Source: Guyanagaster necrorhizus (Eukaryota > Basidiomycota > Agaricomycetes > Agaricales > Physalacriaceae). Taken from it: 64,000 bases of DNA. Below are positions 1-64,000 of the stretch, in pieces (position 1 is the stretch's first letter; each line of letters opens with the position of its first letter). Where the stretch lies: contig NW_025064880.1 in NCBI RefSeq assembly GCF_019112545.1, positions 1,890,536-1,954,535 on the forward strand, in the 5' to 3' direction. The translations under genes and the position numbers were made by a program. A model generated the notes under the pieces. It was given only the letters and a program-made list of their open reading frames with translations, was not told where the DNA came from and searched no databases.

Positions 1-3000
1 TGTCTTGAGTCGCCCAAACATACTGTTCTCCAAAAACGCCTCCATAGCTGACGATATGTGTTGGCGTAGAGCCTGTACCGCTTTGTGACCACAGCGTAAG
101 GACATCATCATACAAAACGGAGACAGGCAAAGCATGTTCAACAGTCGTCATGCCTGAATACTGACCGAGTTAGCCAAATCAACAGGAGAACAAGGAGACC
201 TCTGACCATCTATAATATATGTTAGGTCCCAATCATAATAACCACCACCTTCAGGAACACAAAGCAAGCCCATATCACGAGCCGTTTTCAATAGTCGTTG
301 ACGAGAAGCACTATATCATCTATGAGGATTCTCTCACGGGGAAAAGAGAGAGAGACGGGACTCGTACCGCGAAGGCAGCTGATAATTCTTATACGACAAA
401 CTCACTGGCCCGCCTTCAGCCCTAATCCTCGTCAGCGCAGATACCGCTTCATCCATATTCACAATCTCTTCATGCAATCCCTCCCATCCCCCACCAAAAA
501 TAACAGACCCCGTAGTCAAGATCCGAGGCCCAATGAATTGCCCACTCTCTAAACGACTGCGCTCTATGAAGGCTCCAACTGTATCCGAGCTAGGACTATT
601 TTTCCCTATGAGAAAACACTTGAGGCCGTCAGAGATTCAAGACGCACTTGTGCATTGTGGTTACACCATAGGCAAGGAAATTCTGCATTTCCCATGATTT
701 GGCAGGGAAGGGAACAAGGTAGCCTCCCCAGTGGGAGTGAACATCTATAAAACCAGGTATGACAAATCCTAAAAGAAAGGACTTGAGTCCAAGAAGCTGG
801 GACAAACATAATGAATTTGCTACCCTGATTGGCATTGAATTTGACAGCATCGTCGGGAACAGAAACGCCACCAACAGGGCCGACAGCTTGGATTACACCA
901 TCCTTGACCAACATAACTCCCTGCCTGATAAGATCCTTTTCGATGAGGCCAGTTTCCATTGTCAAAAGGGTCGCATTGTATACAGCCACGACACCCGACC
1001 ATCCAGAAGCCTTCGCCTCTTCTTTCAGACGTGCAATATCCGTGGAATGTTGAACGAAGATTTCTTGCGATTTGACAAGATCTTTCACGCACTCTATACC
1101 AAAAGTCGAGGGATCGTTCTTGATACTAGTAAGGCATGTCTTGAGACGGGAGACTTCCAGTGAAAACAGTGTAGGACCTAGAAATAGATATGGGTCAGAT
1201 ACACGAGGATGAAGCCACTGCTTTACCAGAGAGCCAACATAATTTTTTCCCATTCCCACTCCACGTAACATCATGTCCACCGTGAAGACTCAACCTCGCC
1301 AAACCCTTCGTAGCTTTGCCTGGTTTCGCCCAAAGTTGTTCACCGGGCTGGATATCGCGACCACAGGCGAGATACACATGTTGGAATTCGACAAAAGCCA
1401 CAAGGTTATCGGCTGAGACAGAGACTTTGTTTGACATTTTCCCGGATGCAAGGATCTGTTGCTTGTAAGAATTGGAAGCATCAGTGACGAACGTGCGTCT
1501 AGGTTCTTCCACCAGAAGCTGATACTGATCAAGAAATCGCAGGCTGATTACACGGTCGTTGTAAGCGATGTTTGAAGGGATAAATTTTAGATTGTACAAC
1601 AGAACATTATCGTGTTCTCCCCTTATGGGTAAGGTCAAGTCTGCAAAGTAAAGCCCCGGGCGTGCAGTGGCTACGATCGTCCCGGTCAATGAATCTCCAG
1701 CAGTCTTTACGAATGCAATCTTTCGTTGCCTGTTCGTGCCCGGCGAAATAGCGGGAGCAAGATATCGTCCGAGAGGCAATCCCTCGATTTTGTACGCGAA
1801 TCCCGACGACAGATCAGCTATTTCGAACGAGGTGAAGTCAGTGTCTGACCACCGGCAGTGAACGATTAAATCGCTAGAACCAGAGACAAAAGATGGCGAG
1901 TAATACGGGTAACCGCGGTGAAGAATCGGTACCGACATCACTTCCTGGCTCCCAATAGGCTGGACAACGGTCACTCCAGCAGCTTGTAATACTGCTCGTC
2001 CCCCAGAGTCGTCTATATGGAGCTCCTTGAAAGCATGTACCCTCATGCTAGCCTGAGTCTCCAACGAAAGCAGATCCACACCGCCTTTGATAGTTTCTGC
2101 CATTTGCATTTCGATATGAGCACGGAATCGGATAGGATGCGGGGTCCCACTCGCGACCCGCTCCCCGTCCCGGTTACTAGCCAAAGGAATATGATGTATT
2201 TGACCGGCTCCCCAGATGATAACAGCATTGCCTGTGGGAGTAAACGCAAAGGAGGGGTATGTCCCCATAGGTGCCCAGACCGAGCTTAAGTCATATGTCA
2301 GGCCGTCGAAGACATGGTGAATGGTACCGGTGTTAAGATCCCTGAGAGATATTGTCAGATGATCTCAACGGTGCGAAAGGAGCGCATACTTCAGAACAAG
2401 AACTTCATGATCTCTTGCTCGTCGAACAAACGCGAGAGTTCGTCCATCCCGAGACAACTGCGGTCGGCTAGCGCCCCCGGGAAAAGCATCAACAATGGTC
2501 TCCTCCTCTCCGCTGGTCACATTCAGAGAAAATATGGAGTAAACGCCCTTATGTATGTCTACGTGAGCGTAGTATCAATAGATGTAAAGTAATAAAACGA
2601 CTAAGAGTCACCTTTACCCTCGGAAATCGTAAATGAATCTTGGACGTTCTTGGCGTAGATGAGGGTATCGTTGTTCCTCCAAAGGAATTGCTCGGGGCCT
2701 ATCTGTTGATTATCATAGTCATCAACCGTCATACCAACAGGAAGAGTCCTGCCCAGGATGCGACGGCCGCTCTGCGGCTTGATCGGTTTCTGGGGTCCGT
2801 CTGCGAGCAGCGGGACATCGTACTCCCACCCTTCCGACGCAGAAAGAGTGATTTTTGATGTGTACCATTTGGATGCGATTATCTTGTTACCCGATGGATG
2901 GAATCGTGCGTCAGACACCCAGCGAAATGTCTCATTCGTTACACGTCTCGCTCAAGACAAATACATGTCAGACAATGGCCCTAGAAAACAGAGACATGCG

Positions 3001-3658
3001 ATACCTTCAAGCCGGCCCTCACGTTTTAAGCGATCGGTTTGCCTATCGTCGTAGGTGACGGTCCCCGGCCTGACGTCCATGTCGCGACACCCACGCCAGG
3101 CCATGACCCAGATATTCTCCACTCCCAGGCCTGCATCACTGCGAAACACAATCCTGTCACCGTCTGGTGAGAAATGGGGGTCCGAATCATAGGGAACACC
3201 AAGCAAGACTGGGCGGGCTCTCGCTACACTGCGACGATCTTGCTCGTCACCTGGGATGCAGTACAAATCCCCAAGCATGTCAAAGACAATATCCCCTGTC
3301 GTAGGATGCACATCCAAACGCAACCATGTCCCTTCCTCAACGTCGTATTCGAGTAGTCGTGGGTACGCAAAGTCGGTGGATATGTCCCAGGGTGTCTGTT
3401 CGCGGTATGGCCAGATATTATCCCGCCATTCGGGTGCGGAGTCGCTGGTGTGTACGGCGCTGAAGTTGAGGCTGAACAGCGAAACAAAAGCAGCACAGAT
3501 AACGAGGACGAGATAGCGGATATTGAGTCTGGGTCCCAGGTAAGCTGCCGCCTCCTTATACGACGCTAAGAAACAGTCAACGACTGCGAGAACGATATCA
3601 CGACTTGGCCCGTACAGTTGTTACCCTTGATGTCAACCCTCGGAGCAGGTGCGCTCAT
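1..3658 (-). CDS. membrane-anchored TolB/beta-propeller plus amidohydrolase protein (C-terminus beyond window)
   Basis: A multi-exon gene read right to left; its C-terminus lies left of position 1. I place the start at 3658-3656 because a 34-nt first exon (MSAPAPRVDIK) joins across a gtaaca..ttag intron to a reading frame with one clear membrane segment (about residues 28-46, YLVLVICAAFVSLFSL). Then follow repeats of the WD40/TolB type (FSPDGDRIVFRSDAG near 3130-3180, FAYPRLLEYDVEEG, LYFADLTLPIRGE, HDVTWSGNGKKLCWLSG). The C-terminal part is an amidohydrolase: GVMLVKDGVIQAVGP, then GFIDVHSHWGG near 700-740, which carries the metal-binding H-x-H, and RILTTGSVIFGGG near 500. TolB-like propeller plus amidohydrolase fusions are known in bacteria and fungi, but the substrate is not known. 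I infer a type II membrane protein with the enzyme on the lumenal or outer side. The many small introns make exact exon edges uncertain. Confidence 0.8.
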
Positions 3659-3856
3659 TGACCTACCCAGTCGACCCTGCAAAGCGTAGTATTACGGCGA
3701 ATATTCGGATGTGCCGGTTCAAAGTTGGAGAGCAAGAAAAAAAATTAGTTGGATTTTTTGTGTAGGCCAGTGAACGGCCTGCATATATACTGTGGATAAA
3801 TCCGCGTATATCTGAGCAATAAAAATCCGAACGACAAAATCCTTTACATCTTAGGC

Positions 3857-4603
3857 CTAAGTATCGGCTTCAGCTTCAGTGGTGCCGTTCTTAGCCTCTT
3901 CCTCAGGCTTTTCTGCTTCCTCCTTCTCATCGTCCTTGGGGGCATCTTCTTTGGCGTGCTCCTCTTTAGCCTCCTCTTCAGCCTCTTTCGCATGATCATC
4001 TTCTCCCGGCGCCTGCTTGCTTCCAACGACAGCCGCATTGACACTGACATGCGTCATGACTTAACAGTGAGACAAGTAGAGCCGGACAATCACTCACGTC
4101 AGCATGACTTGGACCTTTTCTTTTTCATCGCCGCCCTCTGGATTGGGAAGCTCCACTGAAAAGCGTTTAGTGCCTTTCCAGCCATAGCTGCCAGTAGCAA
4201 AGCTTGTAGGCAACAGCGCCAATGTCGCCAAGAATCCGGGATCAGCTGAGGTAGCGGGAGCCGACTCATCATCAGCAATACTCGGGGGTGTGTGTGTCAC
4301 ATTGATGTGCAAAGGGAGGGCCTTGCTCTTGAACGTGGAGGCCGGCAAAGAGGCCTTTGAATTTAAGCCAAGTTGGTTAAGAGGGTTACTCTACCATGAT
4401 AATAGAGAAAATGGATACCTTGGCGCCTCGTTTACCACCCCTCTTTGCGCCTTTGGTTGTTGTAGCACTTGTGCCGTTGTCGGTTTTTGCCGCCTTGTGT
4501 GCTCGGGTAGTGGGGCCAGTGGTGTCGTCAGACGCTCTTTTCGTTCCTAAATTGAAGAGGTAAGTAAGTGCCAACCATGACAGAAAATGAACTAGCCAGC
4601 CAT
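3857..4603 (-). CDS. small charged conserved protein of unknown function, GC-AG first intron
   Basis: I do not recognise a named family. Four exons give one coherent protein: 4603-4597 (ATGGCTG), 4546-4419, 4354-4098 and 4043-3857. The N-terminus is MAGTKRASDDTTGP, followed by a Lys/Arg/Gly-rich stretch (KRGGKRGAK) that looks like a nuclear localisation signal. The middle is a folded-looking part (STFKSKALPLHINVTHTPP ... GSYGWKGTKRFSVELP), and the tail is an acidic Glu/Lys-rich helix ending EAEADT. The first intron must begin with GC rather than GT. The only in-frame GT choice nearby creates a stop, while GC..AG splicing gives MAG|TKRASDD without a break. A basic head and acidic tail suggest a nuclear or chromatin-associated role, but that is inference only. 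Confidence 0.7.
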
Positions 4604-4905
4604 CTTTATTATGGAAGGCGGAGTTACGCTGTGGAGAAATGGGTGAGGATGATGGGGTGCGTCTAAGAATGGTTGACGAAGGAAATGAATTGGTTTTCGA
4701 TTTATATTCCCCTGGCGACCACATGACGTCACGCGTCGTGCTACCAACGTCAGGTGACCAGGCGCGTTCAACGGCCGAGAATAACCGGCGCAGAAAACAG
4801 CGCAGCTGTATCCAAGCGAGCCAGAGAACAAAAGCCGGAATAGCAGTCACGATATGGTGGAAAAGCAGCTTAATTCATTAGAAATACAAATCAGATACAT
4901 ACGAA

Positions 4906-5876
4906 TTACAGGTCGAACTCAAAGTCGGAATCGTCTCCATCATCTCCTGAACGTCTGATGTTTTTCTGCGCTTTTCCATTAGTAGAGGCGGCGGCAGAGC
5001 GCATCCGAGCGGAAGGATCACGGCGATCTTCCAAGTCGTCGTCGTCCGAATCGTCGTCGCCACGTCGTTGGTCTGTCGGAGGAACATCGGGGAGGTCGAC
5101 AGCGCCAGTCATTAGTAAAATGGCTTCTAGCTCTATGAAAACGGTGAGCATCAGCAAGCCGACCCACGGCTGCAAATACGCACCCTCAGATCGTCTTTCC
5201 CGGTCCGAACCCCAAGCGATGACTTGATTGCGAATCTCTCCTTTCCGGTATATGATCAACATAGGTATTCGAGAGTCGGGAAGGTTCGGTATGCATTTAT
5301 CGCCAACGATAGATACAAATTTTGTCTTGGGATAGCGTGCAGCCAATGCACGGATGTGCTCAAAAGTACGCTCGCTCTGAGGGATTCTTGCAATTAGACG
5401 AGTCAGTCATCGGTAGAAGCCTGGAACAAAACGCTCGTACCCGTCCTTATACAAGAAACAAACCACTCCTGTGCCCTTTTCTTCGTCATCATCCTCCTCG
5501 TTGATCTTGCTTGCATCAGTGACTTCTCGAGTATAGTCGTCCCGTCCGATGGGATACACTCTTCCGAAGCGGGCTTTCTTCTCAGCGTTTCTTTCCAAAG
5601 CTATACGCTGTCGTCGATGAGCAGCGATCAGGCGTTCCATCTCATCGTCAGGAGCATCTTCACTTAGTTCCTTGAGCTCGGATGGTGTGTAATCCTCCAG
5701 CATCTCCTCTAGCGTTGGAGACGGTGGAGGCGATGGCGACGGGGGTGTAGGCTCCCGCGGCGGTATGATACCATGCTTCCGAAGAGCATCGTTGCTGTAT
5801 ATTGCACTCAGCGGAGATGACAGGAAAAATTTGAGAAAACGCACAATTCGGTATCTTCATTGGGGTTAACTGACAT
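4906..5876 (-). CDS. PLP2: phosducin-like protein, PLP2/VIAF type
   Basis: Phosducin-like proteins of this group are thioredoxin-fold co-chaperones that help the CCT chaperonin fold actin and tubulin in the cytosol. The start ATG at 5876-5874 opens MSVNPNEDTE. A gtgcgt..cag intron (5844-5795) joins it to FNDALRKHGIIPPREP, a proline-rich linker and an acidic patch. Next comes the helical region with EMERLIAAHRRQRIA and FGRVYPI, then the thioredoxin-like domain (GVVCFLYKDG; ERTFEHIRALAARYPKTKFVSIVGDKCIPNLPDSRIP; MLIIYRKGEI). The C-terminus is acidic (DDDSDDDDLEDRR ... DFEFDL), as is usual for the family. Introns near 5432 and 5195 are needed to keep frame. The gene is divergent from the Dicer-like gene, with only 256 bp between the two start codons. 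Confidence 0.9.
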
Positions 5877-6132
5877 TACGATCCTTCACGCAGACAGTCA
5901 GAAAACGTAACCCTTATATATGCACTGACTGTTGCTGGCGCAGTCAACCGCAGAGGCTCCGCAGAACGAGATGGTGAAAGGAGAAGAAAGGCCACGTGGT
6001 TACGTTTATTATCCCTTCTAGTATTTGTATGGATGATACCGAATCTCCCTCCCCTCCTTTCCTCAACAGGGTCACGCTCTCCAGCTGTAGAAACGTGCGA
6101 TGCACTTTGTCTCTTGATCCTACCTTCTTGCC
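5877..6132. promoter_or_regulatory. shared divergent promoter between phosducin-like and Dicer-like genes
   Basis: The 256 bp between the two outward-facing start codons must hold both promoters. I see a TATA-like cttatatatgcac at about 5911-5923 lying toward the minus-strand gene. No strong TATA is visible for the plus-strand gene. The call rests on geometry only. Confidence 0.5.
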
Positions 6133-9100
6133 ATGTCAGCAACTGAAGGGGACACGTTGATCCCCCGCAAGTACCAAGAAGAGGTCTTCGTTCAAGCCCA
6201 GGAAAGCAATATCATCGCAGCGCTGGAAACTGGTAGCGGCAAGACCTTCATTAGCATCCTTCTCATCCGATGGATAGCAACCAAAGAAGCCTCCCAGGGC
6301 AAGGCTATCATATTTCTGGTTCCGAACGTTGCACTAGTCGAGCAGCAGGGCAACTTTATCGCCAAACACACGTCGTTACGCATCATAAAGCTACATGGTT
6401 CTCTTAACATAGATTTGACTGATAGGGCAGGATGGAAGAAGAAATTTCTGCAGTATGATGTCTTTGTGATGACAGGTAGGTGCACCACATTCATATTTGC
6501 AGTTTGCAGTACACAGTAACTCATGCATTACCAGCGCAGATATTTCTCAATCTCATCACCCATTCGCTGTGGAGCATACCCAAGGTATTTGTTTCCCATG
6601 CTAGCTGGGGTCCAAGATTAAGACTGAACCTTTGGATAGGCCTCTCTGATTGTTTTCGATGAATGCCATCATACCCGGAAGAATCATCCGTACAACAACA
6701 TCATGCGCGAGTACAAACATGTCGCTACCTCTGATCGACCGAAGATATTCGGGATGACAGCCTCTCCCATTTTGAACCCGCGAGATGCCATACGTTCTAT
6801 GGAAGCGCTTGAGGCCAACCTGGACGCCAAGATCGTCGGCATTCACATACATGTGTCCGAGCTTGTGGAAAACTCACCTAAGCCATCGGAGGTATTCGTC
6901 GTTTATTCATTACGTCTGCACTTTTCTTACCGGCTTTCGCAGACTATACAGAAATATCCGCCTCCTCCTCTAAGACCCAGTTGTGCCATCTCTACACTAT
7001 GGGCCTCGTTAACTGTATTCGATATCGTGCAATATTCCGACATCGAGATTCCTTGGGCAGAAATTGAGCGACGATACCACGTAACACTCCACAATCTAGG
7101 TCCATTCTCGGCGTCTCTCTATCTTCATGCAGAGATGTGGCATCAAATCAGGACGCTAATCATTCAAAACAGTAGTTTTATCTCAGAGTCTGCGTCTACG
7201 GAGACCGTTGAAGTCGTCAGCGCACCAGCCGCAAAAGAACTTCCTGCTGAGGTATACTATATTGCTGAGATCCTCCTCGATTTCCAGTCCTTCTTTATCC
7301 TCGAGTCGAATCCCACTTGTTCACCCCTACCTATTCCGCTCGAATGGTGCACACCAAAGATCAAGACACTCGTTGACGTAATCCTGGCACATCATTCCTC
7401 CACATTCCAAGGTATCATATTCGTAGAGCAACGACAGACGGCCATGTGTCTTGCCAAACTTCTTCCTAACATTTCGCAGCTCAGTGGTCTCGTGCGATGT
7501 GCAGATTTAGTGGGCCATGGCGATAACAGCGAAGGAGTGTCCAAAGATATTATGACGGCTAATCAAGGAGAGATCATCAAGTTGTTCCGGGCCAAGGAAA
7601 TAAATTTACGTGAGTTTTAAACTTTCCATTTCACAACTCTCATTTAATCGGTTAATGGCAGTTATTGCCACCTCCGTGGCTGAAGAGGGCCTCGATTTCC
7701 CGGTGAGCTATCAAATTTTAACCGGCCGTCCAGCTCTCCTCAAATGGATTCACTATCAAGGCTTGCGATCTGGTGATCCGTTTTGACAGGGTCCAGCACC
7801 TGGTCGGATACGTTCAGTCCCGTGGCCGTGCTCGAAACAAAGCCTCAAATTTTGTTATCATGGTCCAAAACGACGATATAGCCTATCTCTCCAAGTACCA
7901 GCAGCTATGCTCTGCAGAGCCAGAGTTAAAAGCCATCTACCAGGCACGGCGGGAGGAAAAAGAAGTCGAAGCCATAACAGAGGAAGAAGAAGAAGAGATG
8001 CTTGACCCCCTTGATCTAGCGGCTCGCGAGCGATATGACATCCCTTCGACAGGCGCATTCGCCAGCTACGATAACTCCATTTCGCTGCTTAACTATTTTT
8101 GCTCCCTCATTCCGTGCGACAAGTACACCTCTCAGCATGTCCCTGTCTACACCGGAGAATTCCAGTCGACCCTTCGTCTCCCTTCAGCCCTTCCGATTCC
8201 TCCTGAAAGCCTTCTCTTCCACGGTCCTGTGAAATGCTCGAAGAAGGAGGCGAAGCGCGCAGTAGCCTTCCAGGCTGTGAAGCATTTGCATGCTCTTGAC
8301 GTTTTGGATGATTACCTACTCCCGGTTTCTAGTAAACAACAAAACGACAAGGATCTAGATGGGAGAGATATACCCGATATTAACGTTCCAGAAATGTTGG
8401 ATGTTCCGATTCGGGATCCTTGGACGCTAGGTTCCAATCTATGGATGCATGTGGTCTATGTCGACGGGCGACCTGTTGCTGGATTGATTACCGGTACAAG
8501 ACTTCCTGGTGTCGACGTTCATAGTTATTCTTCAGTTGCTGAGATCCGACAGGCCCAGCAAGTATGCCTGACCTCATCAGAACGTGCAACCATAGATTGC
8601 TATACGAGGCAAGTCATCTGGCTTCGTAACACAGCCAGAGAGACCATTCTCCCCCTCAGCCTTTTTCTCGTCCCAATAACCTCACATCATGCACCTGACT
8701 TCGATGCGATGATCCGTCTTCTTACTGATCCTCAAGGGTGTTTTGACTGGGGCAGTGTAGCAGAACAAGACTACAACAAAGTCATGATTTTGAATCGAAA
8801 TCAAAATGGGAGACCATATCTCCTCCATCGTATTCGCTACGACCTTACTCCCATGTCAGCTCCCCCTCCAGGTTCACCTGAAGCTACCTCTGCCACCTAC
8901 TATGAGTACTTTGTCAACCGTTGGTCCAGGAAGAAGTGGACTGCCGAAGTTCCCACTGATGGACCCATGATCGAAGTCACCATTCTACCTCGTTCCAGTA
9001 TAGGTTCGTATTTCCTTGAGTTGCAGATAAACAGGACTCCCCAAGAATCTCAGTCGGTTCGCCTTCTACCGCTTGGTTGTTGCGGCTGGCTAGATATGTC

Positions 9101-10663
9101 ATACGATATGATCCAGGCTTATCAAATCCTTCCCCATCTCAGCCGTCGTATCACTGACATATATCGTGCCCGTCAGGCAAGGTTTGAACTCGGACTTCCT
9201 CCGATCTTGGACGACCTCCTAGTTCAAGCCTTGACCATACCGAGCACTCAAGCCAGCTTCAACAACCAACGTCTTGAAACGCTGGGTGACGCCGTATTAG
9301 AGCTTTGCACCACCGTTCATCTCTTCAACAAATATCCCTACCGACACGAAGGCCAGCTCGACATCATGAGAAAGAGCAGTATTTCAAACCGCTTCCTCAT
9401 GATGAGGGCTTTGGATGCGGGCTTACATCATTTCGTCACCGGGGAGTCTCATAGCTTAAGGACGTGGAGATATGTTTTAGACGAGAGTAATGACTCCGAT
9501 ACTGTGCAGCGCCTTGCACAGCGGACGTATCCTAGAAGGAGTCTTCAGGACTGTATGGAGGCTACACTGGGAGCGGCATTTGTTACGGGTGGGATACCTA
9601 TGGCTCTGCGGGCGGGCTTTGCACTCGGGCTCGCCATGGGAGGGCCCACATCTTGGCCGGAACGCTATGGTATGAAATCTGAAAGAGTAGTGTCATCCCT
9701 CTTCTCTCAGCTGGAGGAACGACTGGGGTACAGGTTCCGGAATGGCCGTCTTCTTGTCGAAGCTGTCACTCACCCTTCGTTTGCATCGGTTGCTGACACT
9801 ACTTCCTATCAACGCCTTGAATTCTTAGGGGACGGTATTATTCCTTTTTTCCTTCTTCCAACTTGCTGCTGTGTTCTAATTCCTTGATATACAGCGGTGC
9901 TTGATCTCGTTGTGGTGCATTACCTGTACGCAAAGTTTCCGGATGCGACCTCTGAGCAACTGGCTCTTCCTCGAGCGAAGGTTGTCTGCTCAGCTGCTTT
10001 GGCCTATCTGGGCGTCAAGCACCTCGATCTGCACATGATCGCACTCATCAATAACGTGGACCTAAGCATGGCCATGGAAGACTACGTTCCCATTCTCAAG
10101 ACGTTATCAAGTACGGATATCGTCACCCAAGGGTACAAGTACGATCCGCCGAAAGTGATCAGCGATATTTTCGAAAGTATCATGGGTTCTGTCCTCATCG
10201 ACTCGGGATACAACTACGAGGTTACTGCTGCAGTGGTGGAATATGTTATGGAGGATATTCTGGCCGTCCTTTCTCCGACTGTTCGCCGAGATCCCGTTAC
10301 TGAGCTGTATCAGTGGGTTGCCCGTTCAGGTTGTCGAAACAAGATCATCCTCTCGTATGTGGTGTCTTCTTTGCTTCGCACTTGTTTCTGACGCTGCTTC
10401 GTAGACACGAACCAAAGAGAAAACACGTTGGTGTAGTAATTCACTTGCACGACGAGCACATCGTTGGCCCAATCGTGTCCAACAGCCTCAACACCTCGAA
10501 ATTTGCTGCCGCTGAGAGGGCTTTGGCGATCTTGGGAGATGCCACCAAGGACAAGAGTCTGGATCGGATATGCAACTGTTCCGAGATAATGGATGTTGAT
10601 AAAGAAATTGCATTAGAATCCGTGGGTGAAGGTATAAACTGTCGTTCCAGAGAGAAGACGTAG
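6133..10663 (+). CDS. DCL: Dicer-like ribonuclease III
   Basis: Dicer cuts double-stranded RNA into small RNAs for RNA silencing. The start at 6133 (MSATEGDTLIPRKYQEE) leads directly to the helicase: motif I ETGSGKT (about 6229), and after introns at 6476-6534 and near 6582, motif II DECHH (about 6657). The helicase C part includes IATSVAEEGLDFP (about 7665) and QSRGRARNKASNF (about 7818). A dimerisation (DUF283-like) region and a divergent PAZ-like region lie between 8050 and 9200. Two RNase III domains follow. In the first, ETLGDAVLEL (about 9278) carries the catalytic acidic residues. In the second, RLEFLGD is split by an intron (about 9835-9894) and resumes AVLDLVVVHYLY. A short C-terminal extension (from about 10406) resembles a diverged dsRNA-binding tail. 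All catalytic motifs look intact, so I judge the gene functional. The PAZ assignment is weak by eye. Confidence 0.92.
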
Positions 10664-11064
10664 AATTCGAAGATCCCGAATTCGTCGTCCCGTAAGAAAG
10701 GTGTCAGCTTGGATTATGAGTAGTTGTGGCTAACATTGTAAACTAATGTACTTTGCAACGACTTGTGTAGAATATCTTAAGAACCTCAGTCTATCCAATG
10801 CTCGTCGATGTCGGATTCCGATATTTTTCGAGCTGCTTATGTTGGCCCACTTGTCTGAGGTTATTAATTCGAAGAAAATGCTTTCAAGTCTTTGGCGCTG
10901 TAAGCTGTAAGACCCGAGCCTATTTATCTCCGCGCGCTCCGGGCCTATGAACGCATGAGCACAGTAGTAGCCATTAGTTGAAAGCCGGCCTCAGTAATCC
11001 TTTGGAGTCAAACCTGATGAGTAGATAGTTTATCTGTACACCTACGTATACGAGTCTCGGCATG
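10664..11064. other. intergenic space between convergent gene ends
   Basis: This stretch is the shared 3' flank of the Dicer-like gene (plus) and the PI-PLC-like gene (minus). I see no credible exon, repeat or RNA gene in it. Confidence 0.6.
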
Positions 11065-12626
11065 CTACCATCCTTCTTCACCAGCTCGACGTCCTCGGTA
11101 ATTACATTCCACCAACAAGCCAGCCAACGCGTGCCCAGGATCAGAATAGAAATCCATCAAGGCCCAGCCACGGAGCCTTGTTTCGACACCAAGTATAGGC
11201 TTTATCAGGTCGTTCTGAAGGTCATGACCAGACACGTCACCGCTGCTGCTCAATAAGTCCAAAAGCCATCTGCCAACTCTGCTATTGACTCCCTCCACAC
11301 CAAGTCCCCATCTCGGCCAACCAAAACCTCGTGCTACGGTAGGCGGAGTCGCAAGAGGGAATGATGCAGCAGAAAAGAAGGTGATGGATAGCGTCTTCTG
11401 AGGCTGGTCATCGAGGGGATGCATTAAAATCTCTGTCGATAACGCAAACTTCTCTGGTATTGACAAAAAGGAGGGTATAGCATACCTAAGATGCGATAAA
11501 ACAAACCTCGGGAGACGAGACAGATTTGCTCACCAATCATGTGTACGAACGTGGGTATCCTTACATTCCCAAGTAAAGCCATCCTTCGCGCTATCCGGCC
11601 AGGTAGTAGGGTGAATTCCCAAACCTTCAAGGCCACCTTCCCACCCATCGCCATTGCCACCAAAGCGACTGATAAGGACCACCTTCCCCCTTACTTCGCC
11701 AAGGGTCGGCACTCGATTCTCCAAAAACCACATGTCTCTTCCGCCTGGACCATTTGACATTTCCTCATGCACAGTTCGCGAAAAGGTGCTCGGCTCCGTG
11801 GTGGCAAAGTCCTCCTGCTTCATGAACATGACAATGGTTTCTCGGCAGGTCTCCGGCGCGATCAGAAAAGTGTAGATAGTACGCTGCATATCTTCGAACG
11901 GCGTCCTTTCGGGGTAGATGCCGTGGTAAGCTATGAGACGAGAGCTAATGACTGCGAGACGTATGTCTACGACCCTAATACCCGACTGGAGCTGGACAGC
12001 GAGAGGCGTGGAAGGAGATTGGCATTGAGATATAGGCCATCCATAGAATGCCATACTGATAGAAAGAATCAGCAAGGGCTTGACGGTCCATGAAAAGATT
12101 TCCTACGTATCATGTGTGCCTGTGATATATGTATAGCATTAATATAGGTGCCGCAGCCATATATATTATATCACCCAAACTTACCAGGTAGTAGCAGGGA
12201 ATATAATGGAGACATGTCAGGCATATCAGAGAGAAATGCAGATACGTTTCTCTTGGGTAGGATTATCAGCTTGCGATGATTCATGGCCATCTGTATCCCA
12301 TATGTATGGTCACTACGCAGGTTACCCTCTAAACTCATTAGACTCACCTTAACCGCGTAAACAGACCAAGGATGACCGTCCTCAACGGATAAACGTTGCC
12401 AAGTAATTCCAGCTCTCATAGAGAACTGAACCATAGCTGGGCACCATCCCTCTGTCTCCTTGATAGCTGCCTGACTAAAGAGTGCCAGTTTCCTGCAACG
12501 TTTGGGTACCTTTGCTTCCAATGGGATCCGGGAAGCCAGAACCAGATGTTTATCATAATCCTTGCGGTTGGGATCCCAAGAACAAATTATAGGATCATCA
12601 GTCAAGTTCAAGAGAGTGAGATGCAT
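11065..12626 (-). CDS. PI-PLC X-domain-like phosphodiesterase with microexon
   Basis: PI-PLC X-domain proteins cleave phosphatidylinositol or GPI-type phosphodiesters with two catalytic histidines. The first suitable start is 12626 (MHLTLLNLTDDPIICSWDPNR), which gives a family-typical N-terminal beta domain. After an intron near 12345, the exon ending at 12185 (LLLPG) splices to a 13-nt microexon at 12119-12107 and then to 12055. This yields G-T-H-D-T-M-A-F-Y-G-W, the canonical first catalytic His motif. The second His is in LIAYHGIYPERTPFEDM, after the barrel strand VVDIRLAV. The last exon, joined at about 11493, starts YAIPSFLSIPEKFALSTEI and ends in a Cys-containing tail at 11065. No signal peptide or membrane anchor is obvious. 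Without the microexon the catalytic His is lost, so a gene finder could easily miscall this gene. Confidence 0.85.
12107..12119 (-). other. 13-nt microexon carrying the catalytic histidine
   Basis: The exon is GCACACATGATAC, flanked by a cacag acceptor on its left side in coding direction and a gtaggaa donor. The flanking introns are 65 nt (12184-12120) and 51 nt (12106-12056). Together with the last base of the previous exon it codes for G-T-H-D plus the first two bases of the next Thr codon. Confidence 0.85.
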
Positions 12627-12826
12627 GAACGGAGGTAGATGCACAAAATAAAGCAAATAAGGTGGTACCGCTTTCAGATATACCCCAATAGTTGTCCCAG
12701 CGCCAGCTGCATCGTGGCTTTGATGAGGCTGCCTATCGGAGTTAAGTCCGATATGGTTACTCAAATAAACATGCGAAAATAACGCGTCGACTACACTGCC
12801 TTTCCTCGGATACTATACGATATACT

Positions 12827-14349
12827 ATGCTACCTGTACGTCTTGACTATCGAGAAGGGGAGAACATCTTTATCCATCTAGCTGTCAGGTGTTGAAGGCG
12901 TCCGTACACGATGTGCGGTACTTTGTGACACTTTTACGTGGCGTCAATTTTGTTAACGTGAGTAGCAACGGTGATATGTGGGGCCTTCTCAGCCATCTTT
13001 AGAGGGCTACGATTACCGTCACCGAGAGAGGCTTTATTGCAGTGGTAGAAGAAGCGCGTACTCTGTTGGGTTTGTATATCTCGGTCTCTCCTCTTCAGGA
13101 CTAAATCAAAGAGTAGGAACTGCATATATCTTTTCTGACGTCTTTGATGAATACGAGTATAATTCCGAATCACCAGGCAGCACCCAGGATAGCGCCGATG
13201 ACGAAGACAATGCGGCCTTCGAAGTACCACTAAACACCCTTATTGAATGTTTGAATATATTCGGAACCGCGGGTGGAACTAACTACAACGCCTCTGGAGG
13301 GGGCCGACATAATAGGTGGAAAAAAGTCGGCGACAACGACGACGGTGATGACGGTGACGATGATGATGGGGGGCGGGGCAAGATACAACAGTTCTTTGGC
13401 GGTAGTTCTGAGAAGAGAACAGGGATGCGAATGTCGTATGCAGGTGCTGGATATCCTTTGACTCTGCTTCTGTGCGTGTTTGCTCTCTCTTGCACGAGAC
13501 TATGTATGTCTTACGTCCTTCGCCAGTGCCGAAGACTCGACTGGTCCGACAACAACGTGTGAAATATCTACATACGATGCAGAACCTCACCTTGAACTTC
13601 CGTTTGATCTGGAAAAGATGTACGTGGGGATTACGCTCTCCGTGGATTTCACTGACCTTCAATCCAGGGTTCTCAAAGTCATTCTCAAGGTGAGGAGTGC
13701 TTTATTCAATTGTGCATCTCTTCATTTCCTCTAGTCAGAATGGTTACGCGATGCCCTCTCAGAATTGGATCCTTCTTGCGAGAAACTAACCTTTATCGGA
13801 AATCCTCCCCCAACCGGAGACCCCTCCCAGCCTCGACAGAAGCAAAAGGCAAATTCACGGGTCAGCTTGAAACCAATGCTTCGTATCAAGGCTACAGGAA
13901 CGTTCGGCAGCACCGAGGTGCGTGAGCTTAATACTACCGCTTTCTGTTGCATGACCACAAAAAACCAGATGGACTACCCGAATGATAGAGACGTCCTAGA
14001 AACCTTCGATTGCGCTCAATCCATCAGCTTCAGGTTCGCCATCACACACATCCTCATGCGCTTCTGACGGGACCTTAAAGTTATCGGTTCGCTCATATAT
14101 CTCGAACGCTGAGAGCACTGCAGAGCTCTACAAAGACGTCCCTTCGGATTGATGATGAGGGCTTGCTGAGTCTTCAGTTCCTTATGCCGTCTCCGTCTCC
14201 CAAACAGGGAAAAAAGGATGAAGGCCCGGCCGCTTTCATAGAGTTCCGGGTGAGTTCGTAAACAGAGGGTATTCGCGTCCTTGGCTCAATTGTCATGTCA
14301 GTGCTTAGCATTGGACGATGACCAATTAAATGTGAAGCTGTATGTATGA
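12827..14349 (+). CDS. RAD1: Rad1/Rec1 family checkpoint DNA clamp subunit
   Basis: Rad1 is one ring subunit of the 9-1-1 clamp that signals DNA damage in the nucleus. The conserved core is clear once introns are removed: VHDVRYFVTLLRGVNFVN (12889-12957), RATITVTERGFIAVVEEARTLL (from 13013), AYIFSDVFDEYEY, VPLNTLIECLNIFGTA (about 13215), YAGAGYPLTLLL, CEISTYDAEPHLELPFDLEKM (about 13560) and VLKVILK. Later come SEWLRDALSELDPSCEKLTF, the strand SRVSLKPMLRIKATGTFGSTE, RIDDEGLLSLQFLMP and a final exon giving CLALDDDQLNVKLYV, which stops at 14347-14349. The start is the least sure part. I chose ATGCTACCT at 12827-12835 followed by a gtacgt..cag intron, because it joins in frame at VLKAS. An acidic low-complexity insert (DNDDGDDGDDDDGG near 13330) interrupts the fold. 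Confidence 0.9.
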
Positions 14350-14891
14350 TTGTACTAAATTCTTGCGGAATATGCACATCTAGGCGGATGTCGTGCTACT
14401 AGAGCGCGCAAGAGGTGCTTCTCATGAGAGGTTGAGAATTCCGCGCGAGGCCGCCTTGACACAAGACAAGGCAGTCAAAACTATGGGAACATGGCGGTAG
14501 GGAAGCTACCCCCCCCGAAGTTCGCTTTGACTTATTGTACCTGCCTTCCCTCGCGTCCGGGACTTTTCCCAAAAGTAAGAGATTACAAATTCTTGTCATA
14601 GTATTGGATGAAGATTGATTGGACTGCATTACTCTATATTCTCGGAAAAATCGGAAAGAGGTCGCCTGTTGGCTTCACTTTCACGAATCACAACCACTTG
14701 ATCTTGAACCATGACCAACCTCCCTAGGCCTTCTTTCCCTTTCAGTAACGGATTGGCTGACAAGGACTGTCCATGGAAAACCTGGCTCTCTACGCCGATG
14801 GATATTTTCTGCATCAAATTTGAGGACACGTATCTATAAGCAGTGATCTATTTTCCATGTCGACGTTCGAACCGAAAGCACAGAGGCACGA
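14350..14891. other. intergenic space between convergent genes
   Basis: This is the 3' flank of Rad1 and of the membrane-protein gene. Two short minus-strand open frames (about 66 and 76 codons) show no family resemblance and no splice context. I see nothing else. Confidence 0.55.
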
Positions 14892-16071
14892 TCATTGTGT
14901 TTTAACTTTCACTGCACAACCATCAGAACAGGGACTGTGGTGCGTGCACGGACACGTACGTTTGGGTTCAAGCCACAGATGTCTGAAGTTTTTCACAGTA
15001 CGTCCAGCGAACAACGCAGCCAGCAGGACTGCACAGACAGCTCTGGCTGTGTCGTTGTCAACAGGATGTACGGCTTTCTCGGACACGGCGCCACCATTCA
15101 AAAGATCGAAGATGAAGGTATGCGCCTCAGCCCAGAAGGGCTGGGCATGAGTGAGCAGGGCATAAAGACCCGTTATTGCCGGTGCGCACCACAAATCTGA
15201 AGTAGTCCATCCATATGGCATGAGCTCCGGTGGAGTTTGTAGCATCATAGGCGTCGGGTTCATGAGCGAGAAAAGGTTAGTTAAGAAGAAACCGCCATTT
15301 GCTGCAACCTTTGGTGATTATTCGGTCAGTAATATTGCCATATCAGCCTTAAATACATACGAAGGAGGTAACAAGCAGTGTCCAGGAAGAGTTTGCGATA
15401 TTCGACGACGCGTTAGCGGTGACGACTGGTGGTATGAGGTCGCAGAGCAGGAAAGCACGCGTAAAGCCATCAACAATAGAAAGAGGGAGTTCCATTTCGA
15501 AGGTGGGCGCGGGAACAAGGGGAAGCGCGTCGACGATAGCTTGCACGAGCGTGTAAAAGATGGTTGTGGCACCAGATACCATGAAGGAACAAGGAACGCC
15601 AATCAATGGTGCTGCAGAAAATTTCAAGATGGATGTCTTTTGTGTGAATAGTGAACATACAAGTCATGGCTTCTCCTGTATGCAAATCAGGATTCAGGCC
15701 CAGGATATGATATGACAAGCAGGTAAGTACGAACCGCCGAAAACGACAGTCAGCGTCGTCAGAGCGCTCCGAGCAAACGACCTATTTTCGACCAGAGAAT
15801 GCCCTACTTTCGATACGTGTTCTCGATGAAGCACTTCCTTCGTCTGCCGGAGGATTAGGCAGAGGCGGAATGCTGCCACGATGTCCAGAGTGGTAATAGG
15901 CAACCCAAACCAGGTGAAGGGAGCCACAGGCTTCAAAGCATGGTCGAATACAGCAATTATTGGGTTCATTAGTGACATGAGAAAGGCGAAAAGCGTGGCA
16001 GGAAGAGGCGGAACTCCGGTCCAATACGTAACAGTCTGCTTCCCAGGAGTTTTCGAGACTTGTTTATGCTG
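14892..16071 (-). CDS. conserved multipass membrane protein of unknown function
   Basis: I know no function for this protein, though it resembles an uncharacterised family common in basidiomycetes. Translation in coding direction gives HKQVSKTPGKQTVTYWTGVPPL, then a hydrophobic helix (LPATLFAFLMSLMNPIIAVF), LPITTLDIVAAFRLCLILRQ, RSFARSALTTLTVVFGG, PLSIVDGFTRAFLLCDLIPP, SSWTLLVTSFVAANGGFFLTNLFSLMNP, AYGWTTSDLWCAPAITGLYALLTHAQPFWAEAH and ARAVCAVLLAALFAGRTVKNF. That makes perhaps six to seven membrane segments. Introns are needed near 15705, 15345 and probably just before the stop, where splicing gives EPKLKVKTQ. The frame is closed upstream of 16071 by a ttag acceptor, so the true start lies in an earlier exon that I could not place. 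Confidence 0.65.
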
Positions 16072-17164
16072 CTAAGGTGCAGGGATGAAACACGTCAGAG
16101 CTCATTTTGTGCTCCTTGGATTGTTTTTTGGACCTGTTACTGTTCCTGATTTTTGCAGCAAACTGTTGTAGTTAGTGACATGAATCGAGACACACTGCCA
16201 TGTGGCACAAACAAGTTTGCCTTCTTATCGTCATTCCGGTATTGATTTTATTGCCCGGGCGCTCTACGCAACAAGGGCCGTATACTCATGCTGCGTGGAA
16301 AGCAACCGCGACCCGCAGTTATTGTAATGCAGGCGCTTAGCTATGGTCACGAACACTAGTTCTCTTCTTGCTTTGTCGCCTTACAGATAGAATGGCACAT
16401 TGAAACTACAGGCCTGCGGGTGACTGTTGACTTCGCTTTGTGCACCGTTATAGCGATATTTCCTTCATCGCGCAACACGAAGTTCTTCGTTCTAAGGACG
16501 GCTCAAAAACTCAACTTGTTGACTTGTCGTCATTTCGTCAAGCACGATTTCGGGTACCTTTTCGCATGCGTCCACTTTGCTATTGTGCCTTTCTTGCTTA
16601 TCTCTTCGACTTAACGGCATCAGCTTCTGAGATCTCGACGTTTTGCTTCCATGCACAACATGCAATTCGTCGGAATAGGAACAAATGTCGAACTTTTCTC
16701 TCCCTGACCCCGGGTCGCAGCGTCCTTGGCACCCGCTCCTTGTTTTTATCGATGTTCACACAACAACCTTTGGCTGCCCACAATTTTTTGGTGGTAACTA
16801 TTCGGCTCATCAAGTGTAGCAACACGAAAAAAAAAGGCCTTTCACGTCACCCCAAACTAGCGTTTCTCTCGTTCATTGTTTGCGGCGGGAGTCTTTGTGC
16901 TACATTAGGCCGTATGTGCGATCTGACAGGCACGACATGGTCCCGAGCTTCAGAAGCCTACTTACAATGGCCTATTCTTGGTCTTTCAAGCAAAGCTGTC
17001 CATCTCTGGAAATCTCCAATTCGAACAGCGGAAGATATATATACGCGTGAGATATAGTAACTGCTGTTACTTTAACTTTCCCATCATACGCAGAGCACAG
17101 TGTGTAACCTGCTTCTCTCTCTTTCCCAGCAGCTCTAGACTAATATTATCTGGGTCAGATCCGC
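16072..17164. other. intergenic region, no supported gene
   Basis: The longest open frame here (plus, 16440-17057, 205 codons) has no domain, no codon-use support and a T-rich composition like random DNA. The promoters of the flanking minus-strand and plus-strand genes must lie here. A TATA-like tatatatacgcg lies at about 17034-17045. Confidence 0.5.
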
Positions 17165-18404
17165 ATGGCGCAACCTACACTGAGGGATTTTCTCCACTTG
17201 GGCGCCAATCAGACTTATTCTTGCCACGCTCTCTTTCATCGCTTACAGTCAACCCATTCCACATTACGCGCTCTAGGGATTCCAAGGGATGGGCACGTAC
17301 GCCCACAGTCCATTGCGCCTGACAACGTCGTGACGCTCCATATCGACCAGCCTACCAACCTCGAGCAAGACTCGTATTTTCCCCATGTCCTCAATAGACT
17401 CAAGGATGAACGTGTTCTTATAACCAAAATCCTGATGGGCCAAACGAACTGGTACAGCTTCCGACCCCCATCGTCATTAGACCTTTCCGGGTTTATCCAC
17501 ATCACTCATCTGGTTATCCACAGCAGTATTTTCAGCGAAAATCACTTGTGCTCCCTTCTGAGCTCCTTGCTCAGTCTGCGCACTGTGGAGCTCCATAATA
17601 ACTTGATGCAGGATTATCGTAATAATCAAGTTGCCAGTACCCTTGTTGAACGACCTAACATCAGGGCACTTGCCTTAACTATGGGTAACGATACCTGTTG
17701 GACCTTGTTGGATCTTTTTACGAGCGACCGTTCTCCTGTAGAGCCGCATACCTTTGAGCGGCTTGAACTTCGACGCCCAAGAAGTCTCGCTTCCGGCGAC
17801 GGTAGCCTCTCTCGAAGGATGTCGGCCCTTTTGAAGCTGATGCAATTCCCCTTTGCACTTGATATGGACGATTTCAACATAAGTAAGTCGATCCTTTTTA
17901 TCTGTTAGTTCCTGTTGACCACATCCCACTTCAGCTCTGCCTATGTCACCCATGCTTAACTTGGAAAACATCAAAGAACTTACAATCACCCTCTGCGCGT
18001 TAAACAACTACTACGATTTCAGCTATCAGACACTCGTGTGGTGGACGGAGACGCTCAGGAATATCCCAGGATGGACTAAGCTGTGCACGATCACGATCAA
18101 AGTAGAGCTTGGGCCCCCGGCTGCTGTGAATGCGCCGCACCCCCATGACCTCGCACAGTGGGCAGCCTTTGATGAAGCTCTATGTCGTATCGAGATCTCC
18201 AGTGGCTTGGAACATTTGCGTTACAAGGTCGTTCCCAGGTCTGGATACGCAGGACATCCCAGTTATGATTGCGATACCATGAGGCGCTGGTTGTGCTTGA
18301 GATGTCTCCCAAGGGCGCGCATTTTCTATACTGCATCAGAAGACTGCGACTTTCGGGTCCTGGACTGGGCGAATCGAGAGGTTGATATGAGTGGAATTAT
18401 GTAA
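17165..18404 (+). CDS. F-box/LRR-type fungal protein
   Basis: Two exons (17165 to about 17881 and about 17935 to 18404) read through as one protein of roughly 395 residues. The sequence is typical of the very large agaricomycete family of F-box/leucine-rich proteins that are substrate adaptors of SCF ubiquitin ligases. It has repeated hydrophobic strands of LRR spacing (ITHLVIHSSIFSENHLCSLL, SLRTVELHNNLM, NIRALALTMGND, TFERLELRRPR, NIKELTITLCALNNYYDF). I do not see a convincing N-terminal F-box; the first 60 residues (LRDFLHLGANQTYSCHALF) are diverged. The substrate is unknown. Such genes vary fast between strains and are often orphan-like. Confidence 0.65.
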
Positions 18405-18699
18405 GGAGCTGAAAGAATGATGTTACACGCCTCAGATATATTACTATTACTATCACTATCTTTCCCAGTACCTGTATTGCGGAAAGGAATTATGTAAATA
18501 GTGATGAATGCCGTCGTACGCGTAGAGTTCTAGAGTTGACTCGGACATTTCTGTTTTCTTCATGGTAACCGGATTGAGCAGCCACGACACCACCATGATC
18601 ACTTTTCACCACGACTATTTATTTAATGAGCTCAAGGACTCAGGAAGCGCTTCTGCCCCAGAATGACCGGTAATAGTGCCTACATTCTACCTCAGTATC

Positions 18700-19630
18700 T
18701 ATATTGCATCCTTCGAATCATCTCTTTTCAAACTTCGCCTAGCCCTGGAGCGCAGAATCTGACCAGGAGATCTACATTATCGAGCCCCAGTCAGGAGACA
18801 TTACGTCATGGCTCCTTCGAGCTCCCTTCAGAGATTTCTATTTTCCATTGTCCGAACTGGTGGCCATGTCGCCCTTTAGTTTCGCCGATTCTGACGACCG
18901 CAGAGTTGTTCGTAGGCAAGAAAGAAACATCATTACTTCTCGTTGAATTAGAGACAGGAAGAATCAAGGCAACGTTGAACTCAAAGATCTTTGTGTCCTT
19001 GGGATCCATTCGAGGGCTTTCAGGATGATGATGATTTGGATTTGGATGAGCTTGAAGGAAGCAAGCCCAAGCCCCTGCCACCTACGGAGCTGTTCGTTGA
19101 GAGCACAGGTGCGTTGCACCAATACTCATCACTATTTTGGCGCCAATTGCCTTACAGATTACCACATATCGATTTATTTCTTGACCTCTTAAGAATTCTG
19201 GGTCGACCCTGCCACCCGTTCAATCCACATATGGCCTGAATAACCAGAACACATTGTTACAAGCGTCATACAAACCGCCTAAAGGACAGCGCATGCACTC
19301 AAGGATTCCCCAACGGCGACATTGTGTCCTTCAAGATTAGAGGCGAAGACACTGGCATTCGTCCATGCTCTCTATCACGGGGGTGACAATTTATTAGCCC
19401 TACGTCAGTTATGACTATCTCGTAATTTGGCGCCTATTTATTGATTTATCGGTGTTGCGGTATTCGATGTACTACGCAAGCGTCAGCCTTACTCCCGTGG
19501 ATCGTATATTTTCATACTTCTTCAGCCCCGTCCGAGTCTTCAAGACGCCCTACCATCCCCCTCCAACGCACCTTCAACCGTAGTTCAGCTTCTGGAGAAA
19601 CACACAGCAGGGAGCAACTCCATCCAATAA
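18700..19630 (+). pseudogene. frameshifted relic of an IRE1-type ER-stress sensor, luminal part only
   Basis: IRE1 senses unfolded protein in the ER lumen and uses kinase and RNase domains on the other side of the membrane. Pieces matching the luminal sensor appear in order but in different frames: YIIEPQSGDI (about 18775), RDFYFPLSELVAMSPFSFADSDDR (about 18830-18900), LFVGKKETSLLLVELETGR (about 18905-18962) with IKATLNS, PWDPFEGFQDDDDLDLDELEG (about 18994), TLLQASYKPPKGQ (about 19255), NGDIVSFKIRGEDTG (about 19310), VAVFDVLRKRQPYS (about 19455) and LLQPRPSLQDALPSPS (about 19515). Several frameshifts and stops separate them, no membrane segment follows, and no kinase or RNase motif is present before the next gene at 19812. 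I read this as a dead partial duplicate. Confidence 0.75.
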
Positions 19631-19811
19631 CGTAACGTGCATGTATAGAGGGTATTATACTGAAATACTCAAATCGTTCAAAAGTAAAGACTAGAAAAAA
19701 ATCATCAAGCAACGTAATCTTAAACAGAGCCGACAGAAATATCAGTTCTATCAAACACCAGCGACAATCCTGAGAACGCTTCAGTAAGATTGTTTTTAGA
19801 AACAAGAACAC

Positions 19812-22324
19812 TTACTCCTCCGCCTTATTCAGGGCTTGTACCATACCGATAACCTCTCTCCTCCTGTTAACAACATATTCGCTCTCCTTTAGAAGGTCGT
19901 CGAGCACTTCGGGCTTGTACAGCTCCTGGAGTAGCTCCCTCTGCAAGTTCTCTTTCGAGTGGTTGACCAGCGTCAGGACAATAGCCTTTGGCACCATGTC
20001 TATCATCTCCCGCTTGACAATGTTGAAATAAGAGTTGATCAAAAGTTCTACGTGGAAAAAAAAAAGATTAGCAGCATATTCACAATGGGAATACATGACA
20101 CTAACTGATAACTTCTGTCTCCATAGTCTCACGATCATTCAGGGCCGCCTGAGGCTTGATAATCGCTGGAGGTGCTTCCATAACAGGGGTAGAGGTGCCT
20201 TTCTTTTTCGTTGTGGAGGTCCGAGCGGCGAAAAAGGATCCGAAGAAACTGGGCTCTTCCCGTTTGAGGTCCACATCCAAATCGCGATTGTTGTTGATGA
20301 CACCGGGAGCAAGCTTTCCAGACTTAGGGTCGGTTTGTTGAGGAGGAGGCTTGTTAGCATTGAGACGGTCATTGACGATTGACATTGCTTTGTGCCCATT
20401 GATGAAATCAGGATGTGTCGTGTTAACGTAGCAAGCTTGCATACTATAATGATAAATCAGCAGCGCAGTATAGAAGCACAGACTTCTACGTACGCAACCA
20501 TGTCAGTCACGAGTTTCGTGGTCGGGTTCAATGATGATTTGAAGAAGTTGACAACTACCGAGTTGAAGCGCTCCCGGAGGGCTGGATACCGCCTAAAGGC
20601 TTGCTGTAGGTCTCTGAGAACGGCGTCTACGATATGATTTTGCGGGAACCTACGATCCTGCCCAATAACTGGCCGAGAATACGGATGAGTTCGTCGTACA
20701 CCAATGTACAACACTTCAGACTGGGATCCTCCAACCGTTTGATCTGCTGCTTGATAATAACCTCAAACGCAGCAGTACCCACGAATAACGCCGGCGTTGA
20801 ACCCTATCAACAATGAGCAGACTGGCACATTATGAAAACAAATTGCTGCTCACCGAAGAATTGTACATGATAGTTCGAATGTCCCCATCTTTGACTTGAT
20901 CAAATGGATCGATGCTTTTGATTCCATTGTTGAACAGCTCGTGGAACACAAAGCTGATACGAGCACCTCCGGATAGCTCATTCAACGACAAATCATTACC
21001 ACCACCGTCAATAACCGTCCGGAACTCTGAGGTAAACTCAGTGATAACGGACAAAACGACGTTACCTGAGCTGGCCTCCGCTTCTGTTCCACCAAGTGAC
21101 TGTAACTCCGCATTATACTTTTGTTGTTGTTGGGCAATTCGGGCTTTAATGTCGGGCAGGGTAGCACGAATGTGGTGCATGAGGATCATGTTAAGCTTTC
21201 TTGCCAGGAAAGGGGTACCACAATACTGAGCCTTTCCCTTGTATGAAGGGTGTAATTCGAAGAACTCGCGCTCGGCATCGAGAGCCGACTGAATGGTCTT
21301 CGACGCGTCAATGTCTCGCTGGCCTCGGTTAACCACAGGCACATATCCCAGTCGCAACGGAATTATGCGTCCTGCAAGGATGTCCACAACATCCGTGCCC
21401 TTATCCCTGTATGCTCATCGTCAACACACACAGAAAGAAACAGAAAGCAGCGCACGCACATCAAATCAACTTTGGTCAGAACACCAATCGTCCTAGTACC
21501 CTCGGGGTCCACCTCTCTCGCCATTTTCAAACCCTCCGAGTTAGCCAGGTCCACGTTAGCGGGAGATACTGCCAAAATGATACAGGCCGGCTTTGAGATG
21601 TACTTCATCAGCATGTCCCTTATCTGCCTCTCAATATCTTTGGGTTGGTCACCAACTGGAACTTTGGTTATACCCGGCAGGTCGACCAGAGTGAGAGTCA
21701 GGACATTAGGAGAGAATATACGGAGATTGATGGGAAGAGGAGATATGCCTGCATTGCGTCCTGTTTTGGCTTCGGTATCCCGCACAATCTCATCACGAAT
21801 CTTGTGGAAGTCAAAGAACTTTTCGCCAGGTAGATGCAGGAATTCGCCCCATTCATCGGCGTTGACGTTCTTGTCCGTGCCATTAATTTTGGCTGTATGC
21901 AACACGTTGGAAAGCGCACGAAAAGAGAGATGAGCTACGTACGGGCTCCATTAGGCTCGGATCCAGCAGGTCTATGAATAAGTTGTAGGACCTGAATGCC
22001 GACGGTCAGCTCATACCCAGGAATAAATGGTGGTACGTACTAGCGGTCGCCGCGTCACAATACCCGTTCCACGAGGCAGAAAATCTCGGCCGACGATATT
22101 CTTTTAAAGCGAGGAGAGTAGTGAGTATTGATGATATAAAACAAGTCTTAATGCCGACGCACCTCGAGGACACTACTCTTGCCGCTACTCTGACTCCCAA
22201 GCACGCATATCTGAGGAAGGTCTATCTGGGATGCTGACGAGCCGACTGCGCTGAAGACATCCTGCAGTTTGTTGATGATAGAGACAATCTCTAGGCCGAG
22301 TCCGGTAGGGCCAGCTGTCGCCAT
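19812..22324 (-). CDS. VPS1: Vps1-type dynamin GTPase
   Basis: Vps1 is a dynamin-family GTPase that scissions membranes at the vacuole/endosome and peroxisome in fungi. The start at 22324 ([24 protein letters not shown]) is followed by P-loop [14 protein letters not shown]2 region [26 protein letters not shown] with the DxxG motif (about 21670), and TKVDLM (TKxD, about 21465). The frame then resumes after a short intron at [27 protein letters not shown]. The middle/stalk domain runs through [13 protein letters not shown] and [25 protein letters not shown] Lys/Pro-rich insert lies near 20200-20380. The GTPase effector domain at the end reads [22 protein letters not shown] ... [22 protein letters not shown]. 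Introns are about 50-60 nt. All GTPase motifs are intact, and no PH or proline-rich tail is present, as expected for Vps1 rather than classical dynamin. Confidence 0.93.
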
Positions 22325-24946
22325 TTTCTATGAAGGTGAAATAAGGGAAAGAGGGAGAGACACGAGGAACAGAGGCGCTCAATGCCGAATGGGAACAAAC
22401 TAGGACAAACTCAAAAGCTGTACCCTGCACTACTGCGGGTTCACTGCCAGATCCAATGCTACTGCTGTTTGAGACCTGAGGAACTCTAGTACTGCGGTTG
22501 GATTTGTAGCTTGCCGAGCCATGGTGTCAAAAATCGGTGATGGAACAGTTGGGACTGGGCAGATGAACTATCTAAAGGGGAACTGAATATTGAGCAATGT
22601 ATGTGACCAACCCATGCCTCGGTTTTAGTTAATAGCTGATCATCCATACAGGTAAAGTATATTGTACTTCTAATATATCAAGATGCAACTGCGTAACACA
22701 GCGCAGACAATGAACTTGGTCAAGTCAGAATATGATCGCGTCAAGTTCATGATTGCCTGATTTGTTGAACTCCCTGTCACCGAGGTAACTCGTCTGTTGC
22801 ACCAATGATAGGCAAATCTTTCAATCAGACGATGCTATGAGGCTTCAGCTTGGTTCGATGAATTCTTTCCAATGTCTGGTTCTTGCGACATGCACTTCAC
22901 GATGTTATTTGTCTCACTTCTGTCTGTTCCATCAGGTCGATACAAGACGGGAGTGTAAATGCATAAGCTATGATCCATTTACCCTAGGATCCCCGTAGTT
23001 GAAGGACAGCAGCTAGATTCAATAGCGCTGTAACCTGTAAGGACGTCCTGGGCCTCTACGACACCGTCTTCTTTTCCCTTGGTCTTATCAGCTTGAAAAT
23101 GGCGCCTGCACTACAAGCGTCCGTGTACGTGGCAAAGTAAAGACCTGGTCGAGTTTCCCGGTTTCGCCCATGGACACTTGAGTCTTTGATGACTTATAGT
23201 GATGAATCCGGTAACACTGCCTTTGAATGAATTGTGGTAATGATCATCAATCGAACTATGACTTGCTGCGGACTAAGTGGTCCAGGTAGTCAGAGGGAAG
23301 GCCACGGATCTATCTATCGTCGTCAATCAATTGCGAAAGCCGGTAGTTAACAATGCACACCAGGTGTATCCTGTATCATATTTGGCGGTAAAACTAATCC
23401 ACCAAACCTAGAGCAGACGAGCAATCAGTTTTGGTGGTTTGCGGCAGTATTATGGCTTGTTGAACGAGGCTAACCTTATAACCGGCACTTCTAGGTCCTC
23501 CCGTGAGTTTCTTTTGCGGGATGATCTCAACTGTCGGCACTCCACTTTGGACAAAACACTTGTTACATTGGGTTTTTCACCGAAACTGAAGGCACTTAGA
23601 GTATAAGCCAATATCCAATCTGCTTTGCTGCAAGATACTCCGTAGTCCAGCAATCGGAGCGACGGTGGTGAAATCCTTTTTAGAATGATCATCACCCGTC
23701 TACCATGGACACTCAGTCTACGTATGTGCTACATACTATGCTTTCGTATTAACACTTGTTGTAAGAGTCAGTAAGACCCCGCCATTTGACTGTAAGTTAC
23801 CTAATCCAATCCGTACGTACCAAAGTTTGAATCATCGTTTACAAGCACTCAAAAATCAGATGACAGTTTACAAAACGCGCAGCACAGGGACGAATACACC
23901 TCTTCGTCTAACTTCTAGAGAACAAGAAAATCTGAGAGGTCTCTTGAAGTCTCTCTGGCGAAGGGTGGTCGAACATATTGGAGGCGTGATTAGTTGGTTA
24001 TTTATCCCGCCTTCATGACGTCGTCAATAGTGCACAAGAAGCTTTTCAAAACTTATCTCGATGAGTCCGTGTGGGCGCATTTCATCCATCGTCAAATTTA
24101 ACGCTGATTGTGCAGAAGTAAGAATAAGTTTTCGTCCACCAACAATAATGACGAAGCGTATATTTTCCATTGAACATTCACTGCGACCAGTAGACGCCAA
24201 ACTCTTGCGCTGGCCACTCAATCGAAACGGGCTACCCTAAAATAGCAATTTATTTTGATGTGCATCGGTCGTGTCGGCGATTTTCAGCTACCACAGGTAA
24301 CGGTGGATATGATGAGAAAGATCTGATAAACAGAACGGTGTTGCCTCTTGATACGGAAGATCACCAGGGACTCTACACCGACCTGGATACAAGGACCACA
24401 CTAACGGACAGGGGCTAGTGAAGTAACCGAAGAATGTGATTGATGCAAGACAAGTGTCTGTGCGCACCAAGTAGATCCTTCCGGATCTTTTTTACCATCA
24501 GTTTCCATCAGTGATTGCTCTGATTGTAACGGAATCAACGACACAGAAAATGGGAGGAACATGGCCACCGTTGAAAGGGTCTTCTGTGCTGGACAAAGGG
24601 GTGTCCTTATCGTTCTAGAAATGATTGCGTTGTCAGGGGCGACGTATTGTTTCAGACGACACGATAAGAGATTGGACAAGCCAGGAAGAAGGGAAAAGCA
24701 AAAGACACAGGACATACTCAACAGCGAACAATGGGCGATACGAGAGACAGCGAAGAGGTCGCCGGGACCGACGACATGACGAAATCAAGAAAACAATAGG
24801 ATGAGTCAGATATAAATGCGGACCTTCAATCTGAGTTTAAAATATAGGTATATAAGGAGCGGGCGGACGAAGGACCGTTCCCGTTTTCTCCCCCTCTTTG
24901 ATTTTCTCACGCCACTTTTTTTTTTTGCTGCAAATTTTAACCAAGC
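22325..24946. other. 2.6-kb gene-poor region upstream of VPS1 and TBP
   Basis: Both flanking genes point away from this region, so it holds two promoters plus about 2 kb without a supportable gene. Short frames exist (for example 23827-24018 plus and 24401-24721 minus) but none shows a recognisable domain. TATA-like sequences, tataaatgcgg at about 24810 and ggtatataaggagc at about 24847, lie upstream of the TBP start. Confidence 0.5.
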
Positions 24947-26138
24947 ATGTCCGGATCGTTCGCGTTGCCCACTCGTCAACTGAACCTCTTTGGTTCCCGG
25001 ACTGCTCAGCAGCAACAACAGTTTCAGGCACAACAGCTGCAGGCTCATCAGGTTCAGCAGCAATCCCAACAGCAATCGGCTCAGCATGGACTCGCCCTGC
25101 CGTCGGGTAACCCTTACCTCCAACAGCCATCGAGACCAGGCCTCGCCTTGCCAGGTCCTTCTCCGCTGTCAAATTCCTATCAGCCTCCACAACAGGCTTC
25201 ATCATCACAGTCTTCGTCGCAGACGCAGACGCCTCCATCGACGACGAATGCCGTAGCTGGGCCTTCCACCCCTGCCGCGACCCCTGCTCCAGCGATACTC
25301 ACTCTCGAGCAGCAGCATATCACTGCGGTCGAAGGTATCGTCCCCACCTTGCAAAACATCGTCGCTACAGTCAACCTTGACTGTCGCCTCGACCTCAAAA
25401 CCATTGCCCTACACGCCAGGAATGCTGAGTACAATCCTAAGGTTGGTCTTGTTCACATCCCCTTTAGCTTTGTTACACGCATCGAACTGGTTTCATTGTT
25501 CGACTAACAGCGTTTTGCGGCCGTCATCATGCGTATACGCGACCCCAAGACGACCGCGCTCATCTTCGCGTCGGGCAAGATGGTTGTGACTGGTGCCAAG
25601 TCAGAAGATGACTCTCGGCTCGCGTCAAGAAAGTATGCACGTATCGTGCAGAAACTTGGCTTCGATGCGAAATTTTCAGAATTCAAGATCCAGAACATCG
25701 TCGGTAGTTGTGATGTGAAGTTTCCCATTCGCTTGGAAGGTCTTGCATACAGCCACGGACAGTTCAGCAGCTATGAACCTGAGGTACGTACGCGTTAATA
25801 TCCATGTTCTCTTTGTGACTGAACGTTTGCATAGTTATTCCCTGGTCTTATCTACCGCATGATTAAGCCTAAAGTTGTGCTCCTAATATTCGTTTCGGGC
25901 AAAATTGTGTTGACTGGCGCCAAGGTAAATATGTTCTTTTCTGTTGTGCTTCCGCGCCTGTTCGCTATAGTTCAGTGCGTGCGTCAGCCATGGTCGTGAC
26001 CAAGTGCATGGCCATATGTCGTATGCTTTCAGTGGATAAATCCGCTGACACTGCTCGTTTGACTAATAGGTCCGAGAAGAGATATACACCGCCTTCAACA
26101 CCATCTATACCGTGTTGTGCGAATTTCGGAAACCCTAA
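24947..26138 (+). CDS. SPT15: TATA-binding protein (TBP)
   Basis: TBP binds the TATA element and nucleates transcription by RNA polymerases I, II and III. The start at 24947 ([17 protein letters not shown]) opens a Gln/Ser/Pro-rich N-terminal arm of about 115 residues. The saddle core follows as two repeats: [36 protein letters not shown], an intron at 25441-25508, [38 protein letters not shown], then [37 protein letters not shown]. After an intron comes [30 protein letters not shown], and after a long last intron (about 25925-26070, 146 nt against the usual 50-65) [22 protein letters not shown], which stops at 26136-26138. Every core element is present and the gene should be functional. Confidence 0.96.
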
Positions 26139-26846
26139 AGTGGTGTTTCATAGTCGACCACTCCACCTCCACGATCGATCTTGAACCTCATGTCCTTTTG
26201 TCGTACATTCTACCCCGCCGTTGTAGATCTCGAGGTGTGAGAAAGAGGCACCACTTTTTTGGCATTCTGCAATTTAAAAGCTTTCCACCCCCTCCCGGAT
26301 ATTTGCTTTTACGTGTGCTGATTGTTTTTTTATTCTTCGTTTCTTCTCGTGCAATTACCACTATTCCCCACCCATCCATGCAATGACAGACATAACATAC
26401 ACATACACATACAATACGTATACATAGCAATAGCATCACTTTTCCAGTGGACAATTCTGTGTCGTCGTTTAGTGTGAATACAGAGTCTTTTGACCATAAC
26501 ATTGGTGAACTCGGCGAGTTTGCTCACTATTCCCTGTAACTGCCGAAGCATTCAATCGGAACTGTGAAAACAGCGAAATGAAAGTTCACAGCTAAATTTT
26601 CGCCGTCCACATGTATGCAGGCAGGGACATCAAGGCTCAGAGTCAGCTGCGTGCCACCCATCGATATGGCAGCAATGAGAACCGTTGATCCCGATTGCGG
26701 GGAAGTATTTGACGGGCTAGGATTACTTAGCGTGTTTCTTTGCCTCATGTCCTAGAAGATCGGAACTCCATTCTTCTCGGTTTACATGAATACATTTCAT
26801 CGCCGCAACACATAGTTGGGTTATTCGATACCAGAATAACGTGGTA
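26139..26846. other. intergenic space, possible small minus-strand frame
   Basis: This is the 3' flank of TBP and of the RPP1 gene. A minus-strand frame at 26527-26748 (74 codons, containing SGSTVLIAAISMGGTQLTLSLDVPACIHV) is open but I recognise no family and see no supporting splice sites. A simple run of acatac/acacat units lies at about 26393-26425. Confidence 0.4.
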
Positions 26847-28084
26847 TCACGCAGTGCCATCCTGCTTCGATTTTTTTCGTTTCTTCTTCTTCGATCCTTC
26901 TTGCTCGTCCCGTGCTCGTTTATTGGCCATTGAGGTGGGATTGTTCGTCTGAACCGAGGGTGTCATTTCGAGTGGTTGAACGGGAGCTTGATATCCTTCC
27001 GGAATGACGAGTCTGGGCTCTGATAGCACTGCTCGATGCGTTTTCCGAGTTTCTGTATGTTTTCGGTTAGTACGGAAGCATGCAAGGCAAAAAGAGGTGG
27101 GAGACCCACGGGCACGCAAGACCAGGGATTTGGGCGATTTGGTCATACTACTGTGAGCTACGTCTTGCGGCACGCCTAGTAGTGTTATCCTGTCGAGGGC
27201 ATGGACGAATCAGGATCCAGCGCCTAGGATGATATGAGTGAATCACATACAGATTGCCTACATCCCCTGGTGCTCGCAAGTCGGCCCTGGAAATCGCACC
27301 GCTACTGACGATAATGCCTTTGCCTTTGCACACGCGCGCCAGCTCCCTTGCTGCGCCCCACCAGTTGCGTTTAGCTGATGCTCCATTCTCTGCTGCGCTC
27401 GCGTCGACAAGTGTGGAATCGTTTTCGCCTCCGAGAGCGCCAACGTAGGTTATCTCGAAGACCGCGCCATTCTTGATAGCTGTTCGGATGAGAGTGTGTT
27501 TGAGGTGGAAGGGTAGGCGGGGCAGGGTGAGCGGAAGGGAGATGATGTGAGCTGTGAGGGGCGAGGGGAGGCTGTGGGTGAGGCAAGCGAGAGCTAGGGT
27601 AGCTTGGTTTGTTGGAATGAGACTGAGGAGGTCGTATGTGTTGAACAGGGTCGTTTGGGCGTTGATCTAGTTAAGGTGAGGCGCACTGACTTGAGTGGGT
27701 AAATAACTGGGACTCACTAGGCCAAATCCTTTCTCACTGTCCCCGTCGAGTATTATAGAAAGCCTCTTCAGATATACGATGCCTTTCCTTGATGTTAGCT
27801 GCCTAAGAAGGGGATCTAATATGTTGACATGCATCTTGGGGTCGACTTTTTTTGCGACGGTTTGGGTGAAGGCGATCACGTTGTATCCCACTTTCTGCAG
27901 CGGTCAGACATATTGCTTGTTGAAAAAGAGGTTCAAGCATACAATGAATGAGCATATCGATTCTCGATTCAATAACGGACATCTGGGCGGCAGTATAGCG
28001 AATTTCAGTAGAAGGAGCCTGCTTTCCTTTTCCCTTTTTGTTGCCATTTTCTCCGAAAGATATCGGAATATTGAGGTCGTACAT
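26847..28084 (-). CDS. RPP1: RNase P/MRP protein subunit Rpp1 (p30)
   Basis: Rpp1/Rpp30 is a PHP-like TIM-barrel subunit of nuclear RNase P and RNase MRP, needed for tRNA and rRNA processing. The start at 28084 gives the family hallmark MYDLNIPI. Introns removed, the rest follows: VGYNVIAFTQTVAKKVDPKMHVNILDPLLRQL (about 27890-27800), GIVYLKRLSIILDGDSEKGFGL, YDLLSLIPTNQATLALACLTHSLPSPLTAHIISLPLTLPRLPFHLKHTLIRTAIKNGAVFEITYVGALGG (27640-27430), RNWWGAARELARVCKGKGIIVSSGA, DLRAPGDVGNL with ITLLGVPQDVAHSS, SPKSLVLRA, and RKTHRAVLSEPRLVIPEG. The C-terminus is a Lys/Arg-rich tail (SKKKKRKKSK) suited to nuclear or nucleolar import or RNA contact. Introns sit near 27700, 27240-27175 and 27110-27055. 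The gene appears intact. Confidence 0.93.
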
Positions 28085-29716
28085 GGTGTGACAAGCAGAA
28101 ACGATGAAGGCTTACGGTGCACAGGCGAGCATATCGTGATCCGAGATAGGGCGGACCGACGCGTCATATATGAGGTCATTCCAAGTTTGGACGAATCTAT
28201 TGCACTTGCTCTACTCCCCCATTGCTCTCACCCACCTCATGCCCAACTATCTGCTCCAATGCTGAAATTGCCTGGACGAGGCATCGTATTATCTTCAATG
28301 CTGAGGACTCATATCATCGTGGAACCGGCCGATAACATAGCATGCGAACCAAACCCTTTGTAGAGCTATTGCCGCATAAAAGGAGAGTAACTATCTGCGT
28401 CCATCCTGTCGACTCACCAGCATTGTCTGGCCATGGCTGGTGATCCTCTAGCCTATACTCGAGTCTCGGTTATCCGAAGCGCACCAAAATAGAATGAAAC
28501 CTATGCTACGAAAAGCATATCGAGGCAACGATAAGATGAAAGATCAAACAGCGAAGGTCGTCTCGTATGTATCAAGTGCCTGTGCTTCATCAGCAGCGTC
28601 TCTAAGATTAAGCATCAGGTCTTCGCTCGTCTTCCACTTGGTCCCCGGGCCAGCGCTACAGGAAGCCAACAACAGATGTTATCGAGGAAAATCGGGCCTC
28701 TGGGGATAGAGAACAGTAAGTATATGCGGTTGGATCTGACGAAAAAGTACTAACTGCAGACTTTAGTCACAGAAATAACTAGGTGCTTCAAGGGTGCTGG
28801 TGAAGCTTGAAGTGTGAAGGCTGTTCAACCTGCGCGAGAAACACATTTGAACGCTGCCGCCCATGAGATCTAACAATCTAACATCGTTGGATTGCTGTTG
28901 GACCAGAACCACACACCGACACAGATATACAGAAGCCTCATCCTGCAGAGAGGTAATGGGGCGGCCAAGAATCAGCTGACAACACGCAGGCGCCGAAGAA
29001 AGATCTAAAGAAGAAGCCATCAGGATCATATGCACCAAATTCTGTGACAGAGGAAGCTGATGTCGATTATCAGTCGATACAAGCGAAGTCGGAAGACCCT
29101 TAGACGTCGAGTTGAACCTCGCAAGTCGCTATGAGAGCCAGAAAGCTCTTGAAGGTTAGTATCGACAATAATAAGGAAAATTTACCCGCATTGAAGGTCG
29201 AACAGAGATGTTTCGACGGGGTCCTTCTCATTATATGCTGTTCACGCCCTGGCCGTACGCGCACAGGAGTCCGCGCCAATACCCAAACGTCCGAAGGGTC
29301 TTCTATGGCGACCATGTTTCTGTTCCTAAGACCGCTTCATCCCAGCCGCAGCGGCGATTGCCAAATCTTCTTTGACGTTTTGGCGTACAATTCTCATACG
29401 TCTTCCATACGTATTTCGAAAACACGTCTACTTGAGGAGCTAGTAGAAACTTAATCACTCAAGTTCCCCGTTGGACAAGCGGCAGGAAAAGAGCATGCAA
29501 AAGAGGTTACGTGGTCTGATAACGCGACAGCAGGATTCAGGTACTTAATTATGATCTTTGATTCCGCCACTACCCCGTAACTCCACGTGCCGAGGCCAGA
29601 GCCAAACAACTACTTTCACCCCGTTACGATTTTCTGATCATTCAACCACCCGGCCTTTCAGTGACTTAAAAGTGCTCGTCGATGGATTAGCGTCAAAGCC
29701 GGAAAGGAGAATATCC
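28085..29716. other. intergenic region, no supported gene
   Basis: Both neighbouring genes are transcribed away from this 1.6-kb stretch. Minus-strand frames at 28763-29038 and 29100-29315 and a plus-strand frame at 29131-29454 are open, but I recognise no domain and no consistent exon chain. It must contain the two promoters. Confidence 0.45.
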
Positions 29717-32027
29717 ATGTCGGCAAGCAAACGCATTTCCACCCCGAGCCGTATCCCCCGGAATTCCCTCAATACTCCTCGGCCACCGCCGTCAGATTCC
29801 CCAGGACATACGTCCACTTTCAAGTCGCTGTCATTTCGGTCTTTACTGCCATTTGGACCGAATAAGTCCACTACACATATTAGTCCTACTGTTACACCCA
29901 AGTCGAGCACAGGTTCTAATGGTACTGGCTGGCACGGAGGATTCGGGAGAGGAAAGGGTAATGTCAGTGGGGTCAAAGAAGGAGGACAGGAGAGGAAGAT
30001 GAGCTTTGGGAGGGTCATGGTCATTGACATTGGTCATACCAACAAAGAGAAGGAGTCAGTCGGTGAATTGACTTCTTTTACTTCTTACTCCTTGTACTGA
30101 CTTAATATCAGCAGTCGAACCGTCTGCTCCGACATCACCCCTTCCCGACTTGTCTACGATAATAGAGGCAGACACGTCTGGCATCAGTATAAGTAAACAT
30201 CTGCCACCTGTTTCTGTCCCAGATACCCCCCAAGATGAATCCAAGCTCCCCGACTTGGAGTTTTCGATACCCGACGACGAGCTCGACTTGTCCACCTCGC
30301 ACATAGGTGCGCAGGTACGCGAGGCCATGGCCTCTGGAGCTGGCTGGGGAAAGACCAAAATAACCAGCTTGGATGACGTGAAAGTCGAAGACAGCTTCGA
30401 TCTTGATAAAGAGGTTGCTAAGTTAATAGAGGGGGACGAGAAGCAGGGTCAGGATGAAGAGAGCTTCAACTTGGACCAAGAAGTCGCTAAACTCCTGGAT
30501 GCGAAGCGACCTTCAGATTCCGTTAATGGTCTGGACACGAGCAAAACGGTCATTTCTCCGTCACCTGATCGTACCGCAGAATCGTTGTTGCCACTTGCGC
30601 GACGTCCCCAGTCATCACTACCACGACTTAGACCCATGACATCGCCTGTCATGGTACAGAGCATTTTTAACAGGGAAAGCAGGGAGATTTCAACAGCCAG
30701 AGAGAACTCTCCCGCACGAACATCGATATCCACCAGTTCATCAAGGCACATACCTTCCTTTGAACACCATGAATTTCCTAGTCATCCCTCGCATATACAC
30801 CATTCAATGAAGCTTCCACCCTCACCATTGTCGTCAACCAGCACACCGCCCCCCTTGAAGCCCAAGGCGACGGCGCGTCCGCCAAGTGCACACACGCGTT
30901 TAAGGCCGAGCGTTGACATCCCTCGGACGTCCATCGACACGCCGTCTGTGAGATCGCGAAAGCGGAGCGTGAGCACCACCGGTACGGAGCCTAGACGAGA
31001 AAGGCCAGGGAGTAGTATGTCCTCCTCCCCTTCTCATCCATGGCTAGGTCCGCGTACGGAGAAAGCCTTCAAAGCTGCTGGGTTACTCGATTTTGACAAA
31101 GACCCGGGATTGAAACGCTACACCTCCTTGAGGGGGGACAGCCATCCGGGCAGCAGTAGGCGGGGAAGTGAGACTACTACATACAGTCGCGCGAGCGATA
31201 CCTTGGACAGTCCGTATCATGCACATGGGCGCGATACCCCTCGGAGCGTTAGTACCGCACCGACATCCATAAGCGACGTCGAGTCCGAGCGGATGCGAGA
31301 GAAACACGAGATGGAGACAAGCGCGTTGCTTGGTGCACTGAGCGACTCGCAGCGGCTAGTGAAGGTGTTAAGGGAGGAAAACGCTGAACTGAGGGAGCGG
31401 CTCGCGGACCGAGACGCCGAACGGAATGAGCTGATTGCCGAACGGCGGGAGTTTGAGGAGCGGCTGAGTGAGCGATTAGACCTAGCAGACCGTGTGGGCG
31501 AGTTGGAGGAGGAGAACGCTGCTTTGCGGAGTTTCGTAGATGGCCTTAGAAGAGAGGTGGCGGCGTGGGAGAGGAAGGCGGCATTTACCAAGGTCAGCTT
31601 CGATGCTGACGGCGATGTCAGTTCGATATCACGAGCGGGGAACAGTAGACTCGATCCGGATGACTGTGTACATTTCGATCCGGATATCGGCGTGCGCCTA
31701 GACCCCGACGTTGAGGAGGAAGAGGACCTGACTGCGAGGATCAGAAAGCGGGTTAGCACCGCGTCGAGTCTATTCCCCATTTTGCCGTCGAACATGTCGA
31801 TGCTGATGGCCGAGGATGGAGCAGATGTTGGGTCATCATCCTTGTTGAACCACCAATCTTATCAGCACTCACGGAAGGATTCGCAGGGTGACCAGTCGAT
31901 GATCACCTTGTCTTCAGGTCCTGGAAGTCCACGCAGTCTGTTCCTGAAGCCGGAGGATGAGGACCATTTGGTTGACATGGACAATATCAGCTTTGGGCCA
32001 GATGCAGCGGCTTTGCCCAGACATTAA
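29717..32027 (+). CDS. Ser/Pro-rich disordered protein with a C-terminal coiled coil
   Basis: I do not recognise a named family. Two exons are joined by an intron from about 30065 to 30115 (gtgaat..cagcag); this choice restores frame at KEKESVVEPSAPTSPLPDL. I use the ATG at 29717 (MSASKRISTPSRIPRNSL) because the upstream frame to 29558 looks like leader. The protein is about 750 residues. Most of it is low-complexity Ser/Pro/Thr with a short acidic repeat, DSFDLDKEVAKLIEGDE then ESFNLDQEVAKLLDAKR. A strongly heptad-patterned region near 31270-31590 (KVLREENAELRERLADRDAERNEL ... VGELEEENAALRSFVDGLRREV) should form a long coiled coil. Such architecture suits a cytoskeletal or spindle-pole scaffold, but I infer that only from shape. 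Confidence 0.75.
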
Positions 32028-32542
32028 GATTATCTATTTATTCGCCTTTCTTTGTAGGATATTTGGGGCACATTAATTTACTGGATACCCTATTTCATCG
32101 TTACTTGTTGCACTTGCTTCATTCACTGTATATTAGCATAACTAACATCGCTGCGCAATAAATGTATTCTTGTAACACTGACGACGCTTCTTCATTCATT
32201 TTCAATGTTAAGGGCATCGTAAAGCAGCTGCTCATCGCACTAAATCTGAGGGCGAGGGCTGTACTCTTTGAGTGGTAAATCAAGCGACATTCTTGGTACA
32301 CCGCTCTCATCAAGATGCTATTTGAACTGTATACACGTACATAAGAAACTTTACAGGATTTACACACCTCAACATTCCATAAACCAGATCCTCTCTTCCA
32401 ACGCTTTTATTTTCTCAGACATATAGTGTTTGATCGTACAAACATCATTTCCATCGGTTTAGAATCGGTCTACATTGACCCAACTGTCCCGCCTGTGCTT
32501 TCGCGCATGCTGAGCATCATTACAGGGAAAATTTCATCGCAC
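32028..32542. other. intergenic space between convergent genes
   Basis: This AT-richer 3' flank lies between the coiled-coil gene and the alpha-mannosidase gene. I find no gene or repeat in it. Confidence 0.55.
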
Positions 32543-35500
32543 TCACTTCCCCGTCTTTCCGATAGTCAACTTGACTGTCTTGACCTCAAATCTGTGGAAA
32601 TCCAGCTTGATCGACCCTCCACCCCTCGAGCCAGTCTCCGAAACCGTGAGCTCCTTCGCGTTAAAGTCATCTTCCAGTAGATTGGTAAGGAGGGCTTTCT
32701 TGACGTGGATGCCGCTACCAACGCGCAGCGTCGCCCGGGCATGCCCGCCAAAGGCCTCGTACAGACGTAGAACCACCGTCGTAACGTCCTTGGTGTTGTC
32801 TTCTCCACGTTTGACAGTCTCAAGGAACACATTGGGTGCTTCATGGACGGCAAAAGGAGTGCTCGATACCAACTCGTTCGCGATGTCGCCATGGCGGACT
32901 ACGTAGATCATAAGACAGATGAGGCGGCAGGCTGGTAATAGACTCACGATACAACGGTGAATTGAACAAATACGCGGCCATGGGTACGTCAGACTCCAAG
33001 AAGGATCCGACGTGCGGCATGACAGCCCAGGAGAATTTGTGTTCACCTTTCAGTCACTAGGTATCAGCATCAACAGGAAAGAAACCATTGAGCGACAAAC
33101 CTTGATCCTGTTCTGCATCAGGGGCCGTCGCACTGCGCAGGAGCGAAATACGGAGAACATTGCCCAAGCAAGAGAAACCGTATTTGGATTCAGAAAGGAT
33201 ACCAACTCCGTATCCGTATTCACTCAAGTCAGCGTACTTGTGGCCACATACTTCAAACTAGTGCGAGCTAAGAACGCGAACAAGCGCTGATACGCAGGTA
33301 CCAACTCACCTTGGCGATGTCCCAGGTCGTGTTCTTGTGGGTGGGCCGCTGTACGTGGCCGAACTGCATCTCATAAGTGGCGAAGTCACTGTGAAGATTG
33401 AGAGGCAGCTCGACTATAAATTTGTCAATCGCTGCGCTCTGCCATTCTGGGCATGCACCCACATTTCAAGAACTCGTGTCTTTGGCGCCAGTCAACCACG
33501 GCGTCGAAGACGAACATCGAGCGGGAGTTGAGTTTAGTCGTAGCTGTATGTTAAGGTAAATAAAAGTAATACTACTCACGGAACGAGGAACTATACCAGG
33601 AACTGCATCAAGAGAGATCTACAACAAGAGACTTGAGTGAAAGGCTGACGAGCGTCAGATCAGGCGTACTCACCGTCACAGATATTCTGCTCTGACCATA
33701 CTTTAATTCTGCTCTGACAGACGCACGCAGAGGACCATGGGCAACCACAGACATGTGAGAGAACTGCAATGGGTGCGGCATTTCCAAGTGATGGATTTCA
33801 ACATCTGTTTTCGAGATGAACATTAGGATCTTAGCAACACAAGAACGTCTCTTACCCCAAGCATCCCAATAATTAGGACGATCCTCGAAAATGATCAAAC
33901 CGCCAGTAGTTCCTTCCATGAGAAGCTCACGGCTGCAATCAGAGTTAGCAAACAATATAACAACATAAACAGTAATCGTACCCTTGCTGGACGTCGAGAA
34001 GGCTGGTGATCCTCCCACTGGAAATAGTTAATTGTACGCTGGCATTGCGCAATACAAAGTGATCGGATCCGTTTGTATAAACTGCGCATCTGGGTAGGAT
34101 CAAATTATATACCTCAGGGACATGAACTTACCAGCCACAGGAAGAGGCACCTCGGTCAGGGAAGGGCCACCCAAGTCATTGATGAGTCCAACGTTAGTCG
34201 AGGCAGGCCCGCACCCCATCATAACATACCCATCTTTGCCATCCTTAGAAGTTTGAACCAGCTTATCTCTCATGCTACCCGACACCGGGATCTTAACGAT
34301 CTCCTGTCGAGGGAAGAACGTGGTGTTGACTGCGAAGATTTTGGAAAGGTTCGCAGTCTTGGAGCTAAACTCCGGAGATGTGACCGAGACGGAATTAGGG
34401 AAGAGGACTTTGAATGCATCTTCCAACAAGACCTTACCACTCTTGAAAACTTCGGCGTAGTATTCTTCCGCTTCGTCATAGGCCATTCCACTGTTACAAG
34501 ATTTTAATTCATAACAAAGGAAGGAAATGATGTGACCCACATTGCGGATCCTGGGAGAACTTTAGGAGTTGAGGTAAATTCGACGACCATCAGTAGTGTA
34601 TAGGATTAAACCTACTATCGTGGACTGGCAGAGAACCAGATTAGGGTTTCTTCTGGATAATGACGAAAGTATAAACATACACTGGTTGAGCAAGACCTTC
34701 TCCCAATTGTCGTTGATTTGCGTTCTGGGATACTTATAATCTGGGGACTTGAACAAGGATGCCAGCGTAGCCAATTGCTAAGTACAAAACATGTGAGCTC
34801 TTTCCGCTGGTAGTGAGCATCATCGCATACCTCGATGTCGCGCATGAGGATCTCAGAATGACGGTTTCCCTTCTTAATTGATCCTTAATCAACTATCAGA
34901 CATAAAGCATGGGGCAATGTTCCAAGGTTCTCACCATGTGAAGTATATGTGCCGCGATGGAACTTACACAAAAGTCAGTAAGTACTATGGTAACGGAAGA
35001 CGACTGTCACCTCTAGATAAAGTTCACCGTGCCTTCGAATTCATCAACGCAATACTCCGCTTAGTGAAGGGAGTTAAACTCACCAATTCGGCAACTTGGA
35101 CCCTTGGCTCGTTGTTGACAACAGCATGTCAAAGAACTCGTCAACAGAGTGGCCCATGCTGACCGATTGCAGCTCTCTGTGGTTGTTAGTAACTGCCCGG
35201 ATGCGACGAAGCTGACTCCAAACATGAGAGACACCGGAGAAATATTATGAGACAGAGGTTACATTTTCCAACATCTTCGGTAAAGGACCTCCGCCTCCAT
35301 CTCCGTTTCCAAACACGAGAAGAGCAGCAGTCGATGATTCCAAATTCTAAGGAAAGAGCATGTGAATACAGCGTTATGCTAAATTGCGTTTACCGCTGAC
35401 CTTGTGGTTCTCAATGCCTTTTTTGACATCTCCAACAGTTGCCTGCGCGGTGTAGGTATCAACTGTACATGATTAGCTTGTACACACAGTAAATATGTCT

Positions 35501-37542
35501 GTCAACGAACCTGGTGTCATATGGCACAAAACCTGGGTGCCATCGATTCCCACCCAATTAAACGTACTGTGAGGAAAGTTGTTGCTTTATCGGCCGATTA
35601 GAAAGGAATACGCCTTAAACGGATATGGAAACCAACATGTTGTTCCTATCATGACTATGTATCAGTATATATAGACTTGAGCTTTGACGATAGCGTACCA
35701 GCTCAGCTTCTGTGTGAAGAAGTACTTCATCCCAGCACCTCGGATGAGTTGAGGAAGAGATCCAGTGAGACCAAAGGAATCGGGCAGCCAGGCTGTATCG
35801 CAGCGTTTGCCGAATTTTGACTCGAAATAACGCTGGCCGAAAAGAAATTGTCTGATCAAGGCTTCACCGGAAGGCATGTTCGAATCATTCTCGACCCAGG
35901 AGCCGCCGATAGGCTGGAACCTGCCATCCAGAACCTTCTCCTTGACTTTCTCGTACAAGGGCGGGTACAACTGGATATGATGTTAGAAGATATCGATGCA
36001 ACAGAGAGATATCTCGCCTGTTCAAGCCATTTGAATTGCTGCGCCTGCGAACAGGAGAAGCGGTGCTCAGGGTAACGTTCCATGAGATCGACTTGGGTTG
36101 ACCAAGACCGGGCAACTTTCTGTTGAGTAACATGATAGGGCCAGAGCCTTTTGAATAATACGAAATCAGTAAGGGTCCGAAGAAAAGGACTCGGACCAAC
36201 CAAGCAGTATCTATATGACAGCTAGGAGACTATCAGTATCGTGAACGAGCAGGATTGGTTTACGACATACTGGCCTAAATCAAAGTTAGAAGGTGTGTAC
36301 GTATTAAATAGGAGAGAAATTCATACCAATACCCCAGACTCTTGAATTTTTTTCGCCTTCATCATAGATACCAGCACCTTTGGCTTGCCACCCTACCCCG
36401 AAAACTTCTTCAGCAAGTTTACGAGCTTTCCCGATGGAAGAAACGTCTTCTTTATGGAAGACGTTTATAATCTCATTGGCAGCGACAAGAGCTTGGTTTT
36501 GTAACCTGCGGAGAAACTTGAGGATAAAGTTGAAACTAAAGGATGAAAAACATACGGCGTATTTCCCCAGAGATTGTCGATGATCTCACGCAGAGTCTGG
36601 AAGTCCCAAAGTAGATGCCAAGCTTCATGGTTGGGAACAACAAGATCTGCCGACGCGAGACCAAAGTACCTGTTCATCTATGGAACGCATTAAATGGTAT
36701 CTCTGCACTATCAGCCAACTCACATCAGGAGGTTCTATAGTATCGCCGTTCCATGGAACGCCAAACATTCCATTGCAGGTAGACTCGATTACGATCTCAT
36801 ATTTACCCTTCTTGCGCGCGTCTGGGGGAATAATATGCTCAACTCTACGATCTCCCCCATATCCCCCAGTGATGCCTACGAGTCATGAGATTGTATCACC
36901 TTGGTAACAGAAAGATTCAGACCTTGCAGCGGCAACCCGTCTGTTGTGTATACCATGGCCTCGCATCCGGGATCAAATTCAACTGTTGGTGGACTTTAAT
37001 TGGTGACTATAAGAGCCCAAGTCTGCAACGCACATTGCACAGTTTCGTATTGCTGCCAATATCCTGGTATAGTGAGCGAAACTTTCCACCAGTGGTTGGT
37101 CTACAACGTGTCAGCTTGCCTCTCCACAGCCTGAACTAACTCTCACCCCTCCGGAACAGAAAAATAAGATATAGTTCTAATCGTGTAACGCAACGGGACT
37201 TACATGAGGGCCCAAACGAATCTCCTTTACGAGCCGGTTTGAAGTCCTGCTTCATGGCTTCTTTGAATGTAGGCTTCGTGAGTCCGGGAGCACTCCACCT
37301 GACCAAAGATGCATTAACAAGCCTTACTTATTTGTCATCGATACATACACTTGAAGCTTTACATGCGAATCATTATCCACTCGATGAGTATAAAGCACCG
37401 AAGACAAGTTCATGTCAGAATAATGGCCGCCTTGGAAAGTTCCTAGCCTTCCCTGTGTGAGGCTCTTGACCCATTTAGCCCCAGCAGAGTAATTAAGCTG
37501 TGGATATCCCTCAGAGGGTTTCGTAGTATGATGGCAGCTCAT
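32543..37542 (-). CDS. AMS1: GH38 alpha-mannosidase, vacuolar/cytosolic Ams1 type
   Basis: GH38 enzymes remove alpha-mannose from free oligosaccharides and glycoproteins; the Ams1 group works in vacuole or cytosol. The gene is long with many short introns. The start at 37542 gives [21 protein letters not shown] with no signal peptide, as expected for Ams1. The catalytic region is clear: [34 protein letters not shown], then [35 protein letters not shown] (about 35960-35700), where the Asp of PDSFG is the expected nucleophile. The C-terminal beta domains include [36 protein letters not shown]-like repeats and the end [25 protein letters not shown]. The exon ending at the 32543 stop is well supported. 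Middle exon edges were not all resolved. Confidence 0.88.
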
Positions 37543-37643
37543 CGTTGTTGGTTAAGAACGAGTGACGTTGCGACTATTCGATTCGGCTGCCGGGCCGAGA
37601 GATTGAAAGTCGCATAAATATAATAAAATCAAAGAGGATCATC

Positions 37644-37715
37644 AGCAGCATGGCGCAGTGGTAGCGTGCGGGGCCCATAACCCCGAGGTCACTTGATCGA
37701 AACAAGTTGCTGCTA
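37644..37715 (+). tRNA. initiator tRNA-Met (CAT), no intron
   Basis: The acceptor stem AGCAGCA (37644-37650) pairs with TGCTGCT (37708-37714), and the discriminator is A. The anticodon arm reads GGGGCCCATAACCCC, placing CAT in a seven-base loop after the initiator-type G:C pairs. The T-arm loop has GATCGAAAC rather than TTCGA, which is the eukaryotic initiator signature. The first pair A1:T72 is also initiator-specific. The A box is TGGCGCAGTGG (37651-37661). Confidence 0.95.
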
Positions 37716-37734
37716 TACCACTCTATTCGAGCCG

Positions 37735-37741
37735 TTTTTTT
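37735..37741 (+). terminator. RNA polymerase III T-run terminator
   Basis: A run of seven T begins 20 nt after the end of the initiator tRNA gene, as expected for Pol III termination. Confidence 0.8.
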
Positions 37742-38124
37742 CCCTTTTCTAAGGGAAATCTATTTGGCTTCACTCTCCAGAGTTCCCCAGGACCAGGACC
37801 CAGACCCGGGCAAATATTGGACGTGTGTATTGCGAATCCTCCAGGGTATGTACATGTAGTACTTAAAAATTCCGTATAACCAACTTCCATATTTTACCGG
37901 ACATTCAACGGATCACATGAGGTCAACTTTGCCATCGATATCAGTGTCTGTTGCACCTGTACCGTTGTCACTGGACCCTGCACGACGGAGCGCCTAGAAG
38001 TGTTGACTAAGCGAAGGAGAGACCTCAGCTCTCAAGTCTCTCTCGTTGGTAGTCAGCGATGAGCGGACTGGTTTTGGATCATCTTCGCATAAAAGCCAGC
38101 TTCGTACTGTAAGACGCCTTCACA

Positions 38125-39849
38125 ATGCCCAACGAAATGTGGTCCTTCATCGACATCCTTGCTTCCGCTTTCCTCGTCGCTCATCTCGCCTTTGCGCAGA
38201 CTGTCACAACGGACCTTTACTCATCCCTGATCCCTTCCAAGGTTTTGGCCACCGCAAACAAGTTGAATAACCAGTTCCCTCAGTATACCGACTCGACCGC
38301 AGGAGTTTGGCAGTTGTTCAGTGCGGACACCTGGACCTCTGGATTCTTCCCCGCCACGCTGTATGCGCTGGAAACACGCCAGAGCCTGTGCGAGGCGACC
38401 TCTGCGAATGGGCTAAACGCGGCGGATTGGGCCGAACTGGGACGGCAGACAAGCGCTGGGTTGGCCCCCCTGACGACGAGCAATAGTGTTGGACACGATG
38501 TGGGGTTTTTGAGTTTCCCGTATGTGGAGGAACTAAGCATGTTGGTGTCCCTTATGTATCTCTACATACAGCTGAATTTTCCTAGCCATCCAGACAACAC
38601 CACAGCGGCTGACATTGTGAATGGCTTTGCGACATATCTGGCTGGACGATTCAATCCTACTGTGGGGTGCACGAGAAGTTGGGATTCGTCTGATCCTACG
38701 GATTTCGTGGTGCGTGCCCTGATGGACTCAACGTGTTGGTATTCTGATAAAGTCGCTGCAGGTGATTATTGATAATATGATGAACCTCAATGTCCTCATG
38801 GTCTCTGCCCAATTAACCGGGAACTCGACGTTGAGAGACATCGCTACTTCGCACGCCAACACGACCATGAAAAACCATATACGAGACGATGGTATGGCTA
38901 CTCCCTAATTTCATAATAAATCATATCCAACTTCATTAAATTCAGGTTCGACGTGGCACGTAGTAGAATATAACGCCACAACGGGTGCCGTTATAGACAA
39001 AATAACAAGCCAAGGATATGCTGACAATAGGTGGGAGTCTTTCTGTTTGCTCTTTCAACCTCGCTCCAGCTTGTTGCAGCACATGGAGTCGCGGACAAGC
39101 CTGGGCGGTATATGGATATGCAAATAGTAGGCGCCTGCTCTCTATCTAGTGATGACTTGTCCAAACTGATGCTTTCAGTGTACAATTGGACTGGGGACAG
39201 CAATTATCTGGTGACAGCCCGCCATGCAGCTACATATTTCCTCGACACTCTTCCTTCTAATGGAATCGTACCATGGTATCGTTCGCTCTCCGCTGTATTG
39301 AGAACCTGTCCCTGATAGATCATTACAGGGATTTTAACGCTCCAGTGGAGAATCGTCCAGCGGATTCTTCTGCAGCCACAATCGTGGCAACTGGTCTTCT
39401 GTTACTCTCCAAGGTTGAGACCGATCCCACGAACAGTACAAATTGGTCTACTGCTGCTATCAGTGTATGTTATTCCGGTACTCTATTGTAGTTCGCAAGA
39501 TTGACTTCATATCGGTGCATAGATTTTGAACAATATCACGTCGCTAGCTTGGGATCCTTCCTGGGAAAGTTTACTGGCGAATGGGACGGTGAATAAGCCT
39601 GCGAACAACTACCTGACTGGGACCGTTTATGGTGAGTAGAATTAAGTGTTTAATCGCCTTTGCATTCTTATGTCATTCTCAGGAGATTACTATTACATCG
39701 TTGCCGGCAATGAGCTCATTTCGATGGGCCTCGCGAACTGCACGACACTCGCAACCACCAACACCAACACTACCAATACTAACACCACTTCCGTCTCCAA
39801 CAGTGCCCGACGCAACAGCCATCCTTACTTCCCTTTCTCCTTATTTTGA
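38125..39849 (+). CDS. secreted GH88-type unsaturated glucuronyl hydrolase
   Basis: GH88 enzymes hydrolyse the unsaturated uronic acid left on oligosaccharides by polysaccharide lyases. The start at 38125 (MPNEMWSFID) is followed by a signal peptide core ILASAFLVAHLAFA. Then come FPQYTDSTAGVWQLFSADTWTSGFFPATLYAL, GHDVGFLSFPYV, an intron, VIIDNMMNLNVLMVSAQLTGNSTLRDIATSHANTTMKNHIRDDG and STWHVVEYNATTGAVIDKITSQGYADN. The family motif STWSRGQAWAVYGYAN appears once the acceptor at about 39077 is used. Next are MYNWTGDSNYLVTARHAATYFLDTLPSNGIVPW, DFNAPVENRPADSSAATIVATGLL and GDYYYIVAGNELISMGLANC. It ends in a Thr/Asn-rich tail. Seven or so short introns are all consistent, so the gene looks intact. 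A cataaaag box lies at 38088-38095. A decayed tandem copy follows at 40,690-41,820. Confidence 0.87.
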
Positions 39850-40689
39850 TACCCTTACTGCTACTTAAATCTACTGACTTATGCTACGTCTGGCTGGTAC
39901 CGCCTTGTTCTGCAGTGAAATTATTGAAAAATTCGACCACAGGTTGATTCTCTCTGCCTGATTGCTGTGTGAAGGCACTGCTCTTCGCGAACTTCCAACC
40001 TGTGCACCGATATGTGTGTTCTCCAAGGTTCTGACATGGTATTACCTGATTGCTACATGGGTCCTTCGCGCTCATGTTCTTCCAATTTTGCCTGCGCTGT
40101 GCCGATACCTGCTCCCATTCTGAGAACCTCAATTTCCATCCACTGCGGTGATTTCTCCTGCTGGTGACACCTTCGGTGCCGGGTCAGCGAAAGTGTACAG
40201 TTCCAGGATGGATACTACCTACACTGATTTGAACGTGTCGTCGGTGTCGTTGCTGTGCACTGGAGATACCGTCTTTCACAGTGACAACCCACTTTCGAGA
40301 TACGAATCCAATCACTGTTGATACACTTCTTTGGACCAGTTTTTGATACACTAACCACAATTTTCTGGATTTAGGTGGCCGCCCGCTCATCCTCGCTTTA
40401 CGTAAGATGTCGAACGTCGGCATATATTGAGACGGCTATTTGACTCCGTCTCCTTTACGACGACGACGACGGCTACTAGACTACTACTTCGTATCTCTGT
40501 CGTTTGCAAGTTTAACTCAACCTGAGCGAGATAAAGAGTCAACCACGTCAAATTCCAACTTGCACTCAATGTAGTTCTCTTGTCGATACGAATCGACGGC
40601 TCGCTCTGATGTTGTAGCAACATGTCAAAGCCTGTCCGGCCCGATATAAACACGGCAGGGCTTGGGCGCCAACTTAGCACCAACGTCCA
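39850..40689. other. 3' flank of GH88 gene, included in the tandem duplication
   Basis: No gene is supported here. The part from about 40,360 to 40,620 is similar to about 41,510-41,800 downstream of the deleted copy (shared landmarks: TTTCTGGAT, GTCGGCAT(A/G)TATT, CCACGTCAA(A/G)TT). This shows the duplicated unit extended past the gene. Confidence 0.6.
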
Positions 40690-41820
40690 TATCATAATTC
40701 TACCGGGGATTCATTCACATGAACTCAACTTTGCTGTCGATATTACCTGTTGCACCTGTACTCTTGTCATTGGATCTATTTCTTTGCCATTTCCTGTACA
40801 CCTGGATGTCGTGAGCAGACGGAGCACTGACTAAGCGAATGAGAGACCGTCTCAACTCTCAGAGTCTTTGCAGTCAGCGATGGGCGGACTGGAATCGTAC
40901 CATGGTATCGTTCGCTCTCCGCTGTGCTGAGAACTTGTCCCTGATCATTGCAGGAATTTCAACGCTCCAATGGAGAATCGTCCAGCGAATTCTTCTGCAG
41001 CCACAATCGTGGCAACTGGTCTTCTGTTACTCTCCAAGGTTGAGACCAATCCCGCGCACAAGAAAATATGGTCTACTGCTGCTATCGATGTATATCACTT
41101 TCATTTACTGTCCTTCATATGACTGAGTTCATTTCGGTCCGTAGATTTTGAACAGTATCATGTCGCCGCATGGGATCCTTCCTGAGAGAGTTTACTAGCA
41201 AACGGGATGGTGAATAAACCTGCGAATGACTACCTGACTGGGACAGTTTATGGTGGGTAGAAATTAAGTATTTTATCATTTTATCGTCTTTGTATTCTTA
41301 CGTTATTCTCAGGGAATTACTATTACATCGTTGCCGGCAATGAGCTTATTTCGATGAGCCTCGCGAGCTGCACAACTTGATCAAACAGTCAACAGAATCT
41401 ATCCCAGCTGTATGTAAAGTACAATGATGACAACTTTCGGTGGCATACAAACTATACAAGTCGAAGAAACAGTCTGATAAACTTCGTGAACCTCTTTTCG
41501 ACATGCTAACTGCGATTTCTGGATTCTTCATCGGGATCTCACTTCGCATCACCCGCTGCATATCCTCACTCTAGCTAAAATTTCTGGCGTCGGCATGTAT
41601 TAAGGCGGCTGTTTGTCTGCTTGCAATTTTTCGTCTCTCACTCGTTGCGTGCTTTACTCGACGTGAGCTTATCTTTCCCCCGTCAGCGGATTGATCAGAG
41701 TCATCCACGTCAAGTTTCAACTTGCGCTCTCTCTCTCCATTGGGTGCAGTCTCTCATCATTCGACTTGCTCCGATGTTTCAGCTCCGTGCAAAGGCTGTG
41801 AAACAGGCTCAATGAAGGCA
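40690..41820 (+). pseudogene. internally deleted tandem copy of the GH88-type gene
   Basis: Positions about 40,700-40,890 match the upstream region of the intact gene (about 37,905-38,070): both carry CACATGA..TCAACTTTG, TGTTGCACCTGTAC and CAGCGATG(A/G)GCGGACTGG. Right after GCGGACTGG the copy jumps to the exon segment AATCGTACCATGG that lies at about 39,265 in the intact gene. It then follows the 3' exons (TCCAGCG(A/G)ATTCTTCTGCAGCC, TATTACATCGTTGCCGG) to about 41,365 and the downstream flank to about 41,820. About 1.2 kb, covering the signal peptide and most catalytic exons, is missing. Substitutions and short indels are scattered throughout. It cannot encode an active enzyme. Confidence 0.8.
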
Positions 41821-42080
41821 CGCTCCCCGTCAATGTTATCTTTACCCTCGTATCACAATTCAATCCCATATCTTAGTCTACGCCACCTAGTGGTGGCACC
41901 CAATACCGTTTCATTCAGCTAAAGATAAGCTACTCAAGCTCCTTCCGCCGGCATATAACTGGTTCTCCTTTCCCCATACAAATTACGTTCTCTCGATGCA
42001 ATATAATCATATGCCGGGACATCACCTCATGACTCCACAGAAATATCTTGGATGTCAGGAGAACAAGCAGGCAGAAAACG

Positions 42081-42088
42081 TATAAAAG
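42081..42088 (+). promoter_or_regulatory. TATA box of the metallothionein gene
   Basis: The sequence is TATAAAAG, 84 nt upstream of the metallothionein ATG. It leaves room for a short leader, as is common for strongly induced fungal metallothionein genes. Confidence 0.6.
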
Positions 42089-42164
42089 CTTGCTCAAATC
42101 TCAGGTTTCTGTTCAGCACCAGCTCAGATAAGAGCTGCAGCTGAATACCTATCGAACTCTCTCC

Positions 42165-42364
42165 ATGAACACAGTCAGTCATCATGTCCTTCTGCCGCGT
42201 TCTTTTACACTCATCTTCTCTCAGATGACTGCTCTTCCCGTCAATGCCGCCTGTGGCTCTTCCAGTTGCGGCTGCACCACTACGTACATTACCATCTTAT
42301 GGCTCGTTAACCACTAAAGATTTCTCTCAGTTGCAGTTGCAAGCCTAACGAATGCAAATGTTAA
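42165..42364 (+). CDS. 7-cysteine fungal metallothionein, 33 residues, three exons
   Basis: Metallothioneins are small Cys-rich proteins that bind Cu, Cd or Zn in the cytosol and detoxify or buffer metal. Three exons, 42165-42173, 42225-42283 and 42331-42364, splice across introns gtcagt..ctctcag (51 nt) and gtacat..ctctcag (47 nt). The product starts MNTMTALPVNAA and its cysteines fall in C-x4-C-x-C-x3-C-x-C-x4-C-x-C, ending in Lys-Cys-stop. That spacing is the one I know for mushroom metallothioneins of mycorrhizal and wood-decay species. The second intron falls in the middle of the Cys array, so no single open frame shows the protein. An alternative start at 42225 (MTALPVNAA) would shorten it to 30 residues without touching the cysteines. 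A TATA box lies at 42081-42088. I saw no clear metal-response element by eye. Confidence 0.9.
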
Positions 42365-42792
42365 ATCTTTATAGACCACTTCTTCGAATTCCATTTCATT
42401 CAACGGACCACAGTGGCGAGTCTGAGTCTGAGATATGTTACGAGATCCTTCCTCTCCATTTAATCCCCTTATGATGGATGATATATGTACATATGATGAC
42501 TGATCCCTAGTAATCTAAATGATTTAGCGAAATCTACACAACTCAATATAGTCCTCCCTGTCCTTCTTGGTGTGCTCATATCATGTGCATCGTAGCATTT
42601 GTTCAAATTAATGCTATCATAGTGATCACACGTGGAGCGGAGGTCATTGATGTAGCTTCCATTTGGCCTACATGTAGAAACATGTTTAATGGGGAAGATG
42701 AGAGACTGATTTCTGTGAAACAAGTGGAACACTTACAAAACAAAATCCAGCCCGTCTCAATGCAGTAATGGCACTTTGCTTGCGCCTGTCCA

Positions 42793-44176
42793 TCACATCC
42801 CTTCGAAATCATACCCAATCCCCCGATGCTCTTCCGGTACCTTGATATTTCTTAGCAACGGATCCAGAGAGGCGAGCTCATCCTTGATTCCATTCCTTGC
42901 GAGGTTATCCAGCTCCTTCAATAGTGTTGACGTCATTTTCTGATGACCGCTTAGCGCGTTTTATGCAAGAAAGGGACAATAAATATGCACCTTGAACTTG
43001 CCGTCGACCTTGTGAATCATATCTCCCAGAGTGGGAGTCCAGCCACCAGGGGGTGGACTGCCCACACCACTCATCGTTGTTCCGATGGAACCGCCATTGG
43101 CGATTGCCCAGAGACTCCCGTTTGGCTCCTCTCCAAGTTGCGGCTGTGGTTGATTGATGCTCGGGGTGGATTGACCGTTTGTCAAGACGGAACCGTATGG
43201 GTTTGCGCTGTGTGTCGGATTATCCGATGCGAAAAGATACGACACGCCTGGATGCGGTGAAAGGAGGCCTAAGGGCCCCGTCATTTGCTGCGAAGGGTGA
43301 GAAAAGGGTAAGGGGCCGAGAATTTTGGATATCTTGTTATACACCTCCGAGATCACGTCGAGCAATGAGAGCAGCGTCTGATGATAGTCCAGAGGATACG
43401 GTATGTGGGGCGTCATTAGATACGACGCGTCGTCAACAACAGATCCTGAATATTCCGCAAAATTGCCCTGTCGCTTCCCTGGTTGCCGTCGAAAGAGACG
43501 CTTGGGCTGCCGTATTTTGGACTTGTCACTGTCTTCCTTTGACTGGTCGTATTCGTTTAAAGTGTTAATGAGTCCTCGAAGCAGGTCCTGTGGCTGATTT
43601 ATATCGAGAAGATTTGAAAGAGACATTCCCAGGATAGCGAACCGATGCGTCCTAATATAGTCAGCAAAAGACAATAGAGCAAGCGCAATACACACACCTC
43701 TTCTTCATGGCCTCGTTATTAAATTCCCGTTCCAAGTCCGCTCTAGATATGTAGATAGTGTGAAACCAGTGACTCCTCCTGGGGCAGTCAGTAATGGACC
43801 AGCTGGGAGGGCGATCCACGTACCCTTCATGCATATTCCGCACGTATGTCAATGTAATTATTCTCTTTTGCATGAGATCCCGGAGCTGGTCCACAGATGT
43901 TCCTTGGTTCAGCGCAGTAGCCGTGACGCCTATGGACTCTGAATGAAGGGATTGAGCGTCCCATTCCCTCGCCATAGGTGTCGTTGTCGTCGAGGTCGGG
44001 GCCGCTACTATCGAGCTAAAAGAAGCCACGGCGGTGTTCAACGGCGTAGGACCGGATGAATTGCCAGAGACCGGATTCTTGAAGGACGAGAGGAGATTCT
44101 GCGCAGAGGACTTGCGACGCATCGTGGGCCGCTGTGGCAAATCTGAAGAGAACGGCGCGAATTGAAGCTGTGACAT
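42793..44176 (-). CDS. conserved fungal protein of unknown function
   Basis: I do not recognise a characterised family. The start at 44176 (MSQLQFAPFSSDLPQRPTMRRKSSAQNLLSSF) is followed by Ser/Thr-rich sequence. A helical segment comes next (GTSVDQLRDLMQKRIITLTYVRNMHEG), then, across an intron, HWFHTIYISRADLEREFNNEAMKKR. Another intron leads to THRFAILGMSLSNLLDINQPQDLLRGLINTLNEYDQ, LLSLLDVISEVYNKISKILGP, a Pro/Gly-rich linker and the final exon (KKMTSTLLKELDNLARNGIKDELASLDPLLRNIKVPEEHRGIGYDFEGM), which stops at 42793. Amphipathic helices and no membrane segment suggest a soluble complex subunit. It is the last host gene before the transposon island. Confidence 0.75.
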
Positions 44177-44384
44177 TCTTGCATCAATCAGTTCCGTGCA
44201 GTCTACTTCTCAAATCAGAAGTGTAGAACAAGGAGTTAGACAATATTTACTATGTCTACTTTTGTAAAATTAAATTCATAATCTAAATAAGCATACAGAA
44301 AGATTATGTAATATGTGTACATAAATACTACATGTCAGAATTCAATTGATAACCTAAATAGGCACAGTATCTTGTATCTCGTGC

Positions 44385-44480
44385 CTAATTGGCTGGAGTG
44401 CATGGTGCGAGCACTGGTCTAGCGGGAAGCCGCTCACGAGAGCAGAATATTATTACAACCCTCACACTTCAACATGTTTG
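44385..44480 (+). repeat. 96-bp direct repeat, copy 1
   Basis: The sequence starts CTAATTGGCTGGAGTG and ends TTCAACATGTTTG. It matches positions 44872-44967 without length change. This copy keeps several CpG sites (GTGCGAGCAC, AAGCCGCTCACGAG) that are TpA, TpG or CpA in copy 2. Confidence 0.75.
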
Positions 44481-44871
44481 AGTGCTGGGTGAGTACAAAG
44501 AGTAGATACAAAGAGTAATGTACAAGGGACATGAAATTACAACTACAATGTTCTGTTTCTGATAGAAAGACAGGGCATTCACTATTAGTACAATGTCAGT
44601 AGCCCAAGGTCAGAGAACACACCTGGTGAGACAACAAGAGCATTAGTCTCACGTGTGTTTCAACCAGGCCAAATAGATATGCCAGGAAAGAATGGTGGAA
44701 AGCTTCTCATGATAAGATGAACTATATGCTGAGAGGTGGATATATGCAAGGAACAGATGTATGCCAGGGGGCAGAATGTTGATGCCTGCATAGTAGACAT
44801 CAGAGTCAGCAGCTAAGAATGACACATACTTACTTACCAATTACCCTTGTGTAAATCTCTTTTAAATCTGA

Positions 44872-44967
44872 CTAATTGGCTGGAGTGTATGGTATAAGTG
44901 TTAGTCTAGCAGGAACCTACTCACAAGAGCAGAATATTATTACAATCCTTATGCTTCAACATGTTTG
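44872..44967 (+). repeat. 96-bp direct repeat, copy 2 (CpG-decayed)
   Basis: This is the same repeat as at 44385-44480. Its differences are mostly C/T or G/A transitions at former CpG positions. The start-to-start spacing is 487 bp, so the pair may belong to one decayed element such as a short LTR pair. I cannot assign it to a class. Confidence 0.7.
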
Positions 44968-46294
44968 AATTGAGAGATAAGATGAGAGAAAAAGACAGTC
45001 ATAGTGATTAGAGTTGAGATTTGATTAGAGCATGTAAGAAAACAGAGTTCTTGCAAATGTAGAGTGCAAAGGCATCCAATGACCAATAACCATAGGTCTA
45101 AATGATGTAAGACAAGATACCATCCTCAGCTAAAGCCATAGCACTATTAGAACTCAATACAGCATTAGTTTATCATGTGTTCAGATTATATGCAACTTGG
45201 GCATAACAATAGATGGATTAGCCAGCAAAATTAGAATTGAGAAAAAGCTTTCAGAGATGTCTTATAAACTCTATTCAGGCAGGAATAGATCTATGAGAAG
45301 TGATCCATAAACTGAGTTGAAGGAGAAAGTGTTTGTTATGATTTGCAAGATATATGATGAAAACTAGGTAAAGGTTGATTGTCAGATCATCAGAAGAAGG
45401 AATGATTGCTTTTGAATGTTGTATCAGCTTTGTGTGTGAGAAGCAAGAAGATATATATATCAGAAAACCACTCAACTGAGGACTGGCAGACAGTTTTCCT
45501 TTATGATCACAATTTCTTTATGTCAGATATACTGAGCTTAGCAAGACACAAAAGGCTATTGAAACCAGTGACTAGCATTGTGACAAAGAGTTAGTCATCA
45601 TAATTAATAGAGTTGGCAAAAGTGATGATTGCAAGTCATACATCATCCTAAGAGAGTGATAGCTTTCTTTTTGTAAATCTCACAAACAGTGACATCCTTT
45701 TAAGATCTCTAAGACCAAGTTGCTATTCTGGACAGTGCATGCATTAGAAAAAAAGATTTCCAATCAATTGCAGATCCTAGAAAGATATATGACCTGAAAG
45801 TTAGATATCTTAGCTAACATTTAAGAGACCTCAAAAGCTTGCTACAAGCTAATGTTTGGCAGTAGAACTTCACTAGACCTCTCCAACTATTCTTTTACTT
45901 GCCATTATCAAAACTTTATTCAACTACCAGTGTATTAGAGAAGAGAACTTTGAAAGTTTACAGCTAGAACATTCTCTTTCTCTAAAAGCTTGCAACTAGA
46001 TCTTTTCTCTTTTATATCAAACAAAGCTTATAGCTAGAGCTTCTGTTTATCTATTCTTCACTCACTCTCAGCATCAAACACTCTAAAACTTCACTCACTA
46101 CTAGAGCTTCCTTTTCACTTGTTATCAAAATTCTTCACCAAGAACTTAGCACATTCTTGCTCACATATAGAGCTTCCTTCTTATTATTATCAAAGTAAAT
46201 CCATAAGAACTTCTATTGATACACTTTTGCTCACACATAGACCTTCTCTAGATCTTTGTTCATACATAGAGCCTCTTTAGAACTTCACTCATCA

Positions 46295-46604
46295 TGTTAC
46301 AATTTTTTAACTTTTTCTATCTTTTAACCTATTCTCACTTAATCAGAGTGCTTAACCAAGCACTTAATATTATGAGACTCACTTATACAACTATAATAAA
46401 CAGGCCAAGCTCATTGTTCTGCAACAGTGCCAGAGCCTCTTGATGACAGACAATACCTTTTTGTAACAGTAATGACAACCAAGAACAATGAACACCATAA
46501 TGTAGAAATGCCTATAAAGCACAATAAGTGGACTCAGACATGACTGTACAAACATACAGTATCTGTTTACCATATGTTTAATTCACATGCAGTTTGAGCT
46601 TAAT
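46295..46604 (+). repeat. degraded LTR, second family, internally deleted
   Basis: It starts TGTTACAATTTTTT and ends GTTTGAGCTTAATA, matching both ends of the LTR at 60355-60873 (TGTTATGATTTTTT ... TTTGGGCTTAACA). Shared inner blocks include AGAGTGCTTA(A/G)(A/G)CCA(A/G)CACTTA and CTCATTGTTCTG. The central part with the TATA box and predicted transcript start is missing. Confidence 0.65.
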
Positions 46605-46649
46605 ATGAGCCTATGTGGCAGAAAAATCTGCCTGGACATTACTGGTGAC

Positions 46650-47180
46650 TCAGAGAGCAGCAAATGGCTGACACCTACTAGTTAGACATGAGTGAAGGGC
46701 TCTAGTACCTCACATTACCAGAGTACACTAAGGATCTAGTGGACAGAGTATGAGCAGAAACTAGGGTAGCAAAAGTAGTACAGAATGCCAAGAGGCACTG
46801 GGAGCCCCCCTTTTCTTTCTCTTACTATGTGCCTGAACAACTGCCATCAACAGAAAGCAGTCTAAGTAGTTAGGGAAGCCAAAATCTCTTTCAACAAACC
46901 TTCTGATAAGTTCTAGCATTGCCCATCCATCTATTTGCCAGAGCAGGGCCCACTACTGGCATCAGCAGCAACTGGCAAAGGCAAAGAAAGAGAAAAATCA
47001 GTAGTGCTATTCCCTCTGCTGCCTGAGAAACCATCTGATCACCCATGGTATGATTAATAGCTGTGATCTCTGCCAAAGCCCAAAAAGCCTACACTACTAC
47101 TGATACTGATGAATTAGAAATTGTTTGACTAGCAGACTCTCTGTAAGCAAAAAACACAAAACCTATTTGGTAAGTGAAAC
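46650..47180 (+). pseudogene. stop-riddled relic of an unknown coding sequence
   Basis: One frame from about 46,663 reads MADTY, DMSEGL, YLTLPEYTKDLVDRV, AETRVAKVVQNAKRHWEPPFSFSYYVPEQLPS and LALPIHLFARAGPTTGISSNWQRQRKRK. It is interrupted only by TAG or TGA, each explainable by one C-to-T or G-to-A change. I do not recognise the protein. The gypsy element at 47,633 is inserted just downstream. Confidence 0.45.
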
Positions 47181-47632
47181 TAAGGCACAGAATCTGAAGG
47201 CTGGTCCTAGTGAGTCTAATCATATACCTCTATATGGTGACTAGTCTCTAAATGGATATAGCAAGAAGTAGCTATATGGATATGAGACTCTGAATTGTTT
47301 ACAGTGACTTACAGTTTATATATAAACTTTTCTATAACAGAAATATCATATAAGAATCTGGATAATAGATGGTGCAATCTATATGCAATGTGAACTTTTT
47401 ATTGTTGGAATCTTATATATGGTCTCAGTGGGGTCTAGAGAAACAGTTAGTGTTTTCCAGTTATCTTTCAAAGTCTTCTGTTAGGTTTAGGCAGTGTGAG
47501 GATGATATGCAGGGGCAATAGATCTCTTTCATGTTTTTTAGAGATAAAGCAAGACAAAGCAATATTTCATGAATTAATAAGTTTGCTATTATCATATGCA
47601 AGCATTATAGAGTTGTCAAGATGCTATAGCAC

Positions 47633-48130
47633 TGTTATGCACATGCTGCCAGCCTCTGTGTCACCTCAACCAACCACAAATTCAATTATGCTATCCATCA
47701 GACTCTGGCCACTTCTCATTACCTACTAATTTCATTTCACTATTATCATTTCACATTTATATTTCACATTGTAATATCTAGACTCTGAACTCGGTAGCAA
47801 ATACTAACACCGGAACCCAATGGAATCCAACTCAGAATTAGCTACCATTAGTATATAAAGCCATGTACATCATTGTAACTACTCAGTTTGAATATCAACT
47901 TGGATAAGCCAGCTACACTTCACACCCACTTTCACACCTTCTTACCTCATCTATCAGATTCCACTCTGAAGAACATTCTGATTTGCTCCTCTAACAGAAC
48001 TTCATTTGGTCCATCCAGATCCTTGAGCTCTGACTCAAGGGTGATGTTGCTAATAGCTTCATCAATGCCCATGCACTCTGCCAGACTCCACACATGCACT
48101 CAAGCCCACTCAATTGGCATGTTCCTAACA
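47633..48130 (+). repeat. 5' LTR of the chromovirus
   Basis: The 498-bp repeat aligns without gaps to 55115-55612. It holds the TATA box TATATAAA at 47852-47859. The predicted transcript start, about 33 nt downstream, coincides with AGTTTGAATAT (47885-47895). Confidence 0.93.
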
Positions 48131-48132
48131 GT

Positions 48133-48143
48133 ATATTCAAACT
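48133..48143 (+). promoter_or_regulatory. self-primer binding site (Tf1-like)
   Basis: ATATTCAAACT, two bases after the 5' LTR, is the exact reverse complement of AGTTTGAATAT at 47885-47895 inside the same LTR, at the predicted mRNA 5' end. I see no match to a tRNA 3' end at this position. The layout is that of Tf1/sushi-type self-priming. Confidence 0.7.
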
Positions 48144-48169
48144 CAAACCCTTGAGTCAAAAATTTTATC

Positions 48170-49620
48170 ATGTCCACCACATTTACTGAACTCACAGAAA
48201 CTGATCTCAAACAAACCCAGCCCACCCATCCAAATATGTTTTCTATGGAAGACATTCTGGCCTCTGCCTCAAAGGAACAACCAGGTCTTTTCAGATCGGC
48301 CTCTAGTAGAGGACAACCTTTCTATAGGGAAACCTACAATCACTCTAGCTTCACTGCCTGCCAACTTAATTATAATGATTCCTCTAACCCTTTTGATGCC
48401 ACCAGCATTCCAACCAATAGAGTCTGACAGGCCAGCCTGATGTATAGTGCCCAAACTGACTCTCCAATAGACCTCTTATCCTTGGGCAATATGCATGGGA
48501 ATCCAGACAGCCCAGACTCAGAGGGCAGAAATAAAGACACCTCTACTCATACTCTCATCTAATGAGAACCAGATAGTAATCCACCAAACCCTTTTTCAGG
48601 TAGACTAAGAGGATCAGGAGACTCAGGTGGTCCCAATGACTCAGGCAGCTCTAATGGTCCTGCAAGAAGTAACAATTCAAACCAGCAGAACATATTTCTA
48701 GAATTTATAAACCTGTTATGAGGAGTCTCTGCTTCCCTCAACAACTCTAAACCAGCCACTATTCATACCAAGATCAAGGAACTGGAACCATTTGATGGCT
48801 CTGACTCTCACAAACTGAAGGCTTTCATTGTCTCCCTTCAGTTGAACTTCAACAACAGACCTACTACATTTGCAACAGATGCTAACAAGGTTAACTATTC
48901 CATCTCATTTCTGGCTGGCACTGTGCTTAACTGGTTTGAATCAGACACTCTTAACCCCAATCCATGGAATCCACCAGCCTGGCAATTCTCCTATGCAGCT
49001 TTTCTAGATGAGCTTCATAGCAACTTCAGCCCCTTTGATGCTATCAGAGATGCTGAAGATGCATTAGAATACCTTTGGATGTGCAATGGAGACTGGATCA
49101 TAAAGTATATAGTCTAATTCAACCAGTATGCTTCACAAATTGAGTACAGAGATAACTCCCTCTGCCATACCTTTTACCATGGCCTCTGCACCCATATCAA
49201 AGATGACATGGCACACTATAGGAAGCCAAACAACCTTTGTGATATGTGCTTCCTTGCCCAAGAACTTGATGCTTGCTACTAGACCCAGAAGACTGAAATT
49301 GCCCATGAAAACTGGGACAATAAATTCCCCAACCCCAAATCCAAGGGGTCTAACATGTCTTTCTCAGACTTCAGCTCTACACTGAAATCTACCACCTCTA
49401 AGCTCTATGCTGATAAGCTAGGCAAAGATGGCCATCTTACTCAGGAAGAAAAAGACCACTGGCACCAGAATAACCTTTGCATATTCTGTGGAGCCAAACA
49501 TAAGACTGAGGACTGCAACAAGTAGAAGGCAGCAGCCTCTGCCAAGGGTTATGCAGCAGAAGTTGACATTGCTCCTGTCAGAAAACTAGAAAGCAACTCT
49601 GTTCTCTCTGTGTGAGTTTA
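48170..49620 (+). pseudogene. gag of the chromovirus, with CCHC zinc knuckle
   Basis: The frame starting at 48170 (MSTTFTELTETDLKQ) is broken by several TGA/TAG stops, some shortened frames and no large deletion. The capsid core is visible in FDGSDSHKLKAFIVSLQLNF and YSISFLAGTVLNWFESD (about 48790-48950) and in HSNFSPFDAIRDAEDALEYL. The nucleocapsid knuckle CIFCGAKHKTEDC (49478-49516) fits C-x2-C-x4-H-x4-C with all four ligands kept. The product would package the element RNA into virus-like particles inside the cell. Confidence 0.85.
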
Positions 49621-49726
49621 GGGTTGCATTGACTCTATTTGCACACCGAAGGTCATCACTCTCAATGCAATATTCCTTTCCAATCACTTCTTCCACATTC
49701 CTCTCTCAGCAGAATTACCAACTACC

Positions 49727-52700
49727 ATGAAACCTGATGGTTTCCCAACTTGTATCATTCTGCATTTTCTTGCTCTTATTGATTCTGGCTCTAGCCACTA
49801 CTTTATTAACACTAAGTATGTAGCTGCCAATGAAATTTCCATTAAAACCATCTCTAGTGTGCAACTTCAATTATTTGATGGCTCCATTGGAAGCCATATA
49901 TCTCAAATCACAACTATTCCTATCCATTTCCTGTCTGAAGACACCTTTCCCATTGACTTCTATGTCACTCCTCTGGATTCATCTTGCAATCTTGTCCTAG
50001 GATACAACTGGCTCTCCTACTACAATCCACTGATTGACTGAGCTGAGAACAGTATCATTTTTCACTCAAGCTACCAGGACCTCACTCCAACCAATTCCAC
50101 AGTCTCCACCATATCCCAGGGACTTCCATGCCCACAGGACAATAGTCCACCCCTCTCCAAGCCTTCCAGCTCAAATCTGGGACTTCTATGCCCATTGGAC
50201 TCCATCAGTCCAACTCCTGGAGCTTCATTCCATTCCAAATTGACTCTGGGTAACCAGTGGACTCTATTCCTATACAAACTCATCTACTCCTATCCTCCCT
50301 CAGAGTCTTTTACTGTGAAAGCACATCCAAAGATCTTCATTATATCTACTGCTGTATTTGTCTGAGCCAGTGCAGAAGAAGGTGCTCAGCAGTTCACACT
50401 ATAGCCTTTCTTGCCTAATATTAGAGCCAAAGCCGCATCTGCAGAACTAGCAGATCTTTCATCAGTTCCAGTAGAGTACCATAATTTTGCAGATGTCTTC
50501 AGTGATACCCTCTCTGAAAAGCTACCCAAACACAGGCTGTATGACTTCAAAATCAACCTTGAGGAAGGAACATCTCTACTGCTTGGCTCCATTTATTCTC
50601 TCTCAGAATCTGAACTCAAGGCCCTATGAGAGTTTATTGATGATAATTTATGCAATAGATTTATTACTCCATCTCACTCTCCACATAGAGCTTCAGTTCT
50701 ATTTGTCAAGAAAAAAACCAGTGAACTCTGACTTTGCATCAACTACCATAGCCTAAACAAAATCTCCAAGAAAGATCACTATACTCTCCTTCTCATTTCC
50801 AATCTTCTCGACTCCACCCACTCTGCACACATCTACACTAAGCTTGACCTTAGGCACACCTACTATCTCATTCACATAGCTAAGGGGGATGAATGGAAAA
50901 CAGCCTTTCAGACCCATTATGGTTCCTTCAAATAGCACATCATGCCTTTTGGTCTCACAAATGCTCCAGCAGCATTCCAATGATTTGTGAACAATATATT
51001 CTCTGATATGCTCAATATATCAGTAGTAGTCTATCTCAATGACATTCTTATATATTCCAACAATCCAGAAGATCATCAGAAACATATTCAAGAGGTCCTA
51101 CATAGGCTTAGAGCTAATGGACTCTACTGTAAAGGTTTCAAATGCAAATTCAACCCAGACTCTATGGAGTATCTAGGCTATATCCTATCATCTGAAAGAC
51201 TTTGCATATCTGAAGAAAAAGTCAAGGCCATTATTGACTGGCTGGTGCTGCAAAAAGTTAAGGACATCCAATCCTTTCTTGGCTTTGCTAACTTCTACCA
51301 TTGCTTCATATACAGATATAGTGATATCATCATCCCCTTTACATGACTCATCCACAAGAGAACTCCATGGAAATTTGACGACAATTGCTTAGCTGTCTTT
51401 AATGAATTAAAACAGACCTTTACACATGCTCCCATCCTTACTCACTGGGTTTCTGATCAAAAAATAGTGGTGGAAACCAATGCCTCTGATTATGCCATCA
51501 CAGCTATCCTCTCTATCTACCTTGAAGATGGTGAAATTCACCTGATTGCATTCCACTCTCAGAGCCTCCACAATACCGAACTCAATTATGACACCTATGA
51601 CAAAGAGCTTCTGGCCATTTTTGAAGCTTTCAAACATTGGCAGCACTACTTTAAAGGCTCTGCAGACTCCATTGATATTGTAACAGACTACAAGAACCTT
51701 GAATACTTTGCCACCACTAAGATTCTAATCTGCCAACAAGTCCACTGGTCTGAATACCTATCTCAGTTCAACCTAGTAATTTGTTTCTGCCCTGGAAAAC
51801 TTGGTGGAAAACTGGATGTGCTCACTAGATGATGGGATGTCTACCCTAAAGAGAGGGATAGCCAATATGCCCAAGTCAACCCTCACAATTTTTGACTCAT
51901 GTTCACTCAAGAATAACTTTCCACATCACTCCATGCAATCTACCTTGAAGGCTCTACCCTCTGAGCCAGCACCATCATGGACATTGACAAGCTCCACATC
52001 AATATCAAACAAGCACAATCTTCTGATCCTATATCCTCTAATAGCCTCTGCCAGGCTAAGGCCACTTCAGAATCCTCTCTCAGTGGTCCATTGATGAATC
52101 AGACATCCTTCACTTTGAAGGCTGCATTTATGTCTCAGAGTCCAGAGATCTCTGTCTCCATATACTACAGAACAATCACAATCACATCTTGGCAGGCCAC
52201 TTTGATCAAAACTGGACATTAGAACTAGTCTGGCAGAACTATACCTGGCCAAAGATGCATGAATATGTCTGACACTATGTTAAGTCCTGCACAGTTTGTG
52301 GGTGCAGTAAGGCACCTAGACACCGCCTCTATAGGTTACTCAAACTTCTGCCAGTTCTCAAATGGCTATGGGATTCTATTTTCATGGACTTCATTGAACA
52401 ACTACCAGACTCCAACAGATTTACCACCATCTTAGTAGTCATAGACTGAGCTAGCAAGCAAGCTATCTTCATTCTCACTTATGACACTATTAACTCCATG
52501 GAGCTCACTCAACTTTTCCTTATCTATATATTCTCTAAACATGGGGTATCCAGTCACATCACATCTGACTACAGCTCTGAATTTGTCTCCCAATTTACTC
52601 ATGCCTTAGCTGTGGCCTTTGACATAAAACTCCATTTTACCTCTGATTATCATCCAGAGGCTAATAGACAAATAGAACAAGCAAACCAAACTTTAGAATA

Positions 52701-53449
52701 ATACATCTGCATCTACTGCTCCTACCAGCAGGACAACTGGGACACCCTCTTATCTATTGCTGAATTTGCCTACAATAATGCCCCTAATGTATCCACTAGA
52801 ATTTTTCTATTTTTTGCTAACAAAGGTTACCACCTCAACATCACTATTCACCCTGAAAGGGACATCACCTCCACCCAGACCTAAGATTTTGCAGTCAATC
52901 TTGACAAACTTCATCAATTACTGAAGGATGAAATTTTCAAAGCTCAGTCTTGCTACAAAATCCAAACAGACAAGCATTGGATTCCAGCATCCCTATTCAC
53001 AGTGGAAGACAAGACCTACCTCAGCTCCAAATATATCAAAATCACCCACCTGACCAGAAAAATTTTAGAAAAATACCTTGGTCTTTTTAAAATCATAGCC
53101 CAACCTGGTATCCACTCTTTTACCCTGAGGCTTCTGCCAGATCTTCAGTCTATTCACTCTGTCTTCTATGTGTCACAATTGGAATCCATAGAAGAAAACA
53201 CCATTCCTAACTGAATCCAACCACCACTGCCTCCAGTCGAAGTCAACAGAGAAGAACATTTCAAAATAGCTCAAATTTTTGACTCTAAACTGGACTGCTG
53301 GTTCTGCTGCTCACTGTTGTACAAAATCCAGTGGCTAAGATATGAAGGTACCAATGAAGAATTTGCTTGGTTACTGGCCTCTGAGTTCTCCACCAATGAA
53401 TTCATTGAAGAATTCCACCACTGATATCCAGACAAACCAGGACTCTTGT
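49727..53449 (+). pseudogene. pol of the chromovirus: protease, RT, RNase H, integrase, chromodomain
   Basis: The protease has LALIDSGSSHYF (Asp at about 49781). RT runs about 50,530-51,350: [24 protein letters not shown], and the catalytic box as YLNDILIYS (about 51,032), where the family has YLDD, so one catalytic Asp is Asn. RNase H begins VETNASDYAITAIL (about 51,471) with ELNYDTYDKELLAIFEAF. The integrase has AGHFDQ and CTVCGCSKAPR (zinc-binding half), then IFMDFIEQLP, HITSDYSSEFVSQF and EQANQTLE (about 52,380-52,700), so the DDE residues are kept. A chromodomain at about 53,253-53,449 (FKIAQIFDSKLD ... LYKIQWLRYEGTNEEFAWL) would target modified histones. Stops interrupt every domain. 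Confidence 0.88.
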
Positions 53450-53802
53450 TCAAAGTCATTCAAACATCCCATTCCTAATACAATGCTACTCTGGATACTA
53501 CCAGCACTCCACCTTACCATTTCAATTCTAACCACTAATTACTACTATTTCAATCACCTCTTTTACACTTTTAAAATCAAAACCTTGTATTTACATTTTT
53601 TTTCTCTACTACCAACATCCAATGCCCTTTTCTATATATATTTTATACAAATATTTTACAAAGAAGCAGAATCTGACAGGCCCACACTGGAATCTGAACT
53701 CTCTCTCTGCTCCTTCAACTCCTCTATATTCTTGTCTAGCTCTTTCAACATTGCCTTCCAAAGATTCTCTATTCTTTGATCTCTCTTATCCTTGAAAATC
53801 AG

Positions 53803-55063
53803 TCAGGCCTTCTTCCAGACCTCCATCTTGGACTCCAAAAACAGCTCTGAAGGAGATGACATATCATCAGAACCATAGTCATCTTGAAGACCTGCCACAG
53901 TACCATGAACATCCACCATCTTGTCTGCCAACTCATCCACATGATGCATCAACTTGCATATCAATTTTGAAAGTTGATAGAGACTAGTGGAGATCTCCAC
54001 ACTGCTGATCACCTCACTCATAGTGACACCCTTGTTGAACAAACAGGCATTTTTCTTGACCTTGCAGCAAGAGCAAGTCTGCCTTTGATCAGCCCCTTTG
54101 GTTACCAGTTGTGCATAACACTATATGCTATCTTGATGACAATGCACACAACTCTCTGAAAACAAAAGCTAAGTTAAGCCATGAAAGAAAACTAAGACAC
54201 TTACTTTCACTATCCAATAATTCTTTGCTCTCTGCCAGTCCTACCACTTCCAACTTCACCTGCTTTTTGGAGCTAACAACCACCTCTGTCCCACTGCCAT
54301 CCACTATGCTCTTCAACCTGAACTTGCATTTATGGCCCTTCTCTGCCAGACCTGCTGCCCTTCTCTTTCCCTCCCACACCCTCTTCCTTCTCTCTAGAGT
54401 CCTCTCAGATTCCTCAGACTCATTGTCTCCCTCAGTCCCCTTATCCTGCTTATCATTGGACCCTGGAGATGCATGGCAAGTCACTTTCTTAAAGTGAAGA
54501 CCAAGACCAGGACCAAACCATTCCACCAACACTTGATGCAGCCAGAAATCAATGGCCTCCATGAAGGTCATTTGCAACCCATCCTCTGTAACCATCCCCT
54601 CTGGCTCTATCTCCTCAGCCTCAACCCTTGCTGCTGCCTCTGTAGCCTCTCTCTTCTCAGCCTCCCTCCAAGCCATCTCTCTCAACACTTCCTCTGCCTC
54701 CTTCACTTGCCTCTCCATGGCCTGCTGAACCTCCTCCCTCTTCCTCTCCAATTCCTCCCTCTACTTCTTTTTCTGTGACTCCTGGGTCACATAGTCTGCC
54801 CAGGCCCTTTTCTCCTGCTCCCACTCCTCTTGCCATTCCAAATGGCTCTCTATGGCCTCTGCATATTCTTCCTCCACAGATTGCCATTCCAGATGAAACA
54901 ATTCCTTGGCCTCTTCAAGGCCATCAGGAGTGAATCCCCTCACCAGAGGCTTGAGAGAGTGTGAGTGATGATACATGGTGAGCGATGACATAGATGAAGA
55001 TGGTGGTTTCAGTTCAAGCTGCAAAACTCCTATAGCCACTAACAATCTTCTATGTGGCCCCAC
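53803..55063 (-). pseudogene. antisense accessory ORF between pol and 3' LTR
   Basis: On the strand opposite to gag-pol a long frame runs from 55063 (MGPHRRLLVAIGVLQLELKPP) to 54128, with one TAG at about 54,770. It continues in pieces to 53803. The product is highly charged and helical (KELFHLEWQSVEEEYAEAIESHLEWQEEWEQEKRAWADYV, then REMAWREAEKREATEAAARVEAEEIEPE), followed by FMEAIDFWLHQVLVEWFGPGLGLHFKKVTCHA and a Lys/Arg/Glu-rich tail. It would form a coiled coil. I recall similar charged proteins annotated alone in other mushroom genomes. The function is unknown. Confidence 0.6.
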
Positions 55064-55114
55064 CAGCCATCAGGATCTGCACACTTGAGGGCAAGAATGC
55101 TAAGGGGGGGATAC

Positions 55115-55612
55115 TGTTATGTGCATGCCACCAGCCTCTATGTCACCTCAACCAACCATGAATCCAATCACACTACCCACCAGACTCTGGCCACTTCCCA
55201 TTACCTACTAATTTCATTTCACCATTATCATTTCACATCTGTATTTTACATTGTAATATCTAGACCCTGAACTCGATAGTGAATACTGACACTGAAACCC
55301 AATAGAACCTAACTCAGAATTAGCTACTATTAGTATATAAAGCCATGTACATCATCATAACTACTCAGTTCAAATATCAACTTAGATAAGCCAGCTACAC
55401 TTCGCACTCACTTCCACTCCTCCTTACCTTGTCCATTGGATTTCACTCCAAAGGACATTCTGGTTCACTTCTCTAATGAAACTCTGTTCAGTTCATCCAG
55501 ATCCTTGGGCTCTGACTCAAGGGTGATGTTGCCAATAGCTTCATCAATGCCCACACACTCTATTGGACTCCATGCATGCACTCAAGCCCACTCAATTGGC
55601 ATGTTTCTAACA
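55115..55612 (+). repeat. 3' LTR of the chromovirus
   Basis: It has the same length as the 5' LTR with no indels. By hand count it differs at about 72 of 498 positions, almost exclusively by transitions. The self-primer region has become AGTTCAAATAT here. Confidence 0.93.
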
Positions 55613-55617
55613 AGCAC

Positions 55618-56399
55618 TCTCAGTCAAAGGGTATTGACCTATAAGTGGTCTGTATAGCTAATTCTATTGGAGGGGTGTCATACTGGTATACAGTTTTAGT
55701 ATAGATGTCCAGTAGTCTCAGTATTGCTTATTCTCCTTTTTATGTGTTATCTTATACACTACTTATACTATCCTTTTACTAATACTAAGTATGCTACATT
55801 TAAACAGCCTTTGTAACTGCAGTACTAGCTTAGTGAGCCTAATGAAGTTTTTATTACACAAAGTCTTAAAGGCTGTGAAGCTTTTAATAAATATTGCATA
55901 TTTAAAAGTTTATGTAGCTAATAGTACACTAGTCCTTCTAATATTCTTTATATATCTAACTAAACACAGAGTTAGTCCTTTGTGGCCTATTACTCTTCTA
56001 TATGCTAGCTGTAAAAAGCTTAAACATCTATAGCTAGCTTTATATATATATTGTGATAGACTTTATAGACTATATTAAAGTGCTATATATATACTAACAA
56101 TGATATATGTCTTATATGATCAAGGATTGTAGTTTTTGGCCTGGTCTATAGTGCTTATTAGAATTAAAAGTTCACATGTCATAAAGATTAATGAGAAAAG
56201 TTTGCAAGGACAAGAAAAGTTTGCAGACAAAAGGAAAGTTCATGTATAACATACAATCTTCATGCACAAGGGAATATCAATGAATAATGGATAGTTCTTG
56301 ACAAAATTACTGCCATTGAACCCCAAATGATTGGTTTACTAAAAGCCTGCTTAAGGACAGAAGTCAAAAATAATTATTGAGGCTCATAATTTTAGAGCA
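55618..56399. other. AT-rich decayed DNA between elements
   Basis: Only short frames exist and most of the sequence has TA-rich low-complexity character. The last 250 bp may be a very decayed part of the pol gene whose integrase end follows. I cannot support a more specific call. Confidence 0.4.
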
Positions 56400-57299
56400 C
56401 ACAAAGTCTAGAGACTCATCAATGATCTCTATCATCTTTTTAACATCTGAAGCAATGCTTCAACCACTTATCACTCACAAACTGATAGGCAAACTGAGCA
56501 TGTTAATCAAGGAATCAAAAAGTATCTTTGAATGTTCATCAATCACAGACAAAATGATTAGACCAAATGGCTTGCTCTAGCAGCATTCCAATACAACAAC
56601 TATGTTCACTCTGCAACAAACAAGACTCTCTTCTTCATTAATCATGAACATCATCTCCATGTTATAGTCACTAACTGATATAACACTACAACTTCTGTTT
56701 CAACCAACTTCACATAACTCATGACTACAATTCATGCTAAAATACACATCACTCTTAAAAAGGCTGCCACTATTATGAAGGCACAATATGATAAACACCA
56801 GTGACCTGCTCATGAATACTCTATCAATGATAAAGTCTGGCTGGATACCAGCAACCTTCATCTTTCATGCCTAAAATGCAAACTTGCTGATAAACAAACT
56901 GGACTCTTTTCTATACTTGCAAAAGTTGGTGCTTCTGTATACTGCCTAAAGCTGCCTGGCATCTAGTGCATACACTCAGTCTTTAACAAAACCCTTCTCA
57001 TCCCTTACATCATGTCTGCCTTTCCTAATCAAGAAACTCCACCTCCTTCTGAATCAATTCTAATCAAAGATGAGAAACACTATAAAGTCAAATAGATTTT
57101 GGATTATAAACTCTGCAAAGTTCATGTCCAGAGAGATGGCAATCATACTGTCACCTACTATTTCATCAAATAGAAAGACTATAGATCTGAATCCAACTAA
57201 TGGGTCTATAAAGAGGATCTGAATGCAGACAATGCCATTCATGACTATAAAATTTCCATTAATTGATCCATTGAGATAATAGTCTTAAAGAAGAAGTGA
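56400..57299 (+). pseudogene. integrase end and chromodomain of a second Ty3/gypsy element
   Basis: One frame gives YHSQTDRQTEHVNQGIKKYL, MFINHRQNDWTKWLALAAFQYNNYVHSATNKTLFFINHEHH and later KVWLDTSNLHLSCLKCKLADKQTGLFSILAKVG. It then gives ILDYKLCKVHVQRDGNHTVTYYFIK and DYRSESN, a chromodomain-like end. These are hallmark segments of gypsy integrases. Stops are TAG or TGA where the family has Trp, Arg or Gln. The fragment runs directly into the LTR at 57300. Confidence 0.8.
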
Positions 57300-57756
57300 T
57301 ATTATGATTTTCTCTATATCTTTTTTTATCTTATTTTATCTTATTTTATCAGAGTGCCTATCTTCTCTTGAGCACTTTCTTGAAGAGCATGAGAATATTA
57401 AGTAATCACAATATATAGAGTGCCATTATACTCAGTCATCTCACCCACAGACAAGTTCCTATTGTTTTACTCCTAATGACCAGACAGAACCAGTATCTTA
57501 GCACAAAACAGTACAATAGACAATAGTTATATTTATTATAAGCTGAACAGTATATAAATAAGATAGCTCTCACTGTAGTAGCCTAGCTTCAAGCTATAAG
57601 TTTATCTCATACTATCTTCTCTTGAGCCTAGTCTGTCTCTAGCCTTGAAGCACTTTACCTATCAGAACATATTTAGTGAACTCTAGTATGACTGTACAAA
57701 CATGATACAATGCTAGTTTATCATATGTTCAGGTCACATACCAGTTAGATTTAACA
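57300..57756 (+). repeat. 3' LTR of the second gypsy family, decayed
   Basis: It starts TATTATGATTTTC (family start TGTTATGATTTTT with G to A) and ends GATTTAACA. It shares AGAGTGCCTA, GTATATAAATAAGATAGCTCTCACTGTAGTA, CTTCAAGCTATAAGTTTAT and GTTTATCATATGTT with the LTR at 60355. It follows immediately after the integrase/chromodomain fragment, as a 3' LTR should. Confidence 0.75.
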
Positions 57757-57959
57757 TATCTAGTACAAATAATCTCTAGAGCTCTATTGCTATAGTTTTC
57801 ACTGGCATTCTGGGGCTTGATACTGTCTCACTAAGAAAAGCTTCTATTTCTCTGATTGTTCTTGCTTAAGCACCTCATCTTAGATCTTTATCTTGTTGAG
57901 TCATTCTAACTCAGATAAGTTTATGCCACCAAAAAGTCACTTCACAATCTCATCATAGT

Positions 57960-60354
57960 TTTTTAAGCTCAGTCTCTCTCTGAATCCATTGCTCAACTAT
58001 TCTGGTGACTCATCATTCAGGACCAATATGTTGACTTTTCAAAACTTTTTGCTTCAATGAACTGAGGATATGATCACAATGAGAAGACAAAAGAGCTTAT
58101 AGCAGAATATGCTATTATCAGGAAAGATATTTTATCTGCCAAAAAGCTTTTCAGATCAGAATCTGACTGATGCAGAGTATATGATGTCTGGACTAGAGGT
58201 GTTCAGGTTCTTTATCCACACTGTAAGGCTGAACTCAAAGCTTATCAGAAATATGTGATCAAAGTTTTTCAGACTGCATCTTATGACTCCACAGTTGCTA
58301 TCTATATTGATGAAAAAGTTCAGCTGCAATATGTCTTTTGCTCTTCTTTGATTTCTTCAGACACAAAGGAATTTTCATCTGCTTCACTCTCTGCTATAAA
58401 AAGGTCAACAGTTCTATGTGAAAACTGAAAACTGAATTTCTGCCAAGATTCATATATCAATCACTATAGGCATGGTACTTATAGTGAATGCAGCTTAGGA
58501 CACTGAGCTAGAGACACTGTCAAATGCACTAATCTCCTCTAATCAAAAAGGAGACTTAGATTTGGAAGAGGTAATAGTGAAGGTAATAGCAGCAGCAGCA
58601 GGACCTAGATCTTTAAGGCCTCAAAAACACAAATGTGAGGACCAGAATATTAGCCTATATTTTAAATATAACTATGTCTGATCAAATAGTTCTATATCAT
58701 CTGTATCTATATCTCTCACTGCTCAATCTACTGAATCAGCCTTTCCTTTACTCTCTTCTCTTTCACATCTACTCAATGATCCATTCTTATAGGCTACACT
58801 ACATACTTTAAAAGATGTTATTATAGTTGACACACTATTCAATGTTAATCACTTGAAGAATATTCTTCAGTTTCATCCAAATGAACTCTTCACCTCCTGA
58901 GTCATTCATGATCTTCAGAATAGATTCTAGCCTCTCAATCTTAGTGAATGGAAAGATTCTCTTTATAACAAGACAGAGAATTATGCCACAGATCTCTAAG
59001 ATATCAACAAAATATAAGTATTCCATGATCATGAAGTTGCAGCTAGTCATTGGTCATCACTTCTACCAGATGGGCTTACATTCCTACCAGATATGAAATA
59101 TAAAAGTATCATTTATATTCATAGTCTGGCAGGATGAAAAACTCTGTATCATAATGGATCATACTTTCTCTGGTTTAAATGCAGGAATTCTGGCTAGCAA
59201 GGCAAAAGTCAAATATGATGATATGCATCTATTTGATGAGGCTCTATACAATGCTAAAATACAATATCTCCATGCTGATTTCACTCTATATAAAAGCAAT
59301 GTCACTAAGGCTTTTTGAATTTATCAGCACATCCTTTATAGTACTAAATGTTCTGCTATAGGGCTATTCTGCTCTTCTTTATACAAAAAGATGGCTAGAA
59401 AGACTTACTCTTTCACAAAGATCTTCATTAATGCTGCTGTTAAAGAGGATCTCTTCTAGTTTTCATCTATTCTTTCAGATTCTATAGGCCATTGCTTTAT
59501 TGACTCAGCTCTCTGAACTGACTCAGAAGCTGACATATTATTCTGGATGGATGCTAGCATAAAAAATGCATTATCATTTGTTTTTGTGAGAATGGTTTTA
59601 TATACCAGCTTCACTCATCTTTATCTAAAAATATAATTGACATCTTCTTTTTTGAGCTTGTCACTATTTTTTTTATTATTTATTATATAGTATCCCTACT
59701 CAAATCTCCTTGACACCTCTTGCTTTTTACTGACAGCCTCAATTCTGTCACTGTATTTGATTCTCTATCTATATCAGAACCTCTTTACAATAGACTCTTA
59801 CTTGGAGCAGCAGACCTTATACTCAGATCAGGAATTAATATTCATATTTGACATATCGATAGAAAGAATAATATTCAGGTGGATATGCTTTCCTGACTCT
59901 TTTAGATGACTATCATCATAAATTCTCTATTGACTGCATTCATACATTTACTCTACCAAGAAACTTATTATCAGCATGATGAAGACAGTCCTTTTAACTG
60001 TGCTGAGCAAGCATGCTCCTCATATTGCTTGCTCAGCTTTTTTTTCTCTTTTTGATAAATATATTCTTTTTCTCTAAGCTCATGCAATTGAGCTTGGAGC
60101 AGCAAAGAGTTATGCAATAGGAGCATATGACTATATATGGTTTTGCATTATTTATGCATTGTCACTCAAATCTACACCACTTACTCTCAGCAAATACATA
60201 GCCTATACATTCCAATTTATCTCATCTAGCTCAAAATATCTGACTGGAGTCTATCACCTTCTAAAAGATCTGTATTCTGATTTATAATAGCTATTCATGC
60301 ATTGCAATCAATCTGAGGGCAGTCTCTAAGGCTCTTGTTATAGCTGGTTACATC
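57960..60354 (+). mobile_element. tyrosine-recombinase retroelement (DIRS/Ngaro-like), decayed and interrupted
   Basis: A gag-like part (about 58,000-58,600) reads ILSAKKLFRSESD, WTRGVQVLYPHCKAELKAYQKYVIKVFQTA. RT-like sequence (about 58,850-59,460) contains FHDHEVAASHWSSLLPDG and MKYKSIIYIHSLAG. RNase H-like sequence (about 59,536-59,930) contains LFWMDASIKNALSF and LLGAADLILRSGINIH. About 150 bp later comes the N-terminal, SAM-like part of a tyrosine recombinase (about 60,090-60,290): ELGAAKSYAIGAYDYIWFC, LSKYIAYTFQFISSSSKYLTGVYHLLKDLY. It breaks off exactly where the LTR at 60355 starts. No methyltransferase fits between RNase H and recombinase, so it looks more Ngaro-like than DIRS1-like. 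The terminal repeats were not found. Confidence 0.6.
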
Positions 60355-60873
60355 TGTTATGATTTTTTCTATTTTCTTTTCTTTTTTCTCAGAAATGACC
60401 CCTATCTTCACTTAGTCAGAGTGCTTAGGCCAGCACTTAGAACTGTGGGAAGGCTTAGTCAGCAACCCAGTTGGTCATTGTTCTGTCGCACTGTTGTATG
60501 CTGTGAAGGGAGAGACAATACTCCTTTTGTCATATAACTGTAACATAATGATAACAGCACAATAGCAAGATAACAGCCTTTATGAAGAGCCTGGCAATAG
60601 TAGGGGAAACAGCTCTACAGCAGACAATGTCTTTTGTGAATCTCTATTTATAGTCAGATAACAAAATGGTATTTAAGTAGTATAGCTCTCGCTGTAGTAA
60701 CCCCAGCTTCGAGCTAAAGTTTATTCTCTACTATCTTATCTTGAGCAACTTGCAACAATACTTTGACTATATAACACTGATAGTGCATCAGTGAACTCTA
60801 ACAGTATAACCCAAAGTGCAAGGTTCTGTTAGTTTATCACATGTTATCAGTCATATGGAGTTTGGGCTTAACA
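60355..60873 (+). repeat. 5' LTR of a second-family gypsy element
   Basis: The 519-bp repeat starts TGTTATGATT and ends GGGCTTAACA. It has a TATA-like TATTTAAG at 60670-60677. The predicted transcript start about 35 nt further on carries AGCTTCGAGCTAA (60705-60717). It still holds some CpG (CTCGCTG, TTCGAGC), so it is less decayed than the copy at 57300. Confidence 0.8.
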
Positions 60874-60874
60874 A

Positions 60875-60887
60875 TTAGCTTAAAGCT
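60875..60887 (+). promoter_or_regulatory. candidate self-primer binding site of second family
   Basis: TTAGCTTAAAGCT, right after the LTR, pairs with AGCTTCGAGCTAA inside the LTR except at two adjacent bases. There the LTR has CG and this site has TA, as expected if an original CG was lost here by deamination on both strands. Confidence 0.5.
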
Positions 60888-60930
60888 TCTAGCTTCTCTT
60901 TCTCAGGCCCAATTGTGCTGAGGAACTAAA

Positions 60931-63786
60931 TGCCACCTGCATTTAATCCATCCAATCTAAACTTCACTTATGAGTTCTTTGAACTCTTGGCTTCTATTAT
61001 CAGAGTACTGATTAGTTTATTAGTGATCATACAGCTGTGCCATGGATACCAATTAATAACCATCTGGGCTATCTGTCATTACCAAGAGTTTCAATGTATC
61101 CATATAATCCTATGAAATGTCATGCCAGACCTCCCTCTCTACAGCATTCCTGCCTCTGCTCACAATCCTTCTGACCAGAAGAAGCCAACAATGAAGCCAT
61201 CTCTGGGAGCTTGGCTGAAGAGCATCCTAGGGAAGAAGAGGAGCAGCATCAGCAGCAGCACAAATACCTTCCATGACCCCTATTAGCAGTCATCCAAGAT
61301 CCTGAAAACCCTTGGGCTACAGGATTTCAACAACCCAGACCCAACACCCCTATTCCAGCTACAAGGACAACATCCTCTGTCTCTAGCACTGGCATTGGAT
61401 GCTATGCTAGAGACTCTCTGGATACCCCATGGGTGGCTCAAAAGATTGGAAATCCCAGAGACCATAAGTCCCAACACACTACATCAATATGAAGCAGAAG
61501 CACTGATCACAGAACAGAGGTTGATAATGACCCCTATTTCAATGACAACAATGATGAGTGCCACTAGTGGCAGGCTGCTGCCAGAGAGGCTGATCAGTTG
61601 GAGTGTTATGCAGTTGGTGGTAATACTGGCCAAACAGAAGGCACACAAGAGGTATCTAAAACAGCACAACCAATCCAAAATGCTGACCCAGTCCTCCTCT
61701 GAGAGGACCAAGTTCAACATCCCAAAAATATTTCTGAGTACCTTGAGGAGCAGGCACATATCGACAATGAAATCATGAGGGAGAATGCCCTCTTTAGGTG
61801 GTATCTCCAAGCACAAGCAGCAGAAGAAAGAAGAAGGAACATGGAAAGTAACAGGACTAGTATGCTTATTGGTACTACCACCAACAGCATACTCAACCCT
61901 CCATTCTGGGAACCTCCCACTCCCACCAGTGAGTCTGACCCTTGGGTAACACCAGAGATCGTCGAGATCCATAGAATGCCTGACCTTAACAATGACTGCC
62001 TGTTATCTTATGAGACTGATACCATTGCAGAGACTGATGATATCCTCATCAGGAGAGATGGAATACCAGCAGAGCAGAGAACCATTGGAGGGGATAATGA
62101 AAGCATCGACTCCACAGGTGACATTCAGAGATTTCTTGATGGGAACTTCACCACCCTCTTCCTCAATCTAAGATTCTACAGAAACTTCTGCCAGTATTAC
62201 AGAGCAATAGTGGTGGCAACAAAGAGGGGCAATGAGGAGCAGCAAGAACAGCTTAAGTAGCAGCCTACTCCTTGACCTGGATCCGATGATGCTGGATCCA
62301 GCATGCAGCCTCAGCATGGCTATCTCAGAGATCTATGACCTATATGACAGTTCCCTCCTTGAGGGGAATATAGGCAGTGAGACCACTAGCAGAGACATGG
62401 ACAATGAGGGGGGGGAGGATTTTAACAAGATAGTCGAGAATCCTCCAACTGACTGGGTCAGCTTATAGAATATACAAATGCATGAAGAGAAGCAGAAAGA
62501 ATTAGCATAGAAGGTGTGTCAAAAAGACTTCATAGAGTTGTACCGAGAAGGTACAACTACCTTATAGACAGATGACACCTGGTTGGTGTTGCCTATGGGA
62601 CAAAGATATACTGCCACTGATCATATCAAGCAGGCAGAAATTTTACAATATGTGGCCACTGAGCAAGCCATTTTTATTTACAATAAAAGATATTTAGAAT
62701 ATCAGATGCAGGCATTGCTACTATACAGACTGAAATACAGCACTATGCCAAAGCCATGGATGCTGAGTGTTGTGCCATCTAAGCTGGCCAATATAGCACC
62801 CATAATCCAAATGATGTCATCAAGATATTCATTTGCAATCTCAGCCATCTGCAGCATGGCATCTCGGCTTTCTCAAAGCCACCCTCAGCCGAGCTCTCAT
62901 TATCCAAACCCATAGAGGATATCAATTCAGCAGTCTTTTGCCAGACAACCACCACCAGACGAAGCTGAGGACAGCAGGAGAAAAGCACTAGAAGAGCCTA
63001 TTCCCATAGAAGATGATCATATGGCAATAGCACAAGGCTGGACTGTTAAGAATGGGTGAATTGTGTGAAAGAAAGCACTACCACCAGAAAGCCTCATTGC
63101 TGATGATGGCTCTTTACACTCATTTCCAGGACCCTCAAGTGGCTGGGTGGGACTATCCGATGGAGGACTTCCAAATTCAATGCCTACTCTTGATATAGGG
63201 GCTTAAATTCTTCAAGTCAAACTAGTTCTCATATCTGAACCCTACCTCTTCAAGAGAGCATCAGATGATATTGATCATTTTCTGGTTGACTGTGACCAAT
63301 ATTTTCAGGTGTTCATCTCCTACTTTCTGGCTGATATGTACAAAGTGATATTCACCACAATTCACATAGCAGACAAAGCCAAAACATGGTGGGTTCTAAT
63401 ATCTCTGACCTTCTGGTCCACTACCAGAATCCATCACTGATACCTCTCATGGCCAGTCTTCAAACAAATGATCATCAATAAGTTCACTGATCTAATAGTC
63501 TAAGAAGTCTACAAGCAGAAGATGAAGGACTTTAAGATGGCTGGTAAACTGGCTACAGACTACTTTGATGAGTTGGAATGACTCAGCAGACTTGCCAGTG
63601 TATAGGATGATATTGCCAATACTGGACAAATAGTCAAATACATGAAGATGGGAGTACTGACCTCCTATCTAATGATCATCTCAGATATCAGACATGGCAT
63701 ACCCATCGGATATAACAAATGGAAGGACAGAATCACTATGATATACAAGGAATGGCAATGACAGAAGGCTGAGTTGGCCACCCTTG
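60931..63786 (+). pseudogene. gag region of a second-family gypsy element, interrupted
   Basis: Following the LTR and primer site, long leader frames (60931, 61395, 61775 and 62583, with shifts between them) encode Gln/Glu/Arg-rich sequence. A Retrotrans_gag-like core occupies about 63,230-63,780: FLVDCDQYFQVFISYFLADMYKVIFTTIHIADKAKTWW, FKQMIINKFTDLIV, YKQKMKDFKMAGKLATDYFDELE and YNKWKDRITMIYKEWQ. Stops are TAG or TGA at Trp, Arg or Gln positions. The core ends abruptly at an LTR in the opposite orientation. Confidence 0.75.
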
Positions 63787-64000
63787 TGTTAAGCCCAAGC
63801 GACACATGACAAGACAACATGTGATAGACAGATATCCCTTCGCACTTCGAGGGATCACCTGAATCCACTTATGATGTTATCGACTCGGTGTGTCACAAGG
63901 CCACAGAGTGGCTCGAGAGTAGAGTGGTATGAATATAAACTTTAGCTCAAAGCTGGGGGTTACCAGCGAGAGCTGCCCTACTTAAATACTACTTGGTAAT
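63787..64000 (-). repeat. inverted LTR of the second family, young copy, cut by window end
   Basis: On the plus strand it starts TGTTAAGCCCAAGCGACAC, the reverse complement of an LTR end (GGGCTTAACA). Further in, the complement of TATTTAAGTAG, CAGCTCTCGCTGG and GAGCTAAAGTTTAT follows, matching the middle of the LTR at 60355. It keeps many CpG sites (AGCGACAC, TTCGCACTTCGAGGG, ATCGACTCGG, GCTCGAGAG), unlike the DNA around it. Confidence 0.8.

Follow-up and report, generated by a model that had tools for sequence, protein, structure and literature searches.

Metallothioneins of the Agaricomycetes, whose short members have at most 35 residues, carry as their hallmark a highly conserved C-terminal array, C-x4-C-x-C-x2,3-C-x-C-x4-C-x-C (PMC12508003). 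Table 1 of that publication gives 17 peptides, nine of them short (32–35 residues). In yeast, all 17 protected against Cd and Cu alike, and protection against Zn was recorded for 5 of 11 peptides tested; these shares are biased upwards because they concern characterised proteins, some of which came from yeast screening (PMC12508003).

The candidate gene described here resembles AcMT2 of Agaricus crocodilinus in having seven Cys, the C-terminal hepta-Cys consensus, a similar length (33 residues vs 32 in AcMT2) and, as predicted here, three exons with introns of ~ 50 bp, a comparison made by published description (PMC12508003). The two differ in that presence in a Cd–peptide complex and yeast protection have been shown for AcMT2, whereas the gene here is a prediction from DNA. 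PiMT1 (Paxillus involutus), LbMT1 (Laccaria bicolor), AsMT2, CcMT1/2, PaMT1 and ShMT1/2, all of 33–35 residues, are aligned under the same motif, and metal induction is tabulated for several of them (PMC12508003); we liken our peptide to these by motif and length.

More distant systems share parts of this architecture. Tremella TmMT and Cryptococcus CnMT, both long metallothioneins, also have basidiomycete-type Cys arrays in short exons, and the first six Cys of the TmMT repeat, CXCX3CSCPPGXCXCAXCP, are spaced like the last six of the 33-residue peptide (PMC4755600). However, TmMT and CnMT contain many repeat units and reach up to 257 residues where our peptide has one unit, and its seventh Cys precedes the array rather than following it. 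The copper metallothionein of Neurospora crassa and Agaricus bisporus (family 8) is comparable in being small and in having seven Cys, of which six form C-x-C pairs, but it has 26 residues and the spacing CXC-X5-CXC-X3-CXC-X2-C (PMC4755600). Our peptide does not follow that spacing, and we rejected assignment to the Neurospora type.

Gene model and predicted peptide

We use "window" for the whole 64-kb stretch of DNA that was analysed. The gene model comprises the following features:

42081..42088, plus strand: putative TATA box TATAAAAG, 84 nt before the ATG, presumed to act as one
42165..42173, plus strand: coding part of exon 1, ATG AAC ACA = M-N-T
42174..42224, plus strand: predicted intron 1, 51 nt, GTCAGT...CTCAG, phase 0
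42225..42283, plus strand: exon 2, 59 nt, encoding MTALPVNAACGSSSCGCTT and two bases of the following Thr codon; Cys 1–3
42284..42330, plus strand: predicted intron 2, 47 nt, GTACAT...CTCAG, phase 2, splitting the Cys array
42331..42364, plus strand: exon 3, 34 nt, with the final base of the Thr codon, then CSCKPNECKC and TAA; Cys 4–7

In silico splicing of 42165–42173, 42225–42283 and 42331–42364 (+) gave a CDS of 102 nt, which translates to MNTMTALPVNAACGSSSCGCTTTCSCKPNECKC*, a peptide of 33 residues with seven Cys in the spacing C-x4-C-x-C-x3-C-x-C-x4-C-x-C. The TAA stands directly after the final Cys. A preliminary description of this DNA had proposed exons of 9, 59 and 34 nt joined into just such a peptide; its lengths proved exact (9/51/59/47/34 nt with the introns), both introns are bounded by GT...AG, and translation of the joined exons reproduced the residue number, the Cys count and the spacing. 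It had also held that the array is invisible in any single frame, with an intron inside it. We found three of the Cys in one frame of the unspliced DNA and four in another, and the peptide is absent from the list of open frames of at least 60 aa.

Retention of intron 2 would introduce an in-frame stop. Three choices of intron 2, the proposed one included, yield at least five Cys, and seven are obtained from the proposed one only. A possible second acceptor for this intron lies 6 nt downstream (42331–42336), and its use, moving the intron end to 42336, would leave a form of 31 residues with six Cys.

The spacing with x3 in mid-array is the conserved consensus given in PMC12508003, and it stands at the C-terminus of our peptide provided that intron 2 is removed. 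The length lies within the 35-residue limit at 33 residues in the three-exon model, and would be 50 with intron 1 kept. Predicted exons of 9/59/34 nt and introns of 51 and 47 nt agree with the structure of AcMT2, intron 1 being uncertain. We put at roughly 0.9 the probability that the locus encodes, in three exons, a short Agaricomycete metallothionein of the AcMT2/PiMT1/LbMT1 kind. The preliminary description had already called it a metallothionein, and very probably rightly, given the identical published spacing, the length, the predicted exon number, the intron size and the C-terminal array; the locus fits a family already described.

The 5′ end of the gene

The choice of exon 1 together with intron 1 is the weakest point of the predicted gene model and its least certain part. 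Fungal introns usually begin with GTRNGT, a pattern that intron 1 does not follow with its donor GTCAGT, and this counts against the model; a branch-site-like word, CTCAT, is found close to the 3′ end of the same intron. Its 51 nt are in frame and free of stops, so that retention would give a 50-residue form, and an ATG opens exon 2 directly after the acceptor, from which a start would give 30 residues. Together with the imperfect donor, these features speak for a real metallothionein with another 5′ end, made either by retaining intron 1 or by starting at the exon 2 ATG. We consider this unlikely, since the nine short peptides of Table 1 in PMC12508003 have 32–35 residues, a range that 33 fits, and AcMT2 has three exons. 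In addition, a search of 5.8 billion proteins found no relative of the 50-residue form and no candidate sharing three words with it, which is a weak negative.

By simple arithmetic (one third × (61/64)^17), chance would make some 15% of introns like this one both in frame and stop-free, so this property of intron 1 is by itself no sign of regulation. We give little credence to the idea of intron 1 as a switch, whose conditional retention would produce a 50-residue metallothionein besides the 33-residue cytosolic form from the same gene. If there were such a switch, the longer form would carry a hydrophobic N-terminal extension and would possibly be sent to another compartment.

Flanking DNA, host and relatives

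The word TATAAAAG has three plus-strand copies in 64 kb, with 0.007 expected per 150 nt. One of them is indeed present at 42081–42088, where the preliminary description had given the gene its own TATA box, and its distance from the predicted ATG would be a fitting one. We looked for seven metal- or stress-response words, MRE, ARE and an ACE1-type word among them, in the 500 nt upstream. Four were absent and none was clearly above chance: MRE had two sites (matched by 29 of 500 shuffles), ARE two (38 of 500) and the ACE1-type word one (223 of 500). Over the 3.3-kb locus MRE was not enriched either, its two sites being matched by 158 of 200 shuffles. Because these upstream words were not clearly above chance, we name no regulator; two Copper-fist domains above cut-off in the genome make copper-dependent regulation possible. 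Neither AATAAA nor ATTAAA occurs within ~ 340 nt 3′ of the stop. A bacterial-type promoter scan was set aside as having no bearing on a fungal gene.

The neighbouring features are as follows:

37913–39743: upstream gene; its longest frame starts at 38125 and has, by eye, a signal-peptide-like start
42961–44209, minus strand: long open frames, no Pfam match
51347–51832: RT RNase H domain, within an AT-rich stretch

The gene had been placed between a carbohydrate gene and a transposon island. On the transposon side the domain examined is the RT/RNase H at 51347–51832, and the minus-strand frames at 42961–44209, which may be a gene, lie in between. The carbohydrate label is weakly supported: for the longest frame of the upstream gene, Pfam gave no match up to E 0.1, and the best match in PDB was to a family 88 glycosyl hydrolase, without significance (E 0.077). 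The AT-rich stretch spans 44001–62000 (GC 0.34–0.44), with negative GC skew over 46001–62000. Upstream, a tRNA gene at 37644–37715 (Rfam RF00005, 57.1 bits) is the only Rfam match above gathering score in the window.

The upstream gene has undergone a tandem partial duplication. Its second copy, at 40715–41373, is 85% identical over 39261–39743/40890–41373 and contains nothing matching ~ 38072–39260; it looks like a decayed copy. The duplication extends no further than 41729, short of the metallothionein. Such a partial, diverged duplicate means that decay goes on nearby, and this would suit a metallothionein pseudogene or silent relic. We regard a relic as very improbable, because the gene has kept all seven Cys, the frame, the stop, the GT..AG boundaries of its two introns and an intact TATA word.

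The host was placed by means of a Dicer-like gene at 6640–10391, which extends over several open frames; its helicase part was read by eye only, and the Dicer dimerisation and RNase III domains are in frame 7722–9887. A protein search with this frame gave 122 matches among 7998 scored candidates. The top match had 57% identity, and the best named one among the matches listed (the best 120 of the 122) was Hymenopellis radicata (Agaricales, Physalacriaceae) at 59%. Other named matches among those listed include Paramarasmius (Agaricales) and Astraeus (a bolete relative), both Agaricomycetes. Judged from this one gene, the host is an Agaricomycete, thus of the group in which the short metallothioneins are described, and most likely an agaric.

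Searches for paralogues covered the organism's own genome (53.3 Mb in 109 contigs). The sole DNA match was the metallothionein locus itself, and the peptide matched nothing but exon 2 of the same gene (E 1.5e-7, 91%). One place in the genome matched the fungal family PF12809, below cut-off (E 0.54); a script found neither a dense Cys frame nor a hepta-Cys array there, and we rejected it as a paralogue. One copy was thus found, and we make no single-copy claim since diverged paralogues would be missed.

Against Pfam-A the peptide matched no family, even with E values as high as 10 admitted, and thus no metallothionein family above the curated cut-off, a result that carries little weight for so short a peptide; the lack of a match in PDB and NCBIfam is a similarly weak negative at such length. 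Six peptide fragments had no occurrence in the literature text searched. Among the titles listed for metallothionein in Physalacriaceae and for Armillaria/Flammulina/copper, none points to the gene, and the passages of PMC13314834 on Hebeloma and arsenic hold nothing bearing on gene structure.

Rarity of the array and probable function

The window was searched on both strands for the hepta-Cys spacing with x2 or x3 in mid-array, allowing the array to be continuous or to be split by a single GT..AG intron of 40–90 nt. The spacing scanned was one already fixed by publication (PMC12508003). The single match was the metallothionein locus, and 40 first-order Markov strands of 64 kb each (2.56 Mb) gave 0 matches. 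A rough analytic expectation for both strands is 1.2e-4 spliced matches per window, derived from a TGY frequency of 0.0328 and 25,056 possible GT..AG pairs, and 1.1e-5 unspliced ones, although the true odds are less extreme than computed because these figures cover one spacing and other Cys arrays might catch a reader's eye. Splice sites were freely chosen by a reader on the lookout for something striking, but with that expectation, none of the 40 randomised strands matching and a spacing equal to the published consensus, it is extremely improbable that the array is a chance product of convenient splice-site picking.

As a short Agaricomycete metallothionein, the gene would work as follows. 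The pre-mRNA would start a short way past the putative TATA box (42081), possibly upon metal induction, and removal of the two introns of ~ 50 nt would leave an mRNA encoding the 33-residue peptide, presumably cytosolic. Its seven thiolates, six of them from three C-x-C pairs and the other from a Cys ahead of these, would wrap soft metal ions in a cluster. The ions bound would be Cu(I), Cd(II) and perhaps Zn(II), and their capture would lower free metal in the cytosol. By analogy, then, the peptide is probably a cytosolic Cu/Cd chelator: to the frames, Cys spacing, rarity and TATA word observed in the DNA of this locus, the published family would add metal binding and yeast protection.

The locus also shows why gene finding based on open frames misses such genes, as its predicted coding sequence is cut twice by short introns and the second cut falls within the Cys array. 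That genes of this size are often missed had been remarked in the preliminary description, and it is in print that metallothioneins are often misannotated owing to their short exons (PMC4755600). Since so simple a scan gave one match in 64 kb and none in the 2.56 Mb of randomised strands, applying it to further mushroom genomes may bring overlooked metallothioneins to light. No view of fungal metal handling is changed by this locus, and its value in illustrating how small genes that were missed can be recovered is modest. It probably adds one further likely member to a known and studied family of fungal metallothioneins linked to Cu and Cd tolerance.
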